NCBI RefSeq assembly: GCF_000455205.1
Contig: NZ_AUWQ01000074.1
Span: 52,669 to 116,668 of the forward strand
Origin: Mycobacterium sp. UM_CSW
GTDB lineage: Bacteria; Actinomycetota; Actinomycetes; Mycobacteriales; Mycobacteriaceae
Length of the DNA: 64,000 nucleotides
Reading direction: 5' to 3'
Both the position numbers and the translations under genes were made by a program. The notes below the pieces were generated by a model, which saw nothing but the letters and a program-made list of their open reading frames with translations, had not been told where the DNA came from and made no database searches. Position 1 is the first letter of the stretch, and each line of letters opens with the position of its first letter. Shown piece after piece: positions 1-64,000 of this stretch.

Positions 1-185
1 ATCTCGGGCAGCCTGCCGTCGGCATTGCCCGGTGCGCCGATCCCCAGCAGGCCGGCCGCGCCGAGCGCGGCGAAACTGCGGCGCGCGTGATGCTCGCCGG
101 CGTCCAACGCCCCGGCGTGGGCGCGGATGTCTTCCAGCAGTTCGACCTCCAGCCGGCGGACCGTAGGCCCCAACGTCGCCGTCAT
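1..185 (-). CDS. Acyl-CoA dehydrogenase-like protein, N-terminal fragment
   Basis: The reading frame starts at an ATG (complement of 185-183) and runs off the left edge, so only about 61 N-terminal residues are visible. The stretch RRSFAALGAAGLLGIGAP resembles the N-terminal helical region of acyl-CoA dehydrogenases, where an 'ALGAAGLLGIGAPG'-type segment is common. No FAD-binding or catalytic residue lies inside the window, so the family call rests on this short similarity alone. The start is 42 bp downstream of the OsmC-family stop on the same strand, which suggests co-transcription. It could also be another flavin-dependent monooxygenase of the same fold. Confidence 0.5.
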   Translation of the reverse strand, partial: MTATLGPTVRRLEVELLEDIRAHAGALDAGEHHARRSFAALGAAGLLGIGAPGNADGRLPE

Positions 186-227
186 TTCGTCAATACCTTT
201 GCCACAGTGAAACTTCCCGTCGGATGC

Positions 228-752
228 CTATTCGGTGACCAGTGTCGAGTCCACGGTCACCGGGTTGCGGAACGTGCTGACCACCGGCGACCAGGCGATC
301 GCGTTGTCGTGGATCTGTTTGAGGACCGCGTCGTCGGCATCGCCGGCGAGGGTGACTTTGCAGCGAACCGCGCTGAAGCCGAGGCGTTTGCCCTCCGGGG
401 TGTCGCCGACCCCCCACACCGCGGAGATGTCGATGTCGCCCTCCATCTCGACCTGGATCTTGGTCAAGGTCACCCCGCGGTGGGTGGCGTTGGCGAGCAG
501 GCCGACCGACACGCACGACCCCAGGGCCGCCAGGGCCGTTTCTGACGGGTTGGGCGCCGAGTCGTCGCCCAGCAGCGCCGGCGGTTCGCCCACCAGCATC
601 GGCGCGAGACCGCGCACGTAGGTCATGTTGCGGAACCCCGCTTCACAGACCGTCTTCGCCTTCAGAGTCTTCTTGCCGGTGTCGGGGTTGGCCTTGGCAT
701 TACACGACAGCCGGTCGAGCCCTTCGGCATCGATGACGAGCGCGTCGGTCAT
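228..752 (-). CDS. OsmC/YhfA-family protein
   Basis: A 174-residue protein of the OsmC/Ohr fold, a family that includes cytosolic thiol peroxidases. The hallmark 'PNPSETALAALGSC' segment ends at Cys80, the position of the peroxidatic cysteine. The second, resolving cysteine of true Ohr/OsmC enzymes (a CPxS-type motif) is not found; the corresponding C-terminal segment reads AWSPVVSTF. This points to the one-cysteine YhfA-like subgroup, for which peroxidase activity is not assured. A GGAGG ribosome-binding site lies just before the ATG at 752. The gene precedes the acyl-CoA-dehydrogenase-like fragment on the same strand and is probably co-transcribed with it. Confidence 0.85.
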   Translation of the reverse strand: MTDALVIDAEGLDRLSCNAKANPDTGKKTLKAKTVCEAGFRNMTYVRGLAPMLVGEPPALLGDDSAPNPSETALAALGSCVSVGLLANATHRGVTLTKIQVEMEGDIDISAVWGVGDTPEGKRLGFSAVRCKVTLAGDADDAVLKQIHDNAIAWSPVVSTFRNPVTVDSTLVTE

Positions 753-1078
753 GAACGTCCTCCGTTTCCCGCGAATGATTGCGTCTCCACGGATTTAGTG
801 CGCTCCCGGAGCGATGCGTGACGGCGGGCGCGCTCGCCCCGCACCGGCGAGACGGCACGTCACTTGCCCGAAACAGCGCGGCCGCCGACGATCGCGCGCA
901 CCGGCGCGGTGTTGCCCGGATGAACCGACTCTGCCCGATGTCGTGGGCTTCCTCGGCCGGACATCGCCGCTCTGAGGTAGCTAGTTGGTGGGGGCGCCAG
1001 CATGCGTCGGGCAGGTCGGGCCCGCCGGTTGGGTTCGGCGCGCGAATAAAATCCCGCGGATCTTTTCCGTCGGAAGGT
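753..1078. other. Intergenic region upstream of the OsmC-family gene
   Basis: About 326 bp without a convincing gene. It carries the ribosome-binding site and presumably the promoter of the OsmC-family gene on the minus strand. Next to the DUF3097 stop there is a short inverted repeat TTCCG-T-CGGAA (1065-1075) and nearby an ATCC-CGC-GGAT element with adjacent A/T residues. These could form a weak terminator for DUF3097, but the stems are only 4-5 bp. No RNA gene was recognised. Confidence 0.4.
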
Positions 1079-1912
1079 TCAGGGCCCGGGCGGTTGCGTG
1101 ACGAAGTCGATGAGCTCCTCGACGCGGCCAATGAGCGCCGGTTCCAGGTCGTTCCAGTCGCGCACGGTCGAGCGGATGCGCCGCCACGCCCGGGCGATGT
1201 CGGCCTGGTTGGTATGCGGCAGGCCGAGCGCCGCGCAGCCGTGCTTCCACGCGACGTTCCGCGGAACCTCGGGCCAGGCCGCCAGGCCGAGCCGCTGCGG
1301 CTTCACGGCCTGCCAGATGTCGACGTAGGGGTGGCCGACGACCAGGGTGTCGCGGCCGCCCGGTCCCCGGCGTACCGCCTCGGCGATCCGGGTCTCCTTC
1401 GAACCCGCGACGAGGTGATCGACGAGCACGCCGAGCCGGCGTCCGGGGCCGGGCGCGAACTCGGCCACGATGCCCGCCAGATCGTCTATGCCACCGAGAT
1501 GCTCGACGACGACGCCCTCGATGCGCAGGTCGTCGCCCCACACCTGCGCGATCAGTTCGGCGTCATGGCGGCCCTCGACGTAGATCCGGCCGGCCCGGGC
1601 GACCCGGGCACGCGCGCCGGGCACCGCGACGGAGCCGGACGCCGTCCTACCCGCTGCAGCGGGCGCCGCGCGGCGCGGCACGGTGAGGATCACCGGGCGT
1701 CCCTCGAGCAAAAAGCCTGGGCCGAGCGGAAAGCCGCGGGTGTGACCGTGCCGGTCCTCCAGGTAGACGCGGCCGTATTCGACCCGCACCACCGCCCCTA
1801 CGTAGCCGGTTTCGACGTCCTCGACCACCAGGCCGAGCTCGGCCGGGTGCTCCGTGGAGCGGGGTTTGCGCCGACCCGAGGCGAGGACATCCGTTCCGTA
1901 GCGATCGACCAC
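1079..1912 (-). CDS. DUF3097 family protein
   Basis: A 277-residue protein that I recognise as the actinobacterial DUF3097 family (M. tuberculosis Rv0883c type). The N-terminus reads MVDRYGTDVL, and the middle contains VEGRHDAELIAQVWGDDLR followed by VVVEHLGGIDDL. That central part resembles a TOPRIM-like arrangement with conserved Glu and Asp residues. No biochemical function is established for the family. It uses a GTG start and lies 35 bp downstream of the debranching-enzyme gene on the same strand, so it may be read from the rhomboid/debranching transcript. Confidence 0.8.
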   Translation of the reverse strand: MVDRYGTDVLASGRRKPRSTEHPAELGLVVEDVETGYVGAVVRVEYGRVYLEDRHGHTRGFPLGPGFLLEGRPVILTVPRRAAPAAAGRTASGSVAVPGARARVARAGRIYVEGRHDAELIAQVWGDDLRIEGVVVEHLGGIDDLAGIVAEFAPGPGRRLGVLVDHLVAGSKETRIAEAVRRGPGGRDTLVVGHPYVDIWQAVKPQRLGLAAWPEVPRNVAWKHGCAALGLPHTNQADIARAWRRIRSTVRDWNDLEPALIGRVEELIDFVTQPPGP

Positions 1913-1947
1913 CCGGCAATACTAGGAAGCGTTGCGGCCAACCGGGG

Positions 1948-4044
<2,097 letters not shown>

Positions 4045-4048
<4 letters not shown>

Positions 4049-4740
4049 CCACTCCCCTGGGGTTGCCGAACCCCGAGTCGATCGGCACCGATCAGCACTC
4101 GTGTTACCAGGAAACCGAAGACGAATCCGCCGACGTGGGCGAAGAAAGCGACGCCGCTGCCGCCGGCCTTGGGTTGGACGAGCGAGGAGTTGCCCTCGAA
4201 AAACTGGTAGAGAAACCAGCCACCCAGGAACACCCAGGCGGGGATGCCGACCGGGATCCACCCGATGAAGGTGCTGATACGCGAGCTCGGGTAGAGGACC
4301 AGATAAGCGCCCAGCACGGCCGCGATCGCGCCGCTGGCACCGAGTGTCGGTACTCGCGCATCGGAGGCCGAGCCGAAGAACAGGGTCATGGCCGTCTGCG
4401 TCATGGTGGCGACGAACCCCCCGGCGAAGTACAGGAGTAGGTAGCCGAGCCGTCCGAAAGCATCCTCGACGTTCTTGCCGAAGATCAGCAGGAACAGCAT
4501 GTTGCCGAGGATGTGATCCCAGCCGGCATGCAGGAACATCGCCGTGATCCAGCCGTACCCCCAGGGGACGCCGACGTGGCAGGCACCGTCGACGTTGCAT
4601 GGATAAAACGACGCCCGGTCAATCGCGGCATCCCCGTTCGGCAATTCGTAGAACAGAAACACCGCGAAGTTGATCGCGATCAGCGTGGAGTTCACGATGG
4701 GAAACCTGCGGGCCGGGATACCGTCGGAATAGGGGATCAT
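4045..4740 (-). CDS. Rhomboid family intramembrane serine protease
   Basis: A roughly 231-residue polytopic membrane protein with the rhomboid signatures: the oxyanion region HAGWDHILGN (71-80), the catalytic serine in LGASG (Ser136), and the partner histidine in FFAHVGG (His202). Rhomboids cut transmembrane segments within the bilayer. I chose the ATG at 4740, giving MIPYSDG, because a GGGAG sequence sits at the right distance. An upstream in-frame start at 4761 is the alternative. The stop codon overlaps the ATG of the debranching enzyme, so the two are translationally coupled although no functional link is obvious. The substrate is unknown. Confidence 0.9.
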
Positions 4741-4813
4741 CCGGGCGACTCCCTTTGGCATTCGGCGCGGGTGCTGGCGTGACCATCGTCGCGCTCGGCC
4801 GCGCGATAGTCAT

Positions 4814-4827
4814 TGTTATTAATAACA
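4814..4827. promoter_or_regulatory. AT-rich perfect palindrome upstream of rhomboid/glgX
   Basis: TGTTATTAATAACA is a perfect 14-bp palindrome in the divergent region between the rhomboid operon (minus) and the DUF3349 gene (plus). Such an A/T-only core stands out in this GC-rich DNA. It is a plausible operator for a helix-turn-helix regulator, about 75 bp upstream of the rhomboid start. No regulator gene is adjacent, so the binding protein cannot be named. Confidence 0.45.
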
Positions 4828-5012
4828 GCATCCGCGCCTCGCGCCTGTGCTGGTCCATAACGGCCAAAGCGTTAAGGATTCGGCCGTAAGCATGAGAAAT
4901 CCATAAATTGTCGTAAGTAACTGCGTGGCCTTACCGGGCTGATTGCGTTGCCGCTGCTAGGTTGCTAAGTGCCGCTAATGCACAGCGTGTGGCGGTGAGC
5001 GAGGTGGACGTT

Positions 5013-5300
5013 ATGGACCTGTCCCATTGGGTGTCGAGCATTGTCGCTTTTTTGCGCGCCGGGTACCCCACCGGCATGCCGGCGACCGGTTACGCGTCGC
5101 TGGCGGCTTTGTCGCACCGGCGCGTCTCGAACGACGAGATCAACACCATCACAAGAGAACTCATCATGCGTAGATGTGCGCCGATCAGCAGCGCCGACGT
5201 CGGGGTGGCGATCACGCACGTCACCAACGCGATGCCCTCCGACGACGACATCGCGCGCGTGCAGCGTCGGCTGCACGCGATCGGGTGCGCCAGCGCATAG
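5013..5300 (+). CDS. DUF3349 family protein
   Basis: A roughly 95-residue protein of the mycobacterial DUF3349 family. It matches the typical architecture: a helical start (MDLSHWVSSIVAFLRAGYP), a 'PATGYASLAALSHRRVS' turn, and the family-typical 'ISSADVGVAITHVTNAMPSDDDI' region (residues roughly 56-78) before a C-terminal helix. Family members are small soluble helical proteins without known activity. The ATG at 5013 is preferred because GAGG lies about 10 nt upstream; an in-frame TTG at 4962 would add 17 residues of poor quality. It ends 4 bp before the ABC ATPase gene on the opposite strand (convergent). Confidence 0.75.
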   Translation: MDLSHWVSSIVAFLRAGYPTGMPATGYASLAALSHRRVSNDEINTITRELIMRRCAPISSADVGVAITHVTNAMPSDDDIARVQRRLHAIGCASA

Positions 5301-5304
5301 CCGC

Positions 5305-6384
5305 TCAACAAATCCTTCGGCCATCGGTGCCGAAGAAGTGCAAGTGCCCGGGTTCGGGGTGTAGGCGCACGCGGCTGCCCTTTTCCGGTGGATGACGCCC
5401 GTCGGCGCGCGCGACGACAGGCTGGCTGATCACCTTGCCGGAACCCGTGATTCGGCCGTAGAGATAGGCGTCGGCCCCGAGCTCCTCGACCACGTCCACT
5501 TCCATCTCGACGCCGAGGCCGCCCAGTTCGAAGTGTTCGGGGCGGACCCCGACAACGATCTGGCCGACCTCGTCTGCGGCGCCGTCGATTTCGCGCGGCA
5601 CCCGGATCGGCCAGTCCCCCAGCGACACCGAGGAGTCGACGACGGGGAGGGTGAACAGGTTCATCGCCGGGGACCCGATGAACCCCGCGACGAAGACGTT
5701 CTCGGGGTTGCGGTAGAGCTCGCGCGGTGTCGCAAACTGTTGCAGCACCCCATCGCACAGGACGGCGACCCGATCCCCCATGGTCATGGCCTCCACCTGG
5801 TCGTGGGTGACGTACACGGTGGTGGTGCCGAGCCGCCGCTGCAGCGCGGCGATCTGGTTGCGGGTCTGCACGCGCAGTTTGGCGTCGAGGTTGCTCAACG
5901 GCTCGTCCATCAGGAAGACCTGCGGGCGCCGCACGATCGCACGGCCCATCGCGACCCGCTGGCGCTGCCCGCCGGACAGGTCTTTGGGCTTGCGACCCAG
6001 ATACGGCTGCAGGTCAAGCAGTTTCGCCGCGGCCAGCACCCGCTCGCTGATCTCGGCTTTCGGGGTTTTGGCGATCTTGAGCGCGAAGCCCATGTTCTGC
6101 GCCACCGTCATGTGCGGGTAGAGCGCGTAATTCTGAAAGACCATCGCCACGTCGCGGTCCTTGGGGTCGACGTTGGTGACGTCGCGGTCCCCGATCCGGA
6201 TGCGCCCGGCGTCCAGCGTTTCCAGTCCGGCAACCATCCGCAGCGAGGTCGTCTTGCCGCAGCCGGACGGTCCGACCAGGACGACGAATTCGCCGTCGCC
6301 GACGTCGAGATCGAGGCCGTCCAGGGCGGGTCGATCCGTGCCCGGATAGCGCCGCGTCGCCTGCTCGAAACTGACCGATGCCAT
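5305..6384 (-). CDS. Sugar ABC transporter ATP-binding protein (Rv2038c-like)
   Basis: A 359-residue ATPase of the MalK/UgpC/MsmK type, energising sugar import at the inner face of the membrane. Walker A is GPSGCGKTT (38-46), followed by the Q-loop FQNYALYPHM, the signature LSGGQRQR (136-143), Walker B VFLMDEP (156-162) and the H-loop VTHDQ. The C-terminal third (from about residue 240) is the OB-like regulatory domain of MalK proteins (VVGVRPEHF). It is the last gene of a four-gene cassette, 2 bp after the permease stop. By order and type it matches Rv2038c of M. tuberculosis. Confidence 0.93.
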   Translation of the reverse strand: MASVSFEQATRRYPGTDRPALDGLDLDVGDGEFVVLVGPSGCGKTTSLRMVAGLETLDAGRIRIGDRDVTNVDPKDRDVAMVFQNYALYPHMTVAQNMGFALKIAKTPKAEISERVLAAAKLLDLQPYLGRKPKDLSGGQRQRVAMGRAIVRRPQVFLMDEPLSNLDAKLRVQTRNQIAALQRRLGTTTVYVTHDQVEAMTMGDRVAVLCDGVLQQFATPRELYRNPENVFVAGFIGSPAMNLFTLPVVDSSVSLGDWPIRVPREIDGAADEVGQIVVGVRPEHFELGGLGVEMEVDVVEELGADAYLYGRITGSGKVISQPVVARADGRHPPEKGSRVRLHPEPGHLHFFGTDGRRIC

Positions 6385-6386
6385 GG

Positions 6387-7229
6387 CTATCCGTTCATTC
6401 CGGTGACGGCGATGCCCCGGACGAAGGAGCGCTGGGCGAAGGCGTAGATGACGACCAGCGGCACCATGATCAGCATGGAGGTGGCCATGATCACCGGCCA
6501 GCGGGCGACGTATTCGCCGCGCAACCTGACCAGGCCGAGCGTCAGCGTCGCCAGGCTGTTGCGCTGAATCATCAGCAGCGGCCACAGGAAGTCGTTCCAC
6601 ACGTTGACCCAGGTGAGCACCGCGAGCACCAGCACCGCCGGCCTCGCGTGCGGCAGCAGGATGCGCCAGTAGATCTGCCATGGCGAACAACCGTCCAGGA
6701 TCGCCGCCTCCTCGAGATCGGTTGGCAGCGTGCGGAAGAACTGCCGCATGAGATAGGTGCCGAAGGCGCTGCCGAACAAGCCCGGCACGATCATCGCCCA
6801 CGGCGTGTCCACCCAACCCAGTGTCCGCATCAGGATGAACTGCGGGATCACCGTGACGGTCAGCGGAACCATCAGCGTGCCCAGGTACAGGACGAACAAC
6901 GCCTCCCGGCCGCGAAACTGCAGTCGCGCGAACGCGTATCCGGCCAGCGAGCAGAAGAAGACCTGCCCGGCCGTGACGCATCCGGCGTACAGCACGGTGT
7001 TGAAAAACATGCGCCAGAACGGCATCAGCGAGAACACCTCGGTGTAGTTGGACCACCGCGGATGGGCCGGCAACAGCCTGGGCTCGGTCACCTCGCCTTC
7101 CCTTTTCAGTGAGCCGGACACGGCCCACGCGATCGGGAACAGCCAGCACCAGGCGATCGCGGTCAGCGCCGTGTACACGAGGACGGCGCGAAACACGTTG
7201 CGCTTGAACACCCGCTCAGCCAAGACCAC
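6387..7229 (-). CDS. Sugar ABC transporter permease (Rv2039c-like)
   Basis: A 280-residue integral membrane permease of the MalG type with about six transmembrane helices. The cytoplasmic EAA loop, which docks onto the ATPase, is visible as LEEAAILDGCSPWQIYWRI. The first 14 bp overlap the end of the upstream permease gene, and the ATPase follows after 2 bp, so the transporter subunits are made from one message. Family knowledge indicates a carbohydrate or polyol substrate; the sequence does not identify which one. Confidence 0.92.
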   Translation of the reverse strand: MVLAERVFKRNVFRAVLVYTALTAIAWCWLFPIAWAVSGSLKREGEVTEPRLLPAHPRWSNYTEVFSLMPFWRMFFNTVLYAGCVTAGQVFFCSLAGYAFARLQFRGREALFVLYLGTLMVPLTVTVIPQFILMRTLGWVDTPWAMIVPGLFGSAFGTYLMRQFFRTLPTDLEEAAILDGCSPWQIYWRILLPHARPAVLVLAVLTWVNVWNDFLWPLLMIQRNSLATLTLGLVRLRGEYVARWPVIMATSMLIMVPLVVIYAFAQRSFVRGIAVTGMNG

Positions 7230-8127
7230 CGGAAGCCTCCAAAGAACGCTGCCGCGCCAGGCGCAACTGCACCACGGTCAGCACCAGCAGGATCGCGAAC
7301 ATGACCCAGGCCAGCGCCGACGCGTAGCCGAATTCCAGGAACGAGAACGCGTGCTGGAACAGCATGATGCCCAGCACATAGGTGGCGCTTTCGGGCCCAC
7401 CGTTCGCGCCGTTGAGGACGTAGACCATGTCAAACGCCTGGAACGCGTGGATGACCGAGATGACCACCACGAAAGAGATCGCCCCGCGGATCAGCGGCAC
7501 CGTGATGAACACGAATTGCCGTGTCTCGCCCGCGCCGTCGATCCTGGCCGCCTCGTAGACGCTTTCGGGAACCCCCTGCATCGCCGCGAGCAGGATGACG
7601 GTGGCGAACGGCACGCTGCGCCAGACGCTGACGATGCATAACGAAGCCATGGCCCACTTGGGGTCGACCAGCCATGGGATCGGCCCGATCCCGACCCAGC
7701 CGAGCATGATGTTGAGCAACCCGTTGTCGGTGTTGAAGACGAACTGCCACACGACCGCCATCACCACCGACGAGATGGCCAGCGGCAGGAAGACGATCGT
7801 GCGGAAAACACCGATGCCCTTGACCTTTCGGTTCAGCACGCCGGCCACGACGAGGCTGACCAGGACGGTCGGCACGACGGTGCCGAGGGTGAAGATCACG
7901 GTGTTGCGGATGGCGATCAGAAACAGCGGGTCAGACGTGAACAGCTCTCGGAAGTTCTTGAAGCCCACGAATTTCGGCGGCCTGAAGACGTCCCACTGCT
8001 GAAAGCTCATGTAGAGCGAGAAGCCGAGCGGAAACAGCATGAACACCGCGACCGCGGCGAGGTTGGGCGCGACGAACAGGCGACCGGCGCGGGCGCGTCG
8101 CCGGGAGGGACCGGACGCCGATGTCAT
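7216..8127 (-). CDS. Sugar ABC transporter permease (Rv2040c-like)
   Basis: A 303-residue MalF/UgpA-type permease. After a basic N-terminus (PSRRRARAGR) there are six predicted membrane helices and an EAA loop YEAARIDGAGETRQFVFIT. It pairs with the MalG-type permease encoded directly downstream to form the channel. The ATG overlaps the stop of the binding-protein gene (ATGA at 8127-8124), a classical translational-coupling arrangement repeated several times in this window. Confidence 0.92.
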   Translation of the reverse strand: MTSASGPSRRRARAGRLFVAPNLAAVAVFMLFPLGFSLYMSFQQWDVFRPPKFVGFKNFRELFTSDPLFLIAIRNTVIFTLGTVVPTVLVSLVVAGVLNRKVKGIGVFRTIVFLPLAISSVVMAVVWQFVFNTDNGLLNIMLGWVGIGPIPWLVDPKWAMASLCIVSVWRSVPFATVILLAAMQGVPESVYEAARIDGAGETRQFVFITVPLIRGAISFVVVISVIHAFQAFDMVYVLNGANGGPESATYVLGIMLFQHAFSFLEFGYASALAWVMFAILLVLTVVQLRLARQRSLEASGGLG

Positions 8128-9446
8128 GAGGTGCGCAGCACGTCGTCGAGCGAGGGCGGCAGCGCGGTCAGCGACGTCGCCGGCCGGGATCCTCGCAGCA
8201 CGGGCCCGAAGTCGCGGTCCATCAGGGCAACGATCTTTTCCCACGCTGGGGTAACCGGCAACCCGTCGGAATACGCCGGCCCCTGGGTGAGCACGGCGAG
8301 ATTGTCGATTCTGTGGTGTGATTCGGCGAATCCGGTTGAGTTGAGCGCCGAGCGCAGCACCGGCACGAACAACGTGGATTCACCGGTCAACGCCTGGCCA
8401 ACCGGACCGGTCGCGAATTTCACGAACTCCCATGCCTGCTCCTTTCGCGGACTGCTCGCGGAGATGGCCAGCCCGGTGGAACCGATATTGGAGCGCGCCG
8501 ACTGCCCCTGCCGGCGCGGCCCCACTGGCAACGGGGTGACGTCGAAATCCAGGCCGTCGGCTCGAAGAAACGTCTGGTATCGCCAGTGGCCACCCAGCCC
8601 GATCGCCGCTTTGCCCGCCGCGAACAGGTCCGGGGTGGACATCGATTGCACCTCGGATGCGTCCGGCGCGACCCGGTGTTTGTTTGACAGGTCGGCGTAG
8701 AACTGCACCGCCTCGATGAAGGCGTCGTCGCCGAAGTTGAAGTGGGTCGGGTTCTTCAGCGGGGTGGCCCACGGCACGCCGTTGTTCATGGCGAACAGCC
8801 CGGCCGAGTAGTACGAGAACCACATGTTGACGAAGCCCCACTGCGTGGCGCGCCCGGAACCACCCCGCTTGGTGAGAGCGGTCGCGGTATTCAGAAATTC
8901 TTCGAAACTCCACGCCCGCTCCCAGGTTCCGGGTGGCGCCGGCAGCCCGGCCTCGGCGAAAAGCCGTTTGTTGTAGAAGAGGTAGTTTCCGGACCACTGT
9001 TCCGGGAGCGCGTACTGGCCACCCTCGAACGCGAAGGTGTCATATAGCGACGGGATGCTGTCCGACTTCAGTTCCGCCGCGAAACTTGGATCTCGAGTCA
9101 GCATGGTGTTGAGGTCGAGCAAAACGCCCCGGGCGGCCAGTTCGGCGTAGGTCAATTCCCACGCCATCATCACATCCGGACACTTGCCGCCCGCGCAAAA
9201 GGTTGATAGCTGCTGCATCACGCCCGGAGCGGATAACACCGCCCGAACCTTGATGTCGGGGTGGCGGCGCTGAAACTCCTCGACGATGCGCATCCTGCGA
9301 TCTCGCTCGTCCGGGTTCGCCGCGAAGAAGAAAGTCAGCGCGTCGTCGTCGGGGGCGCAGCCGGCCGCCCAGGGCGTCAGCGAGACCGCGGTGAGCGCAC
9401 CGGCTCCCCGCAGCAGGCTTCGCCGGCCGAACGGCTTATCGAGCAT
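8124..9446 (-). CDS. Sugar ABC transporter substrate-binding lipoprotein (Rv2041c-like)
   Basis: A 440-residue extracytoplasmic solute-binding protein of the family 1 (MalE/UgpB) fold. The N-terminus has a twin-arginine-like GRRSLLRGAG, a hydrophobic stretch and a lipobox ending at Cys30 (PWAAGC), so it should be exported and lipid-anchored. Mature-protein features include DVMMAWELTYAELAARG and a hinge-region AGKAAIGLGGHW segment. Its start overlaps the end of the sigma-factor gene by 11 bp. It captures the sugar substrate for the two permeases downstream. Confidence 0.9.
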   Translation of the reverse strand: MLDKPFGRRSLLRGAGALTAVSLTPWAAGCAPDDDALTFFFAANPDERDRRMRIVEEFQRRHPDIKVRAVLSAPGVMQQLSTFCAGGKCPDVMMAWELTYAELAARGVLLDLNTMLTRDPSFAAELKSDSIPSLYDTFAFEGGQYALPEQWSGNYLFYNKRLFAEAGLPAPPGTWERAWSFEEFLNTATALTKRGGSGRATQWGFVNMWFSYYSAGLFAMNNGVPWATPLKNPTHFNFGDDAFIEAVQFYADLSNKHRVAPDASEVQSMSTPDLFAAGKAAIGLGGHWRYQTFLRADGLDFDVTPLPVGPRRQGQSARSNIGSTGLAISASSPRKEQAWEFVKFATGPVGQALTGESTLFVPVLRSALNSTGFAESHHRIDNLAVLTQGPAYSDGLPVTPAWEKIVALMDRDFGPVLRGSRPATSLTALPPSLDDVLRTS

Positions 9447-10431
9447 GGTGCTCCCGATGTTGCCCGTTAGCGGCCCCCGGCGCGGGCCGTTTGGGATCGC
9501 CCTGGCGCCCGATCGGGCTGAGGTGTTGGCGCGGCGGCTCACTCGGCAGCGCGAGAACGGCCCGGCGCAGCCGGTCGGGGTCGCCGGTGATGTCGATGCT
9601 GTGGATGCGGTTGTCAGGGCCGACGCCGATCCGAAGCATGGCCAGCGCGCGACCGCGGGGTGCGAGGACGATGCCCGGGACGCCGTCGATGAGCAGCACC
9701 ACGCCCGTCCGCGCGCGGCGGGTGAAGCGGCGGGTTTCCTCGGCGACCTCCCTCGCCCCGCGCACTTCGGTGGGCACGTCAGCGGGGACCAGCGCCGCAT
9801 CGACCCGGCGCACCACGTCGGGCGCCAGCACCTCGAGCAGGGCGGCGATATCGCCGCCGCGCGACGCCGCCAGAAACGCCTCGACGACCGCTTGGTGCTC
9901 GACCGCACGGGCCGGTTCGATCGCCGGACGGGCGTGCAGGCGTGCCCGGGCCCGGCTTGCCAGCTTCTTCGCCGCGGCCGGCGAGCGGTCCAGGAGGCCG
10001 GCGACCTCCTCGAACGGCATGGCGAACACGTCGTGCAGCACGAACGCCACCCGCTCCGCGGGTGAGAGCCGGTCGAGCACGACGAGCATGGCGCTGCCGA
10101 CCGAGTCCGCGAGCAGCGCGTCCTCGTCCGCCGGGGCCGCCGCGGCCCCGTTAAGCCGGTCGAGCTCGGTGGGATCGCCGAACGGTCGCTCGGCGCGCCG
10201 CCCCCGCGCCCGGAGCTGGTCGATGGCCGCGTGGGCGGTGACCGTGGTGAACCAGCCGGTCAGGTTGCGGATGCCGTCAAAAGCCGTGCCGCTGGCCTTC
10301 AGCCACGCCGACTGGACGGCGTCGTCGGCGTCGGCCACGGAGCCGAGCAGCTGAAACGCGACCGACCTCAGGTGTCGTCGGTCCGCGTCGAACCGCTGGG
10401 CGAGATCCGCCAGATCCTTTGGTGCGCTCAT
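9436..10431 (-). CDS. ECF sigma factor with C-terminal SnoaL-like domain (SigJ/ECF41-like)
   Basis: A 331-residue sigma factor. Region 2 spans roughly residues 10-75 (DADDAVQSAWLKA, GWFTTVTAHAAIDQLRAR). Region 4 spans roughly 110-170 (ERVAFVLHDVFAMPFEEVAGLL). A SnoaL/NTF2-like extension follows (about 180-300) containing VLLIDGVPGIVL, which resembles the NGxPG-type loop of ECF41 factors, where the tail modulates activity in place of an anti-sigma factor. The gene overlaps the sugar-binding lipoprotein gene by 11 bp, so it may be co-transcribed with the ABC importer. I recall no sigma gene at this position in M. tuberculosis. A DoxX-like gene is divergent. Confidence 0.88.
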   Translation of the reverse strand: MSAPKDLADLAQRFDADRRHLRSVAFQLLGSVADADDAVQSAWLKASGTAFDGIRNLTGWFTTVTAHAAIDQLRARGRRAERPFGDPTELDRLNGAAAAPADEDALLADSVGSAMLVVLDRLSPAERVAFVLHDVFAMPFEEVAGLLDRSPAAAKKLASRARARLHARPAIEPARAVEHQAVVEAFLAASRGGDIAALLEVLAPDVVRRVDAALVPADVPTEVRGAREVAEETRRFTRRARTGVVLLIDGVPGIVLAPRGRALAMLRIGVGPDNRIHSIDITGDPDRLRRAVLALPSEPPRQHLSPIGRQGDPKRPAPGAANGQHREHHAR

Positions 10432-10600
10432 GGGTCACCTTTTCCGCGCGGGAGTCGTCAAGACGGTGAACGCATCCATCGAACTCTCTGTCGCAAAGGA
10501 GACCAGCACTATGACCCTACCGATTGTGCGCCGTGACGCGCGGTGCGGCCATCCGGCTCGCCGCCGCGGAAAAACCATGTAGGACAAGGGGTTGGAGCAG

Positions 10601-10960
10601 ATGACGAACATCCATACCACGTACATCGTGATCACGCTGACAACCGCCGTCGTCACCGCCGCAGTCGCGGTGGCCGACCTGATTCCCGCCGGATTCGTCC
10701 TGGCGAACTCGGCCGAGGTGGGGGTGCCGCGCTCGTGGCTGCGGCCACTGGCGGTGATCAAGCTGGCCGGGGCCGCCGGGCTGGTGGTCGGGCTGGTGGG
10801 CCTGCGCGCGTTGGGGATTGCGGCCGCCATCGGCCTGGTGCTGTTCTTCGTCGGCGCGGTGGTTACTCACCTGCGGGCGCGCGTCTTCTACAACATCGCG
10901 TTTCCCGGCGCCTACCTGTGCCTGTCGGCGGCCACGCTGGCGTTGATGATGGCGCGCTGA
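10601..10960 (+). CDS. DoxX-like small membrane protein
   Basis: A roughly 119-residue protein with four hydrophobic helices in the DoxX-like pattern (TLTTAVVTAAVAVADLIPAGF, PLAVIKLAGAAGLVVGLVGL, AAAIGLVLFFVGAVVTHL, FPGAYLCLSAATLALMM). The ATG at 10601 follows a GGAG ribosome-binding site; a TTG 9 bp earlier is an alternative. It is divergent from the ECF41-like sigma gene. DoxX-family or carboxymuconolactone-type genes are frequent neighbours and targets of such sigma factors, so it is the likeliest regulon member here. Its molecular role is unknown. Confidence 0.75.
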   Translation: MTNIHTTYIVITLTTAVVTAAVAVADLIPAGFVLANSAEVGVPRSWLRPLAVIKLAGAAGLVVGLVGLRALGIAAAIGLVLFFVGAVVTHLRARVFYNIAFPGAYLCLSAATLALMMAR

Positions 10961-10966
10961 ACCCTG

Positions 10967-11599
10967 CTAGGCGGGCAACCGGTCCTTGATGAGCTGGTCT
11001 TGCCTGCGGGCCATGTCGAGCACGACGTCGCGCGGGGCGGGATCGTTCGGCGCGCTGTCGAACTCCAGGTCGACGCCCACCCTCCCCTCGGCGAACGTCA
11101 CATACGTCACCGATTTGGAGTTGTCGGGCGACGTCCCCACCGCGATCAGGCCGTTGGTCCCGACCTCGAACGGCTGCGGGGCACCGGTCACGTATTTGCC
11201 GTAGGACGACGCGCGCTCCTTCGCCTGTTGCGCGGCGGTCGCCGGATCGGTGAACACCACGACGAGGTCGTCGATGCTGCGCGTCCGATCCGGGTTGGCG
11301 TACGTCACGCCGGCTCCGGCGATACCGCCGGGGTTCTGCACGGGGGGTGCGGTAGTCGCGGTGTCGGGTCCGATATCGCTCGCCTGCAACAGCAGGTAGG
11401 TGTAGTCGCCCAGCGGTGCAACGCCGGACGGCGTGCTCGACGTGGCGGTCGATGTCGCCGAACTCGACGACGTCGTGGTGGACGACGTCGGCTTGGAGCT
11501 CGACGAGGAAGATGTCGTGGTGGTGACCGTGCAGGCCGTCCCCACCGTCAGGACGGCGGTGAATGCAACTCCCACGCCGACGATCCGCACCACACCCAT
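10967..11599 (-). CDS. Putative lipoprotein with Ser/Thr-rich linker
   Basis: A 210-residue predicted lipoprotein. The signal peptide MGVVRIVGVGVAF runs into a lipobox VGTAC, followed by a Ser/Thr-rich low-complexity linker of about 45 residues. A compact domain follows, with DYTYLLLQASDIG and a C-terminal DVVLDMARRQDQLIKDRL helix. This layout resembles mycobacterial Lpq/Lpr sensor-type lipoproteins. I could not assign a known family, so no function is proposed. The start at 11599 is supported by GGAGG upstream; an in-frame start at 11674 would add 25 residues before the signal. It converges with the DoxX-like gene. Confidence 0.75.
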   Translation of the reverse strand: MGVVRIVGVGVAFTAVLTVGTACTVTTTTSSSSSSKPTSSTTTSSSSATSTATSSTPSGVAPLGDYTYLLLQASDIGPDTATTAPPVQNPGGIAGAGVTYANPDRTRSIDDLVVVFTDPATAAQQAKERASSYGKYVTGAPQPFEVGTNGLIAVGTSPDNSKSVTYVTFAEGRVGVDLEFDSAPNDPAPRDVVLDMARRQDQLIKDRLPA

Positions 11600-11642
11600 T
11601 GCCCGCCTCCATTCAGTGACAGCTATTTCTACGGCAGTATCA

Positions 11643-11655
11643 CTTGCCTGGCAAG
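11643..11655. promoter_or_regulatory. Inverted repeat upstream of the lipoprotein gene
   Basis: CTTGCC-T-GGCAAG is a perfect inverted repeat of 6-bp arms about 45 bp upstream of the lipoprotein start (minus strand) and 56 bp beyond the end of the Rv2042c-like gene. It could be an operator for the lipoprotein promoter. No regulator is adjacent. Confidence 0.35.
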
Positions 11656-11710
11656 ACATAGAAGCATCCGGCACTGGCTAACTTCGACGGTCCGGGGAAG
11701 GTCGGAGTCC

Positions 11711-12535
11711 TCAGGCGGGAAAGTACCGGATCCGGTCGATCGCGTTTCCCGGCCAGGCCACGTCCACGAGCACGACGCCGCGCCCGTGGGCCGAGCTGAC
11801 CGAGACCGCGACAGTGGTCCCGGCGCCGATCACCTTGGCCCAGGCGGCCCCGTCGAGCTGTTCGGAGAGCTCGGCGAGATCGAGCCGGTCATTGTCGCCC
11901 AAAGTTATTGCGGCCCTTGGCGACAGCGCACGCAGAGCCGCGGATTCCTCCTTCCGGGCGACCGCGCCGAGGAATTCCTCCGCCAGTCGCTTCCGCCGCG
12001 CACCGGGGCGGCGGAATCCGGCCAGGAAGCCCGCCGTCCCCCCGAATCCCTGATTCGCCAACAAATCACGCGACAGCGCCACAGCGGGCGACGCCGCCCG
12101 CGACCCGGCCCGCAGGAACTGCAGCATCATCGCCGGCAATTCCCAGTAAGCCCGCAATTGCGCAATCTTCCACTGGCCGTTGTCTTCTCGAAGGTCGTAA
12201 CGCAGGAAGGCGGGTATGTACATCGTCACGTTCGAGGTCACGTTCGAGGTCACCCGCGAGCCCATCGACACCTCGAGCTCGAGGTCGCGCAGCACCGCGG
12301 TGCCCACCACGACGTCGAGGTCGCGGTGGAACTTGATGTCGCGCGGGCCGATGAAGGTGTCGTAGAAGCGGCCGATCTGCGAATGCCCCACGTGCGGGCG
12401 CGATCCCACCGGGTCTTCGATGCGGCCGTCGCCGGTGAACAGCCCCACCCATTCGGCGCGGTCGTGCGCCGCGGCGGCCTGCGGCGAGCGCTCCACCGCG
12501 GCGAGCAGGTGCTGGCGATCCAGTGGCACCACCAT
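11711..12535 (-). CDS. NTF2-like (SnoaL/steroid isomerase-fold) protein, Rv2042c-like
   Basis: A 274-residue protein. Its N-terminal half has the NTF2/SnoaL pattern (AEWVGLFTGDGRIEDPVGSRPHVGHSQIGRFY ... IKFHRDLDV). The C-terminal half (from about residue 185) repeats a SnoaL-like layout (RLAEEFLGAVARKEESAALRAL). It is encoded immediately after pncA, sharing one base (TAATG), as Rv2042c follows Rv2043c/pncA in M. tuberculosis. The fold is shared by ketosteroid isomerases and many binding proteins; no catalytic Asp/Tyr set could be confirmed, so the activity is open. Confidence 0.75.
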   Translation of the reverse strand: MVVPLDRQHLLAAVERSPQAAAAHDRAEWVGLFTGDGRIEDPVGSRPHVGHSQIGRFYDTFIGPRDIKFHRDLDVVVGTAVLRDLELEVSMGSRVTSNVTSNVTMYIPAFLRYDLREDNGQWKIAQLRAYWELPAMMLQFLRAGSRAASPAVALSRDLLANQGFGGTAGFLAGFRRPGARRKRLAEEFLGAVARKEESAALRALSPRAAITLGDNDRLDLAELSEQLDGAAWAKVIGAGTTVAVSVSSAHGRGVVLVDVAWPGNAIDRIRYFPA

Positions 12536-13095
12536 TACGGGCCGCCCACCAGCTCGATGCCGAGGGTTCGCATCTCCCCCAACGCTTGCGCTGCCGAGTC
12601 GGGCGCCACGGCCGCGGTCAGATCCACCAGCACCCGGGTGGTCAGGCCGGCCCTCGCCGCGTCCTCGGCGGTCCGCCGCACGCAGTGATCGGTGGCGATG
12701 CCGACCACGTCGACCTCGTCGACCCCGCGCCGGCGCAGCCACTCGAGCAGCGGGGTCCCCTCGTCGTCGACGCCCTCGAAGCCGCTGTACGCCGCGGCGT
12801 AGTCGCCCTTGCGGAACACCGCCTCGACGCGGCGGGTGTCGAGGCCGGCGTGAAAGTCCGCGCCGCGGCTGTCCGCGACGCAATGCGGGGGCCACGACGA
12901 CCGGTAGTCCGGGCGGTCGGAGAAATGGTCGCCGGGATCGATGTGGAAGTCCGCGGTCGCGACGACGTGGTCGTAACCGGGCTCGCCGGCGAGGTACCCG
13001 GTGATGGCGGAAGCCAACGCCGCACCGCCGTCCACCGCCAGCGAGCCGCCCTCGCAGAAGTCGTTTTGCACGTCGACGACGATCAACGCCCGCAC
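12535..13095 (-). CDS. pncA: Nicotinamidase/pyrazinamidase PncA
   Basis: Hydrolyses nicotinamide to nicotinate in NAD salvage and activates the prodrug pyrazinamide. Starting at the GTG at 13095 gives 186 residues and the same numbering as M. tuberculosis PncA. The catalytic triad Asp8, Lys96 and Cys138 (ATDHC) and the metal ligands Asp49, His51, His57 and His71 (DFHIDPGDHF, WPPHC) are all present. His57 is retained, unlike the Asp57 form of M. bovis. A GTG at 13104 would add three residues. It is the first gene before the Rv2042c-like gene, with a one-base overlap. Confidence 0.95.
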   Translation of the reverse strand: MRALIVVDVQNDFCEGGSLAVDGGAALASAITGYLAGEPGYDHVVATADFHIDPGDHFSDRPDYRSSWPPHCVADSRGADFHAGLDTRRVEAVFRKGDYAAAYSGFEGVDDEGTPLLEWLRRRGVDEVDVVGIATDHCVRRTAEDAARAGLTTRVLVDLTAAVAPDSAAQALGEMRTLGIELVGGP

Positions 13096-13202
13096 GCGCT
13101 CCACCCTATCGCCGGGCCGAACGCGACGGCCGCGAGCAGGGCCTTTGACTGGGCGCGGCTCCCGGCGGTTTGCCGCCCGGTCGGCCGGGTAACCCAGCTG
13201 CC

Positions 13203-14183
13203 ATGTTGATCCGCAGAATCGCGAGGCCCCTGTTGTCGGCGGTGTTCATCGGCCAGGGAATCGACTCGCTGCTCAATCCCAAGCCGGCGGCCGAAGCCGC
13301 GGCGCCGGCGGTCGACGGTCTTCGCGCCCTGCCGGATCCGGTGGGGAGCAGCATTCCCAGCGACCCCCAGACGTTCGCCCAGATCAATGCGGCCGTCCAG
13401 ATCGGCGGCGGCTTGCTGCTCGCCATCGGCAAGGCCCCCCGCGTCGCCTCAGCGGCGCTTGCCTTCACGGTGCTGCCCGCCAACCTCGGCGCGCACATGT
13501 TCTGGAGCGAGAGCGACCCGCAGCTGAAAGCCCAGAAACGCAAGGACTTTCTGACCGACCTCAGCCTGGTGGGCGGGCTGATCATCGCGTCCGCCGACAC
13601 GGCCGGCAAGCCGTCCCTGGGCTGGCGCGGCCGTCGGGCCGCGGAACGGCTCTCCGAGCGGGTGTCGTCGGCGCTGCCCGGGTCGGACGACGGCGAACTC
13701 GGCGAAAAGATCGTGCACGGCCTCCAGGTCGGCGCCGAGCGCGGGCGCGAACTGGCCAGCACCGCCGCCGAACGGGGCGCCCCGTACGCCGAGGCCGCCC
13801 TCGAACGCGGTCGCGAACTGGCCAGCACCGCCGCCGAACGAAGCGCCCCATACGCCGAGGCCGCCTTGGAGCGCGGCCGGGAACTGGCCAACACCGCCGC
13901 GGAGAAGGGCGCCCCGCTGGCGAAGAAGGCCCGCAAACGCGGCGAAGAACTCGCCAGCACGGCCGCAGAAAAGAGCGCACCGCTGGCGAAGAAGGCCCGC
14001 AAACGCGGCGAGGAACTCGCCGAAGAGGCGCGGGAGCGCGGCGTGGAGCTCGCCGAGATCGCGCGGTTGCGCGGCATCGAGTTGGCCAACACGGCGGCCG
14101 CGCGCGGCAGCGAACTCGCCGACACCGCCCGCGACCGGGTGGGCGACGGGCTCCCGACCCGTCGGCGCCGGCGCCTTTGGTAA
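13203..14183 (+). CDS. DoxX family protein with C-terminal 11-residue repeats
   Basis: A 326-residue protein. Residues 1-135 form a DoxX-like membrane domain (RRIARPLLSAVFIGQGIDSL, INAAVQIGGGLLLAIGKAP, FTVLPANLGAHMFW, FLTDLSLVGGLIIA). Residues 179-310 are twelve 11-residue units, first organised as four 22-residue repeats of the type ERGRELASTAAERGAPYAEAAL-like, then four single 11-mers (RGVELAEIAR-like). The 11-residue period with charged and alanine positions predicts long amphipathic helices, as in apolipoprotein- or synuclein-type membrane-surface binders. The tail ends in a basic cluster (TRRRRRL). It is divergent from pncA. The DoxX part has no established enzyme activity. Confidence 0.8.
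   Translation: MLIRRIARPLLSAVFIGQGIDSLLNPKPAAEAAAPAVDGLRALPDPVGSSIPSDPQTFAQINAAVQIGGGLLLAIGKAPRVASAALAFTVLPANLGAHMFWSESDPQLKAQKRKDFLTDLSLVGGLIIASADTAGKPSLGWRGRRAAERLSERVSSALPGSDDGELGEKIVHGLQVGAERGRELASTAAERGAPYAEAALERGRELASTAAERSAPYAEAALERGRELANTAAEKGAPLAKKARKRGEELASTAAEKSAPLAKKARKRGEELAEEARERGVELAEIARLRGIELANTAAARGSELADTARDRVGDGLPTRRRRRLW
13737..14132 (+). repeat. 33/66-bp coding tandem repeat in the DoxX-protein tail
   Basis: Four imperfect 66-bp units followed by four 33-bp units, encoding the 11/22-residue helical repeats. The first two 66-bp units and the third and fourth units are pairwise most alike, suggesting stepwise duplication. Such arrays can change copy number by slippage, so length variation between strains is plausible. 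Confidence 0.85.
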
Positions 14184-14189
14184 CCGTGT

Positions 14190-14768
14190 TCAGTTCGGCC
14201 AGCGCGCCGACAGCTCCTCTGGCGCCCACTGCGGCCAGGCGGGCGAGCCGACCACCTCGCCGCCGCTGAATTGGGCGACGATGCGCGGCCCGCGCAGGCG
14301 AGTGTTGTCGTAGACGGTCGCGATGTCCGATAAGGCGATGGCGCCCGCGACGAGTGCCCCCAACCGGCGGTGCCGCTGACGGACCTTGTCCTCGGGCACC
14401 TGGTGGCCGCCCGCCGCCACCCGGTGCCTAACCCGTTCGACCGCAAGGTCTTCCGGGACGAGCAGCGCGTGCAGGACGACGGTGAAGCCCTCGCCGTGCG
14501 CGCTGCGGATCAGGTCCAGCTTCGAGGGATGCGAAAAGACGGTCTCCGCGATAAAAGACCTGCCCAGCACGATCAGCTTGGCGCGCGTGCCGGCGGCGAT
14601 TTCCGCGGCGTCATACGCGTGCGAGGCGGGGTCCTCGGGCCAGCGCTGGCGGGCGATCTCATCGGCGTTGACGACGAGGCTTCGGGGCAGCAGCGGCGAG
14701 AGGGTGAACCCGATGAACGTCGACTTGCCGGCGCCGTTCGGCCCGACCACCAGGTCCAGGCGGTTCAT
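14190..14768 (-). CDS. Zeta-toxin-like P-loop kinase (Rv0366c-like)
   Basis: A 192-residue P-loop protein with Walker A GPNGAGKST (9-17), the zeta-type VVNADEIAR motif (Asp acting as catalytic base in this family), then AYDAAEIAAGTRA and GRSFIAETVFSH. Zeta/PezT toxins phosphorylate UDP-N-acetylglucosamine and block peptidoglycan synthesis; mycobacterial relatives of the Rv0366c type are proposed toxins. It lies 12 bp after a ParD-like antitoxin gene on the same strand, behind a palindromic operator, which is the arrangement of a toxin-antitoxin module. The C-terminus converges with the repeat-bearing DoxX gene (6-bp gap). Confidence 0.82.
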   Translation of the reverse strand: MNRLDLVVGPNGAGKSTFIGFTLSPLLPRSLVVNADEIARQRWPEDPASHAYDAAEIAAGTRAKLIVLGRSFIAETVFSHPSKLDLIRSAHGEGFTVVLHALLVPEDLAVERVRHRVAAGGHQVPEDKVRQRHRRLGALVAGAIALSDIATVYDNTRLRGPRIVAQFSGGEVVGSPAWPQWAPEELSARWPN

Positions 14769-14780
14769 CGTCCCGCGCGG

Positions 14781-15170
14781 TCAACGCCTGCCCGAAAGCA
14801 CCACCTCGGTGCCGTCGGGCCGGTGCTCGACGATCTCACCGGCGTCGTTGAGGGCCACCGTGGTGATCCCCTGCCCGGCCAGCGCCGCCCCGTAATTGGT
14901 GCGCGCCAGGCTTTCTTCGATGGCGGCGGAGATCTCGGCGTTGAACACGACCCCCTCCTCGACGGTGAGGTCGCCGGTCGCCAAGTGACCGGCCAACGCC
15001 GCCTCCACCCGCCGCCGAGAGCTGGTGTGCTGACTTGATACCGCCCGCCCTACCCGCGCCCAATGGTCGAGTTGCTGCTTGGCCGAACGACTCTGGCGGG
15101 CGCCTTCGGACGCCGCGCTGTCCATCAGGTCCGCGGCCACGCGCGTGACGCGATCGAGAGCCTCCGCCAT
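14781..15170 (-). CDS. ParD-like antitoxin (Rv0367c-like)
   Basis: A 129-residue protein of the ParD-like family. The N-terminal part contains RVAADLMDSAASEGARQSRSAKQQLDHWARVG, matching the ribbon-helix-helix DNA-binding segment of these antitoxins. The C-terminal half ends in a short beta hairpin (DAGEIVEHRPDGTEVVL). A GGAGG ribosome-binding site supports the ATG at 15170 over an in-frame start at 15194. It precedes the zeta-like kinase gene by 12 bp and would neutralise that toxin and repress the shared promoter. Confidence 0.8.
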   Translation of the reverse strand: MAEALDRVTRVAADLMDSAASEGARQSRSAKQQLDHWARVGRAVSSQHTSSRRRVEAALAGHLATGDLTVEEGVVFNAEISAAIEESLARTNYGAALAGQGITTVALNDAGEIVEHRPDGTEVVLSGRR

Positions 15171-15206
15171 GACCGTCCTCCGCTCCTGCAGCATTCCGTT
15201 ACGGAC

Positions 15207-15223
15207 TGTAGCACAATGCTACA
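15207..15223 (-). promoter_or_regulatory. Palindromic operator of the zeta/ParD-like module
   Basis: TGTAGCA-CAA-TGCTACA is a perfect inverted repeat with 7-bp arms, 37 bp upstream of the antitoxin start and in its promoter region. Antitoxins with ribbon-helix-helix folds bind exactly this kind of site for autorepression, so it is the probable operator. Confidence 0.65.
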
Positions 15224-15258
15224 CGAGTTGGCGCGGACGCCGCGGTCGCGGACCTGGG

Positions 15259-15771
15259 TCAGCCACCCGCGACGAAGTCGTCGACGATCGCCTCGACTTG
15301 TTGGCTTGCGTCGATGGTTTTGCCCGGCTCGTCGGCGCCAAGCGGTTCGAGCGCCTCGAACTGGGATTGCAGCAGGGCGGCTGGCATGAAATGGCCCGAC
15401 CTCGCGGCCAGCCGGCCGCCGATCAGTTCGGGTGAACCGGCCAGATGCAGGAACTCGACCTCGGGGCAGTGGGCGCGGAGCTGGTCGCGGTAGTTGCGTT
15501 TGAGCGCCGAGCAGCTCGCCACGGCGCCGTCGCGGTGGTCGGCCAACCACTCCCCGACGCGTTCGAGCCAGGGCCGGCGATCGTCGTCGTCAAGCGGTTC
15601 ACCGGCGGTCATCTTCGCGATGTTCGCCGGCGGGTGCAGGGTGTCGGCGTCGATGAAGGGCACCGCCAACCGTCGGGCCAGCGCCGCCCCGACCGTCGAC
15701 TTGCCCGATCCCGAGACACCCATCACCACGACGGGCGGCCCGGCCGCTATTCGGCGAGGTTGCGGTTCCAT
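15259..15771 (-). CDS. gntK: Gluconokinase
   Basis: A 170-residue P-loop kinase that phosphorylates gluconate to 6-phosphogluconate, feeding the pentose phosphate pathway. Walker A is GVSGSGKST (18-26), followed by the gluconokinase-typical FIDADTLHPPANIAKMTAGEPLDDDDR segment, the SCSALKRNYRD motif and GHFMPAALLQSQFEALEPL near the end. The length fits the family. The ATG at 15771 is supported by a GGTGG site and lies inside the 3' end of the upstream gene (25-bp overlap), so the two genes are coupled. No gluconate permease is next to it. Confidence 0.93.
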   Translation of the reverse strand: MEPQPRRIAAGPPVVVMGVSGSGKSTVGAALARRLAVPFIDADTLHPPANIAKMTAGEPLDDDDRRPWLERVGEWLADHRDGAVASCSALKRNYRDQLRAHCPEVEFLHLAGSPELIGGRLAARSGHFMPAALLQSQFEALEPLGADEPGKTIDASQQVEAIVDDFVAGG

Positions 15772-17744
15772 TCCACCCAACCGACACCGCTGCGTCCGTC
15801 CGCGGTCTTGACACCGACCCAGGCGCGCGGGAACTGGCTCACGCGCCCATCCTTGGCGAGCATGCGCACCGGGGCGTGCCCGCGCACCTCGATGTCCGCG
15901 GTGATGTCACCGGGGCGCAGGTCCACGGTCGCATTCAGCGGTAATCCATTGTCCCCGAAGGATTCCCGCGATGCGACGGTGTCCAGTTCGGTGACGTTGT
16001 GTGCGGCGTCCTGCACGTAGCCGATGCTGAACGTGGGCGCGGCCGGGATGCGGATGTTCACGCCGTGCAGGTGGGTGCCGTCGTCGAGGTGCAGCGCGTT
16101 CCAGATCCAGTCCATGCTCCACCAGTCGCGCACGCCCCACGAGTGGTCGCGCTGCCCGGGAACCGAGTCGACGCGGTAACTGGTGTCGCCGATCGTGATG
16201 GTTCCCGAGACGCGACAAGGGATTTCGTAGCGGGTCGTCAGCCGGTATTTGTACGGTGCGCCGTCGGTGGCCCACTCCAAATTCATCGTCATTTCGACTT
16301 CAGTGCCCGGCTCGCCGCGCAACAAGGCCGACGGGTCGGGGTAGGCCTGGGCCCGCGCGCGCACGTCGACCCGATAGGCCTGCAGCGGGACGCTGGCGGA
16401 GTGGTCCAGCTCGAAGGCGTCGGTGCGCAACACCCACGGGTCCGCGGGCAGCGGGATCTCGGCGTCGACGGCGACGGTCGGCATGTCCGGGCCGCACAAC
16501 AGGACGTGCACCAGGGCGTGCTGCTGGTTGGCGATCAGACCGAGGCGAAACCAGCCGCCCAATCCCTGTGCCGCGTCAGCGAAGTCGGCGTACCAGCTTT
16601 CGCTCCACAACGGCTCGTCGGTCGGGTCGTGCGCGAGCTCGTCGTCCTCCGACGGCCGCAGCGGCTCCGGCTTGGTCGCGGCAGGCAGGGTCGCCAGCGC
16701 GTCGGTGTCGAGCACGTGTGCGCAGTTGCGTTGCAACATCGTCATGAACATCCGGTCGCCGCGATCGGTGCGCTCCACGAGCATCGACGAGATGATGGCC
16801 ATCATCACGCCGAAAAAGCTTTGGCGCCGGACCCCTTCGGCGACCTCGGCCAGGCTGACGGGCGGCTGCGGGCCCAGCGCGTCGTGGTAGGCGCGCAGGA
16901 ATTCGTCGTAGTGGTCGCGACGATCCTGCGCCCGCAGCGCACAGCCGAGGAAGTACGCCAGGTCCGTGAATGCCGGTCCCCAGGAAACCGTCTGCCAATC
17001 GACGACGGTCAGCGCGCGGTCGGCCCCTTCGGTGCCGAACAACATGTTGTCCAGCCGGTAGTCGCCATGCACCAGGCCGCGGATCCGGTCGGGCTCCGCC
17101 TCGGCCGCGATGTAGCCGTCGAACGCGGCGACCAGGCGCTCGCACACGACGCGGTGCTCGGGCGCGATCTGGTCGCCGTACCGGTCAACGAAGCCGGCGT
17201 ACAGCGACGCGATCATCGCCTGGTTGAGCGGCGTTTCACGGTTCAGCCACGGCGCGTCGGCCAGCGCCGGGTCGCCGAGCAGCGGGGCGTGCAGCCGCCC
17301 CAGTTCGACGACACCGATGCGGGCCTGTTCCGTTGTGGCACCGGCGATTTCGTCACCCACGACGGCGGGCCCGGCGTCCCCGAGCAGCAGGTCGAACACG
17401 CCCGTGGCGGTGTCGACGGCCGCGTGATAGCACGGCGCTATCGGCCCGCCCAGGCGGGGCGCGACGTCGCCGTAGAAGCGGACTTCACGCTCGTAGAGGC
17501 CCAGCGCCGACCCCGTCTGGCGGCTCACCGGATCGGAGGCCGCGACCTTCAGCACCACCGACTCCGGCCCCGCGTCGTCGGGATCCGCATAGCTGAGCCG
17601 CACGCGGTAACACTCGCTCATCTGTCCGGTGCCGATGCGTTCCACGGCGAAGTCGGCAACGGGTCCGGAGCCGATCGCGGCGGCCAGCCAGGAGGCGGTG
17701 AGGTTCTCGGGTCGCTCGATGACTTGCTCGGTGTCGGCGTGCAT
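15747..17744 (-). CDS. Phosphotransferase (APH fold) fused to a DUF7064/7065-type lipocalin-like domain
   Basis: A 665-residue two-domain protein. Residues 1-350 form an aminoglycoside-phosphotransferase/EcdO-type kinase: candidate ATP-binding Lys66 (VVLKVA), catalytic loop LVHGDYRLDNMLF (Asp228) and metal-binding VVDWQTVSWGP (Asp249). Residues 390-665 are rich in beta strands (DHSWGVRDWWSMDWIWNALHLDDGTHLHG), as in the DUF7064/7065 and CrtC-like lipocalin families that often stand alone beside steroid and lipid genes. The kinase half may phosphorylate a hydroxylated lipid or drug-like compound. The substrate cannot be deduced. Confidence 0.75.
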   Translation of the reverse strand: MHADTEQVIERPENLTASWLAAAIGSGPVADFAVERIGTGQMSECYRVRLSYADPDDAGPESVVLKVAASDPVSRQTGSALGLYEREVRFYGDVAPRLGGPIAPCYHAAVDTATGVFDLLLGDAGPAVVGDEIAGATTEQARIGVVELGRLHAPLLGDPALADAPWLNRETPLNQAMIASLYAGFVDRYGDQIAPEHRVVCERLVAAFDGYIAAEAEPDRIRGLVHGDYRLDNMLFGTEGADRALTVVDWQTVSWGPAFTDLAYFLGCALRAQDRRDHYDEFLRAYHDALGPQPPVSLAEVAEGVRRQSFFGVMMAIISSMLVERTDRGDRMFMTMLQRNCAHVLDTDALATLPAATKPEPLRPSEDDELAHDPTDEPLWSESWYADFADAAQGLGGWFRLGLIANQQHALVHVLLCGPDMPTVAVDAEIPLPADPWVLRTDAFELDHSASVPLQAYRVDVRARAQAYPDPSALLRGEPGTEVEMTMNLEWATDGAPYKYRLTTRYEIPCRVSGTITIGDTSYRVDSVPGQRDHSWGVRDWWSMDWIWNALHLDDGTHLHGVNIRIPAAPTFSIGYVQDAAHNVTELDTVASRESFGDNGLPLNATVDLRPGDITADIEVRGHAPVRMLAKDGRVSQFPRAWVGVKTADGRSGVGWVEWNRNLAE

Positions 17745-17763
17745 GAGGGTCTAGCGTGCCAGG

Positions 17764-19269
17764 TCAGTTCGCAAGTGAGAAGCCGTCCCAGGCGATCCGG
17801 CGGTGCGGGTGCGGATCGAACTCGATCCGGCTCTTGCGGTCGAACACCATCACGGCGCGCTCGGCGGGTGTATATGCGGGCCAGTCGTCACCCGGCGAAC
17901 CCGTGCGGCTGAAGGACCGCCACCGCCGCTGCACATGGTTGCTGACCTTCAGCGCCGCGCGCCGGTCGGCGGCGGCGGTCAGCAGCGCACCGAACCGGGT
18001 GCGATAGACGTCGAAGACGGCCAGCAGCTCGGTGGCGTGCGTGGCGCCCAGACCCGACCAGCGCAGCGTCCGCGGGGCGTAGTCGTAGCGGTAGAGGTAG
18101 GTGGGCGCGTGGTTGCCGTGGGCCTCGGCAATCTGCCAGGCCGCCGAGCTGAACGCGAAGTCGCCGCCGAGCTGGATGCACGCCGACGGCGACGGGTAGT
18201 CGGGGTAGGCGGCGGTAATGCGTTCGCGGGCAGCCGGTTCCGTGTCGGCCAGCAGCTCCTCGATCATCGACTGGTTCGTCGGCAGCATCTTGAGGAAGCG
18301 GGTGAACAGGCGGCCCTCTTCGGCGTTGGTGCCCACGATGAGCGGCACCTTGTGCGCCCGGCCGGACCGCATCGCCTCGACGGGGTCGACGGGCAGGACG
18401 TCGTCGCCGACGACCGGGCCGATCGGGAACGCGCCCAACCGGCTTTCCATGCCCTGGTCGATCAGCCGGTGCTGCGTTTCCACCAGTTGCGCCGCGGACG
18501 CCTGCATCACCGCGTGCGCGCCGTCCTGGGGACGCACGCCGAGCAGCCCGGCGAAGCGCTTGGCGAACTCTTCGGCGATCTCCCGCGACCGCACCAAACC
18601 CGACGCCGGGCTTTCCGAGATCGCCTGCGCGAAAAGGCCTTCGGCGGCGGGCACGGCCAACAACGTGGAGGTGATGCAGGCGCCCGCGCTCTCGCCGAAG
18701 ATCGTGACATTGCCGGGGTCTCCGCCGAATTCGGCGATGTTGTCCCGGATCCACTGCAGCGCCAACACCAGGTCGCGCAGGTACAGGTTGCTGTCGATCT
18801 TGGTGTCGCGCGTCGACAGCGACGACAGGTCCAGGCATCCCAGCGCGCCCAGACGGTAGTTGACCGACACGTAGACGCAACCGCGGCGGGCCAGCGCGGC
18901 GCCGTCGTAGAGCGGGGTGGCCGAGCTGCCCATGATGTAGCCGCCACCGTGAACGAAGACCATGACGGGCAGCGGCTCGTCCGTGGCCACCTCGGGCGTG
19001 ACGACGTTGAGGGTGAGGCAGTCCTCGCTCATCGGCTGGTAGCGGCCGACACCGAGCAAGGTGTAGCGGCGCTGCTGGGGTGCGCAGTTGCCGAAGCCGT
19101 GGCAGTGCCGCACGCCCGACCACGGCGGCGCGGGCTGCGGCGCCCGGAATCGTAGGGCTCCCACCGGCGGGCGGGCGTAAGGGATGGACCGCCAGCGGTT
19201 TACGCCGTCGCGGGTGAAGCCTTCGACGATGCCGGCGGTGGTGCGGGCGCGAACGATGCGCTCATGCAT
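17764..19269 (-). CDS. lipT: Type B carboxylesterase/lipase LipT
   Basis: A 501-residue carboxylesterase. It has the oxyanion hole HGGGY (108-111), nucleophile elbow FGESAGA with Ser194, the EDCLTLNV motif and a probable catalytic histidine in GATHATEL. No secretion signal is apparent. It lies next to lppI, as Rv2045c (lipT) does next to Rv2046 in M. tuberculosis, which supports the symbol. I placed the start at the ATG at 19269 (MHERIVRARTTAG); an upstream ATG would add seven residues. The physiological ester is unknown. Confidence 0.88.
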   Translation of the reverse strand: MHERIVRARTTAGIVEGFTRDGVNRWRSIPYARPPVGALRFRAPQPAPPWSGVRHCHGFGNCAPQQRRYTLLGVGRYQPMSEDCLTLNVVTPEVATDEPLPVMVFVHGGGYIMGSSATPLYDGAALARRGCVYVSVNYRLGALGCLDLSSLSTRDTKIDSNLYLRDLVLALQWIRDNIAEFGGDPGNVTIFGESAGACITSTLLAVPAAEGLFAQAISESPASGLVRSREIAEEFAKRFAGLLGVRPQDGAHAVMQASAAQLVETQHRLIDQGMESRLGAFPIGPVVGDDVLPVDPVEAMRSGRAHKVPLIVGTNAEEGRLFTRFLKMLPTNQSMIEELLADTEPAARERITAAYPDYPSPSACIQLGGDFAFSSAAWQIAEAHGNHAPTYLYRYDYAPRTLRWSGLGATHATELLAVFDVYRTRFGALLTAAADRRAALKVSNHVQRRWRSFSRTGSPGDDWPAYTPAERAVMVFDRKSRIEFDPHPHRRIAWDGFSLAN

Positions 19270-19349
19270 ACCAGTGACGGTAGCCGACACCGCGCCGGTA
19301 GTGCGCGGCTAGCGATCGAATCGCCGGGTGTGGCGGCTAGCCTGACGGG

Positions 19350-20027
19350 ATGCGGATCGCCGCGCTGGTCGCCGTGCCATTGCTGGTCGCCGGATGCTCG
19401 CATCTCGGCGGCAACTCCGGGCAGCCGCCCACCAGCGCGCAGACCCCCGCGACCACGTCGGCCGGAGCGTCGGGCAGCAAACCGCCGGCGCCGTCCGGCG
19501 CACCGGCCGCCGGCGCCGCGATCTCCGCCGTCATCGCCTGGATCGAGGCAGGTCACCCGGCGGATCCCGGCCGCTATCACAGCGCCGCCCGGGAGGGCAC
19601 CACCACACCGCTCGGCAACGACATCGCCCTGACCGTTCAAGGGGGCAAGGTGTCGTGCATGACCGATTCCAAGCACACCGGCGCCGCGCTGGCGTGTCTG
19701 GTGGCCCTGACCAATCCCCCGCCCCACCCGGACACGGCCTACGGCGACTGGAAGGGCGGCTGGGTGGACTTCGACGGGACGAACCTCCAGGTCGGGTCGG
19801 CCCGCGCCGATCCGGGCCCGTTCCTGAACGGCAACGGCCCCGAACTGGCGAACGGGGATTCGTTGTCGTTCGGCGACTACCGCTGCCGCGCAGACGATTC
19901 GGGCCTCGTCTGCGTGAACTACGCCCATCAGTCGGCGGTGCGGTTCGCCGCCGCCGGCATACAGCCGTTCGGGTGCCTGAAGCCGGTACCACCGCCGGAC
20001 GGAGTCGGCGCCGCGTTCGGCTGCTGA
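19350..20027 (+). CDS. lppI: Lipoprotein LppI
   Basis: A 225-residue predicted lipoprotein with signal MRIAALVAVPLLVAGC (lipidated Cys16), a Pro/Ala/Ser-rich linker (about 20-57) and a compact C-terminal domain with six cysteines likely forming disulfides (VSCMTD, LACLVAL, YRCRAD, LVCVNY, FGCLK and the terminal Cys). The position between lipT and the Rv2047c-like locus matches lppI (Rv2046). The function of the family is unknown. In M. tuberculosis the next gene is Rv2047c; here about 22 kb of other genes intervene. Confidence 0.8.
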   Translation: MRIAALVAVPLLVAGCSHLGGNSGQPPTSAQTPATTSAGASGSKPPAPSGAPAAGAAISAVIAWIEAGHPADPGRYHSAAREGTTTPLGNDIALTVQGGKVSCMTDSKHTGAALACLVALTNPPPHPDTAYGDWKGGWVDFDGTNLQVGSARADPGPFLNGNGPELANGDSLSFGDYRCRADDSGLVCVNYAHQSAVRFAAAGIQPFGCLKPVPPPDGVGAAFGC

Positions 20028-20067
20028 ATTTGCTGCACCCGCGGTTGCAGCGTGGGACCATTTGCCG

Positions 20068-20922
20068 ATGGACCCCGACGATCCCGAAAAGCGCATCGCC
20101 GACCTGGAGCGTCAGCTCGCGGAGCAAAAGCGCATCGCTGAGCTGGAACGTCAACTGGCCGAGGCCAAGGCGGCCGCCGGCCAGAACCGCGCCGAGGGGC
20201 AGCCACCCTCGTTCTTCTCCGTACAAACGGGTGTGAGCCAGGGCGACGACGATCGCGCCCGCCAGTACGCGGAGTCGTTGTGGGAGGGTTTGCGCTCCGG
20301 TGGTCCGGCCGGCACCGGCGGGCCTTCCGGGCCCGAGATGGCTCAGCATCGAGCGGCGTTCATGCAAGCCGCGGCCCAGGCGGGCCTGTCCGAGGAGCAG
20401 ATCGACAACATCTTCAAGCACGGCAAAGCGACGTTCAAGGTGGGGCACTCGGTGGTGTATTCGGGGCAGGGCGCCGCGCCGGAATACACCCCGCCGGCCT
20501 TCATGGGACCGCCGCCGGGCTTTGCGCAACAGGTCGGCTCGCGACGCCAAGCCACATTCGGCAGCCCGCGCGAACGAGGCGGGCACGTTTGGGCCAACCG
20601 TTTCGGGGCGATCGCCGGGACCATCGGTCTCTGCGTCGGCGGCGCCGCGGCGCTGACCGCGACGATGCCGTCGACCGCGCTGTGGATGAGCCCCATCGTG
20701 TGTGACAGCGGCTACCAGCTGACGTACAACACCACCAATTACAGCTACAAGCCCGGCCAGTCGGGAACCGATGTGGACTTCGAGTGTGTCCGGGGCGCCG
20801 ACTCGTACGACCCTAATTGGTTCGCAATCGATGCCCTGCAGACCGTGCTGTTCGGTCTGATCGCGGGCGTGGTGGTGGCCATCGGTTTTGTGATCTGGCG
20901 CCAGTTCCGGAAGCCCGCGTGA
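20068..20922 (+). CDS. Coiled-coil membrane protein of unknown function
   Basis: A 284-residue protein I cannot assign to a named family. Residues 1-40 are heptad-like with a near-exact internal repeat (IADLERQLAEQKR / IAELERQLAEAKA), predicting a coiled coil. The middle is Gly/Pro-rich with a short helical segment (QAAAQAGLSEEQIDNIFKHGKATF). Two hydrophobic segments (about 175-197 and 255-275) flank an outside loop with two cysteines (IVCDSGYQLTYN, DFECVRGAD), probably a disulfide. It follows lppI by 40 bp and may be co-transcribed. Confidence 0.65.
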   Translation: MDPDDPEKRIADLERQLAEQKRIAELERQLAEAKAAAGQNRAEGQPPSFFSVQTGVSQGDDDRARQYAESLWEGLRSGGPAGTGGPSGPEMAQHRAAFMQAAAQAGLSEEQIDNIFKHGKATFKVGHSVVYSGQGAAPEYTPPAFMGPPPGFAQQVGSRRQATFGSPRERGGHVWANRFGAIAGTIGLCVGGAAALTATMPSTALWMSPIVCDSGYQLTYNTTNYSYKPGQSGTDVDFECVRGADSYDPNWFAIDALQTVLFGLIAGVVVAIGFVIWRQFRKPA

Positions 20923-20925
20923 CTC

Positions 20926-21903
20926 TTAGCCCGGTCGGTCGCTGACGGCCGCGAACAGCTCCGTCATCTCATCCGCGGGCCCGCTCGGGACGGTGTAGCC
21001 GGCCTCGTCGCGAATCTCGGCGAGGTGATCGCGCACGTCCTCGACGGACAGCCCGGGACGGTAGAAACCCCGTGTCCTGCCGATGAAGAAGCGGGCGACG
21101 TGCCCGGCGCCGACCGTGTAGATCTCGCCGGAGACCGGGCACTCGCGGTGCACCAGGAAGGCCACCACCGGCGCCACCAGCGCGGGGTCCAGTTTCTGAA
21201 GGTATTGGCCGACAAGGCCATCCAACACGGCCTGGGCCGCCGCGTCGTGCTCGGCGGGCTGCTGTCCGGTCGCGTGCTCGACTTCGCGCGCCAGCATCCG
21301 GGTGTAGGCGATCGGCGCGATGACGTTGACCTTGATGTCGTGGGCCGCCCCTTCGGCCGCGAGCACTCGGGTGAATCCGATCAGTCCGGTCTTCGCCGCG
21401 CCGTAGTTGCTCATGCGTTCGGCGCCAAGGATTCCGGCCGCCGAGCAGGTGTTGAGTATCCGGCCGTAGCGCCGTTCGCGCATTACCGTCCACGCGGGTC
21501 GCGTCACGTGGAACGCGCCCCTCAGGTGCACGTCGATGAGCGGTTCGAGCCGGTCGGCGGTCATGTCCTCGAATGGCGCGTCGCCGACGATCCCGGCATT
21601 GTTGATCACGATGTCTACCCGCCCCCAGGCGCGCAACGCGGTGTCGACGATTGCCTGTCCGCCTTCGGGAGTCGTCACGCTGTGGGTGTCGGCGACGGCC
21701 TCGCCACCCAGCCCGCGGATCTCGTCGACGACGGCTTGTGCGGCCTCGCGGTTGGAGCCATCACCGGTCACCGACCCACCGGTGTCGTTGACGACGACGC
21801 GCGCGCCGCGTGACGCCAGCAGCAGCGCGTACTGCCTCCCCAGGCCGCCGCCGGCGCCCGTGATCACGGCGACCCGCTCGTCGAACCGCAGCTCGTTAGT
21901 CAC
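20926..21903 (-). CDS. SDR, MFE-2-type (3R)-hydroxyacyl-CoA/hydroxysteroid dehydrogenase-like
   Basis: A 325-residue short-chain dehydrogenase. The NAD(P) motif TGAGGGLG and the following VVVNDTGGSVTGDGSN are typical of the dehydrogenase part of peroxisomal multifunctional enzyme 2 and its bacterial relatives in lipid and steroid beta-oxidation. The catalytic Tyr-Lys pair is in YGAAKTG, and the C-terminal extension contains RFFIGRTRGFYRPG. The GTG start at 21903 overlaps the P450 stop (GTGA), so it is translationally coupled to the P450. The pair probably oxidises the same substrate in sequence. Confidence 0.85.
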   Translation of the reverse strand: MTNELRFDERVAVITGAGGGLGRQYALLLASRGARVVVNDTGGSVTGDGSNREAAQAVVDEIRGLGGEAVADTHSVTTPEGGQAIVDTALRAWGRVDIVINNAGIVGDAPFEDMTADRLEPLIDVHLRGAFHVTRPAWTVMRERRYGRILNTCSAAGILGAERMSNYGAAKTGLIGFTRVLAAEGAAHDIKVNVIAPIAYTRMLAREVEHATGQQPAEHDAAAQAVLDGLVGQYLQKLDPALVAPVVAFLVHRECPVSGEIYTVGAGHVARFFIGRTRGFYRPGLSVEDVRDHLAEIRDEAGYTVPSGPADEMTELFAAVSDRPG

Positions 21904-23117
21904 CAACTGACCGGAAGTTCTTTCATGCCGTAGATATTGGCGTCTTTGAACCTCAGTTCCTCCGGCGGTACCGCCAGTTGGAGCCCGGGTAGGCGGCGCG
22001 CCAGCGTGGCGAACGCGACCTGCATCTCGACGCGGGCCAGGTTCGCCCCGATGCATTGATGCGCGCCGTACCCGAAGCCCAAGTGCCCGCGCGGGTTTCG
22101 GTCGGGGTCGAACGATTCGGGATTGTCGACGAACTCGGGATCCCAGTTCCCGGCGGGCAGGTTCATCAGGACGAACTCCCCCGCCCGGATCAGCTGACCG
22201 CCGATGATCAGATCTTCGGTCGCGACACGATCGACCTGGCTGTGCACGATGGTGAGGTAGCGCATCAGCTCTTCGACGATGTTGGCCACGACGGCGGCGT
22301 CGTCGGTGTGGCCGAGCCGCTCGAATACGTCGGGATGTTGCAGCAGCGCAACCGTTCCCAGCGAGATCATGTTGGCCGTGGTTTCGTGGCCGGCCTGCAT
22401 CATGATCACACTGTTCATGGCCGTGGTGGCATGGTCGAGCTGGCCCGTCGCCACGTATTCGGTTACCAGGCGGCTGATCAAGTCGTCGCCGGGTTCGCGC
22501 TCCTTGCGCTGCACCAACTCCTCGATGTAGGCGTACATCGCCCCGAAGGCCTGGCCTTTTTGCTCGTCGGTGGACCTCTGGTCGAGCCCAGTCGTGGTGT
22601 GGCGTTGGAAAATCTCGAGGTCTTCGGGGGGCACCCCCAGCAGCAACGCGATCACCAACGATGGCACCGGCAAGGCAAATTCACGGACCAGGTCGGCCGG
22701 CGCTCCCCCCTCGACCATTCGGCCGAGATAGTAGTCAACCGTCTCCTGAATTTGCGGCCGCATCGATTCGCAACGCCTGAAGGTGAAGTTGCTGGTCATC
22801 ATGCGCCGCAATCGCTGATGCGCGGGATCGTCGGTCCGCGCGAACATCACCGGGACCTTGTTGTCGGCGTCCTTCGGCATGATGGCGTCCGGAATGGTCT
22901 TCGCGGACAGGCGGGGATCGACCAGCGCCGCTCTGATGTCCCGATAACGGCTCACCACCCAGACCGCGTTGCCCTGGAACATCGCCCGGGGTAGGCCCGG
23001 CTCTTCGCGCCACCCCGCGAATTCGGGAGGAGGGGCGAGCGGGCAGCTCGCGGCCCGCGGCGCAGGTAGCACCGGAAGGTCAACGTCAGGGCGGGATTCG
23101 GAAGTTGTTGGCATCAC
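21900..23117 (-). CDS. Cytochrome P450
   Basis: A 405-residue soluble bacterial P450. The I-helix oxygen-activation motif is AGHETT, the K-helix ExxR is EELMRYL, and the heme-ligand loop is FGYGAHQCIG. It has the features of CYP105/107-like actinobacterial enzymes, but assignment to a CYP family needs an alignment. No ferredoxin or reductase gene is near, so redox partners must come from elsewhere. The start is GTG 23117 or ATG 23114; AGGA lies 7 nt before the GTG. It is divergent from a TetR gene with a palindrome between them and is coupled to the downstream SDR. Confidence 0.9.
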   Translation of the reverse strand: MMPTTSESRPDVDLPVLPAPRAASCPLAPPPEFAGWREEPGLPRAMFQGNAVWVVSRYRDIRAALVDPRLSAKTIPDAIMPKDADNKVPVMFARTDDPAHQRLRRMMTSNFTFRRCESMRPQIQETVDYYLGRMVEGGAPADLVREFALPVPSLVIALLLGVPPEDLEIFQRHTTTGLDQRSTDEQKGQAFGAMYAYIEELVQRKEREPGDDLISRLVTEYVATGQLDHATTAMNSVIMMQAGHETTANMISLGTVALLQHPDVFERLGHTDDAAVVANIVEELMRYLTIVHSQVDRVATEDLIIGGQLIRAGEFVLMNLPAGNWDPEFVDNPESFDPDRNPRGHLGFGYGAHQCIGANLARVEMQVAFATLARRLPGLQLAVPPEELRFKDANIYGMKELPVSW

Positions 23118-23173
23118 CGGCGTTTCCTGGTAAGTGGCAGGTAGCTGTCAATTTGTGAGCCTAGAGCTACACC

Positions 23174-23197
23174 TAACTGGCAGTCAACCGTCAGTTA
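23174..23197. promoter_or_regulatory. Inverted-repeat operator between P450 and TetR genes
   Basis: TAACTG-N12-CAGTTA, with 9 of 12 paired positions symmetric across the full 24 bp, lies 10 bp upstream of the TetR start and in the promoter space of the divergent P450-SDR pair. This is the usual place and size for a TetR autoregulatory operator. Confidence 0.55.
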
Positions 23198-23207
23198 AGC
23201 TGTCAGG

Positions 23208-23837
23208 GTGACCGCTATTGAGGACCGGCCGTTACGGGCGGACGCGGCGCGCAACGCGGAGCGCATACTGCGCGCCGCGCGGGCCGTCTACGGCGAGCTG
23301 GGACCGGATGCGCCCGTCGACGCCATCGCCCGTCGCGCTGGGGTCGGTGAGCGGACCCTCTACCGCAGGTTTCCGGCCAAGGCCGATCTGGTCCGGGCGG
23401 CCCTGGATCAAAGCATCGCGGAGGATCTCACGCCGGTGATCGACAGCGCCCGGCGTGCCGACGACCCGCTACTCGGTCTCACCGAACTGATCGAAGCGGC
23501 GATATCGCTGGGGGCCCGCGAACACAACCTGCTGACCGCCGCGCGACGGGCCGGATCGCTCACGTCCGACATCTCGGTCTCGCTGAACCAGGCGCTCGGC
23601 GAGCTCGCCCGGGAAGGCCAGCGCGTCGGCAGCGTCCGCGCCGACCTGGTCGCCGACGACCTGCCGCGCCTGGTCGCGATGCTCTTCAGCGTGCTGTCAA
23701 CGATGGATGCGGACAGCGACGGCTGGCGACGCTATGTCGCCCTCGTCATCGACGCGATATCGGTCGACGAACGTAAGCAGTTGCCTCCCGCCGCTGCGCT
23801 GCGCTATGACGTCGGGCCGAACAGCTGGCCGCTGTAA
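23208..23837 (+). CDS. TetR family regulator
   Basis: A 209-residue regulator. The N-terminal helix-turn-helix (about residues 15-60) includes AERILRAARAVYGELG and the recognition segment GVGERTLYRRFPAKADLVRAAL. The C-terminal ligand domain has a conserved HNLLTAARRAGSL helix. It is transcribed divergently from the P450-SDR pair across a 90-bp region containing a palindrome, so it most likely represses that pair and itself and responds to a substrate of the P450. It uses a GTG start. Confidence 0.88.
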   Translation: MTAIEDRPLRADAARNAERILRAARAVYGELGPDAPVDAIARRAGVGERTLYRRFPAKADLVRAALDQSIAEDLTPVIDSARRADDPLLGLTELIEAAISLGAREHNLLTAARRAGSLTSDISVSLNQALGELAREGQRVGSVRADLVADDLPRLVAMLFSVLSTMDADSDGWRRYVALVIDAISVDERKQLPPAAALRYDVGPNSWPL

Positions 23838-23843
23838 GCGGAT

Positions 23844-24662
23844 TCAATTGATGGTCACGCCGGCGTCGACCTTGAACTGCAGTCCGGTCACCCATCTGGA
23901 CTCATCGGAAATGAGGAACAGCACCGCGTGGCTGACGTCGGCTGGCTCGACGGCGGGCGTCGGCATCGCATTGACGAAGATCGGGATCAGGTCCGGCCGT
24001 TCCTCACCCAGGGCGACGCCGAACGATGTGGGGATCATGCCGGTATGGCAACCGGTGGGAAGCACGGCATTTACCCGGACATTCTGGGCAGCCAGTTCGT
24101 TGGCCAATCCCAACGTCAGACCGACGACACCATACTTGGCGGCCGTGTAAGGCAGCTGCAGCGGAAAGCCTTTCACGGCCCCCGCCGAGCTGATGTTGAC
24201 GAGACTGCCTCCGCCCTGCTCGAGCAGGTGCGGTATCGCGACCGCACAGGTGTTCCATACTCCGATGAGATCGATGTCGACCACCGTTCGCCACTGATCG
24301 AGCGTCGTTCTATCCCAGGGCGCCGATGTCAACACGCCGGCATTGGCCACCGCCGCGTCGAGACCGCCCAGCTTGCTGACGCCGTCATCGACGGCAGCGC
24401 GCAACTCAACGTCCTCGCGGACGTCGACGACGTGGCTCACACAGCGACGGCCAAGCTCCGTCACCAGTTTTGCGGTCTCGGTGAGGTCATCCTCGGTGGC
24501 CAAGGGATAGTCGATCTGCGGCAGCGATCGGCAGATGTCGACCAGGATGAGATCAGCTCCTTCCTCCGCGAGCCGTAACGCATGGCTGCGCCCCAAACCG
24601 CGGGCGGCGCCGGTTATGAGTACGCGTTTGCCGGCAACGCGTCCCGGAGGTGACGCCGTCAC
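23844..24662 (-). CDS. Mycofactocin-coupled SDR family oxidoreductase
   Basis: A 272-residue short-chain dehydrogenase with the nucleotide motif TGAARGLGRSHA. The insertion LVDICRSLPQIDYPLATEDDL is the hallmark of SDRs that hold NAD(H) tightly and exchange electrons with the peptide-derived cofactor mycofactocin. The catalytic YTAAKYG is present. The GTG start at 24662 overlaps the stop of the upstream oxidoreductase (GTGA), so the two are coupled. It probably oxidises an alcohol formed by a P450 of the cluster. The mycofactocin biosynthesis genes themselves are not in the window. Confidence 0.85.
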   Translation of the reverse strand: MTASPPGRVAGKRVLITGAARGLGRSHALRLAEEGADLILVDICRSLPQIDYPLATEDDLTETAKLVTELGRRCVSHVVDVREDVELRAAVDDGVSKLGGLDAAVANAGVLTSAPWDRTTLDQWRTVVDIDLIGVWNTCAVAIPHLLEQGGGSLVNISSAGAVKGFPLQLPYTAAKYGVVGLTLGLANELAAQNVRVNAVLPTGCHTGMIPTSFGVALGEERPDLIPIFVNAMPTPAVEPADVSHAVLFLISDESRWVTGLQFKVDAGVTIN

Positions 24663-25732
24663 CAGAGCAGGCCGCGCATGGTGGCGGACAGAGGAATGTC
24701 CTCCACGGCGATCAGTCCCTGGGGGGCGCGGCATACCCAATCGATGGCGTTGACCGCCCGTCCGGCCGTCGAGACGCAGCCGGCGTCGGTGGAATCGAGC
24801 GTCGGATGCGAAACATGCGTGTTGATCTCGACCCGCGGTTCGCCCTCGACGACAACGCGGTGTACACCGGTATGGCCCTCGGGAGGGAACTCCCAGTCGG
24901 GTGCGGCGGCGGTGGTCAGCCTGGTGACATGCTCGAGGGTGATGACCGGTTCGCCGTCGAGGACACCCTCCGTCGCAAACCGAACCGCGGCCATCTGTCC
25001 AGGTTCGACCGTCATCATTGTGCATTCGATGCGCTCGGGTGTGAACCAGCGTTCGATGCGCTGACGGACCTCGTCGAGTTTGATGTCGAGGTTGTCTGCC
25101 AGACTCCGCACCTGGCCGCCCCACATCGACACAATTACGCCCGGCAGGAACATCATTGCCGTGTCATCGTCCTCGGTTGTTCCGAAACCCATTGCCACAC
25201 CGGTGAACTCGGCGTCGTCGTAGTTGCAGTAGTCGAAGATCTCCTGCACGGTGATCGACGAGACGCGGGTGGTCAGGCTGACCGCCGAGTGCACCAAGGT
25301 GTCGCCGGAGAACCCGGGGTCGATTCCGTTGACGTAGAGAGAGGTGTTGCCCGCAGCGCAGGCCTGCTCCAGCGGCACCCGAAGCCAGTCGTCGGCGTGA
25401 CGCGGGGTGACCAGCCAGACCATGGACGTGCCAACGACGTTGGTGCCCGCCGCCAGGAACTTGGCCATCTGATCGATCGCCTCCATCGGCCTCGTCTCGC
25501 CTTGAGACGTGTAGACGACGCAATCGGCGCCAAGGGCTATCAGGGCGTCGATGTCGTCGGTGGCGATAATGCCGGTGGGCTCGTTCAGTCCGCACAGCTG
25601 CGCCGCGTCCTTGCCGACCTTTTCAGCGCTGGCGGCGTGCACGCCAACCAGTTCCAGATCGGGCCGACCGATGATCGCGCGCAGCGAATGCCGTCCTACG
25701 TTGCCGGTCGAGAATTGAATCACTCTGCGCAC
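24659..25732 (-). CDS. DapB/2,4-diaminopentanoate dehydrogenase-like NAD(P)-dependent oxidoreductase (copy 1)
   Basis: A 357-residue Rossmann protein of the dihydrodipicolinate-reductase-like group that mycobacterial annotation often calls NAD(P)H-dependent amine dehydrogenase. It shows VIQFSTGNVGRHSLRAI at the N-terminus, then DCVVYTSQGETRPMEAI and GTNVVGTSM, and NGIDPGFSGDTLV in the catalytic half. The GTG at 25732 is preferred because AAGGAG lies 9 nt upstream. It is one of three paralogues in this window (others at 27376 and 33202). The true substrate in mycobacteria is unknown. It is coupled to the mycofactocin-type SDR and follows another SDR by 28 bp. Confidence 0.78.
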   Translation of the reverse strand: MRRVIQFSTGNVGRHSLRAIIGRPDLELVGVHAASAEKVGKDAAQLCGLNEPTGIIATDDIDALIALGADCVVYTSQGETRPMEAIDQMAKFLAAGTNVVGTSMVWLVTPRHADDWLRVPLEQACAAGNTSLYVNGIDPGFSGDTLVHSAVSLTTRVSSITVQEIFDYCNYDDAEFTGVAMGFGTTEDDDTAMMFLPGVIVSMWGGQVRSLADNLDIKLDEVRQRIERWFTPERIECTMMTVEPGQMAAVRFATEGVLDGEPVITLEHVTRLTTAAAPDWEFPPEGHTGVHRVVVEGEPRVEINTHVSHPTLDSTDAGCVSTAGRAVNAIDWVCRAPQGLIAVEDIPLSATMRGLLW

Positions 25733-25760
25733 GGCGCACTTCTCCTTCGCCAGTCCGGGA

Positions 25761-26549
25761 TCAGTAGTCGGGAATCGGCAGTGGCGAATTGTTCGAGTCG
25801 ATTCCGCCGTCGACGTGGAAGGTCGCGTTGGTCGCGTAGCAATCGCGAGTGCACAGGTACACCGTAAGCCGTCCGAGGTCTTCCACATCGCCGAGCCGGT
25901 GCAACGGTGTGGCCTCTTGCATCTTCTCCAGCGAACCGGGCATCAGGTCCAGGCTGCCCTTCAGGCCGTCGGTGGCGAACGAACCCAGGGCGATGGCGTT
26001 GACGCGAATTTTCGGGGCGAGTTCCTGTGCCATGGCGCGGGTGAGCGCTTCGAGGCCGCCCTTGGCCACGCAGTAGGCGGTCAGCGCGCGAATGCCGAAG
26101 CGCGCCGAACCGGACGAGATGTTCACGATGGAACCGTTTCCGGCACTGAGCATGTGCGGGGCTACCAGCTGGCTCATGATGAACGCGGAGGTGACGCACC
26201 AGTCGAACGTGTGCCGGAAGTCTTCGTCGGTGATGTCCAGAAACCGCGCGTAGGTCGAGCCGCCGACGTTGTTGACCAGAATGTCGATGCGCCCGAAGCG
26301 CTCCATCGCCGTGTTCACCACGCGCTCACCGTCGGGACGGCTCATCGCGTCCGCGACGAGTGCCAGCCCCTTGCCACCCGCGGCCTCGATACCCTCAATC
26401 GTGCCAACGATATCCGCCTCGGTACGTGCGGTCCCGACAATCGTGGCTCCGGCCTCCGCCAAGACGCGGGCAATGCCCGCCCCGACACCCTTCCCGGCGC
26501 CCGTGACGATCGCGACCTGTCCGTCCAGCCGGAACTGCTCCAAAGCCAT
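25761..26549 (-). CDS. Short-chain dehydrogenase/reductase
   Basis: A 262-residue classical SDR with the cofactor motif TGAGKGVGAGI, NNVGGS, active-site serine in NISSGSA and catalytic YCVAKGG. It ends with a typical family C-terminus (FHVDGGIDSNN). It is the first gene of a three-gene run with the downstream oxidoreductase and mycofactocin-type SDR. Its promoter has a strong -35 embedded in a TGACT/AGTCA palindrome, and it is divergent from a TetR gene. The substrate is probably a hydroxylated lipid intermediate. Confidence 0.87.
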   Translation of the reverse strand: MALEQFRLDGQVAIVTGAGKGVGAGIARVLAEAGATIVGTARTEADIVGTIEGIEAAGGKGLALVADAMSRPDGERVVNTAMERFGRIDILVNNVGGSTYARFLDITDEDFRHTFDWCVTSAFIMSQLVAPHMLSAGNGSIVNISSGSARFGIRALTAYCVAKGGLEALTRAMAQELAPKIRVNAIALGSFATDGLKGSLDLMPGSLEKMQEATPLHRLGDVEDLGRLTVYLCTRDCYATNATFHVDGGIDSNNSPLPIPDY

Positions 26550-26588
26550 GCCGGGCTCCTTTGGCCGCGCGTGAGGTGTGCGTCGTTC

Positions 26589-26617
26589 AATCTATGAACC
26601 TAGCTGACTAAAGTCAA
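26589..26617 (-). promoter_or_regulatory. Promoter with embedded TGACT-AA-AGTCA operator
   Basis: Read on the minus strand there is a -35 box TTGACT (26617-26612), a 17-nt spacer and a -10 box TAGATT (26594-26589), about 40 bp upstream of the SDR start. The palindrome TGACTAAAGTCA (26605-26616) covers most of the -35 box, so a bound repressor would block RNA polymerase. The same palindrome occurs at 28687-28702. Confidence 0.65.
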
Positions 26618-26759
26618 CGACTTTGCGGCATCGGTACCCGTCACGGTGCCGCTGCATCCACAGTAATCAAGTTGTGCAAGCCTTTTTGACGGAAACACGG
26701 CATAATGATTTGTTAGCCTCGCTGCTCTGGTATGAGTCGGGTCAACCGTGAGGAAAGAA

Positions 26760-27359
26760 ATGGCTGTGACGGACCGGGTGTCTGCGCGAGAAGCGAAACG
26801 CCTGCAGACGCGAGAGCGGTTGATGGGCGCCGCGATCGCGGAGTTCGCCCGCGCGGGAATGGCAGAGGCCGACGTCAGCGCCATCGTGGCCGCCGCGGGA
26901 GTCGCCCACGGCACCTTCTTCTTTCACTTTCCCACCAAAGAGCACGTGCTGCTGGAGCTGGAACGCCGCGAAGAGGACCGCATCGCCAAGCAGTTCGCGC
27001 AATTCTTGAAGAACGAGCACGATCTTGCGGGCGCGCTTAACGAGGCGGTCCGCGTCGTAGTCGGACTGGAACGCCGGCTGGGTTATCTGCTCTTCAATGA
27101 CTTTCTCGCGCTGCACTTCTCCCAAACCCGTCCGCCTACCGAAGACGGCAGGGACCACCCGCTGGTCGTCTTGGTCGCCCAGGAGATTGCGCTTGCTCAG
27201 CAACGCGGCGAGACGGATCCTGAAGTCAACCCCATGAACAGTGCGGTGTTCTTCCTGCTGGGTCTCTACTCGCTCTTGATCACCACGAACCACTGGCCGA
27301 CTGGCCACGATCTGCTGGAAGACTACGTAGCGAGGTCGTTGCGCAGCTTGCGGCCTTGA
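26760..27359 (+). CDS. TetR family regulator, candidate repressor of the membrane-complex regulon
   Basis: A 199-residue TetR protein. The DNA-binding domain (about residues 8-55) includes LQTRERLMGAAIAEFARAG and GVAHGTFFFHFPTKEHVLLEL. The start at the ATG 26760 is supported by AGGAAAGAA immediately upstream; a GTG at 26748 is the alternative. It sits between the two divergent promoters that carry TGACT/AGTCA palindromes and is the nearest regulator to both, so it is the best candidate to bind them. Confidence 0.88.
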   Translation: MAVTDRVSAREAKRLQTRERLMGAAIAEFARAGMAEADVSAIVAAAGVAHGTFFFHFPTKEHVLLELERREEDRIAKQFAQFLKNEHDLAGALNEAVRVVVGLERRLGYLLFNDFLALHFSQTRPPTEDGRDHPLVVLVAQEIALAQQRGETDPEVNPMNSAVFFLLGLYSLLITTNHWPTGHDLLEDYVARSLRSLRP

Positions 27360-27375
27360 TCCACTCCCCAGGCGG

Positions 27376-28479
27376 CTACGAGCGCACCAGACCGCGCAAC
27401 GGCACCAGCCCGAGTTCCTTATGGGTGAGGAATCCAGGTGCGGCCTCGCACACGGCCGGTACTGTATTCGCCGGGCCCATCGCCGTCCAGGTGTAACCCG
27501 GCTTGGGGTAATTGCCCTGCGGATCGGCCGGCGCTTGGAGGATCAACTCGGTGGGCTCGTCGCCATCGATGACGATGCGGTAGTGATAGTGTCCACCCCA
27601 ATCAGGTTGCGGCTCAATGGCATCGTATTCGTCCATGGTGTACATCTCATGAAAGGTGATGAGCGGCTTGCCATCGACCCACGTCGTCCACTTGTGATGC
27701 TGGGAGGCGACGGTGCCCTTCTTGATCGAGCCCTTAAAGCCGGGCATGTCACTGGTCGGCCCGCCTTCGTACGGAATGTCGCGAATTGCCGTGCCCAGCT
27801 CGACGTCCGTTGTGTACTTGTCGACCGTCTTCCCGAGGCCGTCGACCACCATGGCCATCGATTGCGCGAACAGCGGCCAGGCGTTGCCCAGCAGATTCGG
27901 GCCGGCCATGAACTCTTCGGGAGTGTTGCCCATCCCCATCTCGTGCAGATACTTCAAGGTGTCCTTGCCGAAATTCACCACCTCGTAGATGTGGATGGAT
28001 TCGATGCGGCTCACGATGCGAGCCAGCGTCAGCACGAGCAGGTCCCCGGCAAAACCCGGGTTGACACCACCCGCGTGGAATGAGGTACCGCCCTCGTGGC
28101 ACGCCGCGTCGATCTTGTCGATGTCGGCCTGGCTGTGCTCGGTTCGATACCACCACGCGCCGCCCGAGGCGACGACGTTCTTGCCCGCGCGCAGCAGCCT
28201 GCAGACCTCGTCGGGATCCGACCAAAGCGGCGCGTAGAAAACACAATCTGCATCAAGCGCTTCGATCGCGGCCTTGTCGGTGGTGGCGAGCACCCCGATC
28301 GGCGCGACGCCAACGAGTTCGCCGGCGTCCTTGCCCACCTTCTCCTGGCGATTGCAGAGCACCCCGACCACCTCGTACGCGGGATTGTGGGCAAAATGAC
28401 GCAACGCGACCGTCCCGACATTGCCCATGCCCCACTGGATTACGCGATATTTCTTCTCGGTCAGCGATTTGTGCGTCAT
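27376..28479 (-). CDS. DapB/diaminopentanoate dehydrogenase-like oxidoreductase (copy 2)
   Basis: A 367-residue paralogue of the proteins at 24659 and 33202. It has the N-terminal Rossmann segment YRVIQWGMGNVGTVALRHF, then DCVFYAPLWSDPDEVCRLL, GKNVVASGGAWW, and GGVNPGFAGDLLVLTL in the catalytic half. It converges with the TetR gene (17-bp gap) and is divergent from the ten-gene operon beginning at 28754, sharing the 274-bp control region. Probably cytosolic. The substrate is unknown. Retention of three divergent copies in one locus suggests each acts on a different intermediate. Confidence 0.78.
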   Translation of the reverse strand: MTHKSLTEKKYRVIQWGMGNVGTVALRHFAHNPAYEVVGVLCNRQEKVGKDAGELVGVAPIGVLATTDKAAIEALDADCVFYAPLWSDPDEVCRLLRAGKNVVASGGAWWYRTEHSQADIDKIDAACHEGGTSFHAGGVNPGFAGDLLVLTLARIVSRIESIHIYEVVNFGKDTLKYLHEMGMGNTPEEFMAGPNLLGNAWPLFAQSMAMVVDGLGKTVDKYTTDVELGTAIRDIPYEGGPTSDMPGFKGSIKKGTVASQHHKWTTWVDGKPLITFHEMYTMDEYDAIEPQPDWGGHYHYRIVIDGDEPTELILQAPADPQGNYPKPGYTWTAMGPANTVPAVCEAAPGFLTHKELGLVPLRGLVRS

Positions 28480-28516
28480 TGCAACCCCTTTGGCCTCAAC
28501 GGCTGAGCGCTCGCTG

Positions 28517-28570
28517 AGCGTAGGTGTTTCGCCGACACCATGTCAACGGCATTGGCCTGACTGATGTCAG
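28517..28570 (-). promoter_or_regulatory. Promoter and upstream palindrome of oxidoreductase copy 2
   Basis: On the minus strand a consensus -35 TTGACA (28546-28541) is followed after 18 nt by TACGCT (28522-28517), which fits the mycobacterial TANNNT -10 pattern. A CTGAC-TGAT-GTCAG palindrome (28557-28570) lies 10 bp upstream of the -35 box and resembles the TGACT/AGTCA operators nearby. Confidence 0.5.
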
Positions 28571-28684
28571 TAATTGGGCGCGGCATTCCGCTTGAGCTGC
28601 CCAGCGGATCTGCCGGATATGAATGTAGTTGTTGTGTTGCTGCGGTGCCATGCACGCCGACCTCGCTCAAACCGTCACGCTCTT

Positions 28685-28712
28685 TTGCTGACTAAAGTCA
28701 GCCTGTTATAGT
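28685..28712 (+). promoter_or_regulatory. Promoter and operator of the membrane-complex operon
   Basis: A -35 box TTGCTG (28685-28690) and -10 box TATAGT (28707-28712) are separated by 16 nt. The perfect palindrome GCTGACT-AA-AGTCAGC (28687-28702) fills the -35 and spacer. Repressor binding here would occlude the promoter of the ten-gene operon starting at 28754. The core matches the operator at 26605-26616. Confidence 0.65.
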
Positions 28713-28753
28713 GCACCCATCTGCTCACTCGGCGTCGACGACGGGGAGGGTCT

Positions 28754-29464
28754 GTGAACCTGCCGAAGCTGCAACAGCGCGGCCCGGCCCTACCGGGGCT
28801 GACGTTCGACGAGCACACGGAGCAATCGCAGCTCGCGCAGCGTCAGGCCGACAAGTGGCTGATCTCCGGCAGCCTGCTGATCGGAACCGCGGCCTTGGGC
28901 GTCTTCGGGCTGCCGCTGTTCCTCTGGGGTGTGCGGTCATTGCGCCGGGCGCAAACCGCTGGGCTCTCCGTCCGGCCGATGCTCGTCACCTTGCTCGGTT
29001 ATCTCGTGATCATCGACGCCGCCATCAACACCGTGGGATGGGCGCTTGACCTGGTGGCGAACCACACCCTGCTGGCCCGCGTTCTGCTGAACGGTTGGGG
29101 CAACATGTTCGACGCCGGCTACTTCTGGCACTACAACGAGCTGTGGATCGGCGGCGCGGCGGGCCCCGGCGAAAAGGGCTGGGAGGTCGGGCTCATCCTG
29201 ACCGTCTTCACGATGCGGATCGCCGCGGCCATCGGCTTCCTGCAGATGAAGCGGTGGGGCCATCAATGGATGGTCGTCACCTGCTGGATGGGGGTCGTGA
29301 TCTGGATCGGCTACGTGTTCAACATGACGATGTTCGCCGACGTCCGCTTCGCCGGTGTCGTGCTGCCGGTCGTCGGCTGGTGGCTCTACGACATCTTCTA
29401 CATCACGCCGTTCCTCGCCATCCCGTATCTCCACACCGTCAACCGCGAAATCTTTACCGACTGA
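28754..29464 (+). CDS. Five-helix integral membrane protein A1, unknown family
   Basis: A 236-residue polytopic membrane protein with about five helices (36-61, 76-101, 143-165, 172-193, 203-228). I do not recognise a named family. The segment between helices 2 and 3 carries [18 protein letters not shown], and the C-terminus ends in [13 protein letters not shown]. Polar residues buried in or near helices and shared with A2 (32056) are Asp89, His104, Asp120, His126, Glu129, His170, Asp196, Asp213, His227 and Glu232. They could form a metal site. It is the first gene of an operon that also encodes a VWA protein and a MoxR-type ATPase, which in other systems mature metal enzymes. GTG start. Confidence 0.75.
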   Translation: MNLPKLQQRGPALPGLTFDEHTEQSQLAQRQADKWLISGSLLIGTAALGVFGLPLFLWGVRSLRRAQTAGLSVRPMLVTLLGYLVIIDAAINTVGWALDLVANHTLLARVLLNGWGNMFDAGYFWHYNELWIGGAAGPGEKGWEVGLILTVFTMRIAAAIGFLQMKRWGHQWMVVTCWMGVVIWIGYVFNMTMFADVRFAGVVLPVVGWWLYDIFYITPFLAIPYLHTVNREIFTD

Positions 29465-29485
29465 AAGCGATACGGAGGACAGATT

Positions 29486-29590
29486 GTGGGTTATCTCTGG
29501 GAGATCCTTCGCTACGTCGCCGCCTGGGGCGGCACTGGCCTGATCATTTGGTTCTGGTATTGGCTCTTCTCCAACATCGGTACGTTCTAA
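29486..29590 (+). CDS. 34-residue single-helix membrane microprotein
   Basis: A 34-codon frame starting at GTG 29486 with a near-ideal ribosome-binding site (GGAGG, 7 nt upstream). The product (MGYLWEILRYVAAWGG followed by TGLIIWFWYWLFSNIGTF) is one tryptophan-rich transmembrane helix. It lies 21 bp after A1 and 16 bp before the VWA gene. The equivalent place before A2 is also occupied by a one-helix microprotein (31931). Small single-helix subunits of this kind commonly stabilise membrane enzyme complexes. No homologue is known to me. Confidence 0.7.
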   Translation: MGYLWEILRYVAAWGGTGLIIWFWYWLFSNIGTF

Positions 29591-29606
29591 GCGGTTCGGG
29601 GCACAT

Positions 29607-31136
29607 ATGGTTGAACTCGCCGATGCCCACGCGCTGGCGCTCGAACGAAGTTGCGCCGTCACGGCGGTCGCGCTGAGTGAGCAACGCCGCGAAGGTGTCC
29701 GGCTCGTCACCGGTGACCGGCGCGCCTTCGGGCTTAACGGGAAGCTCACCTTCGTTCACGTCCCCTACCCCGCCCTGTCCGACTGGACACGCAGAACACT
29801 CACATGCGGTGTGGCCCTGCAATGTTCGCCCTCAAAGGAGCGCGTCACCGGATATCGACTGAACGAGCTCTCCGACCGCGAATTGCGGGCGCTCACGCTT
29901 GTCGAAGCCGGCGTCGCCGTCGGCTGGATCGCGTCGCGGTGGCCAGGGCTGCTGCCCGAGATCAGACGAGTGCTACCCGAGCTCCCTACCGAAGCCGGTG
30001 ACATGGACGCCCCCGAGATGCTCAACCGAGCGGTTGCGTTGGCAGCGACAGGTCAGGCGCTGACGGTGCACCCGCTGCTGGGTAACCTGCCGCTGGCCTA
30101 CACGATGCCGCAGGGTTTGGCCGACAAGTTGCGGCGAAGCTTTGGCAGGATGCCATGGACGACAACGCAGAAGCGTCTGCCGCGGCCGTACTCGGTTCCC
30201 GTCGGCGGCGACGGGGGTGTCCGCAATCCCAACCTGCCGCCGCCGAGCCGACCGCAGGACAACGACTTCGACATCACCCCCGACCATCGACCCGGCATTC
30301 CCTATCCGGAGTGGAATGCGTGGACGAAGAGTTTTATGCGAGACCACGTGGCGGTTCTCGAGCGGGCACATGCCAGCCGCAATCGCCAACCCGGCTCCAT
30401 CTCCGCAGACCTTCGAAAATGGTTCGAAGAACACACCCATCGCGCGATGCAGAATCGCCTCGAAGATGGCTCCGACCTGGACGTCGAACAATACGTCAGC
30501 TATTACGTCGACACGGCAACCGGCGCGGCGAGCGAACCCCGCATCTTCCGCGAACTGCTACCCAGCGGCCGAGACGTCACCACTGCGCTGCTTCTCGACG
30601 GCAGTTCCTCGCTGGGAGTGCACGGCGGCCGGATCTTCCGATTGGAATTGGCTTGTGCCGATGCACTTTCGCGCGCGATGAACCGTGCTCGCGAGCGCCA
30701 CGGAATCTTCATGTTCACCGGAAACACCCGACACCGCGTCGAAGTTCGCTGCCTCAAGGACTTCGATGACCCCCGATTTGTGCCGCCGAGCGGCCTCGGA
30801 CTTCAGACCGGTGGCTACACGCGACTCGGCGCGCCGCTTCGCCATTTGACGAACCGCCTTCTGGAGCAGCCGTCCGAGCGGCGCCTGCTCATCGTCATCG
30901 GCGACGGGCTGATCTCCGATGAGGGTTACGAGGGCCGTTATGCCTGGGCTGACGCCGCACACGCGGTCGAGGAGGCCAGCGACGCGGGGGTTTCGATGTA
31001 CTACGTAGGCGTTGGACCGACCCGAGTCGATCCCCTCCCGGAGGTGTTCGGTCCCCGTCGTTCTCAACGAATCCGGCGTGTCGAGGAGCTGCCGCGGGTG
31101 CTGGCCCATGTCCATCGAGAGCTGGTCGCCGCATGA
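29607..31136 (+). CDS. VWA-domain protein, NorD/CbbO-like
   Basis: A 509-residue cytosolic protein. The C-terminal half is a von Willebrand factor A domain with the metal-ion-dependent adhesion site DGSSS (331-335), a downstream Thr in GGYTRLG and a conserved Asp in VIGDGLISD. The middle contains PYPEWNAWTKSFMRDHVAVLE, similar to the YPEWD segment of NorD/CbbO proteins. With their AAA+ partner (NorQ/CbbQ) these proteins activate or insert cofactors into nitric oxide reductase or Rubisco. The downstream ATPase gene overlaps by ATGA, as expected for such a pair. The client is presumably the A1/A2 membrane protein. Confidence 0.85.
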   Translation: MVELADAHALALERSCAVTAVALSEQRREGVRLVTGDRRAFGLNGKLTFVHVPYPALSDWTRRTLTCGVALQCSPSKERVTGYRLNELSDRELRALTLVEAGVAVGWIASRWPGLLPEIRRVLPELPTEAGDMDAPEMLNRAVALAATGQALTVHPLLGNLPLAYTMPQGLADKLRRSFGRMPWTTTQKRLPRPYSVPVGGDGGVRNPNLPPPSRPQDNDFDITPDHRPGIPYPEWNAWTKSFMRDHVAVLERAHASRNRQPGSISADLRKWFEEHTHRAMQNRLEDGSDLDVEQYVSYYVDTATGAASEPRIFRELLPSGRDVTTALLLDGSSSLGVHGGRIFRLELACADALSRAMNRARERHGIFMFTGNTRHRVEVRCLKDFDDPRFVPPSGLGLQTGGYTRLGAPLRHLTNRLLEQPSERRLLIVIGDGLISDEGYEGRYAWADAAHAVEEASDAGVSMYYVGVGPTRVDPLPEVFGPRRSQRIRRVEELPRVLAHVHRELVAA

Positions 31137-31915
31137 CGGATACCTACCTTGCAAACGGCAACGAAGTCCAGCTGTTCGAACAGGCCTTCCGCCAACGGAT
31201 CCCGGTGATGCTCACCGGGCCTACCGGGTGTGGCAAAACGCGGTTCGTCGAGCACATGGGCCTGCTGTTGGAGCGGCCGGTGGTCACCATCAGTTGCCAC
31301 GACGATCTCACCAGCTCCGATCTCGTCGGGCGCTTCATGGTGACCGGCGGCGATGTGGTCTGGACCGATGGGCCGTTGACCCGAGCCGTCAAAGCCGGCG
31401 CGATCTGCTACCTCGACGAAGTCGTCGAGGCTCGCCACGACTCGCTGGCCATCCTGCATTCGCTCACCGATCACCGGCGATCGCTATACCTCGACCGTGC
31501 CGGCGAAGTCGTGCGGGCGCCCGACACCTTCATGCTTGTCTGTTCATACAACCCGGCATATCGCAGCTCGCTGAAGGAACTCAAACCCTCGTTCCGCCAG
31601 CGTTTCGTCACGCTTGCGATGACGTACTTACCGCCCGACCGCGAGGCCGAGGTGATCGTCGGCGAAGCCGGGATTCCCCTGGCCACCGCGCAGCGGCTGG
31701 TCGCATGCGCGGTCGCGATCCGCACCGCCGACGAAGCCTTTCACTTCGAACCGCCGTCCACCAGGGTGCTGGTCACCGCTGCCCAGCTGATCGCAGCCGG
31801 CGCAACCGAATTCGACGCGGCCGACGCTTGCATACTCGCGCCACTGAGCACGGACGGCGCCATCACCGACGGTCTACGTGAAGTCGCGGCAGCCAGCCTG
31901 GCCACCTCGCCCTAG
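31133..31915 (+). CDS. MoxR-family AAA+ ATPase, NorQ/CbbQ-like
   Basis: A 260-residue AAA+ protein with Walker A GPTGCGKT (29-36), Walker B CYLDE (Asp95, Glu96), a sensor-1 region VCSYNPAYRSSLKELKPSFRQRF (Asn and arginine finger) and a CbbQ/NirQ/NorQ-type C-terminal lid. The ATG overlaps the VWA stop (ATGA). The family forms hexameric rings that use ATP to remodel a metalloenzyme client together with the VWA partner. In this operon the pair lies exactly between the two paralogous membrane proteins. Confidence 0.9.
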   Translation: MTDTYLANGNEVQLFEQAFRQRIPVMLTGPTGCGKTRFVEHMGLLLERPVVTISCHDDLTSSDLVGRFMVTGGDVVWTDGPLTRAVKAGAICYLDEVVEARHDSLAILHSLTDHRRSLYLDRAGEVVRAPDTFMLVCSYNPAYRSSLKELKPSFRQRFVTLAMTYLPPDREAEVIVGEAGIPLATAQRLVACAVAIRTADEAFHFEPPSTRVLVTAAQLIAAGATEFDAADACILAPLSTDGAITDGLREVAAASLATSP

Positions 31916-31930
31916 AAAGGAGCTATCGGC

Positions 31931-32059
31931 ATGGATCTCAAAGAGCAGAAGCGCAAGCGGGCGCTCATCGTCTTCCAGATCGTCATCTATGGCTACTTGG
32001 CGGTGATGTTCGGAATCCAGCTTTACATGTCGTTTGCCCGAGGCTGGTGGGATCTGTGA
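31931..32059 (+). CDS. 42-residue single-helix membrane microprotein
   Basis: A 42-codon frame with ATG 31931 preceded by AAAGGAG about 10 nt upstream. The product has a charged N-terminus (MDLKEQKRKR) followed by one transmembrane helix (ALIVFQIVIYGYLAVMFGIQ) and a short aromatic tail ending in ARGWWDL. Positive-inside reasoning places the N-terminus in the cytoplasm. The stop overlaps the GTG start of A2 (GTGA), a strong sign that it is translated and coupled to A2 in a fixed ratio. It shows no clear sequence similarity to the other microprotein. Confidence 0.75.
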   Translation: MDLKEQKRKRALIVFQIVIYGYLAVMFGIQLYMSFARGWWDL

Positions 32060-32763
32060 ATCTTCTTCTGCTGAATCGTCATTCAGGCGACGGCTCCGTC
32101 AGCCTCGAGGACCACCACGACGTATCGCGCCAGGCGCAGCGCCGCGCCGACAAGTGGATGATCGTCGGCGCCGCCCTGATGGGCATGTGGGCCCCGGGAT
32201 TGATCGGGTTTCCCATCTTCATGCGCGGGGTGTGGCTGCAGCGCCAGGCCCTGCGCGCGGGCCTGTCGGTCAGGCCCATGATCGTGACCCTGATCGGTTA
32301 CCTCGTCCTGATCGACGGAATGCTCAACAGCCTGGGCTGGGCCCTGGACCTGGTCGCCAACCACACGTTGATCAACCGGGTGCTGATGGTCGGCTGGGGC
32401 AACATGTTCGACGCCGGCTACTTCTGGCATTACAACGAGCTGTGGGTCGGCGGAGCGGCCGGGCCGGGCGAGAAGGCCTATGTCGCGGGGCTCATCCTCA
32501 CGGTCTTCTCGATGCGGGTGGCCGCGGCGATCGGGTTCTTGCAGATGAAGCGGTGGGGCCATCAGTGGATGGTGGTCACCTGCTGGATGGGCGTGGTGAT
32601 CTGGTCCGCCTACGTGTTCAACATGACGATGTTCGCCGACGTGCGCTACGCGGGGGTCGTGTTCCCGGTAGTCGGCTGGTGGCTCTACGACATCTTCTAC
32701 ATCACGCCGTTCCTCGCCATCCCGTATCTGCACACCGTCAACCGCGAAATCTTCACCGACTAG
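32056..32763 (+). CDS. Five-helix integral membrane protein A2, paralogue of A1
   Basis: A 235-residue protein closely related to A1. From LSVRPM onward the two are nearly the same, including [57 protein letters not shown] and the whole C-terminal helix. The first 45 residues differ. I chose the GTG at 32056 because it aligns with A1 (MNL start) and overlaps the microprotein stop; an in-frame GTG at 32047 would add three residues. All candidate metal-ligand residues of A1 are kept. A1 and A2 may form a heterodimer. Confidence 0.75.
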
Positions 32764-32776
32764 AAGGGACAGTGCC

Positions 32777-33205
32777 ATGACCGCACCGTCAACCGCTGAC
32801 GAAAAAGGACCGGCTGCAAACCTCGAGCCGGGAACGACGCCGTACTACGCGCGAATGCACAAATGGATCAAGCGCGCCGTGTTGGTGTGCCTGGTGGCGC
32901 TGGTCATCGAGGGTGCGTTCACGTTGCCGTTCATGGCGGTCTATTACGGCTACCCGACGCTGAGCCTGACCGAGATCTGCAGTGAGCTGTTGAAGATTCG
33001 GTACTCGAACGACACCTTGGAGTGCAAGTACCCGTATCCGCCCTTCGGACCGCCGGAGGGAGCAGAGGGCAAGGCCACCGCGCAGGACGTATGGGGCATC
33101 CAGCCGATACCCAAGTACCACCGGCTCGGGTTCCGCGAACTGGTGAGGATCCACGACGAAAGGCTCGCCCGCCAGGCGGCCCAACAGCATGCGGCGCCAC
33201 ATTGA
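32777..33205 (+). CDS. Single-pass membrane protein with extracytoplasmic Cys-Pro-rich domain
   Basis: A 142-residue protein I cannot place in a family. A cytoplasmic N-terminus of about 30 residues leads to one helix ([19 protein letters not shown]) and an extracytoplasmic segment with two cysteines (TEICSELL and [15 protein letters not shown]), probably a disulfide, followed by an amphipathic helix ([18 protein letters not shown]). AAGGGA precedes the ATG. Its stop overlaps the TTG start of the next gene. Position right after A2 suggests another subunit of the membrane complex. Confidence 0.7.
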
Positions 33206-34257
33206 CGTACCGGGTCGTTCAGTGGACGACGGGCAACGTCGGAAAGAGCTCGGTGCGGGCGATCGCCTCGAACCCGACCTTGGAGCTCGTCGGATGCTAC
33301 GCGTGGTCCCCGGAGAAGGCGGGACGCGACGTCGGCGAGTTGTGCGGGATCGAAACCCTGAACGTGAGGGCCACCAACGACATTGAGGCCCTGCTCGCGC
33401 TGAAGCCCGACTGTGTCGTGTACAACCCGATGTTCGCCAACGTCGATGAGCTGGTCCGCATCCTCGGCGCGGGAATCAACGTGGTAGGCACGGCCGGCTT
33501 CGTCACCGGCCACTTCCTCGGTGCGGGACGCGATCGCATCGTGCAGGCCTGCGAGCGGGGTGAGTCGACCATCTTCGGCAGCGGCATCAACCCGGGATTC
33601 ATCCAACTGTTCGCCATCGTGTCGGCGGGGCTCTCCGACCGAGTCGACAAGGTGTCAATGCTGGAATCCGCTGATACGACTATCTACAACTCCCCTCCAA
33701 CCGAAATACCGATGGGCTTCGGCTATCCCATCGACCAGCCGGATCTGCCGGCGATTACCGAAAAGGGGTCGGGGGTATTCCGGGACGCTGTGTTGCTGCT
33801 CGCCGATGCTCTGGGTGCCGAACTCGACGACGTGCGTTGCGTCGCCGAATACGCCCAGACCACCGAGGACCTTCACCTACCCGGCGACTGGACGATCGGC
33901 AAAGGCTGCGTCGCCGGCGTAGACGTCCGGTGGAAAGGGATTATCGGTGATCGGGAGGTTATCGAGATCCGCGGGCGATGGCGCAAGGGCCAAACGCTGG
34001 ACCCGGACTGGCCGCTGGACATGGGCTACACCATCGAGGTTCAAGGTCGACCGACGATCAAGACCACACTGAGCTTCCTTCCGCCCCCGGACTTTCAGGG
34101 CGAGACATTGGACGACTACATCATGTTGGGTCTCACTATCACCGCGATGCCGGCGATCACCGCCATACCCGCCGTCGTAGCGGCGGCACCCGGGATCGCT
34201 ACGTACAACGACCTGCCGCTACTCCTTCCGCGTGGAGTACTTTGCGCGGATGCGTAA
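33202..34257 (+). CDS. DapB/diaminopentanoate dehydrogenase-like oxidoreductase (copy 3)
   Basis: A 351-residue Rossmann protein with [19 protein letters not shown] at the start, [29 protein letters not shown] and the catalytic-region [12 protein letters not shown]. It is the third copy of this family in the window. The start is inferred to be the TTG at 33202, which overlaps the previous stop (TTGA) and aligns with the N-termini of the other copies; no ATG or GTG fits as well. Inclusion in the operon ties a soluble NAD(P) enzyme to the membrane complex. Confidence 0.78.
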
Positions 34258-34277
34258 CTGTCGATTGGGAGACGTCC

Positions 34278-34694
34278 ATGCCTGAATCGCCGCTGCTTCA
34301 TCACGTCGTGTTCGCCGTCGCACCCGAGCGGCATGCAACCGCCGCGCAAATGTTCACCGACCTGGGATTTGCCTTCGAGAATTTCCAGCTGCCAGAACTC
34401 GGGTTGGACATCCACCTCGACTGGAATCGCGGTATCGAGGTGATCAGCCCCGTCCCGGGATCGCCCGGAAAGGTCGCCGCTTCCGTGAACGAGTTCCTCG
34501 AGCGCCACGGCGACGGGGTGTACACGGTGGTAATCGGGGTTGCGGTTGCCTCCGCCGCCGAAGCCGTCGCCGAGCGATACGGCGCCACAACGCGATTCCG
34601 GCAGCACTTCGAGGGTGACGGCTCCTATCTCGACGAGATCGACTTGTCGGTCCGCGGCCTGCCGCTGACATTTCTGGCCACGGACATTCCGTGA
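34278..34694 (+). CDS. VOC (glyoxalase/bleomycin resistance fold) protein
   Basis: A 138-residue protein with the vicinal-oxygen-chelate pattern: LLHHVVFAVAPERHATAAQMFTDLGFAFE at the start and EVISPVPGSPGKVAASVNEFLERHGDGVYTVVIGV in the middle. His9 (or His8) and a glutamate near the end of the first module are candidate metal ligands; the second-half histidine seen in methylmalonyl-CoA epimerases is not obvious. It may act as an epimerase, isomerase or dioxygenase on a pathway intermediate. GGGAG supports the ATG. Its stop overlaps the P450 start (GTGA). Confidence 0.72.
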   Translation: MPESPLLHHVVFAVAPERHATAAQMFTDLGFAFENFQLPELGLDIHLDWNRGIEVISPVPGSPGKVAASVNEFLERHGDGVYTVVIGVAVASAAEAVAERYGATTRFRQHFEGDGSYLDEIDLSVRGLPLTFLATDIP

Positions 34695-35932
34695 CAGCCC
34701 AGCAACCGCTCGGCGCGGCGATGCCGAGCGTTTTCGACGCCGATTTGCCGGTGCTTGACTACGACATCACCGACACACCTCAAGAGATCTACCCACAGTT
34801 TCGCGCCGCCCAGCAGATCGCACCGATCGCGTTGGGGCCCGTGGGACCCGAAGTGCTGTCCTACGAACTCGCCAGAACTGTGCTGGGTGACCCGCGATTC
34901 GGGATTCCCCCGGGCATTCACCTCACCGCGCATGGCGTGACGTCAGGTGAACTGTGGGACCGGGTCGTCCGCAGCATCCTCTGTATGGAAGGCGCCGAAC
35001 ACCGTCGGTTGCGCGGGCTCGTGTCGAGGGCCTTCACGCCGCGGGCAACCGCGAGGATGGACGATACGATCCACGCCGTCATCAACGAACTCGCCGACGC
35101 CGTTGTCGCCGAAGGGAGTTGCGAGTTCGTCGAGGAGATCGCACGACCGTACCCCATCCCCGTCATCTGTGCCCTGCTGGGAGCGCCGCGGCAAGACTGG
35201 CAGCTGTTCTCAAAGTGGGCAGAGGACGTCTTCAAGATCGTCAGCTTCGACTGCAATCTTGCCGAGGAGGAGCCCAAGGTCCTCAGGGCCTGGGATGCTT
35301 TCGACGAGTACATCGACGGGATGATCGCCGATCGCCGCAAGGCACTGACCGACGACTTACTGTCCGAACTCATACGGGCCGAAGACCGCGGCGACCGGCT
35401 CGACGCCGGCGAGGTCCGCATGCTCGCGTTCAGCATTCTGGTCGCCGGGACCGACACCACACGTACGCAATTGGCAGCCTCGATGGAAGTCCTTTGCGAA
35501 CATCCCGAGCAGTGGGCTCTCCTTCGCGACCGTCCCGAGCTCGGTATGAAAGCCGTGGAAGAAACCATGCGGCACTCGCCGTCGATGTGCAGCACCCTGC
35601 GCAGCGTCACTGACGACGTCACGGTCGGTGACTACACCTTCCCGGCCGGCACCTTCATCATCGTGAACACCTATGCCGCCAACCGTGATCCGTCGATCTA
35701 CGAAGACCCCACCCGCTTCGACATCACTCGCGACGACCCACCGCCCATCCTCACCTTCGGCGGTGGCGCGCACTACTGCCTCGGCGCCAACCTTGCCAGG
35801 CGAGAACTCTCCGAGGCGCTCAAGATCCTTTCCCATCGCCTGCCGCATCCACGGAGCATCGAAAATCCGCCGTGGCGGCCACTTCTCGGCATGAGTGGGC
35901 CCACGCGCCTACCACTCGAGTTCGATACCTGA
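34691..35932 (+). CDS. Cytochrome P450, last gene of the membrane-complex operon
   Basis: A 413-residue P450 with I-helix AGTDTT, ExxR in EETMRHS and heme loop FGGGAHYCLG. The conserved acid-alcohol pair needed for oxygen activation is present. The GTG start overlaps the VOC stop, so it is coupled to the operon. The 3' end overlaps the convergent small membrane-protein gene by 24 bp. It is not closely related to the other four P450s in the window as judged by its motifs. Confidence 0.9.
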   Translation: MTAQQPLGAAMPSVFDADLPVLDYDITDTPQEIYPQFRAAQQIAPIALGPVGPEVLSYELARTVLGDPRFGIPPGIHLTAHGVTSGELWDRVVRSILCMEGAEHRRLRGLVSRAFTPRATARMDDTIHAVINELADAVVAEGSCEFVEEIARPYPIPVICALLGAPRQDWQLFSKWAEDVFKIVSFDCNLAEEEPKVLRAWDAFDEYIDGMIADRRKALTDDLLSELIRAEDRGDRLDAGEVRMLAFSILVAGTDTTRTQLAASMEVLCEHPEQWALLRDRPELGMKAVEETMRHSPSMCSTLRSVTDDVTVGDYTFPAGTFIIVNTYAANRDPSIYEDPTRFDITRDDPPPILTFGGGAHYCLGANLARRELSEALKILSHRLPHPRSIENPPWRPLLGMSGPTRLPLEFDT

Positions 35933-36226
35933 TCCGCCGCGTCGCACGACGCGCTGCCGGTACAGCAGGCTCGCGTTGAAATAGGTCAGGTAGACAACTG
36001 TGGCGGCCACGGCGGCTCGACGAGTGCGAGAATTGAAAAGCGCTAAGCCCAGGCCCGCTTCGATGCTGCCGTTGATGAGCACGTGGGCCCGAATGCGGTC
36101 CTTGAAGGCCATCCGATTCACCGATTCGAACGCACTCGGGCACAGAAGGTGCGCGATACCGGACGCCATGAGTCCCAGTCCCCCTAGCAATGCCCATCTT
36201 TCGGATCGTGTGCGTCCAGGCTTCAT
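35909..36226 (-). CDS. Small four-helix membrane protein (DoxX-like), copy a
   Basis: A 105-residue protein with hydrophobic segments LLGGLGLMASGIAHLL, HVLINGSIEAGLGLALF and AAVAATVVYLTYFNASLL. It resembles the 102-residue protein at 41682 along its length: GIAHLLCPSAFESVNRMAF versus GVAHFLVPRIFDPFNRLGF, and NGSIEAGLGL versus NGAIETALGV. Both are paired with closely related P450s. The ATG at 36226 overlaps the P450 stop (ATGA). DoxX-like proteins are poorly understood; a membrane anchor or partner for the P450 is one possibility. Confidence 0.75.
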   Translation of the reverse strand: MKPGRTRSERWALLGGLGLMASGIAHLLCPSAFESVNRMAFKDRIRAHVLINGSIEAGLGLALFNSRTRRAAVAATVVYLTYFNASLLYRQRVVRRGGSGIELEW

Positions 36227-37626
36227 GGGGTCGACCTCTCGTGGAGAACGACGGGAAGGTGGATGGGGCCACGCAGCGAGCTGTTGGTGGACCACGTTGT
36301 CCGTCCGGTGAGCGAAATTCGGGACACGCGGTTGACCAGTTCACGGAGAACGGCTTGTGCCTCCATCCGTGCCAGCGGCGCTCCCAGACACAGGTGTGGA
36401 CCGTACCCAAAGCCGACGTGGGTGCGTGGATTTCGGTCCGCGCGGAAGGTGTTTGGGTCGTCGAAGGCAAGAGGATCACGGTTGGCCGCTCCAAATGACA
36501 TCAGCACGCGTGAACCCGATGGGATGGTGATATCGCCTACTTGATAGTCGGCACGAGTGTATCGGTAGAGGTTTTGAATGGGGCTGGTGTAGCGCACGTG
36601 TTCTTCGATGGCCTGAGGGATGAGGTCGGGGTCGGCGCGGATCATGTCGTATTGATCGGGGTGGTGAGCGTAGGTGTGGAGCATCCCCCCGAGAAGGTTG
36701 GTTGTGGTCTCATTGCCGGCGATCAAAAGCAAGATTGCGATGTAGAACAACTGGTTGTCGGTCATCGCACCATCGGCGCTGTGCGCCAACAGGCGGCCGA
36801 GGACGGTGTCCGATCCCTTAAGGTGCCCCTCCGCCAGATGTTTCAAGAAATAGCGGCGCAGCGCTACTGCGGCGCGCATCGACCGGGCCATACTCGCAAC
36901 GCCTTTCACCGAAGGGGTGAAGTTGATGATTTGGGTGGCTTCGTCTGACCACCGGCGGAAGTCGGCGATGTCGCTCTCGGGGACGCCGAGGATGGCGGCG
37001 ATGACGCGAAGAGGCATCGGGATTGTCAGCCGCTGCACGGCATCGCAGTCACCAGCAGCGATCATGTCATCGACGAGTTCGGCGGCAAGCCCATCGATGA
37101 TGCTGCGCCAACTCTCCAGTGCACCCTTGGTAAATGCCGGCTGGACTTGTTTGCGCAGGCGGCTGTGCTGTTCTCCGTCGGTGACCACCACAAGATCGGC
37201 GACCATCCGTACTCGGGTCACTCCATGGCTGCTGGTCACCTGATCTGTGTCGCGTAGGGCTGCGCGGACATCGTCGAGCCTGTGCAGAATCCATGTGGCA
37301 CGCCGGGGGTTGTAGTGAACACGTCCGCTGCGGTGCAGGGCGTCGTAGGCAGCGTGGGGCTGCGCCGCGACGGCCGGGTCCAACGGGTCATAGTCGGTAT
37401 TGATCGCACCCGTCCACCCCGTGTAGCCACGACTGCGCGTGCGGATCGCCGCGGCGACGTTTAATCGCCCCGCTGCAATGATCGGCGACAACAATGCGAC
37501 GGAACCGTCAGCGGCCTTTCCGAGCTTCAAGATGAGCGCACCTTTCCCGACAGCAGTGGTCTTAGAGTCAGTCCCGGCCGCTAGGCGGTCAATACCTGGC
37601 AGCGAAGTTGAGAAGGCCCCATGCAC
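36223..37626 (-). CDS. Cytochrome P450, paired with DoxX-like protein (copy a)
   Basis: A P450 of up to 467 residues with I-helix AGNETTTN, ExxR in EEHVRYT and heme loop FGYGPHLCLG. It is a close paralogue of the P450 at 41999 over the whole catalytic part (shared segments include GWTGAINTDYDP and HRSGRVHYNPRRAT). The start is uncertain: the GTG at 37626 lacks a good ribosome-binding site and gives about 27 more residues before the shared region than the paralogue has. A TTG inside that stretch is an alternative. Coupled to the downstream DoxX-like gene. Confidence 0.87.
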   Translation of the reverse strand: MHGAFSTSLPGIDRLAAGTDSKTTAVGKGALILKLGKAADGSVALLSPIIAAGRLNVAAAIRTRSRGYTGWTGAINTDYDPLDPAVAAQPHAAYDALHRSGRVHYNPRRATWILHRLDDVRAALRDTDQVTSSHGVTRVRMVADLVVVTDGEQHSRLRKQVQPAFTKGALESWRSIIDGLAAELVDDMIAAGDCDAVQRLTIPMPLRVIAAILGVPESDIADFRRWSDEATQIINFTPSVKGVASMARSMRAAVALRRYFLKHLAEGHLKGSDTVLGRLLAHSADGAMTDNQLFYIAILLLIAGNETTTNLLGGMLHTYAHHPDQYDMIRADPDLIPQAIEEHVRYTSPIQNLYRYTRADYQVGDITIPSGSRVLMSFGAANRDPLAFDDPNTFRADRNPRTHVGFGYGPHLCLGAPLARMEAQAVLRELVNRVSRISLTGRTTWSTNSSLRGPIHLPVVLHERSTP

Positions 37627-37784
37627 GGCTGAGAAGCACTTCTGTCCGCAAAATCACCAGGAGCTGCGCATGCCGATAAGACATCGAGCCCAATCTGTCT
37701 CGCGGTGATAGAACGGATTTGTGGTCTACCGATGCTTGGAGGGGAAGGAGGGACTCGATGGTGCGTCAGGCCGATGCGTCTGAG

Positions 37785-38984
37785 TTAGATGAACGCGGGC
37801 ATCGATTCCCAGCCTCGGACAGCCGACGCCGATGACAAGTGTGCGTTCTGGGTGTCGATATCCCACTCGGGGAAGCGCTTGAAGATTTCCTCGAGCGCGA
37901 TTCGTGCCTCCAGCCTGGCGAGTGCCGCTCCGAGGCAGAAGTGGGCTCCTACGCTGAATGCCAGGTGCTGACGGGGCTGGCGATGGATGTCGAATCGGTC
38001 TCCGTCAGGCGGGAATTGGCGGTGGTCGCGGCAAGCCGACGCGATCAGCGGCATCATGACGCTGCCTTCGGGCACTGTGTGGCCGTACCACTCGGTATCA
38101 CGGGTGACGTAGCGGGCGAGGTGCGGTACGGGAGGTTCGTAGCGCAGCAGTTCCTCGATCGCCTGTGGTATCAACCGATGATTGACCGCGATCTCGCGCC
38201 GCTGGTCGGGATGGTCGGCGAGAACTTTTCCGGCCCAGCCAAGGAGTCGGGTGGTGGTCTCGTTGCCCGCCGAGGCGACGAGTCCTATGTAAAGCAGGAT
38301 TTCGTCGCGGGTCAGGGTTCGGCGGACTCCTGTCTCGTCGTCGAATTCGACGTTGAGGAGTTCAGTGGTGATGTCGTCGGAGGGGTGTTCGGCGCGCCAG
38401 TCGAGATAGGCGGCGAACACCTCGTCGTACTGGACGCCTTCCGAGGCCAGGGTCATGGGTTGGCCGGCCTCGGTGAGCAACGCGGCATTCGAACGTTCCC
38501 GGACTTGTTCTTGGTGGTCTTCGGGAATGCCGACCAGCATTCCGATGACTCTCATCGGCATCTGAGCGCCGAGATCGCCAATGAAATCGAAACGTCCAGT
38601 GCCGACGACAGGGTCGAGACATTGTGCACAAAACGCGCGAATCTTGTCCTCGAGGTCAGCGATCTTGCGGGGGGTGAAAATCCGCGCGAGCAATTTACGG
38701 TGGATGTCATGAACCGGTGGGTCTTCGAAAACGATGATGCCGGGCGGTATCTCGATGTTGGCCTTGATCACTTCGAGGATCATTCCGCGGGCTGAACTGA
38801 ACGTGCCGGTGTCGACCAGCGCACGACTCACGTCCTGGAAACGACTGAGCGCATAGAAATCGTATTGCTCGTTGTAGTACAGCGGCGACTCCTCGCGCAG
38901 CCGCCGGAACACTGGGTAGGGATCGGCCAGAAGTTCCACATCGTAGGGGTCGTACCGAATGTCGTTGACCTCAGTTACGGTCAT
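37785..38984 (-). CDS. Cytochrome P450
   Basis: A 399-residue P450 with I-helix SAGNETTTR, ExxR in EELLRYEP and heme loop FSVGAHFCLG. AGGAGG precedes the ATG at 38984, so the earlier in-frame start at 39059 is rejected. It is upstream of the copy-a P450 on the same strand with a 158-bp gap, and divergent from a TetR gene whose start region carries a strong palindrome. The short I-helix motif and DIHRKLLARIFTPRKIADLE segment resemble steroid- or terpene-acting mycobacterial P450s, but the substrate is unknown. Confidence 0.9.
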   Translation of the reverse strand: MTVTEVNDIRYDPYDVELLADPYPVFRRLREESPLYYNEQYDFYALSRFQDVSRALVDTGTFSSARGMILEVIKANIEIPPGIIVFEDPPVHDIHRKLLARIFTPRKIADLEDKIRAFCAQCLDPVVGTGRFDFIGDLGAQMPMRVIGMLVGIPEDHQEQVRERSNAALLTEAGQPMTLASEGVQYDEVFAAYLDWRAEHPSDDITTELLNVEFDDETGVRRTLTRDEILLYIGLVASAGNETTTRLLGWAGKVLADHPDQRREIAVNHRLIPQAIEELLRYEPPVPHLARYVTRDTEWYGHTVPEGSVMMPLIASACRDHRQFPPDGDRFDIHRQPRQHLAFSVGAHFCLGAALARLEARIALEEIFKRFPEWDIDTQNAHLSSASAVRGWESMPAFI

Positions 38985-39159
38985 GGCCCGTCCTCCTGGT
39001 GCAGTGGAACCTGCCGCGATCCCTCGATGTATCACAGCAGACCTAGCGCCAACTGACAAGACAATTCGGAGCTGAATGTCGCGTCATCGTGGACTGTTGC
39101 GGATTCGGGCGGTGTGGTGACGAGGAACTCCTGGGCGGAAGTCACCTACTTCTCATAAG

Positions 39160-39173
39160 ATTTCGTACGAAAT
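39160..39173. promoter_or_regulatory. Perfect palindrome overlapping the TetR start codon
   Basis: ATTTCGTACGAAAT is a perfect 14-bp palindrome that includes the first two bases of the ATG at 39172. A TetR dimer bound here would block its own transcription or translation, and the site lies in the 187-bp region shared with the divergent P450. If transcription were leaderless, the operator would cover the transcription start. Confidence 0.6.
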
Positions 39174-39966
39174 GACACGTGTGAAACGACAAGATACCGT
39201 TGACCCCGGCCCCAGTTCGCAATACGGTTATCTGCAGGTTGTCGCGTCAAACCGAACTGGAGCACAACGGTGGGCCTTGCCCTTGCGTAGCCATGGATGG
39301 TCGGGCCACACGCCGGCCTCCGATGAGGAAGCCGTCAACAGGATTCTGGACGCGGTTGACTCCTTGATTGCCGAAGGCGGATCGGCCATCCGCATCAGCG
39401 ACGTGGCCCGCGTTCTGGGAGTAAGCCGGCAGACCATCTACCGTTACTTTCCTGGGGCTGAAGCGCTTCTGGTCGGAAGCCAGATGCGTTCGGCTAACGG
39501 CTTTCTCGATCGTTTAGCCGATCACCTGCGTGGGTGGACAAATCCGGGGGCTGCCGTCGTCGAGGGCGTAGCATTCGCGGCCGAGGAGTTCGCCGACGAC
39601 CCGCTGATGGCGCGCGTCCTAGACGCACGGTTACCGGGCGGCACGTCGGCCTCGTTCACCGCCGGTGCGGCATTTGGTCTCGGACGAGAAATGTTCCGAC
39701 GATATGACGTCGACTGGGCCGCCCACGGCTTCGACCACGCCGCGATCGACGACCTCATCGAACTCGCTGTACGCACACTCCAGTCGATTCTGCTCGATCC
39801 TCCCGAGCGGCCACTCAACCCAGTGGCACTCCGCAGGCTCGTGAGCAGATGGCTTGGACCGGCCGTCCTCTACCACCAGCTGACCCGCGACATCGATGCA
39901 CTAACCGCTCTCACGCATGCCAGCCAACCGGCTTCCAGCGCTCGCGGATCAGTCAAATTGGCGTGA
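39172..39966 (+). CDS. TetR family regulator
   Basis: A TetR protein of up to 264 residues. A roughly 45-residue N-terminal extension precedes the helix-turn-helix (NRILDAVDSLIAEGG and VLGVSRQTIYRYFPGAEALL). The ALPLRSHGWSGHTPASDEEA segment just before the domain is common in mycobacterial TetR proteins, so the true start may lie downstream; the GTG at 39181 is one option. It is divergent from a P450 with a palindrome at its start codon, and likely represses that P450 and itself. Confidence 0.85.
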   Translation: MTRVKRQDTVDPGPSSQYGYLQVVASNRTGAQRWALPLRSHGWSGHTPASDEEAVNRILDAVDSLIAEGGSAIRISDVARVLGVSRQTIYRYFPGAEALLVGSQMRSANGFLDRLADHLRGWTNPGAAVVEGVAFAAEEFADDPLMARVLDARLPGGTSASFTAGAAFGLGREMFRRYDVDWAAHGFDHAAIDDLIELAVRTLQSILLDPPERPLNPVALRRLVSRWLGPAVLYHQLTRDIDALTALTHASQPASSARGSVKLA

Positions 39967-40075
39967 CCAGAGCGCATCCGGCGACCTGGAGCTACCAACC
40001 CCCGACCAGCAGTTCGCTGCGCGGCCCGACGCGCCTTCCCGGGTGCGCCTCCACACCTAGTGAGGTGCCAGAAGC

Positions 40076-40672
40076 TCACTTGTGCGGCGAGATGCCACGC
40101 ATCAGCGTGTCGATCAGTCCGTAGTAGCGCTCGGTGGTTTCCTGCGCTGAGGTCGTAACGCTGAGCATGCGGTATAGCGTGGCTCCGATTAGTGCGTCGG
40201 TGGCAGCTTCGACGTCGGCATCTCCCCGAATTTGGCCCATCGAGATTCCGACGCGTAACCGGCGTGACACTGCATCATGGAAACGGCTGGTGAGTTGGCG
40301 GTATAACGTGTCGCGGTCGCTCGGGTTTTCGGCGGCGGCGGCGGCGAGAGCGCGGACGAGTGCGACATTCTCGGCAGCCGAACCGATTTCGGCGTACGCG
40401 CGCATCCAAGTTCTCAAGTCCTCGACCGTGTCTCCGGTATCCGGAAGCGTGAAATCGGTCTGGTCGTAGGCTCGCATGACCGCCTCGGCCACCAGGGGGC
40501 CTTTAGACGGCCACCGCCGATACACCGTTTGGGTAGCCACGCCGGCGACCGCGGCGACCTTGTCCATCGAGACTCCGCTGTAGCCCGCTTCGACGAGCAG
40601 CGACCGGGTGGCTTCCAGGATCGCCTCGTGCACAGCCGCGCTCCGCGGTCGTCCCCGCCGAGATTGGCTCAC
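40076..40672 (-). CDS. TetR family regulator
   Basis: A 198-residue regulator with SRRGRPRSAAVHEAILEAT at the start and the recognition helix region GVATQTVYRRWPSKGPLVAEAV. The C-terminal domain (TERYYGLIDTLMRGISPHK) is of the common TetR_C type. GTG start. It is divergent from the SDR-DoxX-P450 operon with an inverted repeat between them, and convergent with the preceding TetR gene across 109 bp, where a weak hairpin (CACCT-AGTG-AGGTG, 40054-40067) could help terminate both. Confidence 0.88.
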   Translation of the reverse strand: MSQSRRGRPRSAAVHEAILEATRSLLVEAGYSGVSMDKVAAVAGVATQTVYRRWPSKGPLVAEAVMRAYDQTDFTLPDTGDTVEDLRTWMRAYAEIGSAAENVALVRALAAAAAENPSDRDTLYRQLTSRFHDAVSRRLRVGISMGQIRGDADVEAATDALIGATLYRMLSVTTSAQETTERYYGLIDTLMRGISPHK

Positions 40673-40735
40673 ACACAGAACCTAGAGCAATTGCCCGACG
40701 TCGCGTCTAGGCAACGGCGCCACGATGTGTCACGA

Positions 40736-40759
40736 TTAACGAGAAAATTTATCTCGTAA
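40736..40759. promoter_or_regulatory. Inverted-repeat operator between TetR and SDR-P450 operon
   Basis: TTAACGAGA and TCTCGTAA form an inverted repeat around a 7-nt A/T spacer, within an A/T-rich patch. The site lies 64 bp upstream of the TetR start and about 50 bp upstream of the SDR start, where a divergent autoregulated TetR operator is expected. Confidence 0.6.
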
Positions 40760-40810
40760 TTGTTACTGATCGTCGCCGACGGGCGTGCGTCTGGTCGTGA
40801 AGGTGGATAC

Positions 40811-41656
40811 ATGCGCGAGCTGTGCGTCGTCACCGGAGGCGCGGGTGGCATGGGACTGGCCGCGGCCAAGATCGTCGGGCAAGAGCGGCTGGTCGTCATC
40901 AGCGATGTCAGCCCCGGCCGCCTACAAGCCGCGTCAGCCGAATTACAGAGCCTCGACATCGAGTGCGTCGCAGTCAACTGCGACGTCACGGACCGCTCGT
41001 CGGTCGCCGAGTTGATCGCCACCGCACGGTCGCTGGGCTCGGTGACCTCGGTGATCCACACGGCCGGCGTCAGCCCGAGGATGGGCGATGCCGAATACAT
41101 TCTGCGGATCAACGCACTGGGCACGGTCCACGTCAACGAGGCCTTTCTTCCCTTGGCGTCTGAGGGGTTCGCGATCGTCAACGTCGCGTCCATGGCCACG
41201 CACGTGTTCCCTCGGTTGTTCATCCCCAAGCGACGGTTCAAGGACGCTCTGCGCAACGAGGACCGCTTCATGGCCAAGATGACCGCCGTCTGCAAAAGAG
41301 TGCCAGCCGGGATCCGCCCCGGTCTGGCGTACTCCATCAGCAAGAACTTTGTGACGTGGTACAGCGCCTCTCAGGCGGGCCGATTCGGCAGCCGCGGTGC
41401 CCGCATCGTCTCGGTATCTCCGGGCAGCATCGACACCGAGATGGGCAGGTTGGAGGAGCAAGCCGGATCAGGCGCGATGGTGAAACTGGCCGCCTTGAAG
41501 CGTTTTGGAAAGCCCGAGGAGGTCGCCGAGGTGCTGGCTTTCTGCGCTTCGACGAAGGCCGGTTACCTCACCGGTGTGGACATCGCTTGCGACGGCGGCG
41601 TTCTCGCGGCGTTCACGCTCAAAAACATGATTCCGCTAGCTACCCGCACCACGTAG
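40811..41656 (+). CDS. Short-chain dehydrogenase/reductase
   Basis: A 281-residue SDR with cofactor motif TGGAGGMGLAAA, CDVTDRSSV, NVASMATHV with a long insertion (RLFIPKRRFKDALRNEDRFMAKM) and catalytic YSISKNF. The C-terminal TGVDIACDGGVLA is family-typical. The insertion before the catalytic Tyr is larger than in classical SDRs and may form a lid for a bulky substrate. The ATG at 40811 is supported by AGGTGG; an earlier in-frame start at 40760 adds an unconvincing leader. It is the first of three genes with the DoxX-like protein and a P450. Confidence 0.88.
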   Translation: MRELCVVTGGAGGMGLAAAKIVGQERLVVISDVSPGRLQAASAELQSLDIECVAVNCDVTDRSSVAELIATARSLGSVTSVIHTAGVSPRMGDAEYILRINALGTVHVNEAFLPLASEGFAIVNVASMATHVFPRLFIPKRRFKDALRNEDRFMAKMTAVCKRVPAGIRPGLAYSISKNFVTWYSASQAGRFGSRGARIVSVSPGSIDTEMGRLEEQAGSGAMVKLAALKRFGKPEEVAEVLAFCASTKAGYLTGVDIACDGGVLAAFTLKNMIPLATRTT

Positions 41657-41681
41657 CCCCGCAGAGAAGGACGATATTGCC

Positions 41682-41990
41682 ATGGCGGACATCGACGCTC
41701 GCAGCGCACGCACACGTCGGGCGCTCGGCCTCCTGGCCGGCCTGATCGGAGTGGCGCACTTCCTGGTTCCGCGGATCTTCGATCCGTTCAATCGCCTTGG
41801 TTTCCCCAATCACGCTCGCACTTTCACCTACGTCAACGGCGCGATCGAAACGGCGCTCGGCGTCCTCATGCTGCGCGCAGACACGCGTCGACCAACGGCC
41901 CTCTTGTCCGCTTGCTACATCAGCTACTTGACGATCAGCATCCTTCGCACCCAACTTCGCACGCGACGCGGCGACGGTCGCCCAGAATAG
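41682..41990 (+). CDS. Small four-helix membrane protein (DoxX-like), copy b
   Basis: A 102-residue paralogue of the protein at 35909, with helices ALGLLAGLIGVAHFL, GAIETALGVLML and ALLSACYISYLTISIL. It lies 25 bp after the SDR gene and 8 bp before the P450 gene. In copy a the order is P450 then DoxX-like; here it is DoxX-like then P450, so the pair is conserved but rearranged. The function is unknown. Confidence 0.75.
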   Translation: MADIDARSARTRRALGLLAGLIGVAHFLVPRIFDPFNRLGFPNHARTFTYVNGAIETALGVLMLRADTRRPTALLSACYISYLTISILRTQLRTRRGDGRPE

Positions 41991-41998
41991 GAACAACA

Positions 41999-43297
41999 GT
42001 GTCGGTCAGCCACACCGCCCACAAGGCGGCCGAAACCCTCAAACCAGTCGCCAGCCTCGTGCGGATGAATGTCGCCGGCGCCATCCAGACCCGCCGGCGC
42101 GGCTACGACGGCTGGACCGGCGCGATCAACACCGACTATGACCCGCAGGACCCTGCCACCGCCGCGGACCCTTACGACGCGTACCGCGCCCTCCACCGAA
42201 GCGGCCGCGTGCACTACAACCCAAGGCGCGCCACCTTCATCCTCAGCCGCCTCGACGACGTGCGGGCCGCGTTGCGCGACACCGACCAGGTCACCAGCGC
42301 CCAAGGGGTCACCCGCCTGAGGATCTCGGCCCCGCTGGCAGTGGTCACCGACGGCGAAGAACACGCCCGGCTACGCAAGCAAGTCCAGCCGGGATTCAGC
42401 AAGGGCGCCATGAAGTCCTGGCAGGAGATGATTGAGAAGTTAGCCATCGACCTGGTCACCGACGTGCTGAACGACCCCGGCTGCGATGTAGTGCAGCGCT
42501 TGGCCATTCCGATGCCGATACGCTTGATCGCCCAGATCCTGGGCGTGCCCGAGACCGACGTCGGCGACTTTCGTCGTTGGTCCGAACGCGCCGTGGGAGT
42601 CATGGAACTGAGGTCCACGCTCTCCGGTGTCGTCGACGCGGCCAAGTCGATGTCGGCAATGGTGGCGTTACAACGTTACTTCACAAGCCAATTCGCAGCC
42701 GGTGGACTCAAGGGGTCCAACACCGTGCTCGGGCGCCTTCTCGAGCACAACACCGACGGCAGCCTCACCGACCGTCAGCTTCTGCTCATCGCCATCCACC
42801 TGCTGATCGCCGGCAACGAGACCACGACCAACCTCCTGGGCGGAATGTTCGACACCCTGGCCCGCCGGCCCGACCAATACGACCTGATCCGCGCCAACCC
42901 CGACCTCATCCCCCTCGCCCTGGAGGAACAGCTCCGCTTCACGACGCCCATCCAGAACCTCTACCGCTACACCCGGGCCGACTACCGCATCGCCGACGTC
43001 ACCATCCCCACCGGCTCACGCGTGCTGCTGTCCTTCGGCGCGGCTAACCGGGACCCCACCGCGTTCGAGGACCCCGATGAGTACCGCGCGGACCGCGATC
43101 CGCGAACGCACGTCGCCTTCGGCTACGGCGCCCACATGTGCCTGGGCGCACCGCTGGCCCGCATGGAAGCCCAAGCCGTACTGCGGCAACTCGTCACCCG
43201 CGTCGCCCGAATCACTCCCGCCGGCCCGACGCAGTGGTCGAGCCACAGCTCGCTACGCGGACCCACGCGCTTGCCGATCCGCCTTACCCCCGCCTGA
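41999..43297 (+). CDS. Cytochrome P450, paired with DoxX-like protein (copy b)
   Basis: A 432-residue P450 with I-helix AGNETTTN, ExxR in EEQLRFT and heme loop FGYGAHMCLG. It is closely similar to the P450 at 36223, with long identical runs around the substrate-access and heme regions. The GTG at 41999, with AGGA upstream, is preferred over a start 87 bp earlier inside the DoxX-like gene. It ends the SDR-DoxX-P450 operon and converges with the Rv2047c-like gene across 54 bp. Confidence 0.9.
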   Translation: MSVSHTAHKAAETLKPVASLVRMNVAGAIQTRRRGYDGWTGAINTDYDPQDPATAADPYDAYRALHRSGRVHYNPRRATFILSRLDDVRAALRDTDQVTSAQGVTRLRISAPLAVVTDGEEHARLRKQVQPGFSKGAMKSWQEMIEKLAIDLVTDVLNDPGCDVVQRLAIPMPIRLIAQILGVPETDVGDFRRWSERAVGVMELRSTLSGVVDAAKSMSAMVALQRYFTSQFAAGGLKGSNTVLGRLLEHNTDGSLTDRQLLLIAIHLLIAGNETTTNLLGGMFDTLARRPDQYDLIRANPDLIPLALEEQLRFTTPIQNLYRYTRADYRIADVTIPTGSRVLLSFGAANRDPTAFEDPDEYRADRDPRTHVAFGYGAHMCLGAPLARMEAQAVLRQLVTRVARITPAGPTQWSSHSSLRGPTRLPIRLTPA

Positions 43298-43351
43298 CGT
43301 AGAAGACCATCGCCGGTACGCCAAGGAGACCCCAGCCTGCTAAGGCGTCGC

Positions 43352-45913
43352 TTAGAGCACTTGTATTTTGCCGGTCGTGCCGTCGACCTCAACAAGCGCG
43401 CCCGGCGGCAAAGTCTTGGTGGCGCCCGCAACGTCCACCACACATGGGAATCCGAATTCGCGGGCCACCACCGCCGCGTGCGACATCGGACCACCCAACT
43501 CGGTCACCACGGCCGCGGCGTAAATGAAGGCGGCGGTGTAACCGACGTCGGTGACCTCGGCGACGAGGATCTCGCCAGGCTGCAGGTCGTCGATGGTCTC
43601 CGGCCGCACGATCCGCACCCGGCCGCGCACCCGGCCGCCGCAGACACCGACCCCGTGCAGGGTCTCCCCACTGGTGAGGGCTTCCGAGGTCGGCTCGGTT
43701 GGCTGCCAGCTGCCGCTGAACACCGTCGGCGGAACGACGGTGGCCAGCCTGCGCTGTTCGGCTCGGCGCCGGGCCACCAGGCCCCCGACGTCGGCAGGGA
43801 GCGCATCGAGCTCGTCGACCAGTAGATAGAACACATCGTCAGCGGTCTGGAAGACTCCGGCCTCGACCAACCGGCGCCCGTACTCGCGCATCAGGTTGCG
43901 CAGCACCCAGTTGGCCCGCACCACTTTGTCGCGACGGACTTCGCGATCGCGAAGTTGGTGTCCGGCCAAGCGCGCAATCGGCTTGGCCCGCAGCGGAATC
44001 CGGGTAGGCTCCGGCTGCGGCGCGGGAGGTGCGCTCATTGCCCGGGCCACCATGCGCACGAGCAACTCGGGATCGTCGGCGTAGCTGGTCGAGCGCATCT
44101 CGAGTTCGGCCGGGCCGCGATGCCCGATCAGTGCCAGCTCGGCCAGCACCGCGGCGTGAAACTCCGGCGCCTCGACCGCCAGCTTGCCCAGTCGCTCCCC
44201 CGGTTCGGCAAGCAGCGCCGTCACTTTCGGGTCGCGCTGGGCGGCGAGCACCAACCGCTGCATCGCTTCGACCGAGCGCGCGCTCACCAGTTCCGGTCCC
44301 GCCGGCGCGGCGGTATCTCGCCCACATAAACCGCGCAACAACACGTTGAACGCGGCGCACAGCATGAACGAAGCCGAGGCCAGCACCCACCCGTGCACCA
44401 CCTCGTCCCGCGCCAACGCGATCAGGCTCAGCAGCCGGCGATCGTCGAGCCGGGTGCCGTCGTCGCCGGCCAGGCGTTCCAGGCGATCGACATCGGCGAC
44501 GAACTCGTGGGTGTCATCGGCCGACCCGGCGGACAGGCCGATCAGGTTCACACCGAATACCCCGATGTTGCGCACGGTCCGCAGTTGCCTTCGCAGCCGG
44601 CCAGTTTCGGAGCGTGGGCGCTCCGCGCCGAAGATCGGCAGCGACGCCATACTTGGGCCGAAGAATCCGCTGTTGCTGACGATTGTGGCGGGTTTGGCGA
44701 AGGGCACCGTTTCCGCCATGAAGTGCGCCGAGGTGATGGCGCCGTAGAGCCGGTGGGCGAACACCGCCACCGTGCGCATCGCGATTTCGCGCTGGATCAC
44801 CCCTCCCGGCCGCAGCCGCTCGGCGATGGCTACGCCGCCGGCGCGCAGCCCGCGCACAGTCACCGAGGCCGATGCCGGAGAGAACGGGCCGGGCAATGCC
44901 TCCGACAAATTGGTGGCCAGGAAGGTGGGAAAGCGCGGGTCGATCGGGGTGTCGAACTCCCCGTTATCCCCTGCCGGGCCGGCCCAATTCGGTTTCACGC
45001 CGTCCTCGCTCGGGGCGTCGACGGTGGGCAAGTCCTGGATGTTGGTCATCCGCCAGGGCAGCGAGACCACGCGCTTGCCCACGCTGACCCGGCCGCGCAC
45101 CGCGACGGCGAAATCCTCGACACACTCGACGGAGTTCCACGCCGGCCGGAACTCCCACTGTTGCCGCAACCGCGCGGTGTCCATGAACGGGGCACTCTGC
45201 ACGAGTTGCAGCTCGGCGGGCCGTACGCCCAGCCGCACGATCGGGCGTCCGAGCGCCGCGGCCACCCGCCGGAAGGTCAGCTCACCCGGTGCGGCGAGAT
45301 TGATTGGGCCACTGCCGACTTCGGTGTCCACGATCGCCCGGTTGAACAGGCGGAGCGCGTCGTCGAGGTGGACGACCTGGATGCGACGATCGGCTGCTGC
45401 GACCGGAAACGCCGGTAACGCCAACACCCGGCGCACCCAGTTGTCGACGCTCCGGCCGAGGATCGGCGCCGTGCGGATGACAACCCATTCCAGGCCCGAA
45501 TCCTCGAGCAGCTGTTCGACGCGGGCCTTGTGCCGGCCGTCGGCACCGACGGGGGTTCTCGCGTCGTGCTCGGTCTTGGGTGCGTCCCCGCCGCCGTAGA
45601 CGTGCGCCGACGACGGGAAAACGATGCGCCGGGTTCCGGTTTCAGCGATCCCCTCGAGAACGTTGAGCGTTCCACCGATGTTGACCTGCTCGCTGCCGGT
45701 CGCCCACGCACAGTGCGCGACCACGTCCGCACCGGCGACGGCGCGCTTGACCGCTTCCGCGTCACGGATGTCCCCCTCGACGAATTCCGCCGCGCTCGAC
45801 CAGCTTTCGGGGCGGCGTCGGGCGATGCCGACGACATCATGGCCCTGGCTGAGCAATCGGGCGGCGACGCCGCGGCCGAGCACAGCACTGGCCCCGGTGA
45901 CCGCAACTCTCAC
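43352..45913 (-). CDS. NAD-dependent epimerase fused to PEP-utilising enzyme domains (Rv2047c-like)
   Basis: An 853-residue protein. Residues 1-300 are an extended SDR/epimerase domain (VTGASAVLGRGVAARLL; atypical SAHVYGGG catalytic region). The middle (about 400-740) is helical without a clear family. The C-terminus (about 755-853) is a PEP-utilising-enzyme mobile domain with the phosphorylatable histidine in ELGGPMSHAAVVAREFGFP. No intact ATP-grasp or PEP-binding barrel is visible, so phosphotransfer chemistry is uncertain. It follows pks12 by 9 bp on the same strand, as Rv2047c follows pks12 in M. tuberculosis, and may support mycoketide synthesis. Confidence 0.85.
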   Translation of the reverse strand: MRVAVTGASAVLGRGVAARLLSQGHDVVGIARRRPESWSSAAEFVEGDIRDAEAVKRAVAGADVVAHCAWATGSEQVNIGGTLNVLEGIAETGTRRIVFPSSAHVYGGGDAPKTEHDARTPVGADGRHKARVEQLLEDSGLEWVVIRTAPILGRSVDNWVRRVLALPAFPVAAADRRIQVVHLDDALRLFNRAIVDTEVGSGPINLAAPGELTFRRVAAALGRPIVRLGVRPAELQLVQSAPFMDTARLRQQWEFRPAWNSVECVEDFAVAVRGRVSVGKRVVSLPWRMTNIQDLPTVDAPSEDGVKPNWAGPAGDNGEFDTPIDPRFPTFLATNLSEALPGPFSPASASVTVRGLRAGGVAIAERLRPGGVIQREIAMRTVAVFAHRLYGAITSAHFMAETVPFAKPATIVSNSGFFGPSMASLPIFGAERPRSETGRLRRQLRTVRNIGVFGVNLIGLSAGSADDTHEFVADVDRLERLAGDDGTRLDDRRLLSLIALARDEVVHGWVLASASFMLCAAFNVLLRGLCGRDTAAPAGPELVSARSVEAMQRLVLAAQRDPKVTALLAEPGERLGKLAVEAPEFHAAVLAELALIGHRGPAELEMRSTSYADDPELLVRMVARAMSAPPAPQPEPTRIPLRAKPIARLAGHQLRDREVRRDKVVRANWVLRNLMREYGRRLVEAGVFQTADDVFYLLVDELDALPADVGGLVARRRAEQRRLATVVPPTVFSGSWQPTEPTSEALTSGETLHGVGVCGGRVRGRVRIVRPETIDDLQPGEILVAEVTDVGYTAAFIYAAAVVTELGGPMSHAAVVAREFGFPCVVDVAGATKTLPPGALVEVDGTTGKIQVL

Positions 45914-45922
45914 GGAGCGCCC

Positions 45923-48900
45923 TTACTCATCGTCGTCATCGTCGCTCAGGGCCGCATTGACCAGCGCGTCGAGATCCATGTCGGCGATGTCCTTTTCGCT
46001 CGTCGCCGCGGGGGCCGACGGACCGCTGCCGTCGGCCTCGTTCGCTAACGCGAGCAGCAGCTCCAGCACCCCCGCCTGACGCAGGCGCTTGACCGGAATG
46101 GACCCGACGACGCGTTGGATCTCGGCCTCGCCGGGCGCGGCGGCCGGGGCGCTTTGCTCCGCCGTGCCGACGAGTTCGCGGTAGATGTAGCCGGCCAGCG
46201 CCGCGGAGTTCGGGTAGTCGAAGATCAGCGTCGGCGAAAGCCCCAGCCCGGTGGCCGATTTGAGCCGGTTGCGCATCTCGACGGCGGTCAGCGAGTCGAA
46301 GCCCAACTCTTGGAACGCCCGATCCGGATCGATGGACTCGGGGCTGGAGTTGCCCAGCACCGTAGCGATGTTCGAGCGGACCAAGTCCAGCACCACCGCC
46401 TGCTGTTCGTCCTCGGGCAGCCCCTCGAGGCGCTGCAGCAGAGCCGATTTCGACTTCGCCGCGGCCAGCGAGTCGTCAACCTGACGCCGGCTGGGCGCGT
46501 TGATCAAATCGACGAACATGGGCGGCAGGGTGCCGTTGTCGAACTTGACGCGCAGCGCCGCGAGGTCGATGTGGGCGGGCAACATGAACGGCTCGTCGAC
46601 GATCAGCGCGGTGTCCATCAATTCCAGCGCCTCGTCGGAGGACATCGCGACGATGCCGTCGCGGCCGAATCGGGCCCGGTCGGCGGCGCCCAGGGCGCCG
46701 GTCATGGCGCTGGCCTGGTCCCACAGGCCCCATGCCAGCGAGACCGCCGGCAACCCGAGGTTGCGCCGGTGCACCGCCAGCCCGTCCAGGAAAGAGTTGG
46801 CCGCCGCGTAGTTGGCCTGGCCCGACGCTCCGGCCAGCCCGGCCATCGACGAGAACAGCACGAACGCGGAGACGTCGAGGTCGCGGGTGAGCTCGTGCAG
46901 GTTCCATGCCGCGTCGACCTTGGCGCGCAGCACCGCATCGATGCGCTCCGGCGTCAGCGACGAGATCACCGCGTCGTCGAGCACGCCGGCCGCATGAATC
47001 ACGCCGGACAGCGGTCGCTGCACCGGGATATCGGCCAGCACCTTGGCGACGGCCTCGCGGTCCGCCGCGTCGCAGGCGACCACCTGTACCTGGGCCCCGG
47101 CCGCGGACAGCTCGGTCATCAGCTCCGCCGCGCCCGGTGCATCCAGGCCGCGCCGGCTCATCAGCACCAGGTTGCGCGCGCCGTGGCGGGTTACGACGTG
47201 ACGTGCCAACGCCGAACCCGCCATGCCGGTCGCGCCGGTGATCAGCACGGTGCCCGCCACCCAGGCGTCGGGCATGGTCATCACGACCTTGCCGACGTGG
47301 CGGGCCTGGCTCAGGTACCGCAACGCCGCCGGCGCGCGCCGCACGTCAAACCTGGTGACCGGCAACGGTTGCAGCACGTCGTCGCCGAACAGCGCGGCCA
47401 ACTCGTCGAGCATCTCCCTGATGCGCTCGGGTCCGGCCTCGAAGAGGTCGAAGGCGCGGTAGCGCACACCCGGGTGGTCGCGGGCGACGACCTCCGGGTC
47501 GCGAATGTCGGTCTTGCCCATCTCCAAGAACACCCCGCCGGGGGCGACCAGCCGTAGCGACACGTCGACGAAATCACCCGACAGCGAGTCGAGCACTAGG
47601 TCAACGCCGCGGCCGCCGGTGATCGTCCTGAACTTGTGCTCGAAATCGAGGCTGCGGGAGTCGGCGATGTGGTCGTCGTCAAAGCCCAGGGCCCGCAACG
47701 TGTCCCATTTGCCCCGGCTGGCCGTCGCAAACACCTCCAGGCCGAGGTGGCGGGCCAGCTGCACGGCGGCCATGCCCACCCCGCCGGCCGCGGCGTGCAC
47801 GAGGACGCGCTGGCCCGGCTTGACGCCCGCGAGGTCGACCAGCGCGTAGCGGGCGGTGGCGAACACCACCGACGCCGTCGCGGCCGCGGTAAGTGACCAG
47901 CCGGCCGGCACCTTGACCAGCAGCCGCTGGTCGGTGATGGCGATGGTCCCGGTCCCGTCCGGGAACAGGCCCATGACCCGGTCGCCGACGGCGAAACGGC
48001 CGCTGTCCGGGGCAGTTTCGACCACGACGCCGGCGGCCTCGATGCCCATCACCGCGTCCGGGTCGGGGTAGAGGCCGAGCGCGATCATCACGTCGCGGAA
48101 GTTGGCGGCGATGGCCGACAGGGCGACCCGGACCTGGCCCGGGCCGAGCGGCGCAACGTGCTTAGAGGCGTCGGGGATCCGCTCCAAGCGCAGGTTCTCG
48201 ATGGTGCCGTAACTGCTCATGCCCAGCCGCCACGGGCCGTCGTCGGGCGGCACCAACAGGCCGCCGACGGCGCGGCTGCCGTGCACCCGCGCGGTGAAGA
48301 CGGTCCCGTTGCGCAGCAACACCTGCGGCTCGCCCGGCGCCAAGACGGCCGCCACCGCGTCAGCGTCCAGCGGCACATCGGTGTCGACGAGCACGATGCG
48401 GCCAGGGTGCTCCGTCTGCGCCGAGCGCACCAGGCCCCACACCGCCGCGCCCGCCAGATCGGTGACGTCCTCCCCCGGCAACGCCATGGCGCCGCGGGTC
48501 GACACCACCAGCGTTCCCGCCCCGTCGCGCGAGAGCCACGACTGCAGCACCGGCAGCACCGCGCGCGTCGCCGCGTGTACCTCGGTGACGACGTCCCCGG
48601 CGACGGGTGCCGATTCGAAAAGCACAGCCGAAGTGTCCTCGAATCCCGTTGCACCCCAGGCACATAACTCGACCGGTTGGACCGCGGACAGCGGCTGGGC
48701 GGACCAGACGACCTCGAAGAGCCGGTCGGGTCCCGAACTCGACACCGCGGCCAGCAGCTGCTGATCGGTCACCGGCCGGGCCACCATCGACGCCACCGAG
48801 AGCACCGGCAGCCCCAAGCCATCGGCCAATTCGATCGACACGGCCGACTCCCCCACCGGCACGATCCGCGCCCGTACCGCCGCCGCGCCCGCCGCGTGCA

Positions 48901-51900
48901 GCGACACCCGCTGCCACGAGAACGGCACCAGCATCGACCCGTCGGGGAGCTCGCCCCCGTCCGACGCCAGGATCACCGCGTGCAACGCGGCGTCGAGAAT
49001 CGCGGGGTGGACACCGAATCCGGCCACCGACACCCCGGCGACCTCGGGCAGCGCGACTTCGGCGAACACCTCGTCGCCGCGGCGCCACATGGACGTCAGG
49101 CCGCGGAACGCGGGCCCATACCCGTACCCCCGCTCGGCGAGCCGCTCGTACCCGTCGCCGATATCCACGGGCACCGCGCCTACCGGCGGCCACGCCGACA
49201 GATCCGCGTCCGGTTGCACAGACCCCGCGCGCAGCACGCCCTCGGCGTGCAATGACCAGCCGGAGCCCGCTTCGGCGCGCGAGAACACGGACACCGAGCG
49301 GGCGCCCGAATCGTCCGCGCCGCCGACGACGACCTGAACCGCGACCGACCCACCGGCCGGCAACACCAGCGGCGCCGCCAGATTCAGCTCGTCGACGACT
49401 CCGCAGCCCACCTCGTCGCCGGCCCGGATCGCCAACTCGACGAATCCCGCGCCGGGGAACAGCACGACGCCACCGACGGCGTGGTCGGTCAGCCAGCCTT
49501 GCGCGCTCGGCGACAACCGACCGGTCAGCACCACGCCACCCGAGGCCGGCAGCTCCACCACCGCGCCCAGCAGGGCATGCTCGCCGGCCGCCAGCCCCAG
49601 CCCGGCCGCGTCCGCGGGGGTGCCGTCACCGGCGAGCCAAAAGCGCCGCCGTTCAAAGGCATACGTGGGCAGCTCGACGAAGTTGGCCGCGCCGAGCGCG
49701 CCGCGCCAGTCCACGTCCACGCCGGCGACGAACCCCTGCGCGACGGCGTTGATCAGCGACGCCGGCTCCGGGCGGTCCTTGCGCAGGGCCGACATTGTGG
49801 TCACGACGGCGTCCGGCAGCGACTCCTCGATCGACGCCGTCAGCCCGCCGCTCGGCCCGACTTCGAGGAAGCGGGTGGCGCCGGCGGAGTGCGCGAACCG
49901 GACGCTGTCGGCGAATCGCACGGCTTCGCGGACGTGCCGCTTCCAGTACGCCACCGAACCGAAATCGTCGCCGGCCAGTTGCCCGGTCAGGTTCGACACG
50001 ACCGGGATGGTGGGCTTGCCGACGACGAGCCCGCCCGCGACGGTTCCGAATTCGTCGATCATCGGATCCATCAGCGGGGAGTGGAACGCGTGGGACACGG
50101 CGAGTCGGTGGACGCGGCGGCCGTCGGCGCGCAGCCGGTCGGCGACCGCGGTCACCGCGTCGTCGGGGCCGGAAATCACCACGGAGGCAGGCCCGTTGAC
50201 CGCCGCGATGCCGACGCCGGGCGTCAGCAGGGGCCGCACCTCCTCTTCGGTGGCCTGCACGGCGATCATCGCCCCGCCGGCCGGCAGCGCCTGCATGAAC
50301 CGGCCCCGGGCGGCGACCAGTACCGCCGCGTTCTGTAGCGACAGGACACCGGCGACGTGTGCGGCGGTGATCTCGCCGACCGAGTGGCCCATCACGAAAT
50401 CGGGCCGTACGCCCCAGGATTCGAGCAGCCGGAACAGGGCGACTTCCACGGCGAACAGGGCCGGCTGGGCGAATTCGGTGGTGCTCAGCAGGTTTTCGTC
50501 CTCACCCCACATGACGTCGCGCAGGGGCCGCAGCAGGTGCTGGTCCAACTCGCCCAGCACGGCGTCGAACGCCTCGGCGAACACCGGGTACGCCGCGTGC
50601 AACTCCCTTCCCATGCCGAGGATTTGGGAGCCCTGGCCCGGGAAGACGAAGACCGTCTTGCCGCCGGCCGTTGCCGTGCCGCGGATCACCGAACCGGCCA
50701 GCTCGTTCCGGGCCAACTCGTCCAACCCGGCCAGCAGGCCGTCGCGGTCACCGCCGACAACGACGGCCCGATGCTCGAAGTTTGACCGGCCCGCCAGCGA
50801 CCACGCCACATCGGCGACGTCGAGTTCGGCGTGGCTGCGAAGGTGCGTCGCCAGCCGGGTGGCCTGCGACGCTAGGGCCGTCGCGGATTTCGCCGACACC
50901 ACCCACGGCACCACCGGCGGCTCGGGGCGCTGCACGACGCGCTCCGACCCGGCGGGCGCCGCTTCGATGATCACGTGGGCGTTGGTGCCGCTGATGCCGA
51001 ACGAGGACACCCCGGCGCGCAGGGCCTTGCCGTGTGCCGGCCAGGGCCGGGCTTCGGTCAGCAACGACACGGCCCCCAGCGACCAATCCACATGGGGGCT
51101 GGGCTCGTCGACGTGCAACGTGGCCGGCAACATCTCGTGGCGCATCGCCAGCACCATCTTGATCACACCGGCGACGCCGGCCGCGGCCTGCGTGTGACCC
51201 ATGTTCGACTTGATCGACCCCAGCCATAGCGGTTCGGCGCGGTCGCGTCCATAGGTCGCCAACAACGCTTGGGCCTCAATGGGATCGCCCAACATCGTTC
51301 CGGTGCCGTGGCCTTCGACCGCGTCGACCTCGGCCGCGGACAGCCCGGCGTTGGCCAGCGCCGCCCGCACCACCCGCTGCTGCGACGGACCGTTGGGCGC
51401 GGTCAAACCGTTCGAGGCGCCGTCCTGGTTGATCGCCGAACCCCGCACCACCGCCAGCACCTGGTGCCCGAGGCGCTCGGCGTCGGACAGCCGCTCCACC
51501 ACGAGCATGCCGCCGCCCTCGGAGAATCCGGTGCCGTCGGCCGCGCCGGCGTAGGCCTTGCACCGGCCGTCGGCGGACAACCCGCGCATACGGCTGAACT
51601 CGACGAAGATGTCCGGGGTGGCGTTGACCGTGACGCCGCCGGCCAGCGCCAGATCGGATTCACCCGAGCGCAGCGACTGCACCGCCATGTGCAAGGCCAC
51701 CAACGACGACGAGCACGCCGTGTCCACCGAGACCGCGGGGCCCTCCAGGCCCAGCGCGTACGAAATGCGGCCCGACGCCACACTGGACGACTGCCCGGTC
51801 AGCCGGAAGCCCTCGGCGGCCGCCGGGGCGCCGATTCCGTAGCCCTGCGTGTACACCCCGGCGAACACGCCGGTGGCGCTGCCGCGCAATGCGCCGGGCT

Positions 51901-54900
51901 CGATTCCCGCGCGCTCCAACGCTTCCCAGGACAACTCGAGGAACAGCCGCTGCTGCGGGTCCATGGCCAGCGCCTCGCTGGGCGTGATGCCGAAGAAGGC
52001 GGGGTCGAAGCCGGCGACATCGTCGACGAAGCCGCCGGTGCGGGTGTAGCAGGTGCCCGGAACGTCGGGGTCCGGGTTGTACAGCCCGTCGAGGTTCCAA
52101 CCGCGATCGGTCGGGAATTCCGAGAGCACGTCGCGGCCCTCGGTCAGCATGTCCCACAGGTCCTCGGGGGAATTCACCCCACCGGGATACCGGCACGACA
52201 TGCCGACGATGACGATCGGGTCGTCGTCGGTGGCGCGGACCACCGGGGCGTGGCTGACCTCTTGCGGCGCTCCGGCGAGCTCGGTGCGCATGTAGCTGGC
52301 TAGGCCGTTTGGCGTCGGGTAGTCGAAGATCAGCGTGGGCGAAAGCGCCAGTCCCGTGGCGGTTTTGAGCCGGTTGCGCATTTCGACCGCGGTCAGCGAG
52401 TCAAAGCCCAACTCCTGGAACGCCTTGTCCGGGTCGATCGCCTCGGGGCTCGTGTTGCCCAGCACGGTGGCGATGTGCGAGCGCACCAGGTCCAGCAGCA
52501 CCGCTTGCTGCTCGGCCTCGGGTAGCCCCTGCAGGCGATGCGCCAGCGCCGATTTCGACTTCGCGGCGGCCAGCGAGTCGTCGACGCGGCGGCGGGCCGG
52601 TGCGTTGACGAGGTCGCTGAACATCGGCGGCACCGCGAGGGCGTGGGCGCGCAGCGCGCCGAGATCGATGCGGGCGGGCGCCATGAACGGTTCATCGACG
52701 ATCAGCGCGGTGTCGAACAACTCCATCGCCTCGGCCGACGTCAACGCCAGGATTCCGTCGCGGCCCAGCCGGGCGAGGTCGGCCTCGTCGAGCCCACCGG
52801 TCATCGCGCTGGCCTGATCCCACAGCCCCCACGCCAGCGATATCGCCGGCAGCCCGTGTGCGCGCCGATGCGCGGCCAGTCCGTCCATAAACGAGTTGGC
52901 CGCCGCGTAGTTGCCCTGGCCCGACGAACCTACCAGCCCGGCCATCGAGGAGAACATCACGAACGTCGACAGATCCAGGTCGCGGGTCAGTTCGTGCAGG
53001 TTCCACGCCGCGTCGACCTTGGCCCGCAACACCGCGCCGACGCGCTCGGCCGTCAGCGAGGTGACCATCGCGTCGTCCAGCACGCCGGCTGCGTGAATGA
53101 CGGCCGAAAGCTTTGGCACAGTGGCGATCACCGCCGCCAGCGCGGCCCGGTCGGCCGCATCGCATGCGACGACCCGGACCGTGGCCCCCGCGGCCTCCAG
53201 CTCGGCGACCAGTTCGGCGGCACCCGGCGCGTCCGGTCCGCGGCGGCTCAGCAGCGCCAGGTCCCGGACGCCGTGGTGCGCCACCAGGTGGCGGGCCAGC
53301 GTGGCACCCGCCATGCCGGTGCCGCCGGTGATCAGCACGGTGCTTTGGCCGAGTCCAGAAGGCATCGTCATGACGACCTTGCCGACATGGCGGGCCTGGC
53401 TGAGGTAGCGCAACGCGGTGCGCGCGCGTCGCACGTCAAAAGTCGTCACGGGCAACGGCTTGAGCACCCCGGCGTCGAAGAGCCCGGCGAGCTCGAGCAT
53501 CCACTGATGCATTCGGGGGCGGCCCGGCTCGAAGAGGTCGAAGGCGCGGTAGCGCACGCCCGGATATTCCTGCGCGATCGCGCCGGGGTCGCGGATGTCG
53601 GTCTTGCCCATCTCGAGGAACATGCCACCGGGGGCGACCAACCGCAGTGAGGCGTCGACGAATTCGCCGGCCAGCGAGTCCAGCACGATGTCCATCCCGG
53701 CCCCGCCGGTGGCCGCCCGGAACTTGTCCTCGAATTCCAGGCTGCGGGAGTCCGCGATGTGGTCGTCGTCAAGGCCCATGGCCCGCAGGGTGTCCCACTT
53801 GCCGCGGCTGGCGGTCCCGTACACCTCCAGGCCCAAATGCCGGGCCAGCTGGACGGCGGCCATCCCGACGCCGCCAGCCGCGGCGTGCACCAGCACCCGC
53901 TGGCCCGGTTTGGCGTCGGCCAGGTGGATGAACGCCATGTAGGCGGTGGTGAAAACGGCGGAGATGGCGGCGGCTTCGGGGTAGGACCAGTCTTCGGGCT
54001 TGTGCACCAGCAGGCGGACGTCGCCGGCGACCAGGGTGCCGCTGCCGTCGGGGAAGAATCCGTACACCGAATCGCCCACCGCGAAATCGGTGACGCCTGG
54101 CCCGACTTCCACCACCACGCCAGCCCCTTCACCGCCGAGCAGCGCGTCGTGGGTGAACATGCCCAGGGTGATCATGACGTCGCGGAAGTTCGCGGCGATC
54201 GCGCGCAGGGCCACCCGCACCTGCCCGGGCTGCAGCGGCGCCTCGGCGTCGGGCACCGGCTCCAGGCGCAGGTTTTCGAACGTGCCGGCGCTGCTGATGC
54301 CCAGCCGCCATGGGCCGTCGGCCGGAGGTACCAGCAGACCGTCGACCGCGCGGCTGCCCTGCACCCGCGGGTGATAATGCGTTCCGCCGCGGACCAACAC
54401 CTGCGGCTCGCCGAGCGCGAGAACGGCGGCGATCGCCCGATCATCCAGCGGCGCATCGGTATCCACGAGGACGATCCGGCCGGGGTGCTCGGTCTGCGCC
54501 GACCGTGCCAGCCCCCACACCGCGGCGCCGGCCAAGTCGGTGACGTCCTCCCCCGGCAATGCCATCGCGCCGCGGGTGGCCACCACCAACACGCCGGAGT
54601 CATGCTCGGACAGCCACGACTGCACGGCGGTCAGCGCCTGATGCGTGCGCTCATGGGTCTGCGTGACCGGATCATGCTCGGCGGCAAGGGATTCGAACAA
54701 CCGGTACGACGGCGTATCCCCGGCCGAGGCGGTCGCCGTCGCCGGCGACCAGTTCACCTCGAAGAGCCGGTCCGGGCCCGCACCGGACACCGCCGCGCGC
54801 AGCTGCTGCTCGCTGACCGGCCGGACCGCCATCGCCCGCACCGACAGCACCGGCAACCCGAGACCGTCGGCGAGCTCGATGGAAACCGCCTTGGAAACCG

Positions 54901-57900
54901 CCTTGGCCGCCGACGTACCTGCCGGCGCGATGCGCGCGCGCACCGCCGACGCGCCCGCCGCGTGAAGGGACACACCCTCCCAGGAGAACGGCAACACGAC
55001 TTCGTCTGTCCCGCCGACGATTTGATGGCCCACCACCAGTGCGTGCATCGCCGCGTCCAGCAACGCCGGGTGCACTCCGAACCCGTTGACGCCCCCGGCG
55101 GCGTCCGGCAGCCGCACTTCTGCGAACACCTCGTCGCCGCGAACCCACGCCGCGGTCAGGCCCTGGAACGCGGGCCCGTAGCCGTAACCGCGCGCCGCCA
55201 GCCGTTCGTAGCCCTCGACCGGGTCGGCCGCGACCGCCCCCGCCGGCGGCCACACCGACAGCTCCGCCGTCGGCTCGACCGTCCCCTTGCTGAGCGTGCC
55301 CTCGGCGTGGCACACCCAGCCGGAGCCGGCGTCGTGACGCGAGAAAATCGACACGCTGCGCCCGCCGCCCTCGTCCTCGGCTCCCACCACCACTTGCACG
55401 GCGACCGAGCCCGACCCGGAATCCTTGGCGGGCAACATCAATGGCGCCTGCAGCGTCAGTTCGTCGACCGTCGAGCAACCGACTTCGTCACCGGCGCGGA
55501 TCGCCAACTCCACGAACCCCGCCCCGGGGAACACGGCCACACCGGACACCGCGTGATCGGCGAGCCAGCCCTGCAGGCCGGGCGACAACCGGCCCGTCAG
55601 CAGCACGCCGCCGGAAGACGGCAGCTCGACGACCGCGCTCAGCAGCGGGTGCTCGCTGGCTCCCAGACCCAAGCCCGTGGCGTCGGCCGCGACGCCCTCC
55701 CCGGACAGCCAAAACCGGCGTCGGTCAAAGGCGTAGGTCGGCAACTCCACGAAGGCCGCCCCGTCCAACGCGCCGCGCCAGTCGACGCTCACTCCCGCGA
55801 CGAACGCGGTGGCGGCCGAGGTCAGGAACCTCTCGAGGCCGCCGTCGTCGCGGCCCAGCGTGGGCACGACGATCGGGTCGGCGTCGCCGGCGCAGCTGTT
55901 GGCGGTGTCTTCGATCCCGGCGATCAAGGCCGGATGCGGGCTGGACTCGATGAAGGTTCGGAATCCGTGCTCGCACGCGCTGCGCACCGCCTGGTCGAAC
56001 TGGACGGTCTGGCGGATGTTGCGATACCAGTAGTCGGCGTCCAATCCCGCCGTGTCGTACCGATTTCCGGTCACCGTGGAAAAGAACGCGGTGCGCGTGG
56101 ACCGCGGCTCGATGCCGGCCAACACGTCGGCGAGCTCAGTCCGGATCGCCTCGACCTCGACCGAATGCGACGCATAGTCGACGTCGATCCGCCGGGTTCG
56201 CAGCTCCAGGTCGGCGCAGAACCCGACGAGTTCGTCCAGCGCGGCCCCGTCGCCGGACACGACGACGGCCGATCGGCCGTTGACGGCGGCGATGCTGACG
56301 CGATTTCCGTAGGGCGCCAACAGTTCCCGCGCCCGCTCGGTGCTGCACGCGATGGACAGCATGCCGCCGGGGCCGGCCAGCGACCTCAGCAGCTTGCTGC
56401 GCAACGTGACGACCCGGGCGGCGTCGGCCAGCGACAGCGCGCCGGCGACATAGGCCGCGGCGATCTCGCCCTGCGAGTGCCCGATCACCGCATCGGGACA
56501 GACGCCAACCGACTTCCACAGCTCCGCCAGCGACACCATCACCGCAAACAGCACCGGCTGCACCACGTCCACCCGGTCCAGGCCCGGCGCGTCGGGCGCG
56601 CCGCGCAGAACGTCGGTCAGCGACCAGTCGACGAATTCGGCAAAGGCATCCTCGCACGCCTGGATCTGTTGCGCGAAAACCGGTGCGGTGTCGAGCAATT
56701 CGACGCCCATGCCCAGCCATTGGGAGCCCTGGCCGGGGAAGACGAAGACGGTCTTGCCCGCGGCGGAGGCAGTGCCGCGAACCACCGAAACGGGTTCGTC
56801 TGCTGCCAGCTCATCCAGCCCGGCCAGCAACCGGTCCCGGTCACCGCCGACAACCACGGCACGATGCTCGAAGTCCGACCGGCCCGCCAGCGTCCACGCC
56901 ACATCGGCGGCATCGAGATCGGCATGGGCGCGCACGTGCGCCGCCAAGCGGGCGGCCTGAGATCGCAACGCCGACGCCGACTTTGCCGACACCGCCCACG
57001 GCAGCGCCGCCGGCGCCGTGCCAGGCTCACGTTGCGGGGCCTCGGGCACCGCCTCGACGATCACGTGCGCATTGGTGCCGCTGATCCCGAACGACGACAC
57101 ACCCGCGCGGCGCGCGCGGCTCGCCGGCCAGGGCTGGTTCTCGGTGAGCAGCGACACCGCGCCCGCGGACCAATCCACGTGCGGGCTGGGCACATCGACG
57201 TGCAGCGTCGCGGGCAGCGTCTCGTGGCGCATCGCCTGCACCATCTTGATCACCCCGGCGACGCCGGCGCCGGCCTGCGTGTGACCCATGTTCGACTTGA
57301 TCGATCCCAGCCACAGCGGGGCGTCGCGGTCTTGACCGTACGTGGCCAACAACGCCTGCGCCTCGATCGGATCGCCGAGCGTGGTCCCGGTGCCGTGACC
57401 CTCGACGACGTCCACGTCGGCGGCCGAAAGCCCGGCATTGGCAAGGGCGGCGCGCACCACCCGCTGCTGCGACGGCCCGTTGGGCGCGGTCAGCCCATTC
57501 GACGCGCCGTCCTGATTGACGGCCGAACCGCGCACCACCGCCAACACCGGATGCCCGAGCCGTCGCGCATCCGACAACCGCTCGACGACCAGCATGGCCC
57601 CGCCCTCGGACCAGCCGACGCCGTCGGCGGCGCCCGCGTAGGCCTTGCAGCGGCCGTCCGGCGCCAGGCCGCGGTGCCGGCTGAACTCCACGAAGACCGT
57701 GGGGGTGGCGTTGACGGTCGCGCCGCCGGCCAGGGCCAGGTCACATTCGCCCGTTCGCAGCGACTGCACGGCCATGTGCAGGGCCACCAAAGACGACGAA
57801 CACGCCGTGTCCACCGACACCGCCGGACCTTCCAGCCCGAGCACATACGACACCCGGCCGGAGGCCACGCTGGAGGTCATGCCGGTGAGCCGGTAGCCCT

Positions 57901-58408
57901 CGATCTCCTCGGCCAACATGCCGTAGCCCTGAACGATGAGCCCGGCGAAGACGCCGGTCGCGCTGCCGCGCAGCCCACTGGGATCGATCCCGGCCCGCTC
58001 CAACGCCTCCCACGACAACTCCAGCAACATCCGATGCTGGGGGTCCATCGCCAGCGCCTCGCTGGGCGCGATGCCGAAGAACGCGGCGTCGAAGTCCGCG
58101 ACACCGTCCACGAAGCCGCCGGTGCGGGCGTAGGTCTTGTGACGCGCGTCGGGATCGGGGTCGAACAACGCCGCGACGTCCCAGCCGCGATCGGTGGGAA
58201 AGTCGGTGATCACGTCGCGACCGTCCGCGGCCATCCGCCACAGGTCCTCCGGGGTCTCAACCCCGCCGGGGAACCGGCACGACATCCCGACGATCGCGAT
58301 CGGCTCACTCGACCGCTCCAGCAACGCACGGTTGGTGCGCTTCAGGCGTTCCACCTGGACCAGCGCTTTGCGCAGCGCTTCGGTCGCATGCTGGAGTTGA
58401 TCCATCAC
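45923..58408 (-). CDS. pks12: Mycoketide synthase Pks12, two-module type I polyketide synthase
   Basis: 4161 residues with two complete modules, each KS-AT-DH-ER-KR-ACP. The N-terminal docking coiled coil is at 1-35. KS cysteines are Cys203 and Cys2232 (DTACSSS). AT1 has GHSQG (Ser645) with YASH, predicting methylmalonyl-CoA. AT2 has GHSVG (Ser2676) with HAFH, predicting malonyl-CoA. DH histidines are His952 and His2976 (HxxxGxxxxP), the ER NADPH motif is [13 protein letters not shown] in both modules, and the ACP serines are Ser2004 and Ser4039. There is no thioesterase; the tail ends in an acidic DDDDDE docking-like segment. Alternating use of methylmalonyl and malonyl units in iterated rounds makes the mycoketide chain of mannosyl phosphomycoketides. 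Starts GTG 58408 or ATG 58405. Confidence 0.97.
46200..58300 (-). repeat. Tandem PKS-module duplication inside pks12
   Basis: Module 1 and module 2 are direct repeats of about 2030 codons (6.1 kb): KS Cys203 to Cys2232 and ACP Ser2004 to Ser4039 have almost the same spacing. Many segments are identical at the protein level, for instance around the KS active site, ER cofactor site and ACP serine. The AT domains are the main region of divergence. Such repeats are prone to recombination and misassembly. Confidence 0.85.
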
Positions 58409-58727
58409 TAACCTCGCCTAACCCTCACCTGGCAGGTGGGCCGTCTGGTAACCGCCGTATGCGGCGTGTGCCGAGCGCCCCCGCCGAGTCACAGAAGTTG
58501 CTGCACGAATCGGTCGTGGATTTTTCGACCAGCCGACAACCTTCGTGCTGCTCTCCGACCCAAGAATGTCGCTCGTGAGTATGGCCAACTCCGGCAGGAT
58601 TTCAAAACGTCCGATACTCCCGGCTACTAAAGGAGGAACGGCGTCGACCTCCAAACCCGAGCAAAAATGGCGCGCCGCCCATGGCGCGACTGTACTCGGC
58701 AACCCATCGGTGGTGGTCAAAGCCCAG
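58409..58727. other. Intergenic region upstream of pks12
   Basis: About 319 bp that must hold the pks12 promoter. CACCTG-G-CAGGTG (58426-58438) is a perfect inverted repeat 18 bp upstream of the pks12 start, a candidate operator or a leader hairpin. A 100-codon minus-strand frame here (58418-58720) has no recognisable features and no convincing ribosome-binding site, so I do not call it. Confidence 0.45.
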
Positions 58728-59078
58728 TTAGACGCCCGCCCGGCGCCAACCGTCGGCGGCCCGGGCGGCCCGGATCAGCACGTCGCACAGCTCACGTAGC
58801 TCGGCCGGGGCAGCCCCCTCGTCGAGCGCCGTGGCGACGTCCTCCGCCGCGCATCGCACCTGGTAGACGCGATCCGACAGGTCGGCGGCGTCCTCGGCGG
58901 ACAGCACCACCGCGTCGGCGGGCACGGCCCCCGCATCACCCCGATTCAAAGAGGCGCGTTGCTCGTAGGCGCGCTGCCGGCAGGACTGCCGGCAGTACTG
59001 GCGGCGACGGCCCATCCCGGCGTCGGTCACGTCGCGACCGCACCACCGGCATGGGTGGGGGCGGGCGCGGCGGGTCAC
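58728..59078 (-). CDS. Small zinc-finger-like protein (Rv2049c position)
   Basis: A 116-residue protein. The N-terminal 40 residues carry a CRWCGRDV ... QYCRQSCRQRAYEQR arrangement (Cys-x2-Cys and Cys-x3-Cys), likely a small zinc ribbon rich in arginine. The C-terminal part is an acidic alpha-helical segment (DLSDRVYQVRCAAEDVATAL). It occupies the place of Rv2049c between pks12 and rbpA, although it looks longer than I remember for that gene. A role in nucleic-acid binding is plausible from the zinc ribbon but untested. A perfect palindrome lies just upstream of its start. Confidence 0.7.
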   Translation of the reverse strand: MTRRARPHPCRWCGRDVTDAGMGRRRQYCRQSCRQRAYEQRASLNRGDAGAVPADAVVLSAEDAADLSDRVYQVRCAAEDVATALDEGAAPAELRELCDVLIRAARAADGWRRAGV

Positions 59079-59082
59079 GCCT

Positions 59083-59098
59083 GCCGACTTTAGTCGGC
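59083..59098. promoter_or_regulatory. Palindrome between the Rv2049c-like gene and rbpA
   Basis: GCCGACT-TT-AGTCGGC is a perfect inverted repeat with 7-bp arms, 5 bp upstream of the minus-strand start at 59078. A third half-site TAGTCGGCC follows at 59101. The position would control the small zinc-finger gene and perhaps rbpA on the other strand; it could also act as a transcript hairpin. Confidence 0.5.
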
Positions 59099-59233
59099 CT
59101 TAGTCGGCCATCCCGTATCATTGAATGTCGCGTCGCGTACGCCGCGTGTCGGCCTGGGAACTACGCGGGCCGTCATTACGTTTGCTAAACGGAAATTGCA
59201 CCACAGCCCACAGGATCTAAAGGAGTAGCAGCC

Positions 59234-59569
59234 ATGGCCGATCGCGTCCTGAGAGGCAGTCGCCTTGGAGCCGTGAGCTACGAGACCGACCGCAACCACG
59301 ACCTCGCGCCGCGCCAGATCGCGCGGTACCGCACCGAGAACGGGGAGGAGTTCGAGGTCCCCTTCGCCGACGACGCCGACATCCCCGGCACCTGGCTGTG
59401 CCGCAACGGCATGGAAGGCACCCTGATCGAGGGCGACCTGCCCGAGCCGAAGAAGGTCAAGCCGCCGCGGACCCACTGGGACATGCTGCTGGAGCGCCGC
59501 TCCGTCGAAGAGCTGGAAGAGCTGCTCAAGGAGCGCCTCGAGCTGATCCGGTCGCGCCGCCGCGGCTAA
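59234..59569 (+). CDS. rbpA: RNA polymerase-binding protein RbpA
   Basis: A 111-residue actinobacterial transcription factor that binds RNA polymerase and the principal sigma factor and stabilises open complexes. It shows the full family layout: N-terminal tail, core domain ([32 protein letters not shown]), basic linker ([12 protein letters not shown]) and the sigma-interacting C-terminal helices ([28 protein letters not shown]). AAAGGAG precedes the ATG. Its stop overlaps the convergent ppm1 stop. This corresponds to Rv2050. Confidence 0.97.
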
Positions 59570-60360
59570 CCGCGGTTGTCGGCGCGGATCGCGCGGGGAT
59601 GGGTGGTTCGCCCCTCGATGCCCCACCGGGTGACCTTGACCAGCGCCTCGCGGATGTTCGATCCGCTCATCTTGGAGACGCCGAGTTCGCGCTCGGTGAA
59701 GGTGATCGGCACTTCGGCAATGACGAACCCATTGCAGACGGTGCGCCAGGTCAAGTCGATCTGGAAGCAGTAGCCCTTGGAGTCCACGCCGTCCAGGCCG
59801 ATCGTCTCGAGGACTTCGCGGCGGTAGGCCCGGTAGCCGGCGGTGATGTCGTGCACGCCGATGCCGAGCGCGACCCGCGCGTAGGTGTTCGCCGTCCAGG
59901 ACAGCGCCCAGCGCCGCCACGGCCAGTTCCGCACCGCTCCGCCCTCGACGTAGCGCGAGCCGATCGCCAGATCGGCGCCGGCGTCGACCGCGTCCAGCAG
60001 CAGGTGCAGCTGTTCGGGCGCGTGGCTGCCGTCGGCATCCATCTCGACGAGCACCGAGTAGTCCCGGCTCAGACCCCAGGCGAAACCTGCCAGGTAGGCC
60101 GCGCCCAGGCCGTCCTTGGCGGTGCGGTGCATCACGTGGACGCGGTCCGGGTCGGCAGCCGCGAGGTCGTCGGCGAGCTGGCCGGTGCCGTCGGGGCTGT
60201 TGTCGTCGACGATCAGCAGGTGCACGTTCGGGCACGCCGCCTTCAACCGCCGGTGGATCACCGGGAGGTTCTCCCGTTCGTTGAACGTCGGGATGATCAC
60301 CAGGACGCGCTCGCTGGGACGGTTGCCCGGGACCCGGGGCGCCGGCTGGCCGGTGGTCAT
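59566..60360 (-). CDS. ppm1: Polyprenol-phosphate mannose synthase Ppm1
   Basis: A 264-residue GT2 glycosyltransferase that transfers mannose from GDP-mannose to polyprenyl phosphate, the donor for lipomannan, lipoarabinomannan and glycoprotein mannosylation. Visible motifs are [31 protein letters not shown], the metal-binding [12 protein letters not shown], and a C-terminal [12 protein letters not shown]. It has no transmembrane segment of its own. In M. tuberculosis this domain is fused to Lnt (Rv2051c); here it is a separate gene with ATGA overlap, so membrane recruitment likely depends on interaction with Lnt. Confidence 0.94.
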
Positions 60361-62348
60361 GTAGCTCCTCTGTCTCGCCCGAAATCAGGTAGGCCGCCAT
60401 CCTCGGGCGGATTGTCGTCATCGCCCGCGTCCGGCGCATTGCCTTGCGCTCTCTCCGGGTCGCCCTCGTCGGGCGGGGGTCCGCCCGGGGGCGTACCGGC
60501 GTCTTCCGATTCACCGGGAGGCCTGGACCTCCGACGAATCGGACGCGCGAACCATCCATTGTGCCGTATCCCGACCAGAATGACCGCTCCGGCCGCTACG
60601 ACCAAAACCCACTGCACTATCGGGGCCCACCGGGTCGCCGGCGTCAGCTTCGTCTTGAGGCGCACCTGTATGTCCAGGTAGGCGGGCTCGAAGAAGTCGG
60701 TGCGGACCAGCTCGGCGCCGTCCGGGGCGATCACCGCGCTGATCCCGGTGGTCCCGGAGACCACGACGTAGCGGTCGTGCTCGACCGCCCGGACCTTGGC
60801 GAACGCCAGCTGCTGTTCGCTCATCGTCTTGTTGAAGGTCGCGTTGTTGGCGGGCACCGCCAGCAGCTGGGCGCCGTTCAGCACGGCCTTGCGCGGGGCC
60901 CTATCGAAGATGACTTCCCAGCAGGTGGACACCCCGACCGGAACCCCGGCGATGTGCACCACGCCGCTGCTTCGGCCGGGCACCATGTGTCCGGCCCGGT
61001 CGGCATAGCCGGAGAGGTGCTTGAACAGCCACGGCATCGGCAGGTATTCCCCGAACGGCTGCACGATCTCCTTGTCGTGGCGGTCGGCCGGTCCGCTGAC
61101 CGGGTTCCACACGATCACCGTGTTGGTGTACTGCGCGTTGTCCGGCGGGCGGCCGGGCACGTCGAGCACCGTGCCGACCAGTATCGGCGCGCCGATCGCC
61201 GCGACGGCCCGCGCGACCTGTTCGGCGGCGTCGGGGTTGGCGAGGGGGTCGATGTCCGAGGAGTCCTCCGGCCAGATCACGAACTGCGGTTGCGGGGCCA
61301 GGCCGGCGCGCACGTCCTCGGCCAGCTGCTGGGTCTCGCGCACGTGGTTGTCCAACACCGCTCGGCGTTGCGCGTTGAAATCCAACCCCAGCCGGGGCAC
61401 GTTGCCCTGCACCACGGCAACCGTGACCGAGGGTTCGCCGCCCGCTCCAGCGCCGGCGTGCCGCACCTGCGGCCAGATGATGACGGCGGCGAACAACACC
61501 AAACAGATGCAGACACCCGGCAGCACGACGGCCGGCGGCGCCGCGGGCTCTTTCGCGGCCGCTGCGCCGTCCGGGTGGCCCGTTTTCCACCACTTGACGA
61601 TCTCCAGCGCGATCGCGGTCGCGCTGAATCCCACCAGCACGACCGCCAGGGACAGCAGCGCGACCCCGCCCAGCTGGACCACCGGCAGCAACGGGCCCTG
61701 CGCTTGACCGAACGCGACGACGCCCCAGGGAAAGCCGCCGAACGGGAAGATCGACTTCAGCCACTCCTGGGCCGCCCACACCAGCGCGAACCAGATCGGC
61801 CAGCCCGGCAGCCGCCGCACGATGACCGCGCACAGGCCGAACAGCGCTGGAAACAGCGCGCAGACGGCCGCCAGCACCAGCCACGGCACGGCGCCTACCA
61901 GAGTGCTGATCCACGGCAACAGCGGCGCATAGAAGGCCAGCCCGAACAGGAACCCATAGCCCAAACCGCCCGCCGGCGTCGTGGCCGGATGCTGCAGCAC
62001 CCAGGCCAGCAGCGCGGCGGCGACGACGGCTGCCCACCACCAGTTCACGGCGGGAAAGCTGGCGAACAGCAGCAAGCCACCCACGATGGCGAGCGCCAGC
62101 CGCGGCAGGCGGGGGCGCAGCGCGGCCCACACGCCGGGGAGCTTTGCGATCACCGCCGCGCCAAGCCCCGCCGCCCTGCCCTTTTGGGTGGCCGTGCCCG
62201 CAGCGTCGGGCGATTCCGGCTCGGGTTCGGGTTCGTCGGTCGTGGCCGGTTCGATCTCGGCGGCGTCCTCATCCCGCTCCGATTCGGCCTCGTCGCTGAT
62301 CGGGTCCTGGTCGGGAGGCTGGTGGCCGCCGAACCACTCCCTAGCCAT
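60357..62348 (-). CDS. lnt: Apolipoprotein N-acyltransferase Lnt
   Basis: A 663-residue membrane enzyme that N-acylates lipoproteins. An acidic N-terminal extension (about 50 residues, rich in Glu, Asp and Pro) is followed by a bundle of roughly seven helices and an extracytoplasmic nitrilase domain. The catalytic residues are in VIWPEDSSD (Glu), [13 protein letters not shown] (Lys) and [10 protein letters not shown] (Cys). One more helix and a Pro/Gly/Asp-rich tail follow. The ATG at 62348 overlaps the amidohydrolase end by 8 bp; the downstream ppm1 start overlaps its stop. Confidence 0.93.
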
Positions 62349-63942
62349 GGATGACAGCGCCTCGATGCACCGTCCGGCGGCAACGCGGCAGCGCGTCGGT
62401 GGGGCCCAGGCACGGCAACGCCGGCACCCGGGAGCGGGGATCGGTGGACCAGCGCTGGACTGCGTCGCGGGGCGCGTGGACGTCGAGGGGCCCGGCGTCC
62501 CACACGGCGTAGGACGCGGGCGCACCGGGCACGAGCGTTCCCAACAGGCCGTCGCGGACGCCGCTCGCCCGCCAGCCGCCGCGGGTGGCAGCCGCGAACG
62601 CGGCCCGCGCCGACACCGCGCTGCCCGGGGTGCGGTGATTGACCGCCGCCCGCACGCTCGCCCACGGGTCGATGCCCGTGACGGGGGCGTCGGAACCGAG
62701 CGCGAGGGGCACGCCTTGGGATGCTAACAGCGCAAGCGGGTTGAGCCGGCTGCCTCGTTCGGCGCCCAGCCGCCGGGCGTACATGCCGTCGGCGCCACCC
62801 CACAGCGCGTCGAAATTGGGCTGCACGCTGGCGATGACGCCCCAAGCGCCGAGTTTGGCGGCCTGCTCGGCGGTGACCATCTCCAGGTGCTCGAGGCGGT
62901 GCCCGCAGCGGGCGACGGCAGCCACACCGACGTCGGCGACCACCCGTTCCAATGCCGCGACCGCCGCCGAGACGGCGGCATCGCCGATGACATGGAAGCC
63001 GGCCGTCACTCCCGCATGGGTGCACGCCCGGAAATGGGCTTCGATGACCTCGGGGTCCAGGTAGCAGGTGCCGTGGCGGTCCGGGGCATCGGTGTAGGGC
63101 TCGTGCAGCCAGGCGGTGCGCGACCCCAACGCGCCGTCGACGAACAGGTCGCCGGCCAGCCCGCGGGCGCCGGTCTCGTCCCGCAGCGCCCGCGCCTCGG
63201 CGGCCGTGGTCACCGCCTGGCCCCAATAGCCGACGATCTCGACGCCGCCGTCGAGGTCACGCAGGCCCAGCCAGTCGCCGAGCCCGCCGATCTGGGGACC
63301 CGCGCATTCGTGCACCGCGACGATGCCGGCCGCCGCGACGGCCCGCAGCGCGGCCGCGCGGGCCTCGGTCAGCTGCTGGGGCGTCAGCAGGTCGCGGGCG
63401 ACAGCGCGGACCAGGTGGTGCGCGTCGCCCACCAGCGGGCGCTCCGGGTCGAAGCCGGTCGCCGCGGGGAGATCCGCGACGTGACGCCGCAGCGCCGTGG
63501 AGGCCAGCGCGGAGTGGACGTCGATGCGGGTCAGGTAGGCGGGCCGGTCACCGAGGACGGCGTCCAGATCGGCGGTGCTCGGCGGCGCGTTCTCCGGCCA
63601 CGACGATTCGTCCCAGCCGTGGCCCCAAACCGGCCGGCCCGGGTGGGCGGCCGCGTAGTCGGCGACCAGCTGCAGGCACTGGGCGCGCGACTCGGCGGGT
63701 TGCAGGTTCAGGCCGCTGAGCGTCAGGCCGGTCGCGGTGAGGTGCATGTGGCTGTCCACGAACGCCGGCGCCACGAAGCCGCCGTCCAGGTCCGCGATGT
63801 CGGCGCCCGGGAACTGGCTGCGGCCGACGTCGTCGCTGCCCAGCCAGGCGATGACGTCGCCGCGGACCGCCATGGCGGTGGCGTCGGGGTGGGTCGGGCT
63901 GTGGACCCTCCCGTTGACCAGCAGCGTGATGTCGTCGGTCAC
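62341..63942 (-). CDS. Amidohydrolase family 3 (YtcJ-like), Rv2052c position
   Basis: A 533-residue metal-dependent hydrolase. The first metal-binding pair is in FVDSHMHLT, followed by WGHGWDES, a central [15 protein letters not shown] and FHVIGDAAV, and RLEHLEMV with [11 protein letters not shown] near the C-terminal third; LGSDAPVT holds the conserved Asp. This is the YtcJ-like branch, whose substrates are mostly unknown. Size and position match Rv2052c. The GTG start overlaps the stop of the upstream partial gene (GTGA), and its end overlaps lnt, so the run is one operon. Confidence 0.88.
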
Positions 63943-64000
63943 AGGCCAAAACTACGTGTGGCTGTGCCTAGGGCAATCAATCCCAGCCCGGCGACGATGC
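63939..64000 (-). CDS. C-terminal end of a membrane protein (FxsA position)
   Basis: Only about 20 codons are visible. The frame reads [19 protein letters not shown] and then a stop that overlaps the amidohydrolase GTG. The hydrophobic character fits a membrane protein. In M. tuberculosis the gene in this place is Rv2053c (FxsA family); that identity is inferred from synteny only. Confidence 0.4.
   Translation of the reverse strand, partial: IVAGLGLIALGTATRSFGL

Follow-up and report, generated by a model that had tools for sequence, protein, structure and literature searches.

Among the closest described systems are pairs of a MoxR-type AAA+ ATPase and a VWA protein. NorQD is essential for iron insertion into cNOR, and in the cNOR operon (norCBQDEF) the AAA+/VWA pair is encoded beside the membrane complex, as described in the cited part of PMC9976466. 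In regards to CbbQ/CbbO and the CoxD-type pairs, the clients are Rubisco and CO dehydrogenase, and CbbQO is thought to remodel its client rather than to insert metal, according to the cited part of PMC12657314.

We analysed a stretch of 64,000 nucleotides (the window) from Mycobacterium sp. UM_CSW, in which a reading of the sequence alone had proposed a ten-gene operon for a membrane enzyme complex with its own MoxR/VWA pair. ORF calling and a Pfam scan recovered all ten ORFs on the + strand, and the start/stop overlaps were present at 31133 (ATGA), 32056 (GTGA), 33202 (TTGA), and 34691 (GTGA). The features of the locus are as follows.

26748-27359, + strand: TetR-type regulator, 203 aa
27376-28479, - strand: divergent DapB/DAP_DH-like NAD(P) oxidoreductase; PF19328 above cut-off, NF040740 below cut-off
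28557-28570, + strand: operator copy 1, CTGAC-N4-GTCAG
28688-28701, + strand: operator copy 2, CTGAC-N4-GTCAG, 52 nt upstream of A1
28754-29464, + strand: A1, predicted five-segment membrane protein, paralogue of A2, 236 aa, GTG start
29486-29590, + strand: mp1, microprotein with the C-terminal end ..SNIGTF, 34 aa, GTG start
29607-31136, + strand: VWA, NorD-like at residues 230-509, MIDAS motif retained
31133-31915, + strand: MoxR, NorQ/CbbQ-type AAA+ ATPase by sequence
31931-32059, + strand: mp2, predicted single-span microprotein, 42 aa
32056-32763, + strand: A2, predicted five-segment membrane protein, 235 aa, GTG start
32777-33205, + strand: C142, predicted single-span protein, Cys 68 and 83 in the soluble part
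33202-34257, + strand: NAD(P) oxidoreductase, variable tail, TTG start; in 40 of the best 80 of 316 loci
34278-34694, + strand: VOC-like protein, weak domain match, variable tail; in 46 of the best 80 of 316 loci
34691-35932, + strand: cytochrome P450, variable tail; in 40 of the best 80 of 316 loci

We compared the best 80 of 316 loci, a choice that biases the counts toward close relatives. The seven-gene core of A1, mp1, VWA, MoxR, mp2, A2, and C142 was complete in 78 of these 80 loci and its gene order was retained across them. The individual counts were 78 for A1, 79 for mp1, VWA, and C142, and 80 for MoxR, mp2, and A2, and all of the misses fell in two loci truncated by contig ends (L055 and L108). 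The recurrence of the core genes in this order is beyond chance. The last three genes did not belong to the conserved unit, as their counts show, and they form a variable tail; the proposed ten-gene unit is thus reduced to seven. The locus is widespread, highly conserved, and unannotated in many mycobacteria and also in some relatives. The identities of two tail proteins were borne out by Pfam (DapB_N and DAP_DH_C for the NAD(P) oxidoreductase, P450 for the P450). The reading frame of the VOC protein is real, and its family call is weak (Glyoxalase_4, E 0.0036, below the cut-off). A PADLOC scan of eight proteins for defence systems gave solely two weak AAA matches, both to MoxR, and word searches of the open-licence literature found no title or abstract start on this gene set.

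By its sequence, MoxR is a NorQ/CbbQ-type ATPase, as had been claimed. It aligned over residues 4-254 of 260 with NorQ (9qh4, E 6.4e-76) and also matched CbbQ (6l1q, E 2.1e-65). Its AAA_5 (121.6 bits, cut-off 22) and CbbQ_C (74.6 bits, cut-off 20.6) matches exceeded the Pfam cut-offs, and this architecture is common to the CbbQ/CbbO and CoxD-type pairs. The Walker A motif GPTGCGKT and the Walker B motif [YF]LDE[VI] were present in 98 of 98 MoxR sequences over 200 aa. In regards to the VWA protein, the NorD-like assignment holds for the C-terminal half: residues 230-509 matched NorD (9qhd, E 8.5e-32), the Pfam VWA score was slightly below the cut-off (23.5 against 23.8 bits), and the MIDAS motif D[GA]S[SA]S together with GYTR or GFTR was found in 95 of 95 VWA sequences over 400 aa. 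The assignment fails for residues 1-229, which gave no NorD alignment with phmmer, and the full-length NorD architecture was not recovered. Like the cNOR operon, the locus encodes the pair together with a probable membrane complex. It differs from that operon in that none of the ten proteins matched NorB/NorC or heme-copper families and A carries no invariant His. Unlike the clients of the CbbQ/CbbO and CoxD-type pairs, which are Rubisco and CO dehydrogenase in the cited part of PMC12657314, the constant partners here are predicted membrane proteins.

The dedicated VWA gene was found in 32 of 32 genomes of the family with A, one of which (G019) is cut by a contig end, and in none of 20 genomes without A, which were the first negatives listed and not a random sample. 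These results support a dedicated NorQ/NorD-type pair linked with A1/A2 and their small partners. The pair is nevertheless not required at all A loci. At L034, L041, L052, L151, L184, L185, and L187, paralogous or divergent A genes had no VWA/MoxR in the examined stretch, and a small membrane subunit was found beside each of them, by tblastn at the first three loci and by profile search at the other four. Thus, A was not regularly found without both the VWA/ATPase genes and the microproteins, the observation that the earlier reading had named as damaging to it. Six divergent A genes were preceded by small subunits, whose best profile E at each locus ranged from 5.9e-6 to 0.069; at three of the six the recognition was weak. 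At L187, mp1 and C142 were within one ORF, and L185 was similar but weaker.

Pair-less loci with A and small subunits would fit a VWA/MoxR pair whose client is another protein, for example the P450, with A and the microproteins forming a separate system that shares the operon; a P450 gene also adjoins the cluster at L150, on the other strand. We consider this very improbable. The VWA gene follows A in the genome comparison, whereas the operon P450 occurs in just 40 of the best 80 loci, and at divergent locus L186 the pair adjoins A while tblastn over the 15 kb examined gave no match to the window P450 or NAD(P) oxidoreductase.

A simple hydropathy scan predicted five segments each in A1 and A2, in agreement with the proposed paralogous five-helix proteins. 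The mean column identity of A was 79% among 103 close relatives. Divergent A proteins shared about 34-43% identity with one another and with A1/A2. A comparison of 17 diverse A sequences left six charged or amide residues without variation (Arg73, Asp87, Asn91, Asp119, Glu139, and Arg197 in A2 numbering) and no invariant His or Cys. A1 and A2 had no significant Pfam or NCBIfam match, which confirms A as a protein without known family. A Pfam scan of 10 A proteins (A1 and A2 at E <= 1, eight others at E <= 10) found no established family above threshold; A and C142 found no family in Pfam, NCBIfam, or PHROGs; and in a PDB sequence search, neither the profiles of A and C142 nor a single A protein found a match. 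The AlphaFold2 model of A2, built with 67 sequences, was poor (pLDDT 65, pTM 0.57). It matched nothing in the PDB at E <= 0.001 and gave unspecific helical matches only with Foldseek and VIA-align. Searches for A relatives found none in viral contigs and one on a plasmid, that of M. branderi.

Three families were set aside for A. Copper membrane monooxygenases (PmoC/AmoC) are multi-span membrane complexes with small subunits, a composition that the proposed A complex would share; however, both this reading and a heme-binding or heme-copper one conflict with the lack of an invariant His in 17 A sequences and of a Pfam match in 10. The AveC-like spirocyclases, another candidate family for A, were likewise discarded on the lack of a Pfam match among the 10 A proteins.

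The shared His/Asp/Glu metal site that had been proposed for A1/A2 is not supported, no His or Cys being invariant in the 17 sequences. A complex with a metal site that VWA/MoxR inserts or adjusts, in the way that NorQD handles the non-heme iron of cNOR (PMC9976466, cited part), is nonetheless consistent with the NorQ/NorD-like pair. Asp87, Asn91, Asp119, and Glu139 of A2 could still form a carboxylate site, and all 16 aligned relatives of C142 retained its Cys68 and Cys83. Short divergent C142-like proteins, however, do not have the C-terminal part that carries the Cys pair, and 4 of the 6 divergent A loci had no pair in the examined stretch (annotation, tblastn). Since remodelling rather than metal insertion is the presumed action of CbbQO (PMC12657314, cited part), a VWA/MoxR pair is no proof of metal. 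We judge a metalloenzyme to be unlikely.

In regards to the small subunits, C142 showed the expected single hydropathy segment and two Cys in its soluble part. Of the two proposed one-helix microproteins, mp2 had one segment; the helix of the Trp-rich mp1 is unconfirmed because no segment exceeded the threshold. Neither matched Pfam or NCBIfam. The pooled pN/pS was 0.155 over 73 mp1 sequences and 0.183 over 72 mp2 sequences, and both microproteins look like genuine genes under purifying selection.

We examined the genes linked to A. Among the best 80 loci, an ERG2/sigma-1-like gene (PF04622) lay at 12, counting one fragmentary match (L120), one weak partial match (L125), and one 47% match (L070), and an EBP/TMEM97-like (EXPERA) gene at 5; the two never occurred together, and 63 loci had neither type in the examined stretch. 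The ERG2/sigma-1 member is a neighbour outside the core. Among 301 genomes of one family, 12 had an ERG2_Sigma1R gene, and 10 of the 12 also carried A (Fisher p 2.6e-9, uncorrected for kinship) while 2 did not; in the 8 genomes with both on one contig, the genes were 0.5-6.6 kb apart. No ERG2-like gene was found in the window's own genome, and the 64-kb window contained neither an EXPERA nor an ERG2 gene. A linked ERG2-like bacterial protein matched the sigma-1 receptor (5hk1, E 1e-18), and one linked EXPERA type matched TMEM97 (7m93, profile E 1.1e-16). Various A loci also had linked P450, SDR, acyl-CoA ligase, acyl-CoA dehydrogenase, MlaE, and AtuA genes. Since mycobacteria commonly carry P450 and SDR genes, finding these two types here is weak support for a pathway.

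The linked isomerase-type genes are in keeping with A itself being a far-diverged EXPERA fold, whose cavity would bind or isomerise a sterol-like lipid by metal-free acid-base chemistry while the AAA+/VWA pair remodels the complex. A has five predicted segments and EBP five spans (PMC6549186, cited part). The A proteins of L150 and L187 matched PF05241 in a common register (E 0.0012 and 0.21), and an EXPERA profile of nine bacterial sequences, run over 8211 ORFs, placed them 6th (E 0.06) and 5th (E 0.02), below four ORFs whose sequences are EXPERA. Against this, only 2 of 10 scanned A proteins matched PF05241 at all, the best score was 19.6 bits against a gathering score of 25.7, and a narrower profile ranked the two A genes just 8th and 19th (E 3.8 and 28). 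The hhalign scores of 16.8 and 17.0 were no better than those of membrane decoys (12.5-18.8 for eight clusters, one of which, at 18.3, is itself EXPERA-type), and further comparisons gave P values of 0.33, 0.10, and 0.76 beside one weak in-register value of 0.0068. EBP/TMEM97 was absent from the Foldseek and VIA-align match lists, which proves nothing, and the fold is not confirmed by the model with pLDDT 65. Across whole genomes, EXPERA genes did not follow A (8 of 39 genomes with A, 7 of 20 without), and the alignment was too weak for placing the EBP catalytic residues His76, Glu80, Glu122, and Trp196 (PMC6549186, cited part) on A. We regard kinship between A and the EBP fold as tentative, and in view of the failed decoy control we keep this reading only as a rival, a rather unlikely one.

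The all-membrane composition of the A complex, its location amid catabolic genes, and the invariant charged residues in or beside the predicted segments would also suit a non-catalytic carrier or permease that supplies the linked P450/SDR enzymes with a hydrophobic substrate. This appears quite unlikely. The 10 A proteins had no significant transporter match, the lone weak name being MerC (L151, E 4.1); the conservation of A among close relatives would suit an enzyme core; and the MoxR/VWA pairs in the cited parts of PMC9976466 and PMC12657314 act on enzymes.

The TetR gene and a conserved operator, together with the linked sterol-isomerase-family genes, are new in this analysis. The TetR-type protein (26748-27356) was 90% identical to a TetR_N protein whose cluster was present in 72 of the best 80 loci. 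CTGAC-N4-GTCAG occurred twice in the window against 0.07 expected, and in 77 of 78 loci TGACN4GTCA preceded the first A gene, the two loci at contig ends among the best 80 being left out. The TetR protein probably controls the cluster through these operators, although we infer which regulator binds.

The reading that we prefer, with confidence slightly short of an even chance, is an enzyme complex in the membrane that acts on sterol- or terpenoid-like lipids and is assembled by a dedicated NorQD-type pair. The five-span A proteins (one or two paralogues) with C142, mp1, and mp2 would form the complex, the AAA+/VWA pair would assemble or activate it, and the complex would most likely transform the lipid within the membrane. 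The linked P450, mycofactocin-type SDR, and DapB-like reductase may process the substrate or a derivative further, as may the EBP-like or ERG2/sigma-1-like proteins of some species. We counted in favour of the lipid enzyme the core order, the distribution of VWA, the NorQ/NorD matches with the MIDAS and Walker motifs, the small subunits at divergent loci, the ERG2/EXPERA linkage, the P450, SDR, and other linked genes, and the operator. We counted against it the lack of a known catalytic family for any A protein in the families searched, the poor A2 model, the loci without either isomerase and the window genome without ERG2, the ERG2 carriers without A, the commonness of P450/SDR genes, and the failure of EXPERA to track A. 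The original interpretation is thus partly supported, in its dedicated pair and its A proteins without known family. A narrower form of the lipid-enzyme reading would make the complex a class of membrane enzyme not described before: an EBP-like sterol-binding core, with three single-span subunits acquired later, that depends on the NorQD-type pair and transforms a sterol or terpenoid in actinobacteria, some operons adding a sigma-1-like or EBP-like isomerase. This form is decidedly improbable.

Two sterol-isomerase folds of medical importance have bacterial relatives in the neighbouring ERG2/sigma-1-like and EBP/TMEM97-like genes. If the lipid-enzyme reading is true, the NorQD-type chaperone pair would gain a membrane client beyond the heme-copper enzymes, and this mycobacterial locus would receive a testable role.

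All ten open reading frames of the operon and their start/stop overlaps, described by the sequence-only reading, were present in the window upon inspection of the frames and sequence. The genes, all on the forward strand, are as follows.

28754–29464, +, A1, membrane protein of the A family
29486–29590, +, mp1, microprotein
29607–31136, +, VWA protein
31133–31915, +, MoxR ATPase
31931–32059, +, mp2, microprotein
32056–32763, +, A2, second member of the A family
32777–33205, +, C142, single-span protein of 142 residues
33202–34257, +, NADox, NAD(P) oxidoreductase
34278–34694, +, VOC protein
34691–35932, +, P450

A1 and A2 share 73% identity and each contains five hydrophobic segments, in line with the paralogous five-helix proteins proposed earlier; MoxR is a NorQ/CbbQ-type ATPase and the VWA protein is NorD-like, as also read before. 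Searches of A1, A2, mp1, mp2, and C142 against Pfam and NCBIfam (E ≤ 1) gave only two matches, both far below the cut-off (A2 to SLATT_1, E 0.18; mp2 to DUF2116, E 0.16). Both microproteins are under purifying selection (pN/pS 0.155 for mp1 and 0.183 for mp2).

A2 was present in 32 of the 301 family genomes drawn and in 7 of the 31 genera among them. Named genomes were scanned as well, yielding 316 relatives; the best 80 were retained, and these belong to genomes named Mycobacterium, Mycolicibacterium, or Mycolicibacter, save one Aldersonia. Among these best 80 of 316 loci (hereafter the named loci), the core genes were counted as follows: A1 78, mp1 79, VWA 79, MoxR 80, mp2 80, A2 80, and C142 79, and all misses fall in two loci truncated by contig ends (L055 and L108). 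At the identity thresholds used, 40, 46, and 40 of the 80 had NADox, VOC, and P450, respectively, whereas the core is nearly complete. These counts indicate that the gene set is real and conserved and that the conserved unit is seven genes with a changeable tail of three; the ten-gene set read earlier is not supported as the conserved unit, its tail being kept in about half of the loci. A single A gene was found in 10 of the 13 A-bearing family genomes outside one genus (g1), one of which (G019) is cut by a contig end. In the tree, A1 and A2 form two supported clades, and a separate doubling appears in two other genera.

The VWA/MoxR pair is dedicated to A. A VWA relative (at least 51% identity) was found in 32/32 family genomes with A, counting G019, in which residues 1–354 only are present at a contig end. 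Of 20 family genomes lacking A, taken from the head of the list of negatives in the 301-genome draw and not at random, none had it (0/20); the most that these gave was a match near 30% to the C-terminal part. VWA relatives also occur in genomes G902 (44%), G1073, G1096, G1145, and G417 (36%), and none was found in G883 and G931, both of which carry divergent A genes.

Genes for mp1, mp2, A, and C142 are all present at three paralogous loci: L034 (in the genome of the window itself), L041, and L052. VWA/MoxR was not found in these locus stretches, and the pair's VWA lies elsewhere in the three genomes. The third A paralogue of the window's genome (G000:C14:59399-60070; L034:7035-8532) has its own mp1-, mp2-, and C142-like genes, no VWA/MoxR in the 16-kb stretch covered, and acyl-CoA dehydrogenase, AMP-binding ligase, SDR, and amidohydrolase genes as neighbours.

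Six divergent A loci were compared: L150 (G417, another class), L151 (a M. branderi plasmid), L184, L185, L186, and L187. VWA and MoxR adjoin A in L150 and L186; tblastn detected neither in L184, L185, and L187, and the annotation of L151 names neither. By eye, the translation of L184:9633-10499, after the divergent A gene, reads as an AAA-type ATPase frame. When the mp1, C142, and mp2 profiles were run over the 1833 ORFs of these loci, the best matches lay directly upstream of A (mp1: L187 E 4e-5, L150 0.032, L186 0.041, L185 0.16; C142: L185 6e-6, L184 3e-5, L151 0.069, L187 0.075, L150 0.77; mp2: L186 only, 0.31). E 0.01 was passed only by L184, L185, and L187, and the assignments in L150, L151, and L186 lean on position. 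In L187, mp1 and C142 are both matched by a single ORF, and L185 shows a weaker case of this; such an arrangement suggests that mp1 and C142 are in contact.

The sequence-only reading had suggested that shared His/Asp/Glu residues of A1/A2 could bind metal. The alignment of 17 diverse A proteins contains no invariant His or Cys, which weakens that proposal; the invariant columns include Arg73, Asp87, Asn91, Trp95, Asp119, Glu139, and Arg197 (A2 numbering), and with Asp and Glu invariant a carboxylate site is possible. C142 has a pair of Cys that is invariant in 16/16 aligned relatives, but short divergent forms of C142 lack the part bearing this pair.

With regard to control, a TetR-type gene cluster, one member of which was tested by Pfam, occurs in 72 of the named loci (best 80 of 316). 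The corresponding features of the window are listed below.

26748–27356, TetR-type gene, copy 90% identical to a member of the cluster
28557 and 28688, CTGACN4GTCAG, two copies (0.07 expected in the window)

In 77 of 78 loci (the 80 named loci minus two cut loci), TGACN4GTCA is found no more than 700 nt upstream of the first A gene, compared with 0.02 expected per stretch, and 49 of the 78 have the strict form, CTGACN4GTCAG. The strict motif occurs at 14 places in the whole genome, two of them here (control pattern, 3), and is therefore not specific by itself. We infer that the TetR protein binds TGACN4GTCA-type sites.

DapB-like oxidoreductases, a mycofactocin-type SDR, further P450s, and an ecdysteroid-kinase-like gene surround the operon in the window.

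15750–17744, −, 665-aa protein with ecdysteroid-kinase-like and DUF7064/DUF7065 domains
23847–25124, −, SDR above the TIGR03971 (mycofactocin-coupled) cut-off (331.8 vs 300 bits)
36226–37626 and 37788–39059, −, two P450s beside the operon
39172–39963, TetR-type gene after these P450s, weak KstR match
45923–58408, −, 4161-aa open frame, overlapped by a 1550-aa frame on +

L187 likewise has a DUF7065 protein near A, and in L150 the gene after MoxR encodes an APH-type kinase. Among the neighbours of A at other loci are acyl-CoA ligases, acyl-CoA dehydrogenases, an amidohydrolase, MlaE permeases, and AtuA. PEP-utilising mobile domain proteins are near A in two distant lineages (L054:13887-16457 and L187:5367-7022), and the cluster of the former occurs in 39/80 named loci.

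An ERG2_Sigma1R gene (PF04622, E 4.8e-28; sigma-1 receptor 5hk1, E 1e-18) lies downstream in 12 of the 80 named loci, the best 80 of 316 (L107:17262-17891 and 11 others). An EXPERA (EBP/TMEM97-like) gene is in 5/80 (L121:14099-14632, L093:15273-15782, L105, L116, L119 near 18.6 kb), never together with the ERG2-like gene; background on EBP is found in PMC6549186. Counting the window, 110 sequences were searched, and 18 of them had one or the other. The ERG2-like gene was found in 12/301 genomes, 10 of which are among the 32 with A (Fisher p 2.6e-9, ignoring kinship), at 0.5–6.6 kb from A in 8 of the 10 and on another contig in 2. EXPERA showed no genome-wide link with A (8/39 genomes with A, 7/20 without; E ≤ 0.1).

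A itself might be akin to the EXPERA family (PF05241), which we consider rather unlikely. PF05241 was matched by 2 of 10 A proteins scanned, in one register and below the cut-off (E 0.0012 and 0.21), and when a nine-sequence EXPERA profile was run over 8211 ORFs, the genes of these two ranked 6th and 5th (E 0.06 and 0.02); the four ORFs ahead of them are themselves EXPERA members by sequence. However, a narrower five-sequence profile ranked them 19th and 8th (E 28 and 3.8), and EXPERA did not stand out against eight membrane control clusters, one of which is itself EXPERA-type. Profile-profile comparisons gave P 0.33, 0.10, and 0.76, and one weak in-register match (0.0068). The A2 structure model is of poor quality, and the fold comparison rests on that model.

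Word searches of the open-licence literature found no description of the gene set. The favoured reading, drawn from the conservation of the genes and the kinship of the pair, is that A, C142, mp1, and mp2 form a membrane enzyme complex, which VWA would present to MoxR, whose ATP hydrolysis would drive a late assembly or activation step. This step would resemble the action of NorQD on its client cNOR, as described in PMC9976466; MoxR/VWA clients are treated in PMC12657314. The substrate, judged only from the neighbouring genes, may be a sterol- or terpenoid-like lipid. The maturation pair is of a known type, and the A complex is its candidate client.
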